Origin: Psococerastis gibbosa
Taxonomy: Eukaryota; Arthropoda; Insecta; Psocodea; Psocidae
DNA length: 64,000 nucleotides
NCBI GenBank assembly: GCA_963971405.1
Contig: OZ020489.1
Location: 41,866,510-41,930,509, forward strand
Reading direction: 5' to 3'
Positions 1 through 64,000 of the stretch are shown piece by piece. Positions within the stretch are counted from its first letter, which is position 1. Each line of letters begins with the position of its first letter. The notes beneath the pieces are model-generated. The model made no database searches and was not told the origin of the DNA. It worked only from the letters and a program-made list of their open reading frames with translations. The position numbers and the translations under genes were made by a program.

Positions 1-342
1 ATGTTGGAGTGGGAGAAGGGAAGCGCCTCGTGAGCTGGCTGGGAGTTAAGCAGGACAGTGGCTACTTCCACACTTCCACGCTCAACTTGAGGGTAATCAG
101 TAAGTATGGACTTCCTGACGATGTTGTTGCTCATCGGTTTAAGGTTGAATGTGAAAATAGACCAAGAACGGAATCAGCCAATTGCCTGTCCAGTGCACCA
201 CCATTTAGTGTCTAGAAATAGCTAAGCTAAGGCTCTCAGCACGGACTTCAATGAGAGTCTACTCTTACAACATTCGTGTGCAGCCTTTCCCAAACAATGA
301 ACCGTCATTCTCGCAGCATTTTTTTTTTTAATTTATATAATT
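1..342. other. No feature recognised at left edge
   Basis: The plus frame 9-215 is open but resembles nothing I know and lacks splice or promoter support. A T-run sits at 319-330. Confidence 0.4.
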
Positions 343-1172
343 TTAAGTTCTCTTAAATGACCTACCTGAATTGGGAGTCGACGGCAAATAATACTCATTA
401 ACATACTGCGGCTTGCCATAAGCCGAGCCACCCGACGACCCGGAGAACCCCGAATCAATATCCGGCATCTCAGGCCGCACATCCCCCGGCATGAGCATCG
501 CTTCCATTGCCAAATTAAGCTGTCCCAGCACACGCCTATGCTGCGACTGCACCGCACGCACCTCCTCTTCCACTAACGTCTGTTGCGAAGGAGCCCGCTT
601 CCGCCGTCGCAGTCCCACCTCACTTATCTCCTCGTAGATATTCTCCTCGGTGCCGTACCGCGTCGTGTACGTATGCCTCGCACGGCGATTCGACTGGTAC
701 CTCGCCTTCTCGTAGTACGCGTACGAGTACATGTCCGGGGAATCGGTACCGGCGAGGGACTTGTTCTCCACGAAACCGTCAACAAGGTCATCACCATTAT
801 GAGTTATCACTACACTAGACACGTGGTGTTGGTTGGAACCGTCGACCCAGACTTGGCTGCGATACGGCTCCGGCTGGTACGGGTCCTCGGCGTGGTACGG
901 CTCTTCCGCGGCCAGTTGGTTGATGAGGAGCTCTTCAGCATGCGGAGCGTCGAGATCGGTGACGCGGCACTCCCACGGCGCGTTCACTGGGCTGTTCCAG
1001 AAGCCGTCGCGCTCCGAACTATACTCGTCGGACAGGCTGTAGAGCTCGGGGGGCGGTGTTGCCGGGGGTGGGGGGAAGTCTAGTCGGGGCCTGCGCCTAT
1101 GTCGGGGCTCCGGGGAGTAGGCCCGGACTTGTACTGCTCCTGCTAGCGAGTTCCCCGCCTCCATCCCCGATC
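343..1172 (-). CDS. RhoGAP gene C-terminal exon
   Basis: 830 nt, entered in phase 1 after cttgtttcag. It encodes 275 residues beginning [20 protein letters not shown] and rich in Pro, Tyr and acidic residues ([20 protein letters not shown]). It ends [10 protein letters not shown] and a stop at 343. The product has no fold that I recognise. It is assigned to the RhoGAP gene because of strand, a strong acceptor, a long open frame and a disordered tail composition. A donor-like site (TTCAG/gtaggt) at 365 means the exon could instead end at 366 and continue off the left edge. Confidence 0.65.
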
Positions 1173-4100
1173 CTGAAACAAGGAAATAAACAAATTAAAA
1201 TGATCGTCTATCAGTGGACCGGGTGATCTAAGCAATTTCAAGGTCAACGTTTTTATTGCTTAAAGTGACTGCCAGTATACCATGTCAAGACCCTGACTAT
1301 ATCGGTAATGCTGACAAGAAGCAGCGAAAGCTCCAAATTTTAGCTCAGCATAGAACAAGACAATTTTTATTACTCAGTACAATAATACAATAGCGTCATG
1401 TTAAACATTCATACAACACAAACCCTGATCTCGCTGCACATGTATTGTTATTTTTTTTTTATTTTTTTTTTTTTATGAAGACTTTATTATTATGATCATA
1501 AACACACAACACAAAGCAGGGACACATAAGCTATGCATTCTCCAGAAACTGGCCAAGTAACAGATACGCCGGAAGAAACCGACAGGAATCATCATTCGAC
1601 AGTCTACGGTCAATAATTTCTAGGAGAAAAATGAAAAGTCCCTTGAGACCGAGAAGTCGTGACTTCTATAGATGATGGTTGTAGGTTTTAAGTCATTATT
1701 CTTATAGACCCAAGATTTTTAAAGAAATCAATGAATTAACATTGAATTGTTATAAAATTGTACAGACGTTCAAATTTTAGGGGCATAAAGGTACGATATA
1801 GCATATGCACAAGGTACAGGCTAGGATAATAATTCAAAAAAAATTTGTTTTGTGGCTGCAGATTGGGTAGAAGTATACACGAAAGATGTGGGAAATTTTT
1901 CTATCTTTGCCACCCCAAAGAAATCCTGTGACAGAAGAGGACCCCCCCCCTAAAATATTGAATTATTGAATTAACCGTGAATTAATTACATAGATTTGTA
2001 CAGAATTACAAAATGTAGGATTATAACTTTTATATTATATGGAAAAGGTTTGGGAGGTCCGGGGCTTGCCTGGATTGGACTATTGCAATAAATCAAATCT
2101 CTCATTAAACACTGTTCATGCGTTTATTGGCATTATTAGCAAGTTACGTCATTTTTCCGAAAGAGCAACTCTAGCGCACCTGGTACAATATTTAAGATTT
2201 TTCCTGTAGACAACCACAACAGACAGCCTGCGCAGGACGTCACGATGAAGTTCGTAACAAGTATGTATTTATGCCTTGGCATGGTTAAGCTTCTTCGTCA
2301 ACATGGAATCATATCCACATAATTAAGATCAATATTTCCTATGAACATTATTTTTTCTCCCCTTCGTATCTCTTATCTTCTTCTACCTCCTTAAACTCCT
2401 CTTCTATCGAAGATAGGCTATCATCATGGCAATTTGTATCTTGGAGACTGGAAGACTAGATGGGAAGGCGTGCTCTTGCCAAACCACTACCTCAGGGTTT
2501 TCAACCAGGAAGTTCTTCTGCCGGGAGCCCTCAGTTCTTCTATCTTCCCTTGGATTATTTCATGCAGAAGGCAATACTATTCCTTCCTCATCACATGGCT
2601 AAAGTATGCTAGTTTCCATTTCTTAACCGTCAGCAGCAACTCCGCTTCTGTATTCATTCACCTCAGTACCTGAGCATTAGGGATCTATCACATCTCTTAA
2701 TTTGGTACAAGATTCACATTAATTTTCTTTTTTCAGTTTTGATTTTGGCAATAGTGGCAGTAACAACAGTATCAGCCAATCCGAAAGAAACGCGGCAACT
2801 CCCTCCCAACATCACATGCCCACGAATAGCTTGTTTTCTACTATACCAGCCAGTCTGCGGATGTTATTTCGGCCTCTTCTTTAAGCAGACATATACAAAT
2901 TCATGCGTTCGTTCGGGAGCCATGTGCCAAAATAAATGTAAGTAATACTGAGGCTAAATCAGCGAGAGAGAGAGAGAGAAAGAGTGGCGTATCTTCTCCC
3001 ATTACAACTGCTCCATGTTAAGTTCTCATGTCAGCAACATGCCCAGCCGCCGCATTTCTCCCAACGGTTGAACGCAAGGCACCTACAGTAAATTAGGATT
3101 GGGTGGACTCGGAACAGGCCAACAATGTGCTCTCTTATAACGACTGCCGAACCTGGAACTTGAGGTTAATAGTCCAGTCCTCTGCAAACTAGACTGCGCT
3201 TGATGACAGGCTATATTGCTTTCCAATTTATACGTAGTATAAGGAAAGCTTTGTGATGGTCCAAATTTTCGATTCCGAGATTTCAACGGATTTACACGTT
3301 TTGAGGTCCCAGGAACCCAAAAAAGTGGTTTCTACGAAATGTCTGCCTGTCTGTCTGTTCATCGATTTCCGGGCAAAGTACTCGGTCGATTTTGATGAAA
3401 TTCGGCATGTAGGTACACAAAAATCATACCTCGGGACCATTTTATTTTATTTTGGGCCAACTCAATTTGGGGGGGGGGTTTCATTCTTAAAAAAACAAAA
3501 AAAAAGTCTAAAAAAAATTATTTCTCAAAAACGGCCCCAACTATTTATTTTAAATTCACATATGTTGTAGTCGTTATTAATGTTGACAAAATGCGGGGGG
3601 TCGCTTGCCCCTTGATAGGTTGCTTCTGGGGGTACACAAATAAAAATAACAAGATTTTAATGAAAAATTACTAAAAAATAATTTTTCTCCGAAACCTTTC
3701 AATTGATGATTTCTACTTTCAGGCATGTTTTAGGTGTTAAATTCAGTAACGAAACCGGACAGATTGCTTTCCCAAGAAACTATTTGGTTTTGGGCAAAAA
3801 ATTATTTTTTGAAAAAATGATAGAAAATTCACGCTCAAATGCATTGACATTATTACTGTGTGGTATTGTGTTGGTCTGACCTATCTAGAATTTACCTCAC
3901 CTCCAGTGACGTCAGGTGGGCAACCCCATTTACCATGAAATTACTCATTTTCTCTATCTGCTAATTGATAAATTGGAAAGCATGTTCGAGTAAACTCAGA
4001 CCTGTTCTTTTAGGTCCGATGCGGACGATACGTAAAACCAACAACTGACGGACAATACAGGTCAAGCGGACCAGAGCAGGTTCAAAGCTGCAGATAACTT

Positions 4101-7100
4101 GGTCGTGTGCACAGTGCCGGTAGGGAAACATGGTAGGACTTGTCCTAGTCACCTCCGAACTAATCGTGTGACTTGACTGTGTTTCCCAAGTGGTTCGGAA
4201 TCCACTATAATCAGGAGGTCCACTGTCTTATGGGCCCACACCGTGGCCTGGGATTGTGTCCAACCATACTACTACTACTACTACTGGTGTAATAAACATC
4301 AATTTCTAAACGCACTTGCGACGATTTTTGATGCTGACGGTGCGCGGTCGGGTCTCCGAAATCTCCTAAAGTTGACTCTGTTGTTTCCCAAACTACCTAT
4401 CTATTAAAGGCTACAATGACAAATTTCTCTGCCAGTCACCGACGTTCCAATCAACCCTGTGTACCAGGCCTGAAATGTCTAAACTCTAGAAGCCTGTCCC
4501 ACGTCTTTCATATTACATTTTCTTTTGTTCCAGTGATCAAGCCATGCCCGTGCTGATACCTAAATGGATTCTCACCAAGACTGCCTTCTGTTAATGAACA
4601 AGGAAATCCGACAAACTCACAATTCGTATTTAATACAAAATTAGTTAAAGTACTAATAGAATTTTATATATATATATAAAGATTAATCGCATACAAACAA
4701 TTTAATGAATGTATCCGATTGACCTTTTCAGTCGCCTCTGCAGGTTATTACCTGTGATGAGTACGACATGACTCCGATTGCATGGCGTGTAAAGACTCGC
4801 ACAAGTGAAAGCAAGTTACCACCTGGCCATCGAAGTCGATATAGTCGAATACTGTACGTATTTAGATGCATTTTACATATTTTAAAGCCTGACGTGTGGG
4901 GGAATTTAAACAAAACGGGGACACCCACACCTACAACACGAGGCAACGGGGAGACCTTGTAAGGCCAGCAACACGCACAGCCAAGTGTGAGCGACTGGAT
5001 CCTATACTACAAGGTTTCGCTTGCCTTAGAAAACTCCCGATTGAACTGAGAGCGGCGAGCAACGCTACTAACTTCCCTAAATTGCTTAGAGACCATCTCT
5101 TAGAGAAAGCTTTTGTTTACACTGCCACTGTGGCACTAGCACAATGACATAACTACCTGATTTTGACGACATTTTGACGATTTTACTTTATACTTTCTTG
5201 TCAATTACTTGTTGATTACTTGATTGTATAATTTAACATATATATATATATATATATTTATTTATTTGTTTACTGAGAAAGCAAAGCAACCATTCTTGTT
5301 ATAAAGAGACTTGAACCAGTTATTAGGTCGTACTGATTAGTCGTTACATTAAGGGTTCAAGGCTGCAATATACAATCATTTGAGTCTCCTCATTAACTCC
5401 ACATCCCATACAACATTACAGTTCAAAACAACATCTGGTTTATGGGATCCGGTTAATAAACTCATCTAAACATGAAATGTAACTTGTCATAAAAAAATAT
5501 TTGGCTAAACAAGAACATTGACTTATACTATGACACGTGCAAGTTTCGCAAGTCCAATGCCCAAGGAGCTGAAAAGACGCAAATTTAGGGATGTCCGATA
5601 CGATCCGATACCGATACAAAATCGATACCATGCTTTCGATCTGCACACATTTTGTATTCAATACGCGCCTTGTGTATCGATGCACGTATCGACCATATCG
5701 TGCTTGTTTGGTCAACATTAAATCCCTGATTTTTAAAAAAATTATTTCATCTTTTTGGGCATTTTTTAATAATTTACTAATTTTATTTGTAACTTTAAAT
5801 TTGAGCACAATTTTCGTGGCTTTAACAACGAGCGGTGACGAGCCACGGCCTTTTCGTTCAGTCGAGTCGTTCGTTATACAATAATATACAAAAATTATTA
5901 AACAATGAGGAATATCAAATATCGATACAAAGGAATATCGAATACTGGACAATTGTATCCGTATCGATACTACTCTAAAAATATGCGTATCGATACCAAG
6001 TGCTGTATAGGACATCCCTATGAACAATTGCTTTATTTAGCAGAGATGGGGATATTGCGCTAGTCCCTATAAGCTAACGGTCAGGAGGAGGGATGAAGAT
6101 ACCTGAGTGGAAATGCAGGTAGCCCCTATCAGGAGGTCGGCATGGTGGGGCCACATGAAGAGGAGAGAAGATGGCCACCTGCTGCAACGTGTAAGCGCAA
6201 GGCCTCTGAATTAGGAGTTAGGACGACCTTTAGAAAAAAAAAAGACCGAAATACGTGGAAAGTCAAGATCCGGTCAGGTACAAATCGGAGTAGCCCCACG
6301 TGTTCTTTGTTCAAAGTCGACGGGAATTATCTTTCGTTGATTCATAGACATGTCAAACGTTCATTAAATTAGCAGAAATGCTCATCTACATTTCGATGTA
6401 CCTATGAGATGTGCCCTTCACCAACTAACCACAGGTCTTAAACTCTCCTCGGGACTAGCACACCAATCTCTCTTTGTTCAAATTCAAATTCAAACATTGT
6501 CGCCAACCTGTGTTAGAAAGATGTACATAACCACATAGCATACATCAGCCAACGGCCATACCAAGTTCAATCCACGAGAACAGAGCCTGCTCCAAACTGC
6601 GGCAAACATGCTAGGGGAACATTGTGGGACATGATAACGCACCAGAGACTATTAGTGCGTGCCTGGTCACCTCCGAATGCGTGAATATACTATGTTCCCC
6701 AAGTGATTCGGAATCCAACATAATCAGGACGTCCACCCTGTCAGTCAACTCCCCTTCTCCCAGAGAAAGGAGTCTGTCCTTAGGGTGCCTCAAGTTAATA
6801 AACAGACTCACCCCCCCCCCCCCCCAGGGTGACAGGGTTGTTAAAACAGAAAAGCTGCAAGTAGGCGTTACAAAAACAAAACAAAAACATATCATTCATC
6901 AAAATAGTCAGAACATGCCAGTACATGTAGAGTAATGGTAGAGACTCCGACTTTCACCCTAAAGGTTATTGATTTGATTGCTATATTTTCTGACCATGCT
7001 TCGGAGGGCATGTGAAGCAGGTGACCCGGGCCTTTCTAGTTGAGTGAAGAGAGAGAGCTTTTTATCCCTAAATCCGCTAGGTTGGCTTAGTAATAGAACT

Positions 7101-10100
7101 AAAAGTCAGTGTTTATTTAGAAATCTCTGTGAGTGTGGGGATCAAGAGGGTACTCCGGACCACATCACTTTTGAGTGCCCCCTCTACAGCCGGGAGAGGA
7201 CAGAGCTTATTAACAGGTTGCAGGACCAGGGGAAGTTTCCGCCATTCACATACATGGATGTGCTCCAGGACTTGGACAGAGAGGTGTTGACGGAGGTGGT
7301 CAACTTCTGGAGAGTATCGGACAAAAGTGGTAGGACGTTGGGCAAGCTGTTTTAGACGGTCCCTGGGCAACCTCGTTGCCCAGTGAGCTCCCGATAGCTG
7401 TTTTTGCCAGACGGATTTGGTAATGGCTGTATACCCTTAAGCCAAAAAAAAAAAAAAAAAAATAGAAAAATTTCTTCTTTATGTCCTAATAATACTTTTG
7501 ACTACTCGACAATACCTTCAGAAACATCTCCACCGTATAGGTGTAGCAGCGGAGCCTTTCTGCCCTTTATGCGACACCCGGGAAGAGATGGACGGAAATG
7601 CTCTGTCAGGCTCTTGTCAGTAGCAGAGGTTCACCAGATTATGTGTTGTATTGGGCTGCAAGAAAGCTGATGGCGGAAGCCTAGCGCTATGGTGTAATTA
7701 AAAAAAAAAAAAAACAATACAATACAATATATATTTCCTTTAAATTATACAATACATGTAATACGATTGCTATTCCATGAGATACTTTACTTTAACACGT
7801 TTAACTCTTTTCTCCGCAGATTGTCCTTTAAAATAAAGTAATGGCAAAGGATATTACCACGATTTTAACTAAATTCATTAAAAAATAGTCCACCCACCTC
7901 AGAAGATCACCAGTAAATGCACTCAATGCCTCTATGCTGACCTAACCATATACAACACAGAATAGCCAACACTACTACTACTACGTTACCTATAGTATTC
8001 ACGGCACCATATTTCATAGTCTACTGTCTAGATTCCAAGTTATCTAAGATTACTAGCAGGGGTCACTAGGCACTGTAAATGTCAATCATCAGTCATGCCT
8101 CCATGTATCATAAAAAGAGGTCGTATCTATGATAGAAGCATTATGAGAAACGCATTGTAGGATCGAGTTGGCATAGGCCAGACGGTAGAAAACTCGACTA
8201 TGAACAGGAGGTTTACGGTTCGAGATATGACTTTATAAGGCGTGGGATCCCTCCCTGATGAGTTTGCCGTTATTCTTCCTCGTTATTATTTGAAGGACTT
8301 TTTAGGGATGTAGACCTGCTTTTAGCGGCCCGTAGAACATTGCCCTGCCAAAGTCCAACGACCTCTTCGGTATTTTGGACTTCATTGCTAGGGCCGAGCT
8401 GCAAGCTACTAGCGGGGTAGCAGGTGGCGGACAGCGAAAGGCCACCAGATATGGTGGCTATAGCTACTAATATAACGAATAAGCAGTCCCCCACCAAGCA
8501 GCGCCATAATCGGAGGGTGTGGTGGCAAGTCTGGTGGTACAGGATTGTCTAGAAAAAGTCACAGTAGCCCGAGGATGACTACATATTATGTGACGGAGCG
8601 AATAGTTACCGCCACTGAATAAGCAAACACTACTAGTGTGCTCTTAGGTCCTGGTGCGGATACCGGGGAGGGGGGGGGGGCAGGCAAGGTTAAAGAGTAA
8701 AATTGTGTACAATAATTTCAGCAGTACAGTATCGCGGGATAAGCAGAAGCGTTGCATCCTTTGCTGCTAGAGCAAGAACAGGCCACATTACTACCAATGA
8801 ATACCTACACCGTTTTCATCTAATCGAATCTCCAGTATGTCGTGCATGCGGTCTAGCTAATGAAACACTAGAGCACATACTCCTGCAGTGCTCGGCCCCA
8901 TGCACATTACGGGACAAACTACGGGATCAGGTTGGACAAAAGGAGGGCGGACATCAAAAGATCCTGTGCACGCCGAACATGTGGGCACTAGCGTCAAGGG
9001 CATTTCTGAGACATCAGGCAGTCGGCATCACCTGAGCTGGAAGCCCTGTACTAAGAAGTAAGAAGTAAGTAAGTGTACAATATTTTTTTGTTTAAAAATA
9101 ACCCCCCACCCCCTCCCAATGAAATAGATTTACACTAGACAGAATGAACCTTTGAAGAACAGTGAGCATAGTTAACTTGAAAACAGTAAAATTGCACCAT
9201 TATTTTTTTTTTTTAAATTGGCCATGACAAGTAAAGTGCTGCCCTTACATGCTTCTTCACGTAACTCCGGCCGTGAAAGCCATTGTAATTAAATTGGAGT
9301 TCTACAGTAGTATTTTTTTTTTTTTTTTTTTCAAAAAGATTAATCGCATACAAACAATTTAATGAATGTATCCGATTAACCTCTTAAGTCGCCTCTATAG
9401 GTTAGTACCCGTGTTGAGTTACGACACGACGCATATTAGCATTTAAAGGGTTTTTATGTACATAGGCCTATTATATTTTAGTGGCCTATTAATGTTAATG
9501 ATTGCCCTGTCACCTCATCAAATATTCGTACATTATTTGTATTGTTTCCTTCCGAACTTTAGCCGCTGGCAAGCTGGTCTATATATATCATCGATGTCAA
9601 CCCATAGTAGCCGGCTACACGCGACAATTTACATAAGATTACGTCAGCTAGACAGTAAAACGAATTCTAAAGATAGGTAATCAGATTAACCAAACAATTC
9701 TGAAAACACCAACAGGAAAAATACATTTCTTTACAACCTGTACACCGCCAACGGCCTTACCATGTTGAATCCATAAGAGCAGAGCATGTTTCAAACTGCG
9801 GCCAACTTGGTAGTGTGCACAGCGTTGGCAGGGGAACATGGTTAGACATGATAACGCGCAGAGACTATATCAGTCAGTCTACGTGCGTGTCGAGTCCTGG
9901 TCACCTCCAATTTAATAGTGTGACTTTACCATGTTCCCCAAGTGGTTCGGAATCCACTATAATCAGTAGGTCCACCTTGTCAGTCAACTCCCCTTTCCCC
10001 CGAGGTGAAAGAGTCTGTCCTTAGGGTGCCTCAAGTTAACAAACAGACTCACTCCCCCCGCCAGACTGACAGGGTTGCTTACAGCAGAAATGCTGAAAGC

Positions 10101-13100
10101 AGGCGTTGGAAACAACAACAACCTGTGCACTAAGGGTCTTCGCAATGTCAGTGTTATCGAGTTATCTATAGAAATATAGGATTCGGTCCTGATTTTGGTC
10201 GGGTCCACCGAAACCGAGGACCAGACGCCCAGACATCGAACTCGACTAAGGTCCAGCCGGCCGCCATACCAAGTTGAATCCAGCGGACCAGAGCAGGTTC
10301 AAAGCTGCAGATAACTTGGTCGTGTGCACAGTGCCGGTAGGGAAACATGGTAGGACTTGTCCTGGTTACCTCCGAACTAATCGTGTGACTTCACTGTGTT
10401 TCCCAAGTGGTTCGGAATCCACTATAATCAGGAGGTCCACTGTCCACTGTCTACTAAGGTCCCAGACCGTTCAACATTAATCTGATACTCTTCCTAAGGG
10501 AGAGCAGTTGTCTGATGGCTACCCTAAGGCCTCCTAGGGAGATGGGGATCCCGTTGTTTGACAGGCTACCCCGGGAGATTAGGACTCTGGTTGAGGTAAA
10601 GGTTGGCTGCTATTGGAACAAGTTCCCTACTCGGTGAGGAAAATTTTGACGCACCCGATAATACGGTGATTGTGTTCTTTACTTATTTATTATTATTTTG
10701 TTTTAGACGACAGACATTGAAAATGGCATGAATATAACTGATTTACTTACGGTATAGTATAGTAAATACCTCACGGTATTTGACAGATAAGTCGGGTTTG
10801 AGTGCATATGCTGAGTGCAGATAACAGACTAAACCAGCTAAACTATACATTGGGCTGTCAACCCATTGACCCAGCCAATCAGCATTCATTTACAAAAGAG
10901 CACGTGCTCTATTGCAGTAGACACGCTTTTGAACTAACAAACACATCGACTAGTCGTCTACGATACAGTGTAGGACAGCTTCCTGCCCCAAACTCTACCT
11001 TATCCATTTATCCAAAGTTCGGGTGAAGAAAACTCTCATACAGAAGGCATACTATTCCCTGACCGAGGCAGTTGAGGATAGAGTTAGAGGGAGAGTTATA
11101 GTTATAATTATAAATGTAGTTAATACTTGACAACGATCTTTATCTGCTTATAATCTTCAACTTAGGCCATAATTTATAAAAAATGATGTAATGTATGCCA
11201 TATATGGTTCTGACATTTAATACATGATTGATTGATTGATTTTCCTACTTAAGTATTTCAGCATCTACAGGACTTCTCCTGATGTGAGATGGGAGTGGGT
11301 TTTCACTCGGGTCCGCTGAGCGGCCTCGCGAGTGGTTGAACTCACAGTTAATCCCACACTACCTGGATGCTACCCGAATCACAGATATATAAGGCAATGG
11401 CAGTCATGAAGGGGGGCAAGTAAAGGCACAGGTGCTTGGTAACCAATTTTCCCCAAAAAAAGACTCAAATGGAATGGGGGGGGGTCTGTCATTTGACACA
11501 CTAATTGTGGCTTATGAAGCCTGAGCGTTGAGGTTCAGGTAGCATTCGCTCAAACGTACCGACGGGACGGGGGCGAGACAGTGGGTTTTGCTGCGGGACG
11601 GGACACGGGAGGGAACGAAGGAGAAGCGGGACCTGAACAGGGTTTATACCCGACCCGTAAATCCTTAAACGTATAATCGTTTTTCAGTAATCAATCCCGA
11701 ACCTTTAACGGATTAGGCAAGGAACATAAAAAAGCTTTTGCTTGTGGCGAGGCTGAACATAAAAAACTTTTTTTTAATTTTTCAGTTATTAATTAATTAA
11801 TATAAAAAATTATTTCAAACATTTCTTTAGCCCCAAGTTCACCCCTGGCTACGGCCCTGACACACCAAGTAACACCATCAAATACTATATAAAACACCTC
11901 ATTACGACCATTACAGGTTCAGACTGAGAGAATCCCTCTCAGGCACACTAAGTGGTAAGTCTCTTAATGTACCTTTTAATATATTGAACCTGATCTGTTT
12001 ATTATTACGTACGTGTAGGCATACATTTGCTAATCAAATGTAGATATATTCACTAAATCTGTAAATTATCATCGAATTAATTTAATTTAATTTATTGGTT
12101 AAATCTGTCCTCGGCATATTCTAATTTCTACAAAGGACGGATAATGCTCCGTACAACGTTACTTTTTGTAAGCATTAGCCGATATTCATCTCTCTGCCAA
12201 ATATCCGCTTCGACAAACTGCCCTGTCCTGTCCTTTAATTTATTTCGAAGTAGTTCCGTGTTTTATACTATGCATATTACTGATACTGCATATATACTTA
12301 TTAATACATAACAAGGCTTCAATAAGCAAACAACAGGGATGGCACTTCTTAATATTATTTCGGGGGGAAACTTGAGTAAACTGGAATTTAGTAGCAGATG
12401 GCACCATCTACCTGCCGCACCTGCCCATCTCCCTGATCTCCCTCACCATCTGCAGAGTGCAGACGTCTGCAACTGGCTTTGGAAGTGGCTCCTCATCGAA
12501 TTTCCAGAGCCAACTGGCAACTGTCCGGGACAGTCTGTCCCTGAGGTCTGATGATAGTAACATTTTGCCCATTGTTTTAGACCCCACGGCATACACTAGA
12601 CCTGAATGCTAGAATAGAATAAAATATAATAGACCTATATGAAGACAAGCCTTTATAGTCTTATTGTTCGCCTTTTGTTAATTTGCAATAAAGTCGATTT
12701 CATTTCAATATCTCTGTATTGAGTCATAACATGAAACAATAGGCGTTCTAAAACCTAAGACACAATAACAATAAATAAATGAAACACTAAAAAAGAGCAA
12801 TATACCAGTTGTTGGTAGTGGTTTTAGTAATATCTGCACTGAGGCTGTAGTAGGGGTACTCACCACTCACTTAGGTGCCCATTCCATTGACCGGCTAGGG
12901 CTATTTCCAAAAACGGTGACGTGGTAGCAGACATTCAAGACTTAGGTGGCGTTTCCATCGACCTCGCATTGCAGAATTGACGGAAATGTTTATTTTCCTC
13001 TATGCCATAGTTAAAATTGATCAATGATCATACAGTAAAATCACAAACAAACAAACTAAAATTAAAAAATGGCGTCATGGGATATGTTAAGTACGAACAT

Positions 13101-16100
13101 TTTAATAGATTTCTATAAAAAGAAAAATTCTAATTTCCGTCAATTTCATTTGCATTCTGCAATGCGAGATCGGTGGAAACGCAACCTAAGTTTTGAATGT
13201 CTGCTACCACGTCACCGTTTTTGGAAATAGCCTTAGCCGGTCAATGGAATGGGCGCCTTACCCTCGAAAATAACAACCGAAATTCGCAATCAAGAATCTG
13301 CACAATGCGAGACTGAAAGCCTTTGCGGAGCATAGTGTTGACATCTACACTAAATGTGGAAATTTACAAACTTGCTGATGGTAACACACAACTCAATTGC
13401 CCTGGAAATGTACCGATCATGCGTTCGAGTCCCGGCCATACAAAGTTGAATCAGAACCACCAGGACAGAGCCTGCTCAGAACTGCAGCAAACTTGGTAGT
13501 GTGTCCAGCGTTGGCAGGGGCACATAGTGGGAGTAGTGGGACATGATAATCCACAGAGACTGCCAGTCAGTTTAAGTGCGTGTCGAATCCTGGTCACCTC
13601 CTAATTAATCGTCACGCGTGACTTTACTATGTTCCCCAAGTGGATCGGAATCCACTATAATATAAATAATTAGATTACTCGTGACTTCGTGGTATTTCAT
13701 TTTAATAAACAAAAAATAACAAAAACTTAGAGTTTTAGAAAAACTTGTGATAACAACCCGAATTAGTAAAACCCAAATAATCCCCCGATCCCAGTCCTAT
13801 ATAAACCAAGGTTTCCTCTCCCTAGTCACATTTGCATATTTTCCTCGAGTTGAGCAAGTCTCAAATCGCAGATAAGGTGTAACTGTGCTAGTGGGTTTCC
13901 CTCTGTAGATGGCAGTTCTTGCCGAAAGCGCTCAGGGTTTTATACTAACACAAGTGGGTTTCTTAGACAAAGTTAATTTCTTAACGATTATTTGGGTTTT
14001 ACTAATTCGGGTTGTTATAACAAGTTTTTCTAAAACTTAAAGTTTTTGTTATTTTTTGTTTATCCACTATAATTAGGAGGTCCACTCTGGCAGTCCACTC
14101 CCTTTCTCCCTGGGGGGGGGAGGGGGAGGAATCTGCCCTTAGGGTGCCTCAAGTTAAGAAGAGACTCACTCCCCCGCCAGGCTGACTGGGTTGCCTAAAT
14201 GCCATAAACATTTCACTATACTTTTGAATGTGGATACTGGATTTGACCAAAAATCATCTTCTTTAATACCATTTTCGCTACGGTTTTTTTTCCTCATTCC
14301 ATAATTACTGTGGGTACTTGGTGTTATTGAAATTAATGGTAAAGGTTAAGTTTAGCTACCCCGCTGTATCAAAAGTCGAATGAAAATTTGCAAGGGAATT
14401 CAAATTTTAAGCAAGGGTTCTCTTATTTACATGCCTCTGACAATGTTCCTTCCATAAAAAAGTTTATGAGCAATTTGTCCCTATGCCTGCCCATGCAAAA
14501 ATTCGAACTAAATTCGGCTGGAACTCAAAAACTATAGTTTTCCGACTTTTAATTCTTTCGGAAATGGGTTTCTTTAAAGCTAAATCAACGATATAGAACC
14601 AAATTTTGTGATTTTATGAGGGGTAGCTAAACTTAACCTTTACCAAATTAATAAATCTACAGGCAGTTAAATAACCTATTAATTACGAAAGAAAGACAGA
14701 AAATTGTCTTTATTTTACATATGGGCGAATTTTGGGCCTTTCGGCCCACTCATACAAATATTAACCCATAGTACATATCAAAATATTGAAGAACATCATG
14801 TTCAAAGGTACGCCATCACAAGGCATGCCTATCAGTCTCTATCTTGCTGCCATAATTGAGATGACATACCTTAGAAGAAATGTACCTTTACACCGTGGAG
14901 CAACAATTCCGGTATCAATCGAAACTCGACTGTTTACAAAGTGTCTCAAAGAGTTAAAGAATGTCAAATGGGTTTCCCTATTATACTTTATACTATCCTC
15001 ATTTAAGCTAGATGCACTTTAAGTAGGGCAAATTAAAGCTTACAAGCAGCGGCCAGAGGCCTCCACATTCCTAGGCGTTTCGTAACAATCTCTTTCATGG
15101 ATCATAACAACAATGCCCATAAACTGAATGTAGGCTCCGTGCAACCTAACCAACCAAGTAACTAGGCACTAGACGATTAGAAAAAGATGCACTAGGTTAT
15201 GAAAACAATTTAAATATAACAAACATAACAGAAGCATAATGTAAACTAATCACCTACCTACCAAAAATTAATGATCATCCATAGTAGCAGCTGCCTGTCA
15301 GGTTCTAAGGTACACAAACATAAACAAGGGTTTTTAAATTACAATTAGACAATTCACTGTTACTAAATAATTGTTATAACAATAAGTAATTGCACTAATA
15401 AATTGACACTAATTAAAGGCACCGACTTTCCGAAATTAATTAAAAAATTGCACTTATAAACAAACAAAACATTACCGTCGGAAGGTTTACAAAACACAAA
15501 AACAGCATGGTCGGGCGGCTACAAATGTGGCGTCATCATGGCATGTCCTCCAATCATAGTAAGGATAGTATCCCGCGCTTTTTCAAAACTTTGGCAGAGC
15601 TGGTTTCCAGTTCTGTTGCCTTTTTTTAAAAACAAAAAATGAATGTTTGAACTCTTTAGCGTGATGTTCCTCAATTTTACTCTTTAATATTATGCCAGTA
15701 AATTTGTTGAAAATAAAAAAATTTCTAACCGTTGCTATGCTATAATATTGTCACGTTTTTACGTAATATGTACTTAGAACAGGTTTTTGATCCAGCATAT
15801 GGCTAGGAGAGACACGTTGAATGGTTTGTGTATTATGTAGGCTAGTGTTCCTAATGCGAGTGAAAAACTTCTGCTTGTGGATGTGTATTAGGCTTCAGTA
15901 AACAAGAGTCTCAATAAATTGGAAAGCACGAAGGTACGGTACCGAGTTAATTATTATGCTGCATGCTGGTTAATATACATAGTTCCAAATTTTGATTGAG
16001 ATGCACAACGTTTTCAATTAATTTTTTTTAGTACAGCTGCTAAATTTCAATCAGAGGTACTTGCCTGCTGTATAGCTAAACGGTACAGTAAGAAGACTAT

Positions 16101-19100
16101 GTTTATGTAGGCATCAACACTTACATTGGTCATCTTAAAAAATATTTCAGGTTGGTAAGCTGTTAGTCCGCATTTTGGCGGTTACCCCTGCAATAATATT
16201 ATTATGCAACTGTGATAGAGACTGAAACACTATGAAAATTATAAGCATTTTTAACTGTCGTACTCGTATAGTCTTATGATACCCCAGACTCAAAGGGCAG
16301 GATGAGTCTGAGGTAGGTATTATAGAACACTTATTCCTAACTTAACCTAAACACGTTATACAAAGGAATATGAAACTTACCCTAAGGAATAAGAAGAGGG
16401 TGACTTGTACTTGTGCATATGAATGCGCCGGCCCTATCCACGTCCTCTCATTCGCCAGTCATCGACGCCAAGGGTCGCCAGCTCTACCTCGAAGTCGTCC
16501 AGCCATCGCATCCGTGGTGGTCCCACTCGTCTTCTCCCTTAGGGCGCCTTATGTAAGGGCGTAAGGCTGCTCTTGTAGCCATATTTTCTGGCTCAAGCAT
16601 ATCAATATAGCTACTGCTGTAGGCAGGGACGGATCTAGCCCTTTTTTTGGGGGGGGGGGTAGTTGTGGGTTAAAATAGGAAAAACATACAGTACGGTATG
16701 TAACATCGATTAAATCAGAGAATTTACAGCAGATTTACCAAATTTTTTGTTGGGGGGGGGGGGGGCAGCTACCCCCCTATCCCCAGTATCTGTCCTTGGC
16801 TGTAGGCAGTTAAAGATGAAATCAGATAGTTCAATTCAATTTTTATTTCGTTCAATACAGTATTGGTACAATACATGTAAAAATAAGCCTAATCTAACAG
16901 CAGAGTTAAGGACGATATAAGTTGTATTTTTCAATATAAATGACACTAGAAACCTTTACTTTTCAGTGGCCCATTGAATCAATGCCCTGTCTAACGACCT
17001 CATGATTTTTAAGATACCTACGGTACCATACTATATTGGCATTGATTTCCGTATGAATTCTAGCCCCTGGCAAACATGGTACACTTCAGCTCAATGTCAA
17101 CACACTCTGGCTATACAACGGACAAGCTGAGACATGCTTATCATTGACACAATACAACAATATAGGCTTCATCACGAATTAACCAAGGACATGTAAAGTA
17201 GTGGTACAGACTCCGACTTTCAGGTTGCTGGTTCGAGACTTCGAGTCCCCCACTTGCTACATTTTGTGGAGAGCATGTAAAGCAGGCGGGTCTTCCTAGT
17301 TGAGTGTAACAGAGGGCTATAAAGCCTTAACTCCACTAGGTTGGCTTAGTAATAGAACAAAAAATGTCAATGTTTATTTATTTTCTTATTTCTTTACCGT
17401 AGCCAAGTTCGTGTATGAGGCTAGCCTATAATATAAAATCAGGGTTGTCTTCTTAAATTAATAGATGGTATGTTGAGGCCATTATCCCATAATGATACTG
17501 ATAGCGCGTTATCTCTGAGTTACAGGGTCGCTGTGTTATCAACAGCAGTCACAGTTGTTGGAAAATGTCTGTCCCACCGCCGGCATGTCTGTCCACGCCG
17601 CTTCAGGTCCGGGCGAAAACTCTGATGGGTCCGGGCCCATCCAACTGCCCGGACCGGGTTTTGAAGGCCCTCAGCTTACCTGTTCTAGGACATTTTCATC
17701 AGACCACCTTCAAGGTAAGTGGGTATGTTATTCGTTTCCCGCCAAAAATATATATTTTTTAAATTCCTGTGGGCACCTGTCACTTCTCCTGCGACCAGTC
17801 ATTGATAAATCGTAGCATGTGGCCCCAAGGATTTATAATATGTTTTTGACGGCTCCAATGCCCCATCTCTGTTATATTGAACTCCAGCAAGTTCCATATT
17901 GATTAAGATTGCTCCCACTATCGCTTGAAAAGTCCCGGTAAGGCCCAGGGGGGTGGTCCAATGAGGCCGGATCCGGATTTCTTTATGTAAACCTGTATTG
18001 TTTGAAGAATTGGAATACATTTATTTGAGTTTGAACACTGGATAGAATGGACTTTCATTAATAAATTACGTAAACAATTTTTTGGACCCCCACCCCCCGA
18101 AATCAAAACCTGAGCACGGCCTTGGGCACCGCCATGCATTGGATGATGTGCCTTACCGAGACCTTTCAAGCGAAGGTGGGACCCGGCTAATTCCACAACT
18201 AAATGAACCGCTATAGGCTATGCTTACTTGCCTACTTTACTTGAGTTGACTCTGCAGGTTGTTTTTGAACTACCGTACGTATAGTTTGCCCCTGCAAACA
18301 CATAACTCTTCCACTTGTCTCTCGACGCTGTCTTTCTTCCTTTATATATAGCACTCATTCATAACACTGGTTTATAGCAAGCTCTATTGAAACTTATGGG
18401 ATGTAGGTAGGCCTACCCTAAGGAATACGAAGAGGTTGACTTGTACTGGATAGATATTTTCACATACATTAATACATTAATTATCCACGTCCTCTGGATC
18501 CCTTTGGTCCATCCGAGCCAGGTCTAGCCCACCCCCCCCCCCTGCGTCCGGCTTGCTTCCACTATACAATGCTACTCCCTCGTTCATATTGTCAGCGGTC
18601 GTCAGCAGGTCCAATACACCAGGCCTGTAGGGCTGTAGGTCAAGCCATCCAGAGCCGCACCACTGCCATCGGCGTACACTTCATGCCAATAGGGAAATCA
18701 CATTTCTTATTTATTTATTTATACTACTTGTTTGAGGAAGGTCTCAATACGCCGGAAGACGAGCTCAAGGGTCAGAAGATACTAGGGTGACAGAAGCTGC
18801 GCTGATTATAGCTGATGATCTCTTATTTTTTCAGATAATGGACGATATTAAAGAGGGCCTGCAGTACATGTTCCAGACCAAAAACACTCTGACTCTTGCG
18901 GTTAGTGGTAGCGGCCACAGTGGAATGGAGGCAGCTCTATGCAACTTGCTGCAGCCGGGCGAAAGGGTTCTTGTCCTCGTCAACGGAATTTGGGGCGCCA
19001 GAGCCTCAGATATGGCTGTTAGATATGGTTAGTAATGTATTATGATCTCAGTAGTGAAAGTTTGAGTCAATCAGAGCCCCTACATACTCAATTTTTCGAA

Positions 19101-22100
19101 TAAACTAAAATTTCTCAGGAAATATGTAGTAAACCTGTGCTGAAACAAAAATACACAATTGCAAATGAGATGCTATAGGTAGGTAGCCTACTGTATAAAG
19201 TAGAGGAAAAGTTGATGTTTTTTTAATTTTTATAATGGTTAAGTGCATGCAAACAATTTAATAAATGTATCCGACTGACCTCTTTAGTCAGCCAGTTTTT
19301 TTACCTCTTTAGTCGCCTGTGGAGGTTAGAACCCGCGTGTTGAGCTACGGCACGTCTTCGATCGCATGGCGTGCAGAGACTCGCACAAGTACAAGCACGA
19401 GTTCCAAAACTACATACTGTATCACAACGAAGACGAACATTTCTTCGTTTGAAGGACAATTCAACTTCACTTTTTCTAGGTGCTGATGTGCGACGTCTGG
19501 AGGCAACCCCCGGAACCAACTTCTCCCTATCATCAGTAGAGGAGGCCATTGCTAGAGAACGGCCAGCAGTGCTGTTCGTAACACAAGGCGAATCTTCAAC
19601 CGGGGTTTTCCAACCAATAGCCGGATTGGGTTCGATCTGCCGGAAATATGACTGTCTTTTGGTTGTGGACACTGTCGCGTCTCTCGGTGGAGTGGAGTTT
19701 AAAGCTGACGAATGGGGTGTGGATTGTGTGTACACCGGCACCCAAAAAGTCATCGGTGCCCCTCCCGGATTGGCGCCCATTTCTTTTAGTCAACGGGCAC
19801 AGTAAGAATTAAAAACAATTAAATTAAAAAAATTACTTAAATTAGTTTAAAATGGATGAATGATAAATTATTTTTATTCTGTCGAGTCTTAAATCTCAAT
19901 CTTCCGGTTCAAAATTCAGCTCCCTACCAACTGGAATAAACCAGGCTCTATCTTTTTTTATGAGTGACTACGAACAAGGCCGTTTATTTTTCCTTTCAAA
20001 ATCCGATTCTATCTAGTAACAAGCCAATTCGTTTCGGAGGGGGGGGGGGGTTTCAAACCCCCCCCCCCCCCCCCCCATTGGTACGGCCTACGAGTATTAC
20101 TACGAGTATTAGCTGTATACTGTAAGGTACACATTTAACTTTTTTTTAGAGAGAAGATAAACAAACGTACAACGCGGCCCGTGGTTTTCTACTGGGACAT
20201 GGAACCCCTAGGCCAGTATTGGGGTTGTTACGAGGGAAAACCGAGGATATACCACCATACTATTTCTGCAACACTCCTCTATGGTCTCAGAGAAGCACTG
20301 GCTATGGTACGTTTAATACTAGTTACTAATATCCTCACAATAACGGCAATTCCGACGATTCACACAGAAAACTAAAGGATAATTGAATTTCTATGGTAAA
20401 TTGGCAACAGAAAATTGACCTCTGGAGTCAACCTTGAGTCTTCTTACCTACTTGTAGCGGCCCATTGAACCTTGCCTTGACAACGACTCTATCGGGTTTT
20501 CAGACATTATCGGTATTGTTTCTGTATGAATTTTTGGCCGTTGGCAGACTGGTTCAATCCTCGATGTCAACTCACACCGACTAAAAGGGACAATAGACAA
20601 GCTGAGACATGCTTACCATTGTTACAGGCGTTAGCTTGACTTAACCAAGTACGGGAACGAGTCTTAGTCAATAACCCGCGAAATATGTAATGGCTCCACA
20701 ACATTTCACCATGCGGGAAGGTCCTGGAGCGAGAAGACACCGTCCTTGGATTCCCATCCGCCTAAGGTCGTCTTTACTCCCCCGCCAGTGCAGTCAGGGT
20801 CTTCCAAGTCTACCTCTCTGCACCGAGATCTTCTCCCACCATTCACTCCAAATCTAGTATGCCCACCTCATTTGGCACTTTTTGCTTCCGCGAAAATGGC
20901 AGAATTACTGCATATCTGGCCGCGTCAACAGCCTTCAGCTCGTGCGGTGAAGGCCTGTTTTGCTTTCCAGCAGGGCATGAGCCATAGACGAACCAACTGC
21001 CAGGCGAGACCTGGGCTGATGCAGGTTTAGTTATAGACTGGGTTCCGTAAAATTTCTGTTATGCAGGTTGCCGAGGAAGGTCTAACCCGCTGTCTTCAAC
21101 GACACCAGGCTGCTGCGAAGCAGCTACACGAAGGACTGGGCAAATTGGGCCTGCAGCTGTTTGTAGACGACCCGACAGCCAGACTACCGACAGTAACCAC
21201 CGTCCACATACCCAAGGGAGTCGATGCTGCGAAACTGACCCGCCTAGCTCTTGAAAAGTGAGTATGCCACACTAGTGTTCTAAATAGGGCTCATGGGACA
21301 CTGGCTCCTGCCAAGGCCATTTTTTTTTTAAATATCTGGTGCCACCTTCGGCCAATCAGCGCACGCATTGAACACTTCCAAACAACAACAAATCCCATTG
21401 TGTGTAGTATAATATATAAATATCGATTTGTTCATTTATTGGGATGAAGTCTACGCCGATGGTAGCAGTCCGGTGTGTCCTACTTAGAGCCGCGTGAGCT
21501 AAGACTTGCCGTCGTTGAGGGTATCAGCTCAGGCAGTAGGAGTTGGAGCCTGGAGATTTGTCTAAACTGGAACCCATAGCGGCTTGCGATTGAGAGACAA
21601 GGAGGGTACCTGGTGCACATCCCCTGAGCCAGCACGGGCGGGTCCAGGACAGATTTTCGGGGGGGGGGGGGGGGGGCATTCCCGTTTTCATGCAACATCA
21701 ATATACAACATTTTGCCCACTTACGAGTACCACGGACCAGTGGCGTAACGATAGGTTTTCGAAGGGGAGAGGTGTTTCATTTGGGCCTCCCCTGCATTTT
21801 TTTAAAAAGAGGGACGTCGCAGCTTCTTATTAGTCCCTTGCGCAGCCACCCGAGGGTTCAGGGGGGGTCTCCACCGGGGAATAGTTCCGAAAAAATAGGC
21901 CTGAAATATTGAGTTTTACCCATATTCATAAAACGTTTGGATTTTAATAATTAAAAAATAAAATAAAATAAAAATACAAAATATTTCTTTTCAGGTACGA
22001 CTTAGAAATAGCAGGAGGATTGGGTCCTACAGCAGGCCGTGTGCTTCGTATTGGCGTAATGGGAGTGAACGCTGATAGCCGGACAGTGGCGCGATGCCTA

Positions 22101-25100
22101 CAGGTTCTTCAAGAAGTCCTCCTCCAATCACAGCTCTAAAGCCGGAAAAAAGAAAAGATAACCGACAAAGAACCCCAGACCAAATTACCCAATCATGGAC
22201 ATGATGAGACGGCCTTCAGTTACCATGGCAGCTACTAAAACATCATTAAAGAATGATCCGTAAACTAAATATAAGTTACATTTCTAGAATATTTTGTTAT
22301 TATTCAGTACATGAGTACAACAAATTTATATTTGTCCCATTTTACAGCATTAATTAAAAATAAAAAAACCTGTCTAGGTTACAAACTAAAGTTGCTGTAA
22401 ATTCAAAAAATTTTATGGCAAAAAAAAAAATACTCTACGCAAGCCAACCAATCAACATGCAGAACGAGGATTCTCCATAAGTTAATCATGGGCGCTATAA
22501 TTGGGAATTGACCCACAATCTTAGCAGGAAATTAGTCCACTAGTGAAGTAAAACGTTTCACTTCTTTATATAAATTCCACTCATTGTAACCGACGTGAAC
22601 CAAGTTGGTGAAACAGTCTCAGTGTCCTTCATATAATCTGGATAATCTTCTGGATAAAACAAAAAATTTCAACAGTTCACGACAAAAGAAAAATATAATT
22701 GATAACTATTTGCGTATATAATAAATTTCTTGGCATAAATAATAGTTTATCACTTAAAGAGTAAAAGTATTGCAAAAGGCGTAGTACATGTACATCACAA
22801 ACGAGTGACAGACACTCACAATTATTACAAAAAAAACAAATGCAAAAATAATAAGACATCTTAGACTCGATAAGTACAATTGGTCTCCACAATAAAGTCC
22901 TCAGTGTATCACAAATTATTTTTTCAGCTAAGGCGCCCATTCCATTGACCGGTTAGGGCTATTTCCAAAAACAGTGACGTGGTAGCAGACATTCAAGAAT
23001 TAGGTTGCGTATCCACCGATCTCGCATTGCAGAATGCAAATGACATTGACGGAAATTAGAATTTTTCTTTTTATAGAAATCTATTAAAATGTTTGTACTT
23101 AACATATCCCATGACGCCATTTTTTAATTTTAGTTTGTTTGTGATTTTACTGTATGATCATTGATCAATTTTAACTATGGCATAGTGGAAAATAAACATT
23201 CCGTCAATTCTGCAATGCGAGGTCGGTGGAAACGCCACCTAAGCCTTGAATGTCTGCTACCACGTCACCGTTTTTGGAAATAGCCCTAGCCGGTCAATGG
23301 AATGGGCACCTTATTAAAGAAACCGGATTTTTTAACTAATAAGTACGGTATGTACTGACGGATGCAAGGGCCAAGGAAAGCCGAAGGTTATTAATGTTTT
23401 ATGGGCAAAAAACCGCATAACACGACAGCCAATAGATGGTTTATGCCTGAGGACCGATGGAGAATCCTCCGTCTTGACCACTGCTCCATTTGGTAACTTG
23501 TGGCCAGCAACGTGTTTAATCTACGAAGGTACGGCACCGATTATAATTGGGTGAAATAAATGCCGTGGAACCTTATAATAATTATTAATGGGCATATTAT
23601 GGAAGTAGGCCATTGAACTATGCCCTGCCAACGACCCCATCGGTTTTCGGACATTACTGGTATTGTTTCAGAATGAATTTCTAGCCATTTGCAAACTGGT
23701 TCACTCCTTGATGTCAACCCACACCGATTACAAGTGCCAATGGGCAAGCTCAGACATGCTTACTATTGTCATTAACATGTGTTAGCTCGACTTACCAAGT
23801 ATTGGAACGAGTAGGGTCCTCCGTAGAGGGTCCTCTTTCATGAACAGCGCCATTTATGGCAAACACTTGCCCACCAATATCGCAAAGTTCCCAGCAGCCG
23901 CGTTTTTTCTCTAGATACAGTAACCAAAGGCTGGTAGAGGATGAGCCAGGAAAATGGCAACATACCTTGCAGCCGAGTTTTTCCTCTACCGGTGAAGGTA
24001 AAACACCCGTTACGGTTACGTGGACGCAGGCCCAACAGGAAAATATTCCTCTTCCGCCGAGCCTCGACCTCAGGCCTTCCGGTTCATAAATAGTACCGTT
24101 CTCTACCAGCTTGGGGCATGGACGCTGGACCTATCTCATGTATGAGGATCAGAAGATGGTTGGTAATAAATATACTTGAATACTGAAACCTAGCAAGTGT
24201 CGAAAAATGTTTTGCACCCCTGTCCCCATTGGTTTTTTATCCTAAGGCGTTTTCTTACCCCTTGCATCTGACAGTATTATTGAAAAATCAATTTTGCGAG
24301 GATATTTTTGGTAATATAAACTTTATTGCTCGCAGTGGCGGCGGGTCGCTCTCAATTGGAAAACTGGAAATAAACATTGAAAAACAAAGTATTTAGTAAT
24401 GCCAGCTTTAGAAAGGAGGCCAAAGAGAGAACAACCAGACCGAAGAAGGGATGACCTTCGAATATAATTTATAGAAGAAGCAGATACCTAATAGCCAATA
24501 GTTATATATAGCCATAGCTAATATACCAGATAGCCTAAAATAATCTGCATTGGCGCTCAAGAGCTACCCCAACAACTCCGTGCAATAAAGTCCAATTTCA
24601 CAGTCAAACTACCATTGAGACATAAGTAAAAATAACAATTCCTCCATTTTCAACTGTAGTATGTGACAATCACTAACACCGATACACTATATATAATAAT
24701 TTTATATACAAATCAATATACATAACTGTGGCCAGTTGGTGTTAGTGGCGGCCACATATAGCACTATACAAAAAATCATATCAAAATGTAGAGGGACTCT
24801 TCTTTCCAATACGGTCTCAATGACAGCTCTACTACCGATATTTCTCATGATTGTTTTTACACCTATCTAGATTCTAGGGGGATTCCGTCCGTAAGACTCT
24901 TGTATACAGGGCACTGGAAATTCAAAATAAGAGCGGCGAGGCAATACGCATGTAAATGGGAAAGCGCAATCAATGTCTGTAGGACTATTGAAGCATGGGA
25001 ATAAATTGGGATGACAGCTACAAAGTTTTGTCAAAAGAAAACAGAAACCTTTCAAAAGGTAAACTTACCCACTGCTATTGGTAGAATTTTTTTGCTTTGA

Positions 25101-26873
25101 TTTTAATAAAAGGTTAATCGCATATACAAACAATTTAATGGATGTATCCGATTGACCTCTTTAGTCGCCTCACTAAGTAACTTACGTAATTTACGAACCG
25201 TCTCCGATCGTCGAGTAGAGACTCACATAAGTACAAGCACGCTACCACCTTGCCACCGAAGCCGATTGAAAAACTCAGAAATGCGTTTACTATCGATAGG
25301 ACCGAGCCGTCTCTCGGGGTTACATTTACTCGAAAGAAATCTTTCTGGAAGTTGGTAGGAATAGTCTATAGGCACGGGAAGAAAACAGTTCCACAACATC
25401 TGTGATTGGCACCCGGTCGGGTCAATACCGGAAATGGTACTGTCACAGGTAAGAAGAGTTACCTGGGTTCCCCTTTTTGGCGCCTTATTTTATCTATGCC
25501 TCTTTTTTTTAGCAAACATAAAAATGGGAGCCAAATGCGTATAAGTGTTCAACATCTGCCGGACAAGGGTTACCACAGTTTTGTTTTTGCATGCCTTTTA
25601 CCCATATTTTGGAACTACGGATTTGAATATTAATGCCGTAACTGTCTTCCCTATTTAATTATTGATAGAAGTACCGGAGCTGAAAACAGGAGATCATTTG
25701 TGATTTTCAAAGTTAAATAAAGTCCTTTGCTACCTCCAGACATTGCATTTTTACCTTTTCCTACACTACAAATTTCTAGTAATATTATGTACAATTTTTG
25801 AGACACATAAATGCACAAGCCTCACCAGAAATGCAATTACAATAGCTAGAGTATAGGAGAGCAGTGACACATTATGTTGTTTTAGTTTTGGAGCAGCGAT
25901 TCTTCCTTTAAACAGAAATATACCAAAATTTCAAATCCATAGAAAAAATACAACATCAAAAATTAAAAATAACTCATAAAAAATTATGTATATGTCGGAC
26001 GCTTTCAAAGAACAAAAACTCCGCAAGGCGTGCTGTGATTGGTCATGAAAGAAGTGGTAATAGACCATGAAGTGGTTATAAAAATTCATTGGCGAGAACT
26101 GTCTCCTATCTAGTCCTCTCTAGATATAGAACTTTAGGGTACAGGTTATCATAAGTGTGGAGTTTCGAGTCTAAGATTCACAGCATAAAATTTATAAGGA
26201 AGCAGTAAGCAGTTCTAAACTAAGCTCGACCACCCCCTATCATTATTTAATTAAACAGGGATGTCTCAAAATGGCGGCTAATTTTAAGGTGCTCTTCTGT
26301 TGTAAATACAGTGTAAAAACAGACGAATGGAAATATTTAAATATTCAATATATTCGTATAGGAAAAGGTTTTGACATCATATCCCCATGACTACAGGTCA
26401 TAGATTTTAATAATAATACTAGATAACGAACTCCCATGCTCTCTGTAGGGAGTGTTGTGAAGCCATCCGCCATTGCTATAAGTGAATAGAAAGAACGCGA
26501 AGTACCTGTTTTTAAATGGGTACTTCTCGACGAAATAAATTTAATCTTGATTTATTTTCAGTTAATATTGTCTTTTATGTAACTATTGATCAAAATCCAC
26601 TGAAAATATTAGGAAATCGCATAAGAACTCAAGGTGTAAATGAATGTAAACAACGTTTTCTATCCACTTATAGCAATGGCGGCTGGCTTCAAAATATGCA
26701 GGGGAGTTCGCTATCTAGTATTATTATTAAAATCTATGCTACAGGTATATCCGGCATTTTGAAGTTCTATACAAAGGTGGTTTATTCATTCAGAAAAACA
26801 TCTGAATTCATACCATATGAAAATACAGGTCAAAAAGCTGTGAGATGAAATCTAACCACCAATTTAGATTAAG

Positions 26874-26912
<39 letters not shown>

Positions 26913-29900
26913 AAGATATACACAAGAATCTAAGCAGTAGCCAGACAGCCCAGATAGATCTTTCAGATGCCAATGACAAGGCCTTCGAGGCCGCAATGTT
27001 TTGGATCAAAGTGTCTTAGGCCCGGACACGTTGAGTAAGTAAGTAAGTGAGCAGTAGCCAGCATTTCGAGACACCCTGTATATACTTAGTACAATTTACC
27101 ACTCGCATGTTACCTAAATATTTCTATCAAACTGCAAGCAGTACATGAGAAGTGAATATAGTAATAGAAAATGATTGTACCTGGTCTATTTTGAAATACA
27201 CAACCTTGAGTACAGCTGCTGCATCATTCGTTAAGCTGTCTCTTTTCATACGTGTGACTCTAGAGGAGCGGCGCCACCCACCTGAAACACAACACAATCA
27301 ATAAAAAAAAAGTACTCGAAACATAAATTAAATAAATATACAACATTCAATTGTAGTATTTGTTAAATATAATATATATTTATTAATGATTATTATTTAT
27401 ACATAATAAATATATATTTTTTATCTAGGGCGCATTTTGTGGCATATGCGTCAAGACTACTAAATTATCATAGTAATTATATCATTGCTAGGAGTTCAGT
27501 GTTCTGGAGAAAGACTGAAAGTGAAATGACATTGTTAATGTCATCTCCCAGGATTAGAGGGAGTGTCGAATTTACAGTATATTGTACATTATAAGTGGCC
27601 GGGCCGTCTGGTAGATACACAGTACATTAAATTTATTATAAAATAAGAACACCCCCACTACGTTTACACGTTTTAGGGAGATTTACAGTCATTGCCCCTG
27701 AGCCTTACGCCCATTTCAAAACAAAAATGTTATACATATATTATCGCGGCAGGCGCATTTTGTTTTTAAGTAATATTTATTGATTTAGGCGGTGTCACGT
27801 TAAACTATCGTCTGTAAACCGACTTTACAGACCAACCAATTTTTACAGTTCTACGGTTGATAATTCATGAGAAAGGGTTCGTTCCACTGTCCAACACATC
27901 AGCTTATCCAGATCCTTCGTGCCCCCGGCAGTGTTCTGCCTCTTCATCTGTCACTATCTTCTATGTATAATCTTTCTAGCCATTGTCAAATCACAGTCCA
28001 CTCACCTCAGAGGGCTTCTGCGTGGTAGAAAGCTCCGGCGAGCTCGTCCTACTGTCCAACAGTCTATTATCCGTCCACGTCAGCTTATCCAGATCTTTAG
28101 TGCCTCCGACAGTGTGCCGCCTCTTGATCCTCTTGTTCTCCTTCTCTTTGCAGCTACTCCGCTTCTGCCGCGCCTTCATATTGCTTTCTGTCTTTTCCGT
28201 CTTTGTCAGGTACTCGTGCTTCCCAAGGGACTCGCTCCGTCGCACCTTCGGCCCGGTATCCACTATATCCGGCTTGTTGAGACTTTCCGATCTTCGGACT
28301 TTGTTATTGTACTGCCGCAGAACGTTGCTCTGTCTCGTCTTGCAGTCCTTCTCGTCGACGTTTTCAATTTCAGCTTTCTCAGTCGCGCTCGTCTCACTCT
28401 CGTCGGATGTTTTCTCCGTCACGTCTTCTGCTGACTTGAGACCCTGTAGTTTCTGGTCGAAGGTCTCGGTGAGGCTTGCTAGTAGGTCAGGGCCTGGAAA
28501 GATGAGAGTAAGTTAGTTTATAGGTTTATGGATCGTAACTAATAAGAGTAATACAAGTGCTAGCAGAAATTATCATGCAAAAATTGATTCGTGAATTCAC
28601 GAACTCTCCCACAATTAATTAGGCCATAACATTGACATCTCATTTACAAGAAAATCATGAAACCCATTTGGCCGTTACACCCATCGGCAATATATTACGA
28701 AATAAATAATCATCAATAGTCAATCACACTTTGCAGGCATATGGTGAGTACACTCTGGTGGCAATACCAGTATGTTAATAGAAAGAAAAAACGTTACAAA
28801 TTTAAAAAACAACATAAACAAAATGCAGCCGTTAAAAGTCACAGCAAACGGGTTAGGCAATAACAAACGGCACCTAGGTAGACGACGGGGTCGAGGGGGC
28901 GCTACGGGGGCCCAGCCAGGGGGCGGTCCGTCAGGGGCCCAGCTAGCGGGGGGCTCCACGGTCACAGGGGACCAGCCCTGGGGCGCGGATTGTCTTACAG
29001 TCTTCCAGCTAGTACTTATCATTTGATAGCCTGAAAATCATTGTAAGTCAACATCTTCGAATGTGGTGTCTCTATCCACCTATGGTTCTATTTTTAATTT
29101 TTTTAAATTAAATCGGAACTTAATGTAAAAAAATTAACATTGTTAAAATGCAAGGTGGATCAACTTTAATACCCCAGAGTTGTACAACAGTCGGACTGGG
29201 TGTCCTTGCACAGTCTACCAGAAATTATTATCGTCTAGTTTACCTTCTTCCTGCCGTGTGATGTGTATAGTGTCGAGACTATTGCTGGAAGTCACGTCTT
29301 CTCTGCTGCTCTTGAACCTTTTCATGCTGAGGGTTTCCTCTTCACAGCCCGTACCTTTTCTGCTCACTGCTCCGTCTGTAAATACCCCCAAATAATTATA
29401 TTACAATATTATATGGTATATATAACACTGACATGAAATTAAATTTTGTTGAACAGGTAACCTCCTCGTTCTAACCGAAATTAGATAGTAGAAAATAGAA
29501 AGTAGATCGTCGGTTCGAATCCCACCAAGTCCAGTTTATTTCGAGTTACAGCGAGCTTCGAGTAAAGCAATTTTTTTGGCAAAATTTAAATTGTACTTGA
29601 TATCAGAAGAGGGTGAACTAATTATCCAAAAAAATTAGAATTAAGATATAGGTCTAAATTAAGCTAAGTCTTGGGCTATATGAGCTCATCGCCGTCAACG
29701 ATGTACTGTCGGAAATATTTTTTATGAAATGTATTTGAATTTGTATTATTCAAATGATTTCTGGTCAATACACAGTTATTAATATTATTATTATTGTATA
29801 TCCTCTAATTTCGGTAACCCTCAAATAAGATAAACCAACAGTTAGAAGAGAGTTCGGAGTCGAGGAATAATTATAATCAGTCAATTCATTAAATGGTAAA

Positions 29901-32900
29901 TTATATAACCCCTCTATTATACTAGTAATTTTAAATTACGATGGGGGCTAGTCAAGTAAAGTTGTTTTTTATTTATACCTGTTTGAGAGAAGAGCCGTTG
30001 CTGCTGCTGGTGGTGGTCCGCAAACGCCTCTTCATAAATTTGCAATTGCTGTGCCTTTGTCTGTAATAAGATAAATTGGTTACAACGTTTCCCTAACACA
30101 GACAATATTATTATTCTATGCTTGTAAATCCATCGAAAATGTACGGCAGCTTATTAGAGAATGGATTTTAACCTGATCTGTACCGTTCTGCAGCCCTACA
30201 GATCACACTAATCGGGCCTATAAACCCCAATTGATTCATTTGTTTAAAACAAACAGTGCAGAATGATCGGGAAATTGAAATTAAATAACTATTGGAAAAT
30301 AATAAGTTTTATAATTGAATGAAATACAAATAAACATTAAAATGCTTAAATTTTGTAACATATTAAGAAATATTAACGTTTCTAATTCTAAGGGAGAAAA
30401 AATTTAAAAAAAAACGAACTTTTTTGTTTGAAACAATTGAATCAATTGGGGTTTATTTAATCCTATTCCCAGTGATACATTACATTAAGGGGGCTCCATC
30501 GGCCCGGGAGGACCTCTCGCCTGTCGCACCAAGTCCCTCCAAAGCGCGCGATTCTCCGCCAACCCCCTCCATGCGTCGAAATGGATGCTGCAGGCTCTCA
30601 GATCCTCGAAGAGCTGGTCTGACCATTTCTTCCTTGGTCGCTCCTGCAGTCGGTTGCCTGCTGGTTGGGCTTGATACACCCTAGCCGCGGCCCTGGTCGG
30701 GGACATCCTTGAAAGGTGACCAGTCCATTGGAGTCTTCGTGCTCTTAGTTCCTCGGTAACGCTCGGTGAGTTAAAGAGAGTTCGAAGCTCTTCGTTTTTT
30801 CTTATTCGCCATTGCCCATTCTCTATAATCCCTCCGAAGACTCGTCTGGGGATCCTCCTTCAAAGACTTCCAGCATCTGGCTGTCCCTTCTTTTCACCAC
30901 CCAGGCTTCCCCACCGTAGAGTAAGACCGGCCTAATGAGCGTTTTGTAGAGTCTTATCTTAGTTCCTCTTGATATAAGCCTGGATGTAATTAGGCTCCTT
31001 ATTTGGAAATAGGCTATATTAGCGGCTTTGATCCTGCTCTTGATGTCTACCGTATTTCGTTCCTCTCGGTTACGACGGATCCAAGGTATCGGAAACCTTC
31101 CATTCCCTCGAAGATAAGGTCTCCCTCTGTAGCCTGTAGTGGTTGCTGCGGAGGGTTTCTGCACATTCTAAGGCACTTTGTTTTTTCCGCGTTGATTTTC
31201 AGCCCGATTGGTTTCGCTGCCTCTGCCTTCCCCATTTCTTCGGCGTCTTATAGGGTATCGGCCAGGATGTTCAGGTCGTCGGCGTATCCTAGCGCCTTCA
31301 CTGGTTGTTCTGCTCTTAGGGTAGTTACATCGGTGGTAAGTTAGTCGTAAACAACATAGTAGGGCTGCAGCTTTTAATCCTACCTGGGACTAAGAATGTA
31401 ACCAAAATAACTTTGGAATGGAAAGTGCTATTCATAATTGTTTTATTTATTACATTTTAACCCCAGGAATAAGTTAATACTAAATGGCTCAGTAGACCAA
31501 CTGCGGCGATTATATTGATAGCGCAATGCCTATAATTATGCATATAGCCGTATGTTATATTGAGGACTTACCATGGGAGAGGCAGGCAATTTATTTCTAG
31601 GGCGATTTCTCGCCATTCGGGTGGCAGCCGCCGATACAATCGACGCCATGAGATCTTTTCCAGAGTTGGAGTTACCTGCAAGAACAACAATAATAATTTA
31701 TTTCTGTTCTGGCGATTGGTCATAGCTCATAGCTAGTGACACCACAGCCATGCTTCTTATCGGTTCTTGACGTCCGACCAATCTGAAAACATTGTGCATC
31801 CAATATAACATACATAACAATTATCGGAATAATATAAGTGAGCTGAAATTCAGAAAGGCAGTTTGTTTCCAAAACCCTTTTTTTCTTCATTATTATTCTT
31901 TTTCAAAAGTGGGACCTCTACAGTCGTTATTGCGCTACCGGCTTACAGGTTGTTACGCCACTGCTGTTCATTCACTTACCTTCCAGTTTATGTAAATTAC
32001 TAAGTAAAAGCGCGTTCGCCTGACTTGCAGACATCGTGTCAACAACAGGAGTCGTGGCAGCAGCAGCAGCAGCAGGGGCCGTGTCCAGTCCCAGACTCTC
32101 CACCGCATCATTTGAGAAGAACCACTCCGCCTGCACAAAATAACAACGTTCATTATTGCTTATGGAAACAAGAAAACAGGTAAAGTTTGACCGAACTAAT
32201 GCTAAATTTTAATGCACACGCTCGTAATTAGTATGTTAACTGATAGACAATTTCGAGGGCTTGTTTTTGATGTGCACATGTCATATTTTTTAAAATTTGA
32301 AAAATCCAATGATACCTGACGCACATAAGGGTCAGGTTTCATGAAATGTTTTTCCCATTTACGGCAGTCTAGCACGAGCCATAATTTCATTATGAACATC
32401 CAATGAAAAGGCACAGCATTGACTAAGATGTTTGAGCTGATTATACCGGAACCTTAAGGTTAAGGGTTATAAATAGAATATATTATTCTTAAAATAAAGT
32501 TTTGATTTAATTTTTAACATGGCACATGTTTACTCACATATCGTATGAGGGACTCAATGAGGTGGCACTGATGCGGCGTGTCAATAACCATTGCAGTCAG
32601 GTCGGCGGGCCGCACCAGCGTCGGACCGAACACAATTGCCACGTTCATCGCCTCCATCTTGTTTACCCCGCTATTGCCAACAATTTTCCGTAGGTGCAAC
32701 AGTAAGTGGTGTAGTGTCGCTGAGTTATGTACAGGAAGCTGATCTACCTGTAAGCAAACAGAAGTTTTTGAAAATGTTATTAAATCTACAGCAGAGCTTT
32801 CCGAGTTTTTTGAAAGCAAAGGGTGAACCTGTCATTATGACTCGTTCTAACTTAATATATGAGTATTAGAAAAAAAAATCGTAACAAATACTGGCTTTTT

Positions 32901-35900
32901 GAAACACATGACTGTTTACGCAAATGATTTACCTCATTCACTCTATAATATCAGAATAATTAATGCATTTTATTATGATTTTAAGCATTTAATCAAGATT
33001 ATCCGCAATCAGTTATAGTTTCCCGGAGGTTTTTGCCCCTCCACTTCTGATTATTTAGCACTCTCTCAAGCTACAGTAGGGACGGATCCTGCCCATTTGG
33101 GGTGGGGGGTAGTTGTGGGTCAATATAGCAATATAGAACAAACATACGTAGTATCGATTAAATTAGAGCGTAATAAATAAACTTACAACAGATTTACTAA
33201 ATTTTGGCAGCTACAGCCCCCCCTGGATCTGTCCATGACCTCCACTTCGTGTACTACACGACCACGATAGGATGGCACTTGGAACACTTATAAAAATCGA
33301 GCAAATTCTGTGTACCACTTATGCAAGTTTTCGAATAAACAAAGAGTTTTGTCGATTTCTACTGCCATTGGCCTAGTGTAATTTTGATACCAAGTACTTA
33401 CCAAATTTCTAATAGCTAGGAGCCTCTTCTGTTTATCAGATATTTTGTCGGCCTCGATAAACCTAGAGTAGAGGTCGGCAGTGAACAGACAGTCAGGCAG
33501 AGACCGGAAGAAAGACTTGATCAGACTCGACACCACGTTCACATCTCTCCACCGGAGGTCCTGTAACAGAAATATCTAGTTAAAGTAAGGCGCTTAATCC
33601 ACCTACGTCAATATTCAATAGTAAATGTGGTATTGACGTGGTAGCAGACATTAAAGACAGTCTAAAAATGTCTGCTACCACGTCAATACCACATTTACTA
33701 TTGACGTAGGTGGAATATGCGCCTAATGTGCAAGGATTGTTGTCGTCGCCGTCTTCATAGTGCATTTCCACTTTCGTGACTATTAAGAAACTTTCTGTTA
33801 AAGCACTTCCTCTAGTACCAGAACCACTCTCTTGAGATCGTCCTCAATCGGTTCCTGTACGTCATCCTGAGTTTTGCCCCTTCTGCGTGTTCACTGTATT
33901 TCGTCCACTTCTTTCCTCGCGCACTTGTTGTTATTGACTCACTTTATGCGTATTTCTTCTTTATAAGTTTCTTCTAGCGAAGATTGGCGATCATAATGGA
34001 AATTAGGACCTTGGGATTGCTCGTCTGAAAAGGGAAGTCTTGTCAAACCACTGCCTCAGGGTTTTTAGCCAGGCATTCTTCTGCCGGGTCTCTTCCCCTG
34101 GATTATGACATGAAGGCGATATTTTTCGTTCCTCACCACATGACCAAAGTATGATAGTTTCCATTTCTTTACCGTCTTATGTATCTATATGCCTCAGAAC
34201 CGCGGCATTAGGGACACTACCTCTCCATGATATACGAAGCATTCGTCTGCATCAACATTTCAAATGCTCTAATTTTGTTCTCCATAGCTAGGGTCAACGT
34301 TCAACCCTCCATACCATAACCGAAATTAGAGGATATAGAAAAACTGGGCTTAGCGGGATTCTATCCTCTAATTTCGATTATTACTTCAACCAAAGTTAAT
34401 TTAATGTCAGTGTTATATACACCATACAATACTTCAATATAATGTGCCTCCATACCATGTAGAAAGACTGGGAGCCAATACCATTTTACATGTCCAAACC
34501 ATTGTGATCCCTTTCTTACAGTCACAATCAATAATAATATAAAACTTACCTCAGCCGGCACATTGTGAATCCCCTTATTAATCGCCTCCGTGAAACTATT
34601 AATGGCCGCAGCATTCCCCGGCACTCGGTAAACCCCGACAGTGTCCAGCCCGTACGTCTCCACAGCCTCGGTACACCGAGCCACCAGCAGCGGGACGAGG
34701 GGGTCGTCTGGCGAGGGCGGACACAGCTCGAGAGGCACACCAATAGTCGCGCCCTCGGGGTACGCCGTTGTCGGCGAGCTAGGCGACGCCGCACCACCAC
34801 CCATTCGTCTGAACGGCATGCCCAGCTTGCCGCGCCACGTCTTGCTCTTGGGTGACGAGACTAGTTCAGTGTGGGAGGCCTTGCGAGCCGGCAGCGCCGC
34901 TCGCCACCGCTCCGCATCGTCAGCGTCTTCTGCCTGCAGAAGATACTCGGAATCGCGGGGCGCGCGCAGTCGGAGCACGTGTTTTCGTTTCGTGTAGTTT
35001 TCCGCGACATCAACGCACCACCTGCAACGGATAAAATTAAAATGAGGCACTTTTAAACAATGATTTTACAATAGAATTGAAGATTTTCAATTGTTACTAA
35101 CTATTTTTCACCTAAACCTTTAGTGGCCTTTTGCACCCTTTACCGAGCATTACTACTAAATCAGTTCCTCAAAACCCACCACCTTAACAGGATCATGAGG
35201 GAATTCACCCCGTCACATCGACCTCCAGGACCGATCGCCAGCTCGTAGACCTTGAAACAGGGACGATTTTCAGTGGATCAGACCCTCCTTGACGGCAAGC
35301 CCTCTCTAGCCAACACTTAACATTGTAGCTTACCCAGTGACATCGAAAGTCTTCGGCTCGGCTATGCGATCTCGCTGCAGCGACAAAATCAGGTTGGCGC
35401 TGAGACTGGCCCACATCTGTTTCCAGGACCGAACCCCAGCTCTCCGGCCTTCCATCTGGGACAACTTCCAGTGGATCAGACCCTCCTTGACGGCAAGCCC
35501 TCTCTAGCCAACACTTAATATTGTAGCTTACCCGGTGACATCGAAAGTCTCCGGCTCGGCCCTGCGATCTCGCTGCAGCGACAATATCATGTTGGCGCTG
35601 AGACTGGCCCACATCTGTTTCCAGGACCGATCCCCGGCTCTACGGCCTTCCAACTGGGACCACTTCCAGTGGATCAGACCCTCCTTGACGGCAAGCCCTC
35701 TCTAGGCAACACTTAACACAATACCCAATAGCTTACCCAGTGACATCGAAAGTCTCCGGCTCGGCCGTGCGATCTCGCTGCAGCGACAATATCATGTTGG
35801 CGCTGAGACTGGCCCACATCTGTTTCCAGGACCGATCCCCGGCTCTCCGGCCTTCCAACTGGGACAACTTCCAGTGGATCAGACCCTCCTTGATTGCATC

Positions 35901-38900
35901 AGACGTGGAGGTTTCTTTCGGTGACTCCTCCTCACTGCAACACACGAACCCATTAAACCACCAAATAAAGAACTGACACGAGTGAACCCGTACATGATTT
36001 CCTATTTATCAACTAGTATAAGTACCATAATATAACATGAGTAGAAGAAAAAATTGACATAAAAATTAAAATTTGTTACACTTTTGATGGAAATAATAAT
36101 AAATAAATAAAAATAAATGCTTGTAAAATTTAGTTGGCTCGCCTTCCCTCATCACAAAACACTGAATGGATAGAAGGGCCGACTGCATGGTCTAGAACGG
36201 GAAGACCAGTATAATACCAACACAGAAATAGTATGTATTGGGGCATGAATTAGGCGGGGATTCCACCGACCGGTTAGGGCTAAATAAAAAAACGGTGACG
36301 TGTAGCAGACATTCAAGACCTAGGCGGGGTTTCCACCGACCTAGAATTGCAGAATGCAAATGACATTAACGGAAATGTTTGTTTTCCTCTATGCCATAGT
36401 TAAAATTGATCAATGATCATACACTAAAATCAGAAACTAAAATTAAAAATTGGCGTCATGGGTACAAACATTTTAATAGATTTCTATAAAAAGAAAAATT
36501 CTAATTTCCGTCAATGTCATTTGCATTCTGCAATGAGAGGTCGGTGGAAAGCCCGCCTAAGTCTTGAATGTCTGCTACCACGTCACCGGTTTTGTATTTA
36601 GCCCTAGCCGGTCGGTGGAATCCCCGCATTATCAATAAATTAATAAAATATTATTTTTTTATTAAAAACCAAAACTTTGCTTCGGAAAGCAAACGTGTTT
36701 GGTTTTGTTACTTTATTTAACACCTAACACATACCTGAAGTTGGAAAGTATCGATAGAAAGGTTCCGCTGAAAATTAAGTTTTTGTCATTTTTAATGAAA
36801 ATTAGCCTTTTTTTGCCCCCAGAACCAAACTATCAAGGGGCAAGCGATCTGTTGGGTGTTGTTTGAATTAAGGCGCTAAGTACTATTAATAACGACTAAA
36901 AATACTTGTGAATTGAAAGAAAATAGTTGGAGCAGTTTTTGAGAAGAAAATTTTTAACCGTACTTATATTGGGGTTTTTTGAGGGCACACCCACCCAAAA
37001 CCAAAAAAAAGGTACCGAGGTATGATTCTTGGAAAACGAAAGAAATGAAAAATGGAAATCCTAATAAATAAATATTGACTTTTTGTCCTATTACTAAGCC
37101 AACCTAGCGGAGTTAGGGCCATAAAGCCCTATCTTACACTCAACTAGGAAGACCCGGGTCCGGCTGCTTTATATGCCCTCCGCAGCATGGCCAGAAAATG
37201 TAGCAAGTGCGGGACTCGAACCAACAACCTTTCGGGTGAAAATCGGAGTCTGTACCATTACTCTACATTTTTTAACTAGATTTAACTAGAAACCAGTCAT
37301 CAAGGGGAAGGGCCTATCCTACCTAATGTACACAAACTTTCTCGTAACCTACAATTCAATCAAAACTAGAAAGATAAATATCATTCATGTTGGAAAGAAT
37401 TTAAACATACCATAAAAGAAAACTCTATTAAAACATTAGCAACGTAAAACTAAAGAGATCAACAACTCTATAAAAAAAATAGATGCAATAAAAATAGCTT
37501 CATTAAACAATTAAACCCATATTCTGTATGTAAAACATTGGCGTTAAAAATTAAGAAAAAGAAGCCTTAATTAAATAAGCAAAAACAAATATTAAAATCT
37601 AAGCAAGGAACTTCATTGCTAACCAATGAAGTTTCCTACTGCACGGTAATGCAGTTCACCCATGTCACAACTGGGAGTAACTTGTTACAACATCCGTTAC
37701 AAAGTTAAAAGAACTTGGATTCAACCCGTATCCCAACAATTACAAACTAGAAACCAGAATTTATAGCAGTATGATTCTTTTATTATGATTTCTTTTTATT
37801 TATTACTGTCATAAAATATGGAAAATATGGAGTATCGAAATGAAGTTCATGAGAGCAATCCGCCAGAGGACAAGAAGCGATAGTATTAGAAATGGAGTGA
37901 GAAGAGCGTTCGGGGAGGAACAACTATTGGTAGAGAATGCAGCGAGAAGGTTGGGACACGTGAGTGAATGGATAAAAGCAGATCATGGCAATTTGGGATT
38001 ATAATAATACCGCAGTAGTAAGGTATCACTTGACGTTATTAAAATATGCACGGGAAATTCAAATTAATAAATTATTAGAATAGAAATGAATGGTTGCATT
38101 GTTTAATAATTGAAGGAAATACTAATAAACATTAAAATGTACAGGTAGAATTTAGAAATGTAATTAGAATTTTAATTTATGTGTCTACATCTAAGGGAGA
38201 AAAAAAATTAAAAACTCACCAAAAATATTTATTTATCAATTTGAATTTCCCACACATTTTGCACTCATTTGTTTAAAACAACTGAATAAACCCCGGTATT
38301 ATAATAATTCCAAATCGTCATGACCGGGCTGCTGGTGCGTTCGAAAAAATGGCTGGAGGAAGAAATAGTGGGAACACAAGAAAGGGGAAGACCAAGGGTG
38401 AGATGCAGAAACCAAATTGAGGACATCCTCTTTTTTTAAGGACTTTTTATGGACCCATAGGTCCCTTGTCAAATGCCAAGGACCAAATGGATTTCGGACA
38501 TTATTTGTATTGTTTCCGTATACATTTTTGGCCACTGGCAAACTGGTATATGTTCTCGATGTCATCCTACACCAGCTATAAGCGATAATGGACAAGCTGA
38601 GACGAGCTTACCATTTACGCAATGAAACAGGTGGAAGTATGACTTAACCAAGCACAGATACGAGTCTAGTAACGGGGTACTCCGATCTCCTCTTTAATTT
38701 TAATAAATTAATTCCTCATCATTTGGCCCCTATGGGATTAAAAATAATGATAGGCAAAGTATGTGATTCGACTTGGCACTTGTTAGCTTAAGATTCGAGT
38801 CGCTAACCACTGGACTATAGTTTGTAACTGTTGAGAATTGTTGGGACGTACCACTGGGCAGTGCCGGAGTACATTTCGAACAGGCGCCGCAGCCGCTGCA

Positions 38901-41900
38901 GCTCCCCCGGCAGCATGGGATACAGCCACCTCATGTGACCGCTAAACATACCCAAATATAGATGGATAGATAGATGGATAGAAAAGCCTTGTATTTATCA
39001 AACAATAACTACGACATGAATTACAAAGCTATTCCCCTCAAGCCGAAGCGTGTGAGTGTGGCATATGCTAACCACCCCTTGTAATTAATAATACAATACT
39101 ATTGTTATACTACTAGTATTACATCCAAAAATAGGAAATAAATAAAAACATCTGGACAATCTTCTTCTTTAAAAGCCTCATCTATCGAAGATTGGCGATC
39201 ATAATGGCCATTTTATATACAAAGTAACTCAATTTTTAAAGCTATATCCGCAAGCTTTGGCCTTTCTAAGCCAATAACTTACTTCGCAAAGGGGCACCAT
39301 TTCCTGTAAAAATAGTTCTCTATTGAGGTTTTTCTTTTTCTTTCATTATCATGCTTATTGTGTTTTTCCTCCCTTTTTATTTTTAAATTCTTAAAGTTAT
39401 TTTTTTAAATGTATAGTTCTAAAATTATAAGTTATTTTAAATTAACAGGGGGCCCCAGCACGGGTCAATCCTTTGGGGTCCCCCAACCCCCTATTAATGT
39501 AACATACTCTGATTCAATGCTATAAAAAATTGTTATTATATTATTTGGACCTTGCAGACTGCAACTCTGATGGGGGAAATCGTGCTCCCGCCAAACCACC
39601 CTAAGTTTTTCAACCAGGATGTTTTTCTTCTGCCAGGAGCCCCCTGTCCCATCTTCGACCAATACAAAGCCTTCCCTACACTGACGCGTAAATGAGAAAG
39701 GAGAAAATGCCGGCAATAATCACTATCCCATGGTAGAAAGAGTACGATACTAAAAACTATTTCCTCTAAAACCGCAATACACCCTCCTAGATAGAGTTTT
39801 ACCTTTTCGCGGGGGAATCGGTGGGCTCGCCAGAGGTGGCTTTGAGATAGGAGATCCTTCGGCAAGTTCTTTCGTCCACCGACAGAGCGCTCCTCCCTCG
39901 CCGAACCACGCCTTCCGCCTGGCTTGTTGTAGGAACTGTATTTACAGGAACTGCAAGTAAACCAATCAAAGTACCAGATAGCCAAAAATAAATAAATAAA
40001 TAGTGTAGTCAACATAATGTTCTGGCCAATATAAAGAGATACAAGACAAGTATACTCTGCCCTAGAGGGCGAAAACAGGGACGAGATCTTGTTTTTTTGT
40101 TTTTAGGGCGCTTTGTGCGTTTGTGGCATATGCGCCAAGACGAAATTAAGAGAATTAAAACGATGGCTAGGAAGTAAGATGGCTTCATATCATTGTTAGG
40201 ATTTCAGTATGCTGGACAAAGGCTGAAAACAATTAACCACATATACTGTGCAAGTGTTACGCCAACCATCGTCAACTAACATGAAAAATCCCTGTCGGCT
40301 GACTGAGGCATAAAGAAAAAGAAAAGAAAGAAAATTGTCTTTATTTCCCATATGGGCCTTTCGACCCTTTCTTCCAATTAACCACAAGTTTGATGCCAAC
40401 AACAATCATCTTACAAAATGATGTTTGCGTCGCATCGCATATGCATTGCTGTGCAGGATAGGTCAACTAGTTTAACTTTAACTTTACTGAGAACACATAT
40501 TTTTTTCATTCTTGAGATAGATAATGTGAAATCATCAGTAATTGAAGCAATGAAATGGCTTATAGCATTATTTAGTACCGTATGATAGACGTTAATGATG
40601 TAAAGAATGAACCCGCCATTAAGTGAAGCAAATTCAAGAAAATGCGCTAACAACCTTGAACCTCCAAGCCCTCATACCAAAATCATCCCAAACCTAACCA
40701 AACCTGGGAAACTCACATTTGCTTATCATATATCCCTGAAAACTGCATTTTAACAAATAACAGTAAGGTCCGCGATAACACATGGTTTGTAGTCATTTAA
40801 ACAACACACGTAGAAATGTCAACAGTGATAAGAGCCATTACGAGAGGAAATAAACAACTGCATTAGTTTTTACGTTTTGATAGAGATTTCCAAATATTTT
40901 GTAAATAAAAGACGCCCCAATATTTTCGACAAAATTACTAAATTCAACAGCAAAGTTAAGAAAATGGTCTCATTGTTTAGGCATTATCTTGTGGCAGAAA
41001 CCAGTGGCGTAAATAACACCCCCGCGGTGCGGGAAGGCGCAGCATTGCTGCGGGGCGCACTTCGGCTCCCAAAAATAATAAAATCATTTATAAGCCTACG
41101 TAATTAATAAAAATATTGAATTCAAATTGTTATCCATGTTAACTAATATTCCACTATTCCACTCATAAAAATGATTACACAGTAAGACAAGGTAGGGCGC
41201 ACCAAAGGGGGAAGGGGCAGCAAAAGTTATTTACGCCACTGGCAGAAACCCATTTGTAATACTTTCTACATACACCTGAGAAGCAAATATGTATATTAGT
41301 AAGCAGGTTCCCCAAAGCACATGTATGGACTCCTCTACCAACCAAGTAAGAGCAAAACAGTAAATATCAGCAAGTTTCATCAGGGAGTAACATTGGTTTA
41401 AAATCGTTAAGAAGACAGGGTGTGGGAAGTACTAGCTATGAGCGTACTCATTACGATACATACCGCGACAGTAATATAAGATAAGCTTGCCTTTTCTTTA
41501 ATTAAATATTGAGTGACGTGTCTTTTTAAAGGGAATCTTTCCAAATGTTTTGAAAACAATATGGCTTGAGAGCTTAATGATTAATTTATCGTTCCACTGT
41601 GGCTATATTGGCAACATCGCCCTTTGAACACCCCCTGAAATATAACAACTTTGATAATACACAATACATTTGTTTACATGAATTATTGGTAATCTATAAA
41701 ATAAGACGGCGTATTCCAGAAATAGGACTTACTTTATCGATTTTTATGGATTAACGATGGTTCACAAGGCGAAATCTATAGTGCATTATCACAACTTATA
41801 TGTTTTGGAAGGTGTTTAATGAGCATTTTTGTCAATATAAGAGCTATAGACCGAAAATCAATTAATTGGCTTCCACTTTTGTTAAAAAAAAATTACCTTT

Positions 41901-44900
41901 AAGATAATTTAAATTTAATTTGACGTGAAGACCAGCAAAACGGTAAGTTACAGGTAATATTTTGGTCACACAAAAATCTCTGCACATAAACGGGCAATAA
42001 ATAAAAGTAAGTGTCTGCCACGCCCAGCCTTCTTAAAAATCGAAAACAAACAACTCCCAAATTTAGCTAGCTGGTAAATAGAAAGTCACATCTGAACTAT
42101 AATGAAACATGAACACATTTGCGCAAGCCCATATCCTTCTATCAAAATTCCGGCATTTTGTTATTTACATATGGAAATCATGGAAAAATTAAAACCTACT
42201 ACGTTTACTAGGTTTATGATGGAAATACAAGGGAAAAGCCATAGACTAGAGATAAAGGAAATACTAATAGTTAGTGGCTAATTTGTCATATGGACTATGG
42301 GTTGAACAGCTAAAAGAGTTGGGGTAGAATTTTTTTAAATATATATACTTTTAACTAAAAGTTGTTTACATTATAATTTATAACTATTTTTAATCAATAA
42401 TTGACATTACAGGGTATATGTTAAAATCCACTTTAATTTCCAGTTTAAGAGTAAGGCCCGGTACACACGAACAATCGCGACGCTGGAGACGCGCTAGGAA
42501 CTTTGTCATTAGAGCAAATGGGTACGTGGAAAACCACAGAGTCAACTCCTAATGATTTCTAAAGCTGGTGCACGATTTCCCACCAACACGCCCAGTACAC
42601 ATCAAAATTCATCGGAAGTGCATACCAACCCAATTTTTCCCATAACAAATTCCTCAGCGTCTGACGCCCAGCGTAACGTACAAGTGTACCGGAACAAAAT
42701 CAACCACAACACAATCACTTCAGAAAGGGATATGGGCCTTCATGCAAGTGTCGCAATAGTACAGGGGTGCCATTGGCTTTCAATGTACATTTTTTAGTTT
42801 GTTTTGCATCTCACATGACCACGTGCCAATGAGCATGTACCAAGCGCCCCAACCGAAGAGTTTCGGTACCTCTAAGGGGTAAAGTGGTAGGCCTTGGTGT
42901 CCGTACAGGCACAACCTCGTCGTCTTCTTGTGCCCGTTCGCCTAACTCCTTGGTAGACTCGCGTCGAATCACTCGCCTCGCGCGTAACGCTACACAATAT
43001 TACATTCATATAAATACGATACCTTAGGATAGTACTATGTATATACTAGTGAGATTCAGGACGTTTGCAGGATGTTTGCTGCAGTACTTAAATACCACTA
43101 TTCTTCATTGTCTGGGATTAACGCGAAAGGCAGTGCCGCATTTATTTCTTCTATATGTAATTTGCCTCCATAGTATATTGGAAAAGTTTTCTGGCAATGG
43201 AGTAATATTAATTAACAAAGGGTTAGTTGGACTTACAATGCCTGTTCTGTTAGTAGTCATTAGAGCCAGTTGTCACGGAAAGGGGGCTTTCCCATATAAA
43301 ACCCTAGCTAACCCAAGAAATGGAATTTGTGGACCCATTACCCACAAGCGACACATGGGAGGCAAGGGTCAACTTAAAATATCAAAATTAACAATATTGC
43401 AGGATATTTACAAGGACCCCGGGACCCATACAAAACTTCTTACTTAGCTTATGTAGACCTATTCCACCCAGAATTATTTCGAACGTAGCTTATGTACTTC
43501 CTCTAGTACCAGTCCCACTCTGCTGAGATCGTCCTCAATCTAATTTCTGTGTCTCTTCCTTGGTCTTCCCCTTCTGTGTGTTCCCTCTATTCAAGGCCGT
43601 ACCCAGAGGGAGGTGGTTAGGGGGAATCATCAAACCTCCCCCCCCCCTCTCCAGATAGATTTGAAAAAAACCCTTCATGCTTCGTGGTTAAAATCTAACC
43701 GGTCCTAACACACCCAACAACCCCTCCCCCGTTAAAGCAAATCCTGGGTACGGCCTTGCCTCTATTTTCTCCTCCGGCCATTTCCTCGCGCATCTGCTGC
43801 TATCCGTTCACTTTTTGTGCCCGAACAATTGCAGTCTCCTTCTTGCAATCTTCTCCCCCAATGGTTCTTCCACACCGAACTCTTCTTACCGCTTAATTAC
43901 TTCTTGTCCCCCGTACTGACAAACCTAACTCGTTTTTAATAATTAAAAAAATTCCCTCGAGGCTACGGTTCCCATATATCCCCACACCCAAAAAAACCAC
44001 ATACCTGTAGGTCCGGGCAATGTTTTCACAGCAGCAAGATACGACTCCTGTCGGACGACCTTGTGCCGTTGCTTATCGAGCACAGGTGACAGCGACTGAC
44101 ACAGCCGTTCCTCCATCGTCAGTGGTGTCGCAGTCGAACTGGGTGTCAGTGACTGGTACAGCCGTTCCTCCATCGCGTGCCCCGTCTTCAAGTTGGGCGT
44201 TATTGCCTGGTATAGCCGATCCTCTGGATGACTTAGCCGGCTCTCGGAGGCTGGAGTGGAGCTGTGGGTCGGCGAGTCCGCGAATGACGACGACCACCGC
44301 TCGGTGGAGGAGGATCGGGCCCGTGATCGAGACTGGTAGTCTAGCACTGCAACATAATAAACCGTTGTATAGCCAACCACTATCATAGGGTAGTCTGAGG
44401 AGTGAGGGTGTGTCTAGAGTTCTATATAGGAGAGATGGGACATTCGAGCGCGCAAAAAGTATTTTTTAAACTTGGGGCCACCCGATGCCACGTTTTCTAT
44501 GCTCAGCAATTGAAAAAAAAACTTAACTGGTGGCCCCAGAATGCAAAAAAATATTTTTGGGGCGCTGGAATGTCCCATCACTCCTATATAGAACTCTAGG
44601 TGGGTCGAAGCACGAATAATAAATTGTACCTAACCTGTGTTTTGAAGTTCACACCAAGCCTACACCGGTTGAGCAACTTGCCCGGCAGATGCGCGGCAGA
44701 AGGCGGAAAATCTTCCCTGTCGAGTTTCGAACCTCAATCTTCCGTTTCATAATCCAGTTCTCTACCAACTGCACTATTCCGGACCATGACCAGTTGTTGT
44801 CGCTATATTTCACTAAGCTTCAACTGGATACTGACGAATGCTGTGCATATTATGGAGAGATCGTGCTTCTAATGATGAGTTCCTGAGGCGAATGGATACA

Positions 44901-47900
44901 GAAGCTGAGTTGCTGCTGACTGCTAAGAAACGTAAGCTAACGTACTTCGGCCATGCGATGAACGCGAGGAACGAAAAGCATCGCCTTATGCATGTCATAA
45001 TCCAAGGGAAGACTGAGGGTTCTCAGCAGAAGAAGAACATCCTGGTTGAAAACCCCGAGGCAGTGGTTTGGGTTTGGTTTCCCTTTTCAGAGCAGCAGTC
45101 TCCAAGGTCCAAATTGGCATGATGATCACCAATCATCGCTAGAAGAGGCATATAAAGAAGAAGAAGAAGTTTCCCCTGTCGTCAAGATGTGTCCTGTAAT
45201 TCAGTTGCACCCTAGATATTCTTCTGGCTCAAGTCTCTCCAAGAATATCCGATCTGTTGTTTCCGAGCGTGACAAAAGCGAGAAGAACACAAAGAAAACC
45301 AGTTTACTTACCGGGGTCTCTATAACCAGGGGGTGGGGGTACATGGAGCACAGAAGATCCAATGGGCATCGTCCGGTTGCCAGACAGCGGGGCGGCAGCG
45401 AGCAGAGTAGGCGAGCAGGGTTCAACGCTGCCACGATGCTCAAACTCCTGGCGACGTACTGCGACGGGCGGAGCTGCCACGCGTGACGATAATCTGAAAT
45501 ATTACAACAGTATTAAATCTTAATATACGTATATATTTCGACTGTCTGTGTGTATGTCACGAACCCCTCTCAAACGACTGGACCGATAATGATGATTTTT
45601 TTAGTGTGTGTTCAAGGAGATTCGAGGATGGTTTAAGTTAACAATTTGGTCCACTGGAGAATGTTTTTATAATTAATTTTAGTATTTTAAGTAGTTGTTG
45701 ATTTTGGAATGTTTTACATTGGATCCGGCCGACTGCGCTACCATCGCCAACCGACATCTAGCGGCAGACTGCGCTACCATTTTAATTTTGGTTTATCCCG
45801 ACAGTTGGTGCTGCGTGTGTGTTGTGTGTGATTTTGGAATGTTTTACATTGGACACGTTTTATATTGCGCTACCATCGCTACCATTTTAATTTTCGTTTA
45901 TCCCGACACCTAACCTACAAATTGTGTTCAAATTCAAGTTCAAATTAGTGTTCAAAGAGTTTTGGAGTGTGCATCAAGTAAGAGAAAGGTAAAGTAAAGT
46001 AGAGAAAGAGTAAAGTAAGAGCAGCCAGGCTTGAGGATGCACGATTGCGAGCACGTCAGCCGCGTTTTGCAGTTCCCAATTCGATTGGCATTTGTAATCA
46101 CAATCAATAAAGCTCAAGGTCAATCTTTACATGCGGATTGCTTTTCACATGGACAACTGTATGTTGCGTGTTCCCGAGTCGGCAAACCAGATAGTCCTTC
46201 ACTCCTTATATCTACGCAGGTCGCAGACAAGGGAAAAATCTATCTATCACATGCGAGCCCCGAAGAGGCGAGCTGCGTAATGCCCAATGCGAGGCGCCCC
46301 GAAGTGGTGGAGGCAGCAGCCGAAGGCTGCGCCGGGAACCGCTTGTATAATGTATATAATATTAATATTAAATACGTATAGTTAGGTGAAAGAGAGGGCC
46401 ATAGGCCCTAATCTCGTTGTACCCACGTTTGTTTTCAATGAAGACTTTATTAGTATTATTATTATTATCTGTGATCTCCCAAAGAGGAAAAAATGGCTTC
46501 AGAATACAACCGGACACCCCCTCACGGGCCCCACTATTATTCTATATTGGAGAGAGTGGACATTTGTACGCGCCAAAAATTTGTCTTGAGTCCTGGGGCC
46601 ACCTGACACATTATTTCAATGACTGGTCATAGGAGTCGTGGCGAGTGGCCACAGAAATTCAAAATTATATTTTTGGCGGGATGCGAATGTCCCATCTCTC
46701 TCACATAGACCTCTAGGCCCCACTATCTGTTTTTGCTCAAAATCACACTCCACAGGACATACCAAACGAATCTATGATGAATCGCAGATAAGAACAAATG
46801 TTCCTTTAATTTGACTTTTTTGTTCTATTACTAAGCAAACCTAGCGGAGTTAGGACTATAAAGCCCTCTCTTACACTTAACTAGGAAGACCCGGGACCGC
46901 ATGCTTTACATGCCCTGCGAAGCATGGCCAGAAAATGTAGCAAGTGTGGGACTCAAACCAACAACCTTTCGGGTGAAATTCGGAGTCAGTACCACTACTC
47001 GACATATCCCTTTATATTGATATTGAGCATGTAGCTGTCAATAACACCGTTTGGCGACAGTTATGGAATCCGTGAAAATACTGATTTGGAATGTACCTAG
47101 CGAGTTCATTGGAGTAGCCTCTAATCTTGTCGTCAAGCAATGCACCTGTCTCGAACTGCTGCGTTCGCTCCGACACAAGTTGAATGGTTGGCTGATGCCG
47201 CCTCAAGTCGCTTACCCCTGAAAAAAAAATAATAATTTGCAATTTGAAATAACAGTACGCTAAACTAGGCACGATTAGTTCAGATAAAAGTTTCTTTATG
47301 CACAGAATTCTTCTTCTTTATAAATATGCATTGAAAGTACCAGCATCAGCGTATCAAGGTAATCTCAATTTCATACATAACACAATCTCTGTCGTTCGCA
47401 CGATTTTGCTTAAGCATGGGTTTAACTTGCTATGATATGAATGAGAAGACCTGACAAGACTGTTTTATAATTGTAAATACATACCTTGCTCTACTTCGAA
47501 ATGCCTAGCCACCGTCCACCTCGACTACTGTTGCCACATCAGCAAAACTATCTAGAGTTCTGTATGGAAACTTTGTACTTTGCTCCGTTTCCAAACGACC
47601 AGCTACCGTCCACCTCGACTCTCGTTTGTTCCGGCTCCCCACTTCTTCCCTACGCTGGTGCCACGCGTCAGCATGCCTATCCAGAGTTCTGTACGGAAAC
47701 TACGTACCTTGCTCCGCTTCGAAATGCCTAGCCGCCGTCCACCTTGACTCTCTCGCCTGTTCCGGCTCCACACTCCTCCCATGCGCTATTGTCAAGCAGT
47801 CGGGCGCTGTTGCCGCGTCAGGTGGCCAGGCGGGCTGCGCCATTCGCTGGGGCCTCGAGTAAAATTCCCGTGCTATCACACCTGGAGCCTCCCGTGGTGC

Positions 47901-50900
47901 CAGATACGTAGGTGTTACCTGGTTCCGCAGAAATTGCTCCTTCAGCTCCGAAGTCCTGGAAAACATACCAATTTTTACGACACTACATTTCGGCTACTGA
48001 ACGCCAAGGTTTAAATTCATTAGGAGTAATTCCACATCAATGTGATTACAAAGGGCAGAGTCAGACGATGTAACAGGAGAACCTGACGCCACGTCCCCGA
48101 TCAAGCCCCGGTCAATGTGGAAGCAGACTTGCACAGTACGCTTTCAGATAGCCCGAATTCTCCTACTCTATTGTGATCAATGTATGTTTATAAGCCTACC
48201 TGAATATTCTAGACATAATCGCAGAATCGTCTGTGGACGAGTCGATACTGCTAAAACTTGCACCGTCCACACTGAGCCGTCCACCTACGACAACAGAAAC
48301 GAAAACATTATTATTTTTTGTTTTTGAAAAAAAGGTTAAAACGCGTACAAACAATTTAATGAATGTATCCGATTAGCCTCTTCAATCACCTCACTGTCAC
48401 CTAATAGGATACATTCATTGAATTGTTTGTATACGATTAACCTTTTAACAAGAAAAAAAAAAAAACTTGTGTCGAGTTGCGACACGTCTCAGACCGGCAA
48501 GGTGTGTAGATACTCGCATAGGTACAAGCACGCTACCACCTTGCCACCCAAGAAGAATTAACTATTATTACTACTACAGTATATCGGCTTCGATGGCAAG
48601 GTGGTACCGTGCTAGTCCTTGTGCAAGGCTCTACGCCCCATGCGATCGAAGATGTTTCGTAACTCAGCACAAGTATTAATTTACTCATTGAGGCGACTGA
48701 AGAGGTCAATCGGATACATTCATTAAATTGTTTGTATGCGATTGCCCTTTTTTTAATACAAATTTATTAAGTACCTAAATAAATAAAATATATTTCTATT
48801 AAATTATACAAACAAGTAGGTAATCAACAAGTACTAGTACAAAGTAAAATTGTCATCCTAATTGATAAATTGGAAAGCAGGTAGCGGGAAAGCAGCAGTG
48901 AAGCGTTCGTGAGTTCACTTTAGGGGAAGGGAGAAGTTATTGATTGAACCTCACAAAATTTTAATTATTAATACCTTATCGCTTATTGGAGAGGGGGCCC
49001 AAATAGGCTCCACTATTTCTTATGTGTAGTTTTTTTCTAATTTTGAGCAACGCTTTTGCGTATTCACTTCAAGTCTTGTGGTATGTTGTGCACCTGCTAA
49101 GACTTGTAAATATGCCGTCATTTTTTATTAAAAAAAATGTATCTCAATCTAATGTTTAACATAACTGAAATCGATTAGAGCCCATATCATTACTTGCTTA
49201 ATAGGTTTTCCCAATAGGTTGATTGTACCTTGTTGTTTGTCCTCAAGAGAGAGCGCCCTTGTGTAACAGAATAGTTGAAGAATTAGAAGAAATGCTCCTC
49301 TACATTTTAATACATAGTAGTAGACTCGTTCCCATCATTTGTTAGGTCGAGCTAACTCCTGTTACGATGTCAATACTTGCCCATTTGCACTTATAGTCTG
49401 TGTGGGTTGACATCAAGGTGGGAAACAGTTTGCCACTGGCTAGAAATTCATTCGGAAACTATACCAGTAATATTCGAAAACCGACGGGGTCGTTGGCAGG
49501 CAAGGCTCAAAGGGCCAACACACTGTATGTTGGCCTATACCCATAAAAAGCCCTTCATGTAGCCGGCACTAGCACCGCTTGGCGAGAGTTTTGGACCCAG
49601 ACCCGCCAGAAAATGTTCCCCCAATGTATCGAGTCTCGAACATCGACCTTCCAGGCCACGTTTCTAACAACTGTTCTACGCCACGCGTTACTTAAAATTA
49701 AGATAAGATATAACGACTTACCCGTCTCAGCCCAAGCAGGGCTGGCATTTCTCGGCCGGGCATTGGTCATTGGGTTGTGTGCGGTCTCTCTATAATGCTG
49801 AAACAAGCCAAAATAATGTTAATAGACACGAAAAAGAGGAACCACGCCGTCACAGAAGCTGTCAGGATACGGTATGTAAGTAAAAACTATATAATTACAA
49901 AAGCTATCACGGCCGGAGTCAGAGATGATGATACAAATGATGCAATAGAATCAGGGCTGATGGTGTCGATCCGAAAGAATACAACATCTGAGTGGTTGAA
50001 AATGTTAGTGGCCAAGGAGCCTCCGAGGTACAATCTTAGAAGTCAACGTATAGTGCCACTGAAGATGTCGGCTGCAGATGTTGACGAAACGTTTGGAACT
50101 ATGCTTTCGGATCAATCACGGCCCATTTGCCTCTGTATGATTAGTAGCAACTATTATACCTTTTTCTATAAGACCGCCACCAGCTCTCCGGCAGGGGGGG
50201 GGGGGTGCTTCAGGCCATTTTTATAATAAATACTAACTGGTATAGGGTCTGAGCATTCAAATAGGTACTGAAGGCTAATTGAACTAAAATATTACAAATT
50301 AATATTCGCCAAGAAACGTGCCCATCACCCTCAGATGACACATCCCACAAGTCCTACGTAACAGTTTTGGCAACAGCGTTTTAGACTAATTCGGCACTCC
50401 TGAGAATGAATCTGTTTGTTGCTAAGCTGGACTTTGGACCAAGATGGCGGCCAAAACCCTTCTTCCCCATACCTCATTCATAAAAAAATACATCCATCAA
50501 TACAATCACGAACTTTCAAAGCTTGTATTCCAATATGGCGCCTAAAATGACACTGCCGGCTGATGGCTGGCCCGTTTTCCGGATTTAAGTGTTTTTACAA
50601 CGTAAGCCACCTTGGAATACCGGCTTCTTCAGCAAAATCCAGTTTGGCAACAGGCAGATTCGTTTTCAGCGGGATCAAAATAATCTGAAAAAGCTGTTGC
50701 ATGACTTGCACTTCCTACCATGACGTCATCTAGAAATAGAATATGGATCTCTGACCACAAATACATTTTATAAAATAAAATAAAATAGAATTTATTCGGG
50801 AATGGCTGATTGGACGGGAAGAGGTGGAATCTTTGTTTCAAATTATGGATTAGAAAGAATTTTTTCTGTGGACCTGTTATTAACACGTAAGTTAATGTTG

Positions 50901-53900
50901 GTCGTTTTTTTCAAGGGTTTAATATTTTGTTTTTAAATTATTTATTTATTTATTTCTTAGTCTGTTATGGGCCATCTGGCCCTACAGTATTGTGTATTTT
51001 CTAGTACACCTTTTGATTGATTGATTGAGAACTTAATTTACAGATTTTTATGGATCCAACACAACCCATGCTTACCTATGAAAATTCTGAGATACCGCCT
51101 ATCGCCCCCCCCCCAAGTGGTACTTTGAGTATGCTATGCAGACCTACGTAGCCCGTAGGGCCATAGAAAAGTTTGCCCCCTATTTTACGAAACAAATTTT
51201 TACCGCTTCTAAATATTCCCAGCCTATACTGCACGGCACAACGCAGAACCCTTTACGAAGACATTTTTAAGTGTGGCTGAAACGGCCTTTACACGTGAAA
51301 ACTAGTCAACCTACTTTCTAAAAAAAAATCACCTTTACAGGGGGGAAATGGGCAGCGGCCCTCTTGCAGGAGGGGGAGCAATAGCCCCTCTCTGCCCATA
51401 ACTGGCGACGCCCATGCTTACAATAACCACAGTACTGTTGCCTCCTACACAATAATGGCAGGTGAAAAACGAGTGGATATTTCAAATTAGCATATCACTG
51501 TTTACTGACACCATAACTTAAAAAAGATTCAAGAGTTTTTAGTAGATGATATCATAATATTTACCCACAGACAAGCTGATATGAGGTCATACAAGGACAA
51601 AACATAATAGCCAATGGTTTCAGTCACTTATTTTTATTTTTACAATACCTAACCGCACCTAGCAAGCAAAATAAATAGCTAGGAATATACGTCATAATTC
51701 GGTCATGTATCGTAGGATATTTAAAGCCACTTCCCACAGACTAATGTTGTCTTATATGGAACCTGGAGAGCTGACATATTGCTTGAAACATACGGTCATA
51801 CCCAATGAGGTTCTGTAGGGACAGTTTTGGTCACTAGGTTCGCTGACGACAAACCGATATCCATATTATTCAAAATGGCCGCCGTTTGTATGTGAAAACT
51901 AAGCTCTTAGCATCTAATTAATTCTTTTAATATTTTTTATAATATTTTTACTATGCCTGGACCTTATTTTGCTGCATATAATTTAATATATATATTCTCC
52001 ATGATCTATAGAAAAATATCACTTAAAAATAATACGTAATTAAACATAATTTTTTAAAATAGTATTGAGGCTTATGGAATAATCAACGCTTTGATATCAT
52101 TGCAACTGGTGCTGCCATCTACAAAATGACGTCACAAATGAACCTCATACCCAAACACTATAACAGGGTAGACAGCCACAGGGTAGTTTATGAATGCAAT
52201 AAAATAATAAAATAACCAATAGAGTTCTTGCGTAGTGACGTCACAGTAAGAGGGCGGAGCTAATAGCGCATGCGTGATTGCGAAAATAATGTAAACAAAA
52301 TCAGCTGTTCGGCCATTGGAGGATATAAAGTGCATTGAGCGCTATTGATTTTTAAAGTTTTTAGATGTTATTATTCATATTTCTAGCGTTATATATTAAG
52401 CATTGCTGCTATGACTTGTGTAATAGTGATAGCCGATACCAGGACAGACCACATACGAGAGAGGTCTGAATTATATCGTTCCCCAAGCCACTGGAAAAAC
52501 TTTAGAAATGCAAGTGGTGGTTGCATCAATGTGGCAGAACGAAGTCCACAATATTTAAAGTTACAAAATGCACATATATATGCATGGCCGTGCCCAGGGG
52601 GTAGTCCATGGGGTCCGCACCCCCCCCCCCATCCCCCGAAATAAATTTCTGCAGGTAAACCTGTATGGTTTGAAGAATTTATTCATTAATTCATTAATAA
52701 ATTACGAAATTACGTAAAAAAATGTTTGGACCCCCCCCCGAAATCATAACCTGGGAACAGCCTTATATATATGTTCAAAACATTTAGTGGATCCTAGTGG
52801 GCCAACAAAAGATTTTTCCAGATCCAATCGGACCAGTCGATTGAGATCATGGCCGTAGCCAAGGGGGAGTTCAACCTCCCCCCCCCCCCCGTGATGAAAC
52901 GGCTTGATACTAGATAGAATCGGATTTCGAGAGGAAAAATATAAACTACTAAGTAATATCCAATTAAATTTCTGAACCCCCCCCCCCCCCCCGAAAAATC
53001 CTGGCTACGGCTTCATTGGGATCAATAATGTATATCAATATATATCGTCGTTACTTTCCAGTGGCCATGGCCGTGCCCAGGTGGGTGGTCCATGGGGTCC
53101 GGACCCCCCCCCCCCCCCGAAATAATTTTTTTATGTAAACCTGTATTGCTCGATGACCATTAATTCAATAATAAATTACGTTAAAAAAAATTTGGACACC
53201 CCCCCCCCCCCCGAAAACAAAAGCTGGGCACGGCCTGTAGCCCTACGAAAATTAACTGCTTTGGTGCTCAGATACTAAATTGAATTCTAGTGATAGTATT
53301 ATGGGGAGACAATAACCATTTTTACGCTACTAATATTTACAAACAACATGATAGGCTAGCGTGTCGGCAGCCCAGCCGACTAGGCTATATTTCATGGTAG
53401 TAATGCAGTAAAGTTGTATGGTTATGGTAATAAATCATTACTAATACATTAATTGTAATATGTATAAGCAAGCTTAGGCTCACATACCCATTTAAAAATC
53501 TGATCTGCCCTCGCGGAAGTATCAGAACCAATGAAATAATATTAGATACACTAGTAAATAATATTTTTCGACAATTATTTGCAGCTACTTTGCCGCAATT
53601 TTTTGTCAGTACCCGCGCAAGTATTGAAGAAACATATAAATAGCACTAATTTTCCGTTTAAAAGCTAAAATTTCTTAAAATAAAATAAATTTCATTGGAA
53701 AGCCTATGCACTCCATGTTAAAATGAGGGGGTGATGTCCGAGAATCAGGGGTACCCCCTCCCTTTCCGACAGCCCGCCATCTTTGTTTTACCTGCGCAAG
53801 AACTCCATAGAACCTTCCTTAAAAGTATGAAACGTTTTTGTTTTTTTCATCTTCAGAAAGGTAAAGGTCTCAAAATTCGCCCTTGTACCAGAACAGCGAC

Positions 53901-56900
53901 TATACGCAGGTTTTGTTCGCCGGTATTCATGGAGTCACGTTTTCATATGAGGTGTTTTTGGGGTCTTACCTGTCGTAAAACATCATGTTCTTTAGGCACA
54001 AAGTAAGGTGCAGCGTGTTCTGGGTTCCATTCTATTGATACCAGAACTTCAAGGTGCCAAAAGCCAAGCCATAATATGCACCTTTCGCTCTGACAGGGTC
54101 GGCGTTTTACACTCTGTGCTTCTGGGCTCATGACCTTGTAAGCCTACATACCTGCTGTGTAATATCATGTTACTTAGGGCCGGCCCCGGCTCGAGTTTTA
54201 TATAGAAGAGATTTGCAAGTAATAATATATAGTAATAACATATTAATTATAATTATATACGTATATATTTATCCCAATCGTTTAAAATTTTTCTTTTCTT
54301 TTATAGCCCCGGGTATTTGCCGTGTTTGATTTAATTACCGGGAACGTCATTGGTCAATTATTCTATAATGTTAGTTTAGGTGCCCATTCCATTGACCGGC
54401 TAGGGCTATTTCCAATAACGGTGACGTGGTAGCAGACACTCAAGACTTAGGTGGCGTTTCCATCGACCTCGCATTGCAGAATTGACGGAAATGTTTATTT
54501 TCCTCTATGCCATAGTTAAAATTGATCAATGATCATACAATAAAATCACAAACAAACTAAAATTAAAAAATGGCTTCATGGGATATGTTAATTACAAACA
54601 TTTTAATAGGTTTCTATAAAAAGAAAAACAAACATTTCCGTCAATGTCACTTGCAATCTGCAATGCGAGGTCGGTGGAGACGCTACCTAAGTCTTGATTG
54701 TCTGCTACCACGTCACCGTTTTGGAAATAGCCCTAGCCGGTCAATGGAATGGGTGCCATATGAGCACTTGAGGTAGCAAAACCGAACTACGACACAGGAG
54801 GGATTGGCACAGCTCTACCATGCGACACGGCGTCAAATGGCCTTCCAGCTTAGGACGAGCGTTGGCTGAAGAAGAGGAAGAGTTCATGAGAAGAGGAAAA
54901 AAGTGGGCCACCCTTGGGCGCATATTCCACCTACGGCAATAGTCAATAGTAAATGTGGTATTGACGTTTGAGCAGACATTAAAGACAGTCTAAAAATGTC
55001 TGCTACCACGTCAATACCACATTTACTATTGACTATTGACGTAGGTGGAATATGCGCCTTAGAGCCTCGCCAATACCAAGGTCCCAGCCGAGGGCCGTGA
55101 GCGTTGCTGTTTTCATTTTTCAGGACCACTACCGGCCACAACTACCTCCTTTCCCACCTGTATCGCATCGGGGTCCTTGCTTCGGACATCTGCCTCCTGT
55201 GTAACGAAGGCGTAATTAATGCAGAACATCTACCCGAGTGCCCAGCCCTGCTGCCCGGGTAAAAGGCGGGGAAGCCCAAACGGACGACATCTTCCAGGAG
55301 ACAGCGAGGAGATACTGGTCAGCGCGTCACCAAATGGCTAACCTGCCAAGGGTGGGCGTTGGCTAGTAAGTACCATGCACGTAGTTTAAATGATAGGTAG
55401 TTAATGTTAGTTACCTATGTGGAATGATATGCAGGTTAGGGAGTACGTTGTATAATTTAGGTGTAAGTGTCTTTTAAGCTTATTCGTGAATATTTTAAGG
55501 TTAGGGCTGTTGATTGGATGATGGGAAATTCGCTCACACCAAGGATATATTTTGAATTCATTGTGAATCTACTGCCACGTCTTTTTCGCCAATCCGAGCT
55601 CGCCTTGGACGACAACCAACCAAAATGCCACCGTGACTGCAAGGCGTGCTCTGATTGGCCGAAGACGTGGCTGGTGACACCAGAATTAAAAAAAAAATCC
55701 TTTACAAGAGCGAATGTCTTATCTCTTCTATGTAGAACTCTCGGTTCACTAATACACCGATAGAGTCTCGCTTTTTACCCTTTGTACTTTTTGGAATCAT
55801 GCATAGCTTAAATACATACCTGTTGTATAACATCACTTTCTGTAGGCACAACAACCAGGTGTAATCTCTGCGGCGTATTCTGGATCATCCGTACAACATC
55901 ATTGTATGTCTTCCCTTCCACCTGTTCCCCGTTCACACTAATCAGTCTGTCTCCTAGAAACACGAAAAAGACATTATTATTATATAAGCTTATACTTAGG
56001 GACAGGGAGGAGTGAAGGAAGCTTATTTATCACACCCTGCAGTCAATGTTAAAATGTCATGATGATGATTCCTTTCAGGGTAGGGTACTAGATTGGGGAA
56101 AAAGAAGATCAGTACTCCCCGGGTTAAGGGGGATCCAGTGACCCCCCCCCCCCCCGAATTCTTCTCCTGGATTATAACATGCAGGACAGCAGGAGGCGAT
56201 ACTTTTCGTTCCCCAATTAACCACCAGCAGTAACTCGGCTTACAATATCCATTCTCCTCAGGGCCAGGCCCGTACCCAGGTTTTTTTTGGGGGGGGGGGG
56301 CAAGACCAAATTTTTTTTTATATAAATGAAATATCCGTAGTAATTCACCTGTGAGACTGTCAATACAATGACCATCCGGCCTCGGCGTTAGGGAGTGGAT
56401 CTCTCCAAGATATTCACGAATCTATCTATTAACTCCCAACTCGTCGGTTTCTAATTCGCCCTTCCTAGCTGTTTCATACCTGCAGTCGTCCTCCCGTAAT
56501 GCTTCCTTTGCACATTTTGTTCTGGCATTGCTATAACGCGTCCAAGTCAACTTAGGCAATGCATTTTTATAAAACGAGCTGTCTTCTCCCCCCCAGGCTT
56601 CCACTGTAGAATGATCTTCACAATACTTAAGTATCTCATTATGTACCCAACTCAGAGAGCTCTCCTTTGTGTTTTTCAGGCAACCAGAATTTGAACTTCA
56701 TTAGCTTATATAAGGATGGTTTCATTAGAAATGTGCCAAGATATTTTTAACCAACTAACACAAGCTATCTTTAATCTCAAGATCATCTCAGCCTCGGCGT
56801 GATCCTCACTCATTCATTCAGTACTCCTGCGTATGCGCCTTCCCCCTTCGCACACCCAGAAGCAGATAGCGCAACTGACTTCCCTTGCTAATTCTCCTTA

Positions 56901-57097
56901 CCTTCGTTAAGTCCCGCCGCCCTGGCCGCCGTGCCTTCCATCACCTTCTTGACGAACATGGTCTCCATGGGTTCGTCAGCGACCGTCGGCTGCCCAGTAC
57001 GAAGTCGATACGACACCGGCGGGTAGATGAGGAAGTGCCGCAGCGTGAACCCAAACCCATGCTCACCTCTCGGCAACATGAGACTCTTGGCACCGCT
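343..57097 (-). CDS. ARHGAP21/23-type Rho GTPase-activating protein, whole visible gene (5' end missing)
   Basis: Spliced gene read right to left. It should stimulate GTP hydrolysis on Rho-family GTPases at membranes or junctions. Exons (high..low): 57097-56902, 55953-55820, 49797-49722, 48284-48200, 47955-47708, 47217-47097, 45493-45312, 44346-44005, 39950-39803, 38941-38852, 35934-35737, 35021-34550, 33560-33402, 32747-32538, 32130-31980, 31675-31572, 30060-29979, 29375-29244, 28493-28006, perhaps 27281-27205, and 1172-343. Exons 1-19 sum to 3618 nt (1206 codons) with every phase matching. Order: PDZ about residues 1-110, low-complexity linker, PH about 555-650, RhoGAP about 700-887, basic tail. 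The order PDZ-PH-RhoGAP is diagnostic of the ARHGAP21/23 family (RhoGAP19D in Drosophila). No start codon was found, so N-terminal exons lie elsewhere. The link from 28006 to 1172 is incomplete. Two plus-strand genes are nested in the last intron. Confidence 0.9.
1173..2180. other. Intron DNA, AT-rich
   Basis: Intronic sequence of the RhoGAP gene on the minus strand and upstream of the Kazal gene on the plus strand. It holds a T-run near 1451-1474 and a C-run near 1945. I see no coding or repeat signature. Confidence 0.4.
2189..2196 (+). promoter_or_regulatory. Possible TATA box of the Kazal gene
   Basis: TATTTAAG lies 56 nt upstream of the start codon at 2245, which would place transcription start near 2220 and give a 5' leader of about 25 nt. 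This is normal for small secreted-protein genes. No initiator was confirmed. Confidence 0.4.
2245..4556 (+). CDS. Secreted Kazal-type serine protease inhibitor-like peptide
   Basis: Three coding exons: 2245-2260, 2737-2937 and 4534-4556, total 79 aa. The first exon gives MKFVT before a gtatgt donor; the second follows tttttcag. Residues 1-19 form a signal peptide ending VSA, so the mature peptide has about 60 residues and should be exported. The Kazal signature is [10 protein letters not shown] (C-x7-C) and TYTNSC. The loop after the third Cys is 15 residues rather than the usual 10 and contains an extra Cys. Exon 2 ends at a consensus gtaagt inside the last codons; splicing to the acceptor tgttccag at 4534 replaces Cys-Lys-stop by LIKPCPC and gives eight cysteines instead of seven, which favours the spliced form. 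It may inhibit proteases or be an antimicrobial or salivary/hemolymph peptide. It is nested in the RhoGAP last intron. Confidence 0.8.
2404..2690 (-). mobile_element. RTE-like LINE 3' tail, 5'-truncated
   Basis: Lies in intron 1 of the Kazal gene. The minus strand carries the end of a reverse-transcriptase ORF (LGHVM-type region through a tryptophan-rich end). It matches the tails at 33945, 39540 and 45000, with the shared end motif resembling GATGATCGCC...AGAAGAGG. Confidence 0.6.
3236..3800 (+). repeat. Dispersed repeat D
   Basis: Non-coding repeat seen again, inverted, at 36655-37060 and 58838-59405. Shared words include CGATTTTGATGAAATTCGG and TTAGGTGTTAAATTC. It sits in intron 2 of the Kazal gene. 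The class is unknown. Confidence 0.6.
3955..4265 (+). mobile_element. SINE-like repeat B
   Basis: About 165 nt (4060-4235) are almost identical to 10285-10445. It shares GTGGTTCGGAATCCACTATA and AGGAGGTCCAC with the other B copies. A short TAC microsatellite follows at 4267-4284. Confidence 0.65.
4672..4870 (+). mobile_element. SINE-like repeat C
   Basis: Carries GAATGTATCCGATTGACC and GCATGGCGTGTAAAGACTCG. Other copies are at 9335, 19217, 25109 and 48323-48765. About 200 bp. Confidence 0.65.
4885..5265 (+). mobile_element. CR1/L2-like LINE 3' tail
   Basis: The frame 4896-5147 ends a reverse-transcriptase protein: [20 protein letters not shown] and [13 protein letters not shown], the usual last segment of CR1/Jockey-type ORF2. 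An untranslated tail and an AT microsatellite (5235-5258) follow. The same tail is at 58065-58225 (+) and 48785-48865 (-). Confidence 0.75.
5588..6021. mobile_element. hAT-type MITE rich in CGATAC
   Basis: Ends are TAGGGATGTCCGATAC and, inverted, GGACATCCCTA. The interior has many ATCGATAC words arranged in both directions. The TIR resembles hAT elements. I did not find a convincing 8-bp target duplication. Confidence 0.6.
6530..6872 (+). mobile_element. SINE-like repeat B
   Basis: Family B copy with AGTGATTCGGAATCCA, GTCAGTCAACTCCCCTT and a C-run at 6811-6825. Part of the frame 6624-6935 is only this repeat. Confidence 0.65.
6922..7123 (+). mobile_element. tRNA-derived SINE A
   Basis: Head GTAATGGTAGAGACTCCG resembles an A box. 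The body has ATGCTTCGGAGGGCATGT and CTAGTTGAGTG, and the tail ends CTTAGTAATAGAAC. The B-box region is degraded here (ATTGATTTGATTG). Better copies are at 17194 and 63561. Confidence 0.75.
7104..7360 (+). mobile_element. Jockey-like LINE 3' tail
   Basis: Reads [20 protein letters not shown] then [17 protein letters not shown], the Cys-His end of non-LTR ORF2 proteins (C-x-C...H...C). It joins directly to the SINE A copy ending at 7121. Stop at 7353-7355. Confidence 0.75.
7495..7715 (+). mobile_element. Jockey-like LINE 3' tail with A-tail
   Basis: [20 protein letters not shown] matches the C-terminal Cys motif of Jockey-type ORF2. After a frame break, [17 protein letters not shown] ends the protein. 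An A-run at 7700-7714 is the insertion tail. Confidence 0.7.
8155..8265 (+). mobile_element. tRNA-derived SINE remnant
   Basis: TGGCATAGGCCAGACGG resembles an A box and TACGGTTCGAGAT a B box about 45 nt later, then a C-poor body. Single copy within this window. Confidence 0.4.
8695..9078 (+). mobile_element. Jockey-like LINE RNase H/C-terminal tail
   Basis: Open frame 8703-9035. [20 protein letters not shown] then [18 protein letters not shown] is the standard end of Jockey-clade ORF2 (RTGH...YL.RF...C..C....ET..HIL..C). The end is followed by AAGAAGTAAGTAAG-type short repeats. Confidence 0.82.
9335..9450 (+). mobile_element. SINE-like repeat C, short copy
   Basis: Preceded by a T-run (9311-9331). 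Shares AATGAATGTATCCGATTA and GAGTTACGACACGAC with the other C copies. Confidence 0.6.
9500..9620 (+). mobile_element. Repeat E, partial
   Basis: TATTTGTATTGTTTCC and CGATGTCAACCCAT are shared with fuller copies at 20448, 23597 and 38440. Confidence 0.45.
9745..10125 (+). mobile_element. SINE-like repeat B, near full length
   Basis: The most complete uninterrupted B copy: CCAACGGCCTTACCATG at the head, GTGTCGAGTCCTGGTCACC in the middle, and AGGGTGCCTCAAGTTAAC before an AACAACAACA tail. Confidence 0.7.
10255..10460 (+). mobile_element. SINE-like repeat B, young copy
   Basis: Nearly identical over ~165 nt to 4060-4235, which points to recent movement or conversion. Confidence 0.65.
10465..10645 (+). 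mobile_element. Non-LTR retrotransposon tail
   Basis: Reads [20 protein letters not shown] then a stop, the LP.EIR ending common to CR1/Jockey-type ORF2 proteins. No clear A-tail. Confidence 0.5.
10650..12860. other. Intron DNA, little recognised
   Basis: AT-rich intron of the RhoGAP gene. It has a short GATT microsatellite at 11226-11241 and a G-run near 11477. A minus-strand frame at 12596-12408 reads like a decayed mobile-element protein but I cannot name it. Confidence 0.4.
12874..13257. mobile_element. Long foldback MITE, copy 1
   Basis: Two arms of over 100 bp are reverse complements (GGTGCCCATTCCATTGACC outward; CGTGGTAGCAGACATTCAAG inside) around an AT-rich centre. It is flanked by TTA on both sides (12871-12873 and 13258-13260), as expected for PIF/Harbinger insertions. 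Other copies are at 22932, 36253 and 54379. Confidence 0.8.
13430..14195 (+). mobile_element. SINE-like repeat B split by an insertion
   Basis: The B copy runs 13430-13661 and resumes at 14074. The break carries ATCCACTATAAT on both sides (13650-13661, 14062-14073), which is a target-site duplication. Confidence 0.75.
13662..14061. mobile_element. Foldback element inserted into SINE B
   Basis: The arms (13707-13783 and 13979-14061) are reverse complements of about 75 nt, containing ACAAAAAATAACAAAAACTT and AACCCGAATTAGTAAAACCC. The left arm is preceded by 45 nt absent from the right end. Long TIRs with a ~9-12 bp target duplication suggest a Mutator-like MITE (inference). Confidence 0.7.
14337..14645. 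mobile_element. TIR MITE
   Basis: Ends TGGTAAAGGTTAAGTTTAGC and its reverse complement, 309 bp, with AATTAA-like sequence on both flanks. Non-coding interior. No other copy is seen here. Confidence 0.7.
14690..16300. other. Intron DNA, little recognised
   Basis: A short segment at 14693-14760 (AGAAAATTGTCTTTATTTTA, then TTTCGGCCC) recurs at 40325-40380 and is probably a LINE 3' UTR. The rest is AT-rich with no supported gene. Confidence 0.4.
16622..16802. mobile_element. MITE family G with G-runs
   Basis: Ends CAGGGACGGATCTAGCC and inverted CTGTCCTTGGCTG. Two G-runs lie just inside the ends (16650-16660, 16753-16765). Related copies at 33073 and 60338 (inverted). Confidence 0.65.
16955..17165 (+). 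mobile_element. Repeat E
   Basis: Begins near CAGTGGCCCATTGAATC and includes GACAAGCTGAGACATGCTTA. Family also at 20448, 23597, 38440 and 49305 (inverted). Confidence 0.6.
17194..17380 (+). mobile_element. tRNA-derived SINE A
   Basis: GTAGTGGTACAGACTCCGAC (A box) and GGTTCGAGACTTCGAGTC (B box, with an internal duplication). The tail ends GGCTTAGTAATAGAACAAAA. Lies about 185 nt upstream of the aminotransferase start codon. Confidence 0.78.
17565..17714 (+). CDS. AGXT: AGXT exon 1
   Basis: 150 nt, phase 0 out at gtaagt. It encodes the N-terminal lead and [20 protein letters not shown], ending HFHQTTFK. No cleaved mitochondrial presequence is obvious. Confidence 0.93.
17565..22139 (+). CDS. 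AGXT: Alanine-glyoxylate / serine-pyruvate aminotransferase
   Basis: PLP-dependent class V aminotransferase that converts glyoxylate to glycine using alanine or serine, in peroxisomes. Six exons: 17565-17714, 18835-19027, 19480-19801, 20150-20306, 21067-21257, 21995-22139; 385 aa, close to the ~390 of the family, all phases matching. Start: first ATG of an exon reading [20 protein letters not shown]. Motifs: [10 protein letters not shown], then [12 protein letters not shown] (cofactor-phosphate loop), then [22 protein letters not shown] and [11 protein letters not shown] with the PLP-binding Lys at residue 204 (19746-19748). The last three residues are SQL, which resembles a type-1 peroxisomal signal. 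It is nested, on the opposite strand, in the last intron of the RhoGAP gene. All key residues I can check are present. Confidence 0.95.
17938..18126. mobile_element. MITE family F with C-runs (AGXT intron 1)
   Basis: Ends AGGCCCAGGGGGG and inverted GAGCACGGCCT, with CCCCCACCCCCC inside. Related to the copies at 52583 and 53066 (shared ATGTAAACCTGTATTG). Confidence 0.6.
18835..19027 (+). CDS. AGXT: AGXT exon 2
   Basis: 193 nt after tttttcag. It begins [18 protein letters not shown] and carries [20 protein letters not shown]. It ends in phase 1 at gttagt, a slightly weak donor. Confidence 0.95.
19217..19440 (+). mobile_element. SINE-like repeat C (AGXT intron 2)
   Basis: AAATGTATCCGACTGACCTC with an internal repeat of the CTCTTTAGTC word, then CGATCGCATGGCGTGCAGAG. 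Confidence 0.65.
19480..19801 (+). CDS. AGXT: AGXT exon 3 (PLP lysine)
   Basis: 322 nt after ttttctag. It carries [31 protein letters not shown] and [19 protein letters not shown]. It ends in phase 2 at gtaaga. A SINE C copy ends roughly 40 nt before the acceptor. Confidence 0.96.
19875..20095 (-). mobile_element. SINE remnant and C/G-run MITE (AGXT intron 3)
   Basis: On the minus strand near 19950-19880 is a tRNA-like segment (GTTGGTAGGGAGCTGAAT then a degenerate B box). It is followed by adjacent runs of G (20039-20050) and C (20057-20075) with a GTACGGCC end, like family F. Confidence 0.45.
20150..20306 (+). CDS. AGXT: AGXT exon 4
   Basis: 157 nt after tttttttag, phase 2 to phase 0. It encodes [20 protein letters not shown] and [24 protein letters not shown]...LLYGLREAL is the family's substrate/cofactor-side segment. 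Confidence 0.94.
20448..20680 (+). mobile_element. Repeat E (AGXT intron 4)
   Basis: Full copy: GCGGCCCATTGAACCTTGCC, TATTGTTTCTGTATGAATTT and GACAAGCTGAGACATGCTTA, ending near GGGAACGAGTCTT. Confidence 0.65.
21067..21257 (+). CDS. AGXT: AGXT exon 5
   Basis: 191 nt after ttatgcag, phase 0 to phase 2 at gtgagt. It reads [40 protein letters not shown] and [16 protein letters not shown]. Confidence 0.95.
21995..22139 (+). CDS. AGXT: AGXT exon 6
   Basis: 145 nt after tcttttcag. It carries [20 protein letters not shown], which includes the conserved Arg that holds the substrate carboxylate, and ends VLLQSQL-stop. Confidence 0.95.
22359..22364 (+). terminator. Possible polyadenylation signal of AGXT
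   Basis: AATAAA about 220 nt after the stop, within an A-rich stretch. Other A-rich sites nearby could also serve. Confidence 0.45.
22932..23310. mobile_element. Long foldback MITE, copy 2
   Basis: Same structure as 12874-13257, ends GGCGCCCATTCCATTGACC and inverse. Flanks are TAA and TTA rather than an identical triplet. It lies 0.8 kb past the AGXT stop. Confidence 0.78.
23597..23832 (+). mobile_element. Repeat E
   Basis: CCATTGAACTATGCCCTGCC, CACACCGATTACAAG and GACATGCTTACTATTGTC; a GGGTCCTC word is repeated just after. Confidence 0.62.
24110..25080. other. Intron DNA, nothing recognised
   Basis: AT-rich; no supported exon, RNA or clear repeat family. Confidence 0.4.
25109..25290 (+). 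mobile_element. SINE-like repeat C
   Basis: GGTTAATCGCATATACAAAC, GATGTATCCGATTGACCTC and GCTACCACCTTGCCACCG. Confidence 0.62.
26358..26775. mobile_element. Imperfect foldback element
   Basis: The left arm (about 26395-26490: AGATTTTAATAATAATACTA, then GCCGCCATTGC-type core) is the reverse complement of the right arm (about 26655-26750). A 35-nt A-run follows at 26876-26910. Confidence 0.6.
27205..27281 (-). CDS. Possible RhoGAP gene exon 20
   Basis: 77 nt after a good acceptor (tgtttcag). It is open only if entered in phase 1, when it reads [20 protein letters not shown] then AAVLK. The donor gttgtg is weak. Exon 19 leaves in phase 0 and the last exon needs phase 1, so this candidate cannot be joined to either neighbour directly. 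Either short exons are missing on both sides or this is not an exon. Confidence 0.35.
27870..27960 (-). pseudogene. Partial copy of exon 19 (HTVGG region)
   Basis: On the minus strand this stretch reads [17 protein letters not shown], matching [17 protein letters not shown] of exon 19. It continues with a match to the following TTGGACAGT. It keeps the frame of the motif but lacks the rest of the exon and a convincing donor. It is probably the remnant of a tandem duplication. Confidence 0.65.
28006..28493 (-). CDS. RhoGAP gene exon 19: basic tail with RRHTVGG motif
   Basis: 488 nt, phase 1 to phase 0. It begins [20 protein letters not shown] and includes two copies of KVRRSESL, then [26 protein letters not shown] is shared with ARHGAP21/23 C-terminal tails and looks like a basic phosphorylation site. 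The donor (CTGAG/gtgagtgg) is close to consensus; unspliced, the frame would stop only four codons later. Confidence 0.9.
29244..29375 (-). CDS. RhoGAP gene exon 18
   Basis: 132 nt, phase 1 to phase 1. It reads [20 protein letters not shown] then [18 protein letters not shown]. It is charged and serine-rich with no fold recognised. Acceptor tttacag, donor gtaaac. Confidence 0.8.
29979..30060 (-). CDS. RhoGAP gene exon 17: glutamine-rich
   Basis: 82 nt, phase 0 to phase 1. It reads [20 protein letters not shown] then QRLFSQT. It lies between a tattacag acceptor and a gtataa donor and fits both neighbours in phase. Confidence 0.78.
30219..30462. mobile_element. Foldback MITE family H
   Basis: Ends TAAACCCCAATTGATTC and inverse. 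The interior (ACATTAAAATG, CTAAGGGAGAAAA) is shared with the element at 37990-38315. Confidence 0.65.
30480..31345 (-). mobile_element. RTE-like LINE, C-terminal half of reverse transcriptase
   Basis: Broken frames read [45 protein letters not shown] then [20 protein letters not shown]. These are the well-known thumb and C-terminal motifs of RTE-type reverse transcriptases. Several frameshifts make it non-functional. It fills intron 16 of the RhoGAP gene. Confidence 0.85.
31572..31675 (-). CDS. RhoGAP gene exon 16
   Basis: 104 nt, phase 1 to phase 0. It reads [20 protein letters not shown] then [14 protein letters not shown]. The segment [12 protein letters not shown] resembles the conserved stretch just after the GAP domain in ARHGAP21/23. 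Acceptor cttgcag, donor gtaagt. Confidence 0.87.
31980..32130 (-). CDS. RhoGAP gene exon 15: end of GAP region, polyalanine
   Basis: 151 nt, phase 0 to phase 1. It begins [19 protein letters not shown], followed by six alanines coded mostly by GCT, then [14 protein letters not shown]. The WFF motif directly after the RhoGAP fold matches the family. The GCT run is a short microsatellite that may vary in length between individuals (inference). Confidence 0.88.
32538..32747 (-). CDS. RhoGAP gene exon 14: RhoGAP domain, C-terminal part
   Basis: 210 nt, phase 0 to phase 0. It reads [20 protein letters not shown] and [28 protein letters not shown] and [10 protein letters not shown] are the standard RhoGAP motifs, including the conserved Asn next to the catalytic site. 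Acceptor cttacag, donor gtgagt. Confidence 0.95.
33073..33237. mobile_element. MITE family G
   Basis: Ends CAGTAGGGACGGATCC and inverted GGATCTGTCC, with GGGGTGGGGGGTAGTTGTGG inside, as at 16622. Confidence 0.6.
33402..33560 (-). CDS. RhoGAP gene exon 13: RhoGAP domain, middle
   Basis: 159 nt, phase 0 to phase 0. It reads [20 protein letters not shown] then [20 protein letters not shown]. The conserved Lys in [11 protein letters not shown] is present. Where most family members have LPEPLF, this protein has LPDCLF. A 135-bp near-perfect palindrome lies 26 nt upstream of its acceptor (33589-33723). Confidence 0.95.
33589..33723. mobile_element. Short near-perfect palindrome MITE
   Basis: 135 bp: the arm GGCGC..AATCCACCTACGTC..ATTTAGACTG folds on itself almost without mismatch. 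It is flanked by TAA on both sides (33586-33588, 33724-33726). A second copy is at 54917-55058. It shares CGTGGTAGCAGACATT with the long foldback family. It lies next to the acceptor of RhoGAP exon 13. Confidence 0.85.
33795..34245 (-). mobile_element. RTE-like LINE 3' tail
   Basis: On the minus strand it carries the GRRK...IEDDL-type segment and the conserved tail (TCATGTGGTGAGGAACG-like, then GATCGCCAATCTTCGC). Confidence 0.6.
34550..35021 (-). CDS. RhoGAP gene exon 12: end of the PH domain and start of the RhoGAP domain
   Basis: 472 nt, phase 2 to phase 0. It begins [20 protein letters not shown] and [20 protein letters not shown], the C-terminal strand and helix of the PH domain. A basic linker follows, then [20 protein letters not shown], the start of RhoGAP. 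The arginine finger is in VGVYRVPGN (CGA codon at 34627-34625), so catalysis should be intact. Acceptor ttgcag, donor gtaagt. Confidence 0.95.
35209..35699 (-). repeat. Three tandem copies of the PH exon tail (two intact, one broken)
   Basis: Copy B (35699-35532), copy C (35501-35334) and copy D (35303-35209) repeat the exon 11 tail with about 35 nt of intron between them; the period is 205 then 198 nt. B differs from the exon at 4 positions (2 change amino acids) and C at 8 (5 changed amino acids). Both keep the exon frame with no stop and an intact CACYGG/gtaagc donor. D has a stop (CAC TGA) and an internal deletion. The spacers (37 and 30 nt) are too short to be spliced as introns. Joining exon 10 directly to B or C would create TGA, so simple exon swapping does not work; joining exon 9 to them would stay open. 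Confidence 0.85.
35737..35934 (-). CDS. RhoGAP gene exon 11: N-terminal half of the PH domain
   Basis: 198 nt, phase 2 to phase 2. It encodes [20 protein letters not shown] and then [23 protein letters not shown].......SWK..WA.L....L.L is the beta1-beta4 pattern of PH domains and matches the family. The donor is gtaagc. Three tandem copies of its last ~160 nt plus ~40 nt of intron follow at 35699-35209. Confidence 0.9.
36253..36627. mobile_element. Long foldback MITE, copy 3, variant ends
   Basis: Same interior as copies 1 and 2, but both arms carry GGCGGGGATTCCACCGACC where the others have GCCCATTCCATTGACC. The changes match on the two arms. Confidence 0.78.
36655..37062 (-). repeat. Dispersed repeat D, inverted
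   Basis: Matches 3236-3800 in reverse orientation (AACACCTAACACATACCTGA; GGGGCAAGCGATC; GAGGTATGATTCTTG). Confidence 0.6.
37064..37270 (-). mobile_element. tRNA-derived SINE A
   Basis: Inverted copy: CCTATTACTAAGCCAACC at the tail, and GGGACTCGAACCAACAACCT (B box) toward the head. Confidence 0.75.
37838..38450 (+). mobile_element. RTE-like LINE fragment split by a foldback element
   Basis: The left part reads [20 protein letters not shown] and [11 protein letters not shown]. The right part reads [20 protein letters not shown] then RNQIED. Foldback element H sits between them. Confidence 0.7.
37988..38325. mobile_element. Foldback MITE family H inside a LINE
   Basis: Ends GATCATGGCAATTTGGGATT and inverted TTCCAAATCGTCATGACC (about 32 nt TIR), with an interior shared with 30219-30462. 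Confidence 0.65.
38440..38682 (+). mobile_element. Repeat E
   Basis: GGATTTCGGACATTATTTGT, CACTGGCAAACTGG and GACAAGCTGAGACGAGCTTA. Confidence 0.6.
38852..38941 (-). CDS. RhoGAP gene exon 10: short linker
   Basis: 90 nt, phase 2 to phase 2. It reads [20 protein letters not shown] then [10 protein letters not shown]. The acceptor chosen is gtttag at 38942; a second AG 14 nt further in is in the same neighbourhood but has a worse pyrimidine tract. The last two bases (TG) complete Cys with the first base of the PH exon. Confidence 0.75.
39155..39700 (-). mobile_element. RTE-like LINE 3' tail, interrupted
   Basis: The minus strand at 39670-39545 reads [20 protein letters not shown] then AAVCKVQI-like, the end of the RTE-like ORF2. 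The terminal piece is at 39155-39215, with about 320 nt of unrelated AT-rich DNA between. Confidence 0.65.
39803..39950 (-). CDS. RhoGAP gene exon 9: linker before the PH domain
   Basis: 148 nt, phase 1 to phase 2. In the phase set by exon 8 it reads [20 protein letters not shown] then [14 protein letters not shown]. The longest open frame here is in another phase and is not the coding one. Acceptor cttgcag, donor gtaaaa. Confidence 0.78.
41002..41241. mobile_element. hAT MITE with 8-bp target duplication
   Basis: Ends CAGTGGCGTAAATAAC and perfect inverse. GCAGAAAC is directly repeated on both sides (40994-41001, 41242-41249). 240 bp, non-coding. Confidence 0.88.
41250..43490. other. Intron DNA, nothing recognised
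   Basis: AT-rich intron between exons 8 and 9. The open frame 43037-43447 has no family resemblance or splice support. Confidence 0.4.
43495..43905 (-). mobile_element. RTE-like LINE fragment split by a hAT MITE
   Basis: The minus strand reads GRPRKRHRN-like then [14 protein letters not shown] at 43590-43499. It resumes beyond the MITE with a segment matching the 33900 copy. Confidence 0.6.
43592..43758. mobile_element. hAT MITE with 8-bp target duplication
   Basis: Ends CAAGGCCGTACCCAG and inverse CTGGGTACGGCCTTG; CCTCTATT on both sides (43584-43591, 43759-43766). 167 bp with internal C-runs. This ties the GGCCGTNCCCAG family F to hAT. Confidence 0.9.
44005..44346 (-). CDS. RhoGAP gene exon 8: linker with a triplicated motif
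   Basis: 342 nt, phase 1 to phase 1, acceptor ttgcag and donor gtatgt. It begins [17 protein letters not shown] and holds three copies of an internal motif: [21 protein letters not shown] and [11 protein letters not shown], spaced 18-22 residues apart. It ends [13 protein letters not shown]. It is mostly serine-rich and predicted disordered. The motif may be a repeated short binding site (inference). Confidence 0.82.
44640..44795 (-). mobile_element. tRNA-derived SINE (second type)
   Basis: On the minus strand: GTGCAGTTGGTAGAGAACTG (A box) and GAGGTTCGAAACTCGAC (B box), then a body with no tRNA 3' half. It resembles a tRNA head but lacks an acceptor stem, so it is not a gene. Confidence 0.6.
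44818..45172 (+). mobile_element. RTE-like LINE 3' end
   Basis: [20 protein letters not shown] then [20 protein letters not shown] is the end of the RTE-like ORF2. The tail ends in a GAA microsatellite (45156-45170). Confidence 0.75.
45312..45493 (-). CDS. RhoGAP gene exon 7: proline-rich linker
   Basis: 182 nt, phase 2 to phase 1. It encodes [20 protein letters not shown] and ends [11 protein letters not shown]. The PPPPGY stretch could bind WW or SH3 domains (inference). The donor is gtaagt. The Helitron at 45518 begins only about 25 nt upstream of the acceptor of this exon. Confidence 0.82.
45518..46411 (+). mobile_element. Short Helitron with a helicase remnant
   Basis: It starts TCTTAATATACG after an A and ends CTAA before a T, as Helitrons do. 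A perfect 5-bp hairpin (GGGCC-ATA-GGCCC) touches the CTAA end. The head includes the word CTCTCAAACGACTGGACCG typical of arthropod Helitrons. Inside, the frame 46031-46381 carries the helicase end. 894 bp. Confidence 0.7.
46043..46322 (+). pseudogene. PIF1-type Helitron helicase, C-terminal fragment
   Basis: [19 protein letters not shown] and [12 protein letters not shown] are the last two motifs of the PIF1-like helicase of the Helitron Rep/Hel protein (helps unwind DNA in rolling-circle transposition). All earlier motifs and the Rep part are absent, so it is inactive. Confidence 0.85.
46805..47006 (-). mobile_element. tRNA-derived SINE A
   Basis: Inverted copy with TTCTATTACTAAGCAAACC and CAAACCAACAACCTTTCGGG. 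It lies ~90 nt past the donor of RhoGAP exon 6. Confidence 0.75.
47097..47217 (-). CDS. RhoGAP gene exon 6: linker
   Basis: 121 nt, phase 1 to phase 2, after a T-rich acceptor (tttttttcag) and before gtacat. It encodes [20 protein letters not shown] then [19 protein letters not shown]. No domain is recognised, but the phases fit both neighbours exactly. Confidence 0.78.
47485..47700 (-). pseudogene. Two tandem copies of the end of exon 5
   Basis: Read on the minus strand, 47700-47571 and 47570-47490 both resemble the last ~90 nt of exon 5 (GGTGGACGG...GGAGCAA), separated by a shared spacer containing AGAACTCT. The first copy has lost the donor (gtacaa); the second keeps GAGCAAG followed by gtatgt. 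Divergence from the exon is clearly visible, so this is not a very recent duplication. I see no open frame running through both copies. Confidence 0.65.
47708..47955 (-). CDS. RhoGAP gene exon 5: linker
   Basis: 248 nt, phase 2 to phase 1, acceptor tttccag and donor gtacgt. It encodes [20 protein letters not shown] and a proline/alanine-rich continuation ending ARHFEAEQ. There is no recognisable fold. Immediately downstream lie two diverged copies of its 3' end (47490-47700). Confidence 0.8.
48200..48284 (-). CDS. RhoGAP gene exon 4: serine-rich linker
   Basis: 85 nt, phase 1 to phase 2. It encodes [19 protein letters not shown] then SAIMSRIF. The serine/aspartate-rich stretch looks like a phosphorylation-prone linker of the kind found between PDZ and PH in this family. 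The acceptor is tcgtag and the donor gtaggc. Confidence 0.78.
48323..48765. repeat. Inverted cluster of SINE C pieces
   Basis: The word AATGAATGTATCCGATT appears forward near 48358 and inverted near 48405 and 48712; the ACCTTGCCACC body appears forward at 48538 and inverted at 48600. Two copies face each other, and one has itself been folded. Confidence 0.65.
48780..48868 (-). mobile_element. CR1/L2-like LINE tail
   Basis: Inverted copy of the untranslated end seen at 5170-5265. Confidence 0.55.
49305..49548 (-). mobile_element. Repeat E, inverted
   Basis: GTGTGGGTTGACATCAAGG and AAAACCGACGGGGTCGTTGG match the other E copies in reverse. Confidence 0.6.
49556..49672 (-). mobile_element. SINE-like remnant
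   Basis: On the minus strand: AAGGTCGATGTTCGAGACTC (B-box-like) and a C-poor body. It lies close to the donor of RhoGAP exon 3. Confidence 0.35.
49722..49797 (-). CDS. RhoGAP gene exon 3: linker
   Basis: 76 nt, phase 0 to phase 1, between a ttgtttcag acceptor and a gtaagt donor. It encodes [16 protein letters not shown] and NASPAWAET. There is no domain; it is supported by good splice sites and by exact phase fit to exon 2 (phase 0) and exon 4 (phase 1). Confidence 0.75.
50230..52570. other. Intron DNA, nothing recognised
   Basis: AT-rich intron between RhoGAP exons 2 and 3. It holds short C-runs (51106-51115) but no supported gene. Confidence 0.4.
52583..52765. mobile_element. MITE family F with target duplication
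   Basis: Begins CATGGCCGTGCCCAGG, ends CTGGGAACAGCCTTA; TATATATG on both sides (52575-52582, 52766-52773). C-runs just inside both ends. Confidence 0.75.
52849..53015. mobile_element. MITE family F-related
   Basis: GGCCGTAGCCAAGG and inverted TGGCTACGGC ends, with C-runs at 52879-52890 and 52977-52992. Confidence 0.6.
53066..53237. mobile_element. MITE family F
   Basis: CATGGCCGTGCCCAGG and inverted CTGGGCACGGCC ends, with C-runs at 53104-53118 and 53199-53212. No clear target duplication. Confidence 0.65.
53971..54205 (-). pseudogene. Two degenerate tandem copies of the PDZ exon tail
   Basis: On the minus strand the segment ending at 53971 matches the last ~60 nt of the PDZ exon (QNT..LHL..., then the donor gtaaga), but about 10 nt are missing, which shifts the frame. 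A second stub ends near 54158 with a gtatgt donor and reads PK-stop-HDITQQ. The sequence after that donor resembles the start of the real intron, so the copied unit crossed the exon-intron boundary. The frameshift and stop make both copies non-coding as they stand. Confidence 0.7.
54379..54757. mobile_element. Long foldback MITE, copy 4
   Basis: Same arms as copy 1. Left flank TTA, right flank ATA. Confidence 0.78.
54917..55058. mobile_element. Short near-perfect palindrome MITE, copy 2
   Basis: Same hairpin as 33589-33723 with a duplicated TTGACTA word in one arm. It lies ~160 nt from the long foldback copy 4. Confidence 0.8.
55100..55372 (+). mobile_element. Jockey-like LINE tail
   Basis: [20 protein letters not shown] then [20 protein letters not shown], with a stop and frame breaks after it. 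Same ORF2 C-terminal motif as 8695-9035. Confidence 0.75.
55820..55953 (-). CDS. RhoGAP gene exon 2: second half of the PDZ domain
   Basis: 134 nt, phase 1 to phase 0. It completes the PDZ with [20 protein letters not shown] and [25 protein letters not shown] is the classic PDZ core. The acceptor is tttctag and the donor gtatgt. Degenerate copies of its 3' half lie downstream at about 54158 and 53971. Confidence 0.93.
56147..56340 (-). mobile_element. RTE-like LINE scrap and G/C-run MITE end
   Basis: 56155-56255 matches part of the RTE-like tail. 56265-56310 is one end of a family F element (CCCGTACCCAGG then a G-run). Confidence 0.45.
56902..57097 (-). CDS. RhoGAP gene exon 1 (visible): first half of the PDZ domain
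   Basis: 196 nt, entered in phase 0 after a gttacag acceptor and left in phase 1 at a gtaagg donor. It encodes the carboxylate-binding loop [10 protein letters not shown], then YPPVSYRL and [20 protein letters not shown]. The GFGFTLRHF...YPP pattern is the signature of the ARHGAP21/23 PDZ and marks this gene's family on its own. The PDZ would bind C-terminal peptides of junction or scaffold proteins. This is an internal exon; the start codon lies further right. Confidence 0.93.
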
Positions 57098-57939
57098 CTG
57101 TAACAAAAAACATCAAGTATTAAAAAAGAAAATAAATAAATAAATAAATAATTTATTTGCAAACACACCTAAAAGATCGATAGAAAATCCGTGTATTTCT
57201 CAGCAAAAAAAAAAAACAATAGGTGGACATAAAATTACAAGCTCTCCCCCTCAAGCCGAAGCGTGGGAGGAAAAAAAAAGCGGACTATTAATTATCCTTG
57301 TTATATAAAACTATGGCCAGGTACAGGTTACACTTACAAGTTTCTTTAATAGTAAAATATATATACACAGTATATAGGTAAATTTATCGTATATATATAT
57401 AGTTAACAGACCAAAGCCGCTGTTAAAGCCTAAAGTCGGTTAATGTCAGTTATGAAGTTCGTTTTCTGTCCAATGAGTGATTTCGCGTTTGTAGGCTTGC
57501 CAGTCCTTCTTCTCGATATGGATTGGTTTGCAGATTCTACACTCTTACCAGTCCTATGTATCGTATATTTTGGTATCCAGTATAATAGTTGTGTATGTTT
57601 TTTAATGTAAAAAAGTACAAATAAAATAAAATTTTAGTTATACAATGATTTTAGAGTAGTACAATATCAGTAGGAGGGGACCCTTTAGGACGAGCCTGTG
57701 CTGGACCCCTTTTTACTATAGCTAAAAGCTAAAACTAAAATATAAAATATAGGGCTAGGAAAACAAGCAGCGAATAATAATAATAAGTGGCGATAGACAT
57801 GCTGACATTCTGACATGTAATTGTATAGTGTTATTGCTTGATAGAAAAGTGAGCGTCCAATCAAATAGAAATCTTACACAGAAAATTCAATGTAATTTAA
57901 ATTCCTTCAATGGTATAATCTGAGGTATGCTTACAATTG

Positions 57940-58230
57940 ACGCAACTTAACAACTCCCTTACAAACCCCTAAATTGCTTATAGACCATCTATAAACATAT
58001 AATAGACGTAATATTGAATTATTACGTAAAACTTTACTAAGTGAATTTTTAACAATGAGTATAGACCATCTCTTAGAAAAGCTTTCTAAACTGTCACTGA
58101 GCCACTAGCTGACTAGCACAATGACAATGACAGAACTGCAGTACCTGATTATGACGATTTTACTTTACACTTTCTTGCTTGTACTTGATTCTATAATTTA
58201 ACAGAAATATATATTTATTTATTTACGCGT
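57940..58230 (+). mobile_element. CR1/L2-like LINE tail
   Basis: ATAGACCATCTCTTAGAAAA, then CTAGCACAATGACA and GATTTTACTTTA... match 5080-5265. The coding part is scrambled by an internal duplication. Confidence 0.65.
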
Positions 58231-58837
58231 GACTTAACCAAGCTCGGGTGCCAGCCGACCAGCCGGTTTCGGAAATAATCAGTGAGGTGAGGATCACCTG
58301 CTGAGTACGCTTACTTTTACAATGTAGTATAGTAAATATTAAAGAACACGGTTGATTTTACGCTGTTAGGCACAGACACACTAATGGACTAACACAGTAG
58401 TAGTCTACTGCAGCTAGGTAGGTGACAGTCAGGTCTAACCGCAGAAAGGGAACCTAATCAGTAGGCGGGTATCACCTTTCACCCACATACTACCCAGATT
58501 TCCTTCAATATACTACTACCTACTTAAGAGACGATCGGAGAGAGAGAAGCCTTATAAGTGTAAAAATCAAATAGTTCATGAAATATCATCGTAGAATTTG
58601 CAAAAACATCAGAAGAAATTTTTCCAAGCATTTTGTTGTACATGATATTATGTAGATATTTTTCTAACACAGATTGGCCACAATTGTTGAACTTGATTTG
58701 TGCAAAACAACAATTGGTGATGTAGTCTCAAGGAAGGAATTCAAGAACAGTGGCCAATTGGTGTGGCCACATGTCATATATCGAAGTGCAGGGGAGCATT
58801 TCTGATAATTTAACGAATTGGTTATGTTACTCTCTTA

Positions 58838-59405
58838 AACACCTAAAACATACCTGATCTTAGAAAGCATTGATGGAAAAATAATTTTTTTGACATTTTT
58901 CTTGAAAATTGAGTCTTTAATTTTTTTTTCCCCCAGCAGCCTGATCGAGGCGATCATAATACCGGGGTTAGATAAATACCCTAGGATTATAACTGTAAAC
59001 AAACAAATTTTGAATAGCACTTTCCATTATAAAATTATCTTGTTTACATTTTTATTACCAGGGGATTAAATAAATACCGGTATTATAATCGCCTCGATCA
59101 GGCTGCAGGACTGGTTTTTTATTACATTAATGACGACAAGAATATACTGTATGTGAATTAAAAAAGAAAAGAAATTGGAGCTATTTTTGAGGGGAAAAAA
59201 ACCAATTGACAGCCATTTTTTTTGGAATTTTGGAGGGTAAAACCCCACAAAATTGATTTAACCCAAAATATAAAAACATGGGCCCTAGATACGATTTTTG
59301 TGAACATACATACCAAATTTCATCAAAATCCACCGAGTAGTTAGCCCAAAAATCGATGATCAACAAGCCGACGTCATTTTGAAAAAAATAAACTTTTTTC
59401 CTGGG
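58838..59405 (-). repeat. Dispersed repeat D, inverted and interrupted
   Basis: 58838-58936 and 59106-59405 match repeat D (AAATCCACCGAGTA; AAATCGATGATC). The middle is a foldback element. Confidence 0.62.
58937..59105. mobile_element. Foldback MITE inside repeat D
   Basis: Ends CAGCCTGATCGAGGCGATCA and inverse, with ATAATACCGG continuing the arm. 169 bp. Confidence 0.75.
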
Positions 59406-59413
59406 GCTGAAAA

Positions 59414-59660
59414 CGTTCGTGTCGAGTCCTGGTCACCTCCGATTTAATCGTGAGACTTTTCCATGTTCCCTAAGTGGTTCGGAATCCACTATAATCAGGA
59501 GGTCCACCCTGTCAGTTAACTCTCCTTTCCCCGAGGTGAAAGAGTCTGCCCTTAGGGTGCCTCAAGTTAACAAACAGATTCACTCCCCCCGCCAGACTGA
59601 CAGGGCTGCTTAAAAGCAGAAATGCTGAAAGCAGGTGTTTGAAACAACAACAACGTGTAA
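59414..59660 (+). mobile_element. SINE-like repeat B, 5'-truncated
   Basis: GTGTCGAGTCCTGGTCACC to the AACAACAAC tail. Confidence 0.65.
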
Positions 59661-60337
59661 ATCCGCTGAAATCTTGGCTTTCCTTATAGTAACGTATAAA
59701 TAGGAAAGCAAAAAACATTTTTAAAACCACCATAGGATATACCATCTCTTTTATATAAGCAGCAAACTATAAAATACTACTCATTTCCTTCAATTACAAT
59801 AAAGAGTTAAGACCGACGTAAACATCTGGGCGTTACAAGGCGTTAATTATAATGTTTTAGTAGTAGTAGTTATTATCCCGAGACCTGGAGGGAAAGTTGT
59901 TTAATGTCACCAGCGAACTTGTTGGCAAACACACTGTATATAGAGACTATGGATTTATATTTAGCCATATACGCCTCATATGTCGGTTCAATATATTACG
60001 TATAAAACCACAATTATGATTACGTCATTATATACCATTTCCTGCAAAAAATTATTCCAATTCATTATACCTTCTTTCAATAAGGTCGATAACCTCACAG
60101 GAAAGCTAAATGTAATCAATCAATTTATTTCCTTCAAAAATTTTACAAATAATATATTCTAAAAGGTATATCACTAGGGGGGGGGGGACCCTTTTGGACG
60201 AGCCTTTACTAGAACTAAAACTTAAAAACTAAAATATAAGGCTAGACGAGGCTAGAAAAATAAGAAGCTACTATTAATAATAAATTGCAATAACTTGTGA
60301 AAAAACATGGCGATATTCTAGGTGGATATTACTGGTG

Positions 60338-60500
60338 CAGGGTAGGAGGTAGCCCCCCCCCCCCCACAAAAATTTGGTAAATCTATTGTAAATTTATTTA
60401 TAACGCATTGATTGAATCGATCCTACATACGTTTTTCCTATTTTGACCCACAACTACCCCCCCCCCCCCAAATGGGGTGGATCCGTCCCTGTGCAGGAGA
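60338..60500. mobile_element. MITE family G, inverted
   Basis: C-runs at 60353-60365 and 60459-60469, with ACCCACAACTA between and GGATCCGTCCCTG at the end. Confidence 0.62.
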
Positions 60501-60504
60501 CTGC

Positions 60505-61420
60505 TTTTGTAGATTTGACAGACCTGACCTATAGTCCGAATCTCCAAGAGGGCGCAATTTAAAGGCAACATATAAAAATATACCAAGTTCCAATAATTTT
60601 CGACATTTTACCATATTATTTATTGATCATTTGGCAATTAGTCAATTTGCCTATTAAAAGTTTTTCATTTGCTGCAAACCACTGACTATGTTTACCTTGG
60701 CTTGCTAATTTAGGCTAAAAATTACCGACTAGTGTAGTAAAGTAAGATAGTCATGTAGGCCTATGGGAGAGGGGCAGAAATTAGTCTCCTGACCTAGTCA
60801 AAAAAAAAAAAAATGTGTAAATCCGGGCCTGACCAAATATATTTGAATTGATTTGACGTAAAGAGCGCTTTGATGATTTAGACATTTTTAGAGCTACAAT
60901 GACATAAGTTTGCAGTTCCGCCTAGAGTTTGGGTTCGAGTCTATAGTCAATAGTTATATTGTATTTAATAACCAAGCAGACTTCTCATTTTTTTCCTTCG
61001 TATGAATCATAGACATTTTCAACAACGTGTTTAAACATAAACCAGTCGCTGTTTTATCATGAGGTAAGCCATCAAAGCAGATGTTACTTATTCAATGAGT
61101 AGACATTAGTCACAATCCCTATTTTATTGGGCAGCTTTCGGTAGAAAAATTATCTATTTGGGAGGTTCCCACGGTCGTTTGTAAAGTCAGGAATAATGGA
61201 CGGCACTGCCATATTCCATTACATGACGGCACCGGCCAGTATTCCTTACCGACTTAACAAACGGCCGTGGGACCCACCCTTTAGGTCGGCTCCAAACATA
61301 GCTTGAAGAAAAAAAAAAATGGTTAATTACGACTGCACGGACCACCATGCGGATCTATGGAGGGGGTTACGGGATCATGATCCCCTTCAAGTGCCCTGAA
61401 GGGCGCCAAAATGAGACAGC
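60505..61420. other. Intron or flanking DNA, nothing recognised
   Basis: AT-rich. A short inverted pair at 61158-61275 (CCCACGGTCGTTTGTAA and AACGGCCGTGGG) may be a small MITE. Confidence 0.35.
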
Positions 61421-61424
61421 TGAC

Positions 61425-61745
61425 CATATATTCTACGCGTATTAGAGCGGATTCGCGATTCTGAAGAATATCTGTATTCTATAATGGCTGGGACACGTCG
61501 TAAGAATGCCGAATAAAATATACATAGGAAGTATGGCGGGAGGAAGACTGCAAGGACGTCCACGACACCGCCGGAAGGACTAACTAAAAACCGACCTCCG
61601 CGAGTGGGGAGTCCGTAGATGGTGGAGCAACGTGGAAAATCGAGATGACCAGAGGAGTGTTGTTGAGCAGGCCAAAGGCCATCAAGGGCTGAAGAGCCAG
61701 GCAGGAGAAGATCTACAGTATGTTCTATAACGTAATAGTGAGAAT
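61425..61745 (+). mobile_element. RTE/CR1-like LINE fragment
   Basis: GWDTS-type start then GRLQGRPRHRRKD, a stop, and DLREWGVRRWWSNVENRDDQ. This is the GRP..RW.D end of a reverse-transcriptase protein, decayed. Confidence 0.6.
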
Positions 61746-62028
61746 CCGCCCAAGTATAACAAATAAATCTAGATATATTCGTACAGTCCCACAATTGCAG
61801 GAAGCTAATTATAATAGGGCCCCACCATGCGCTATGCAAATGAGGTACGTACCTGAGGCCAATATACGGTACGTGATCCGAATAACCTATTAATTATTTC
61901 GCGTAGCAGGTAGCCGAGTTCGGGAACGGAACGTTCAATAGAACATGACGTCGTATGAATCATAATGCGGGCCCTCATCAAGCTATTGTGTCCATGCCAA
62001 AGAAATAGAATACAATACACAGAGTCAG

Positions 62029-62190
62029 AACACGTAATGTAGTGGTACCGACTCGGACTTTCACCCAAAATGTTGTTGGTTCGAGTCCCGTTCTTGTTCC
62101 AGTCCAGTCCCGGCTGATAGTGGTAAAGAGATTCTGCTAGGAAGAGGTTTGTGAAGCCGAGAAAAACAAAGAAAACCTTTAGTGTGAAGT
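62029..62190 (+). mobile_element. tRNA-derived SINE A, variant body
   Basis: GTAGTGGTACCGACTCGGAC (A box), GTTGGTTCGAGTCCC (B box), then a body AAAGAGATTCTGCTAG not shared with the 17194 copy. Confidence 0.7.
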
Positions 62191-62537
62191 TGTTGTTGTT
62201 TCTAACGCCTGCTTTCAGCATTTCTGCTTTAAGCAACCATGTCAGCCTGGCGGGGGGAGTGAGTCTGTTTGTTAACTTGAGGCACCCAAAGGGCAGACTC
62301 TATCACCTCTGGGATGGACAGGGTGGACCTCCTGATTATAGTGGATTCCGAACCACTTGGGGAACATGGTAAAGTCACACGATTAGATCGGAGGTGACCA
62401 GGACTCGACTTATACTGCCTAAGCGCGTTATCATGTCCCACCAGGTTCCCCTGCCAACGCTGTGCACACTACCAAGATGCCGCAGTTTGAAACATGCTCT
62501 GCTCTAATGGAATCAACATGGTAAGGCCGTTGGCTCC
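62186..62537 (-). mobile_element. SINE-like repeat B, inverted
   Basis: Near-full inverted copy from GTTGTTGTTGTTTC to GTAAGGCCGTTGG. It directly abuts the SINE A variant. Confidence 0.68.
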
Positions 62538-62683
62538 TTTAGTGTGAGGTGGGCACAATGCTTATAGAGCACTTGACAACGATTTTGTGGACTGCGGTCA
62601 GCAACTTGCCCGGCACCCACGATTTTCGCTGTTCACCTACCGGGGAAGGTAGGGGTTTCTGGCCATGCTTCGAAAGGCAGAAC

Positions 62684-62920
62684 ATGAAATGTAGTCGTAC
62701 CGACTCGGACTTTCACCCAAAAGGTTGTTAGTTCGAGTCCCGTTCTTGTTCCATTTTCCGGCCATACTTCGGAAGACAGATATAAAGCAGGAAGTCCCGG
62801 TTGATTGTGGTAAAGAGATTCTGCTAGCAAAAAGATAGGGAAGCCGAGAAAAACAAAGACAACTAATAGTGTGAAGTGGGAAGGGCAATGCTTTCAGAAG
62901 CACAATGGAAAACGATCTTG
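62684..62920 (+). mobile_element. tRNA-derived SINE A, variant body
   Basis: Same head and variant body as 62029 (GGTTGTTAGTTCGAGTCCC; AAAGAGATTCTGCTAG; AAGCCGAGAAAAACAAAG). Confidence 0.7.
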
Positions 62921-63174
62921 CGGAATGCGGTCGCCGGTAAGCAACCTGTCCGGCATCCACGTTTTTTTGTTTCCACCAACCGGTTTAAGGTAGGAGGCGC
63001 CAAACTCTTTGTGTGATTCCCATTCCAAAAGGGGGTGGTAGCCAGTCGAATGCCTAAGGCCTATGGTCGAGTATTTGAGGCGACCCGTAGGGTTTGATTC
63101 GGTCCAGGCTTTTGTTCGGACCGAACCTAAGGCCGAAGAAAGGAGTACTGAACCGAAAATCTGGACCCTTATGG

Positions 63175-63451
63175 CAGTGGCGGACACAGATTTTTATTTT
63201 GGGGAAGCTCATCCCTCAAAATGCCGCCTCAGGTATAAACTGAGAATAAAAACAACACAGTATTTGATTGAAGTAACTGATTTCCCTTTTCCGGACAATA
63301 CTGGTTGGTACATATAAAACCATGAAAGATGTATTACAATATCCCTTTTTATATTTCATGTTTTAAAAAAATTAAGTTGTCATTTTGCCGCCTTTTTCAC
63401 AATTTTGAGAGGGGGTCATGACCCCTCTGACCCCCTCTGTGTCCGCCACTG
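63175..63451. mobile_element. hAT MITE with 8-bp target duplication
   Basis: Ends CAGTGGCGGACACAGA and perfect inverse; CCTTATGG on both sides (63167-63174, 63452-63459). 277 bp. Confidence 0.88.
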
Positions 63452-63560
63452 CCTTATGGGGTGGCACCCACCATATATGGGTTTTGTCTTGTTTTTTGCA
63501 TTGCACAAGGCAAGAAGTAAAATAAGAAGATGCTGGATTTGTTTTCAAGAAGCAAGACAA

Positions 63561-63758
63561 GACATGAAGAGTAGTGGAACGGACTCTGACTTTCACCCGA
63601 AAGGTTGTTGGTTCGAGTTCTACACTAGTTACATTTTCTGGCCATGCTTCGGAGGGCATGTAAAGCAGGCTTTCCTAGTTGAGTGCAAGACAGGGCTTTA
63701 TAGCCCTAACTCCGCTAGGTTGGCTTAGTAATAGAACAATAAAGTCATTATTTATTTT
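63561..63758 (+). mobile_element. tRNA-derived SINE A, best-preserved copy
   Basis: GTAGTGGAACGGACTCTGAC (A box), GGTTGTTGGTTCGAGTTC (B box), body ATGCTTCGGAGGGCATGT, tail GGCTTAGTAATAGAACAATA. The clearest template for the family here. Confidence 0.78.
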
Positions 63759-64000
63759 TAAATCTTACTTTTATCCCTTGATATATCCTTCCATATCGTA
63801 AGTGGAATCAGAAAGATGCACTGCGTACTAAACAAGATGTTTGTTTATGTTCTACCCTTTTCCAATGCATAGCGAAAGACGTGTCCTTGTTGAAACCGCA
63901 GAATCTGGCTGATAGGCCGTGGTCGATGTGAATGCGTACTTCCAAACGTGTTGAGAGCGCCAGGGACCCAAGGTCAACAGCGCAGAACTTCTGCGCCTGC

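Follow-up and report, generated by a model that had tools for sequence, protein, structure and literature searches.

Tandem exon copies with pseudo-exon members have been described in Drosophila Gr39a, where the sections of the report drawn on here also mention recent copies and/or gene conversion (PMC2204066). New introns are described, in the parts of two reports used here, as originating from tandem duplication across exon-intron boundaries (PMC4974935, PMC3443670), and Dscam exon 6 and other mutually exclusive arrays provide a third point of comparison (PMC1431710, PMC6071210, likewise drawn on in part). Within a window of 64,000 nucleotides of the Psococerastis gibbosa genome (contig OZ020489.1, 41,866,510 to 41,930,509), the end of one exon is repeated in the intron that follows it. 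The arrangement is of a kind already known, both as tandem exon copies with degraded members and as duplication across an exon-intron boundary, and from the sequence it is very probably a recent, most likely neutral, tandem duplication of part of exon 11 within intron 11. Two of the copies, here called B and C, are open, and in all likelihood neither is an alternative exon.

Like Gr39a, the locus carries tandem exon copies in one gene, some open and some degraded; unlike Gr39a as described in the sections cited, only the exon tail and its donor have been copied, without a real acceptor, and the junction with exon 10 is stopped. As in the accounts of intron gain, an exon-intron boundary has been duplicated and splice signals have been carried along with it. 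In contrast to those accounts, as far as the cited parts go, it is the donor side that is copied here, and the spacers between copies are 30-37 nt long and are not known to be spliced; they do have GT and AG ends, but at 37 and 30 nt they fall below the 40-50 nt of the shortest intron class named for Drosophila. The resemblance to Dscam exon 6 and similar arrays is that the copies are similar, exon-like and of equal length modulo 3 (168, 168 and 198 nt), and the 37- and 30-nt spacers would be a bar to joint splicing. Unlike the arrays described in the parts of those reports used here, B and C have no clear acceptor of their own and little divergence, and they do not join in frame to both flanking exons, a TGA arising from exon 10.

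The host gene lies on the minus strand and is, as judged from its domains, ARHGAP21/23-like (RhoGAP19D-type), because PDZ, PH and RhoGAP matches (Pfam) follow one another in the order expected for the ARHGAP21/23 (RhoGAP19D) family and the best PDB match of the PH part is 2dhj, the ARHGAP21 PH domain (E 2.7e-11). A PDZ_6 match lies at 55808-56026 (4.6e-7) and a PDZ match, below the Pfam cut-off, at 56888-57112 (0.0059); judged by order and strand, these PDZ exons probably share a transcript with the PH and RhoGAP exons. PH and RhoGAP matches fall in exons 9-12, with further RhoGAP matches at 33291-33572 and 32514-32831. We take ARHGAP21/23-like genes to be the family of Drosophila RhoGAP19D. 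Exons 9-12, when joined, form a single open frame. The 3' part of exon 9 as used here (39803-39935, its 5' border being one of two CAGs) ends AAA AG in phase 2, and exon 10 (38852-38941, 90 nt) ends TG, which with the first T of exon 11 gives TGT. The PH domain is split between exon 11 (35737-35934, 198 nt), which has its first half and whose tail is referred to as copy A, and exon 12, which has its second half. Exon 12 starts at 35021 and also encodes the start of the RhoGAP domain; its other border, 34500, is nominal only. The Drosophila orthologue RhoGAP19D is reported, in the part of that study cited here, to be without a PH domain (PMC7927664), whereas the present gene has kept a clear one across exons 11 and 12 (35934-35737 and 35021-34500, minus strand; Pfam 8.2e-9).

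Downstream of copy A, the last 157 nt of exon 11 and the 41 nt that follow them (donor, spacer and junction) are repeated head-to-tail in intron 11 as a unit of 198 nt. The unit of copy A itself is 205 nt, with 48 nt in place of 41 nt after the exon part. The start of the unit, TCAAGGAG, stands at 35893 in A and recurs at 35688 (B), 35490 (C) and 35292 (D), and B, C and D all begin with the same junction, GGGCTTGCCG followed directly by TCAAGGAG. TRF reports the array at 35224-35893 with a period of 198 nt, 3.3 copies and a score of 1074, and of its eight rows for the window the other seven show no period above 27 nt; in a comparison of the window with itself (E 1e-5), the array matches itself only, among the 143 hits listed. 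An earlier note, made from the sequence, had described a PH-domain exon followed by three tandem copies of its tail, two of them open, and this description holds, as do the coordinates, lengths, spacers, open frames and donors that it gave. Copy B (35532-35699, minus strand) is an open pseudo-exon of 168 nt with four changes from A over 157 nt and a GTAAGC donor from 35531, and copy C (35334-35501, minus strand) is another of the same length with eight changes and a GTAAGC donor from 35333. The units are 94-96% alike, and B and C differ from each other at 11 of the 157 exon positions. Of the 168 nt that the note gave for each of B and C, the first 11 nt are the intron end of the unit, not exon 11 sequence. 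Both spacers, that between A and B (35700-35736, 37 nt) and that between B and C (35502-35531, 30 nt), run from GTAAGC to CTAGAG, and a 7-nt indel sets the spacer of A apart from the others. Copy D (about 35209-35292, minus strand) is an older, decayed copy: it has diverged from A at 12 of the first 69 positions, contains a TGA in frame and has lost a net 73 nt (by arithmetic on the alignment), a loss that shifts the frame.

These features can be accounted for if a tandem duplication took in the end of exon 11 with its donor site and the beginning of intron 11, and if unequal exchange between the repeats later produced the four-copy array while retaining the same junction. The later copies probably arose by such exchange and not by separate events, since B, C and D have the junction in common. 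Splicing would normally run from exon 10 to A and from the donor of A to exon 12, so that the copies would be removed with intron 11; B and C would look intact by virtue of being young, while D would be old and decaying.

It might be thought that the open frames and intact donors of B and C point to a function. Under a neutral simulation with 4 and 8 changes, both copies stay open with P about 0.56, and a 6-nt donor would remain intact with a neutral chance of 0.86 in B and of 0.70 in C, the latter computed with nine changes where eight are counted. Both outcomes are thus likely by chance at this low divergence. The note had also remarked that replacement changes outnumber silent ones. This is so as a count, with 7 or 8 of 12 depending on the reading of one codon with two changes, but it is no departure from neutrality, under which a fraction of 0.73 is expected (p 0.32 and 0.53). 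By hand, the ratio of replacement to silent changes in B and C is about 0.5 of the neutral value at 7N:5S and 0.7 at 8N:4S, neither significant; weak constraint on B and C is thus possible from a ratio below neutral, while the change counts within the window, which are small, reveal no purifying selection on either copy.

The spacer part of the unit serves as an internal control for these counts. No change among the 157 exon positions sets A apart from B and C together, against 4 among the 41 spacer positions (Fisher p 0.0016), whereas B or C alone carries a change at 12 of 314 exon-like positions and at 1 of 82 spacer positions (p 0.32); the contrast between the two patterns has p 0.0021, on small counts and an unrooted tree in which the four A spacer changes may sit on the stem of B and C. 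From these comparisons A looks constrained as a working exon, and B and C look free of detected constraint. The scarcity of exon changes specific to A could also come from gene conversion of A into B and C. The same breakpoint before three copies, a pattern of change without a mark of selection (on the same few changes) and the decay of the older copy are what a neutral tandem duplication would leave.

How B and C might enter a transcript is limited by their borders. The only acceptor candidate of either copy is CTAGAG, inside the copied intron start, and it offers two possible AGs; pyrimidines make up 7-9 of 16 positions before these pseudo-acceptors vs 8 of 16 before the true exon 11 acceptor. 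Joined to either copy, exon 10 always produces a TGA, because it ends TG and both acceptors are followed by A; the note had predicted this stop, which arises with either AG. An exon 9 join, which the note had called open, is so through the GAG acceptor, reading into exon 12 over the stretch translated, and is not so through the TAG two bases upstream, where a stop follows nine codons past the junction. For each copy, then, one of the four junction types tested is open, and the exon 12 side is in frame. A TAG acceptor is usually preferred over GAG. With pseudo-acceptors not clearly poorer in pyrimidines than the real one, and donors almost identical in context to that of A, occasional use of the B or C sites is possible on this sequence.

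Of the three options that the note had left side by side, namely decoy donors, an isoform that skips exon 10 and a neutral duplication, the last is thus favoured and the isoform disfavoured. The first, that the donors of B and C compete with that of A and lead to unproductive transcripts, would make the array a poison-type switch, perhaps with a strength that depends on copy number. Three GTAAGC donors stand in a row in near-identical context, and exon 11, read through its own donor toward that of B, meets TAA at once. Decoy use of either donor would yield a truncated protein; however, there is no sign of selection keeping B or C, and we regard such a switch as improbable. That it should be tuned by the repeat, with working donors and a copy number that varies between individuals, is very improbable on present sequence; were it true, the yield of full-length protein from this cell-polarity RhoGAP would vary with the number of competing donors.

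The isoform would use B and C, rarely, as mutually exclusive alternatives to exon 11 in transcripts that skip exon 10. Its attraction is that the exon 9 join through GAG is open, that the donors are intact and that the short spacers make joint use of copies hard. It is nevertheless highly unlikely, for three reasons: first, it needs both the skipping of exon 10 and the use of GAG in spite of the TAG two bases before it; second, the version that uses that TAG is stopped; and third, no constraint is detected on B or C. The alternative-exon reading is set below that of neutral duplication on two grounds, the stops at the junctions and the failure to detect constraint.

It is also conceivable that the array is an artefact of assembly in which a repeat was wrongly multiplied, as tandem repeats are easily misassembled. 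This is extremely unlikely, because repeated reads would not give copies with 4 and 8 changes from A in 157 nt and 11 between themselves, a spacer of A that is set off from the others by a 7-nt indel, or a copy as heavily changed as D. Finally, the notion that the spacers are newly gained ultra-short introns and that the protein contains repeats of the first PH half can hardly be credited, even though the spacers run GT...AG, A, B and C joined across them read without a stop into exon 12 as far as the translation goes, and new introns are documented to arise by tandem duplication in the parts of the reports cited (PMC4974935, PMC3443670), for the spacers are shorter than the 40-50 nt introns that a Drosophila study, in the section used here, classes as ultra-short (PMC5762160), half-domains would be inserted into the PH fold, and the openness takes no more than stop-free copies and a frame match, which by chance we estimate at near one in three.

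Other readings of the array and scans of the window yielded little. A coding reading of the array in another frame (a 144-aa open reading frame at 35639-35205) is not notable: the C unit is open in one frame, but so, in one or more of the six frames, are 38% of 5000 base-shuffled units equally long. Non-coding RNA was considered and none was found in the window (Rfam at gathering scores, ARAGORN), a scan for bacterial promoters and terminators gave nothing useful, and in a search for relatives in viral contigs 16 stretches matched a pattern and none of them encodes a relative at E 1e-3.

The window holds several further elements. An element of about 390 nt occurs four times (12870-13273, 22916-23313, 36252-36627 and 54376-54760), and its copies are 82-95% alike when compared in whichever orientation matches better. 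Over their length, three copies also match themselves in reverse complement (73-77%), while in the fourth (22929-23313) inverted ends of 107 nt are 93% alike, a structure reminiscent of a palindromic mobile element. One copy, 36252-36627, is located in intron 10, some 320 nt upstream of exon 11. Dispersed repeats at 6547-6879, 9747-10141, 59413-59658 and 62171-62535 are 75-92% alike and SINE-like in size, with no tRNA or Rfam match in scans of the window. An element of about 145 nt at 33586-33726 and 54914-55061 (86-90% alike) matches its own reverse complement at 83% and 90% in its two copies. On the plus strand at 18736-21261, open frames form, by resemblance, a candidate alanine-glyoxylate/serine-pyruvate aminotransferase gene, the one fragment of them scanned (18736-19032) having no Pfam match at 0.01. 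On the minus strand at 30485-31247, open frames look by eye like the remains of a LINE reverse transcriptase, the one fragment scanned (30823-31167) again having no Pfam match at 0.01.

In summary, open frames and intact donors at 4 and 8 changes per 157 nt are no evidence of alternative exons, and the neutral duplication in this ARHGAP21/23-like gene would be a clean example of partial exon duplications soon after their origin, open, with good donors and apparently unused. If the donors of B and C do compete with that of A, the array would be a natural setting in which to test how copy number influences donor choice.
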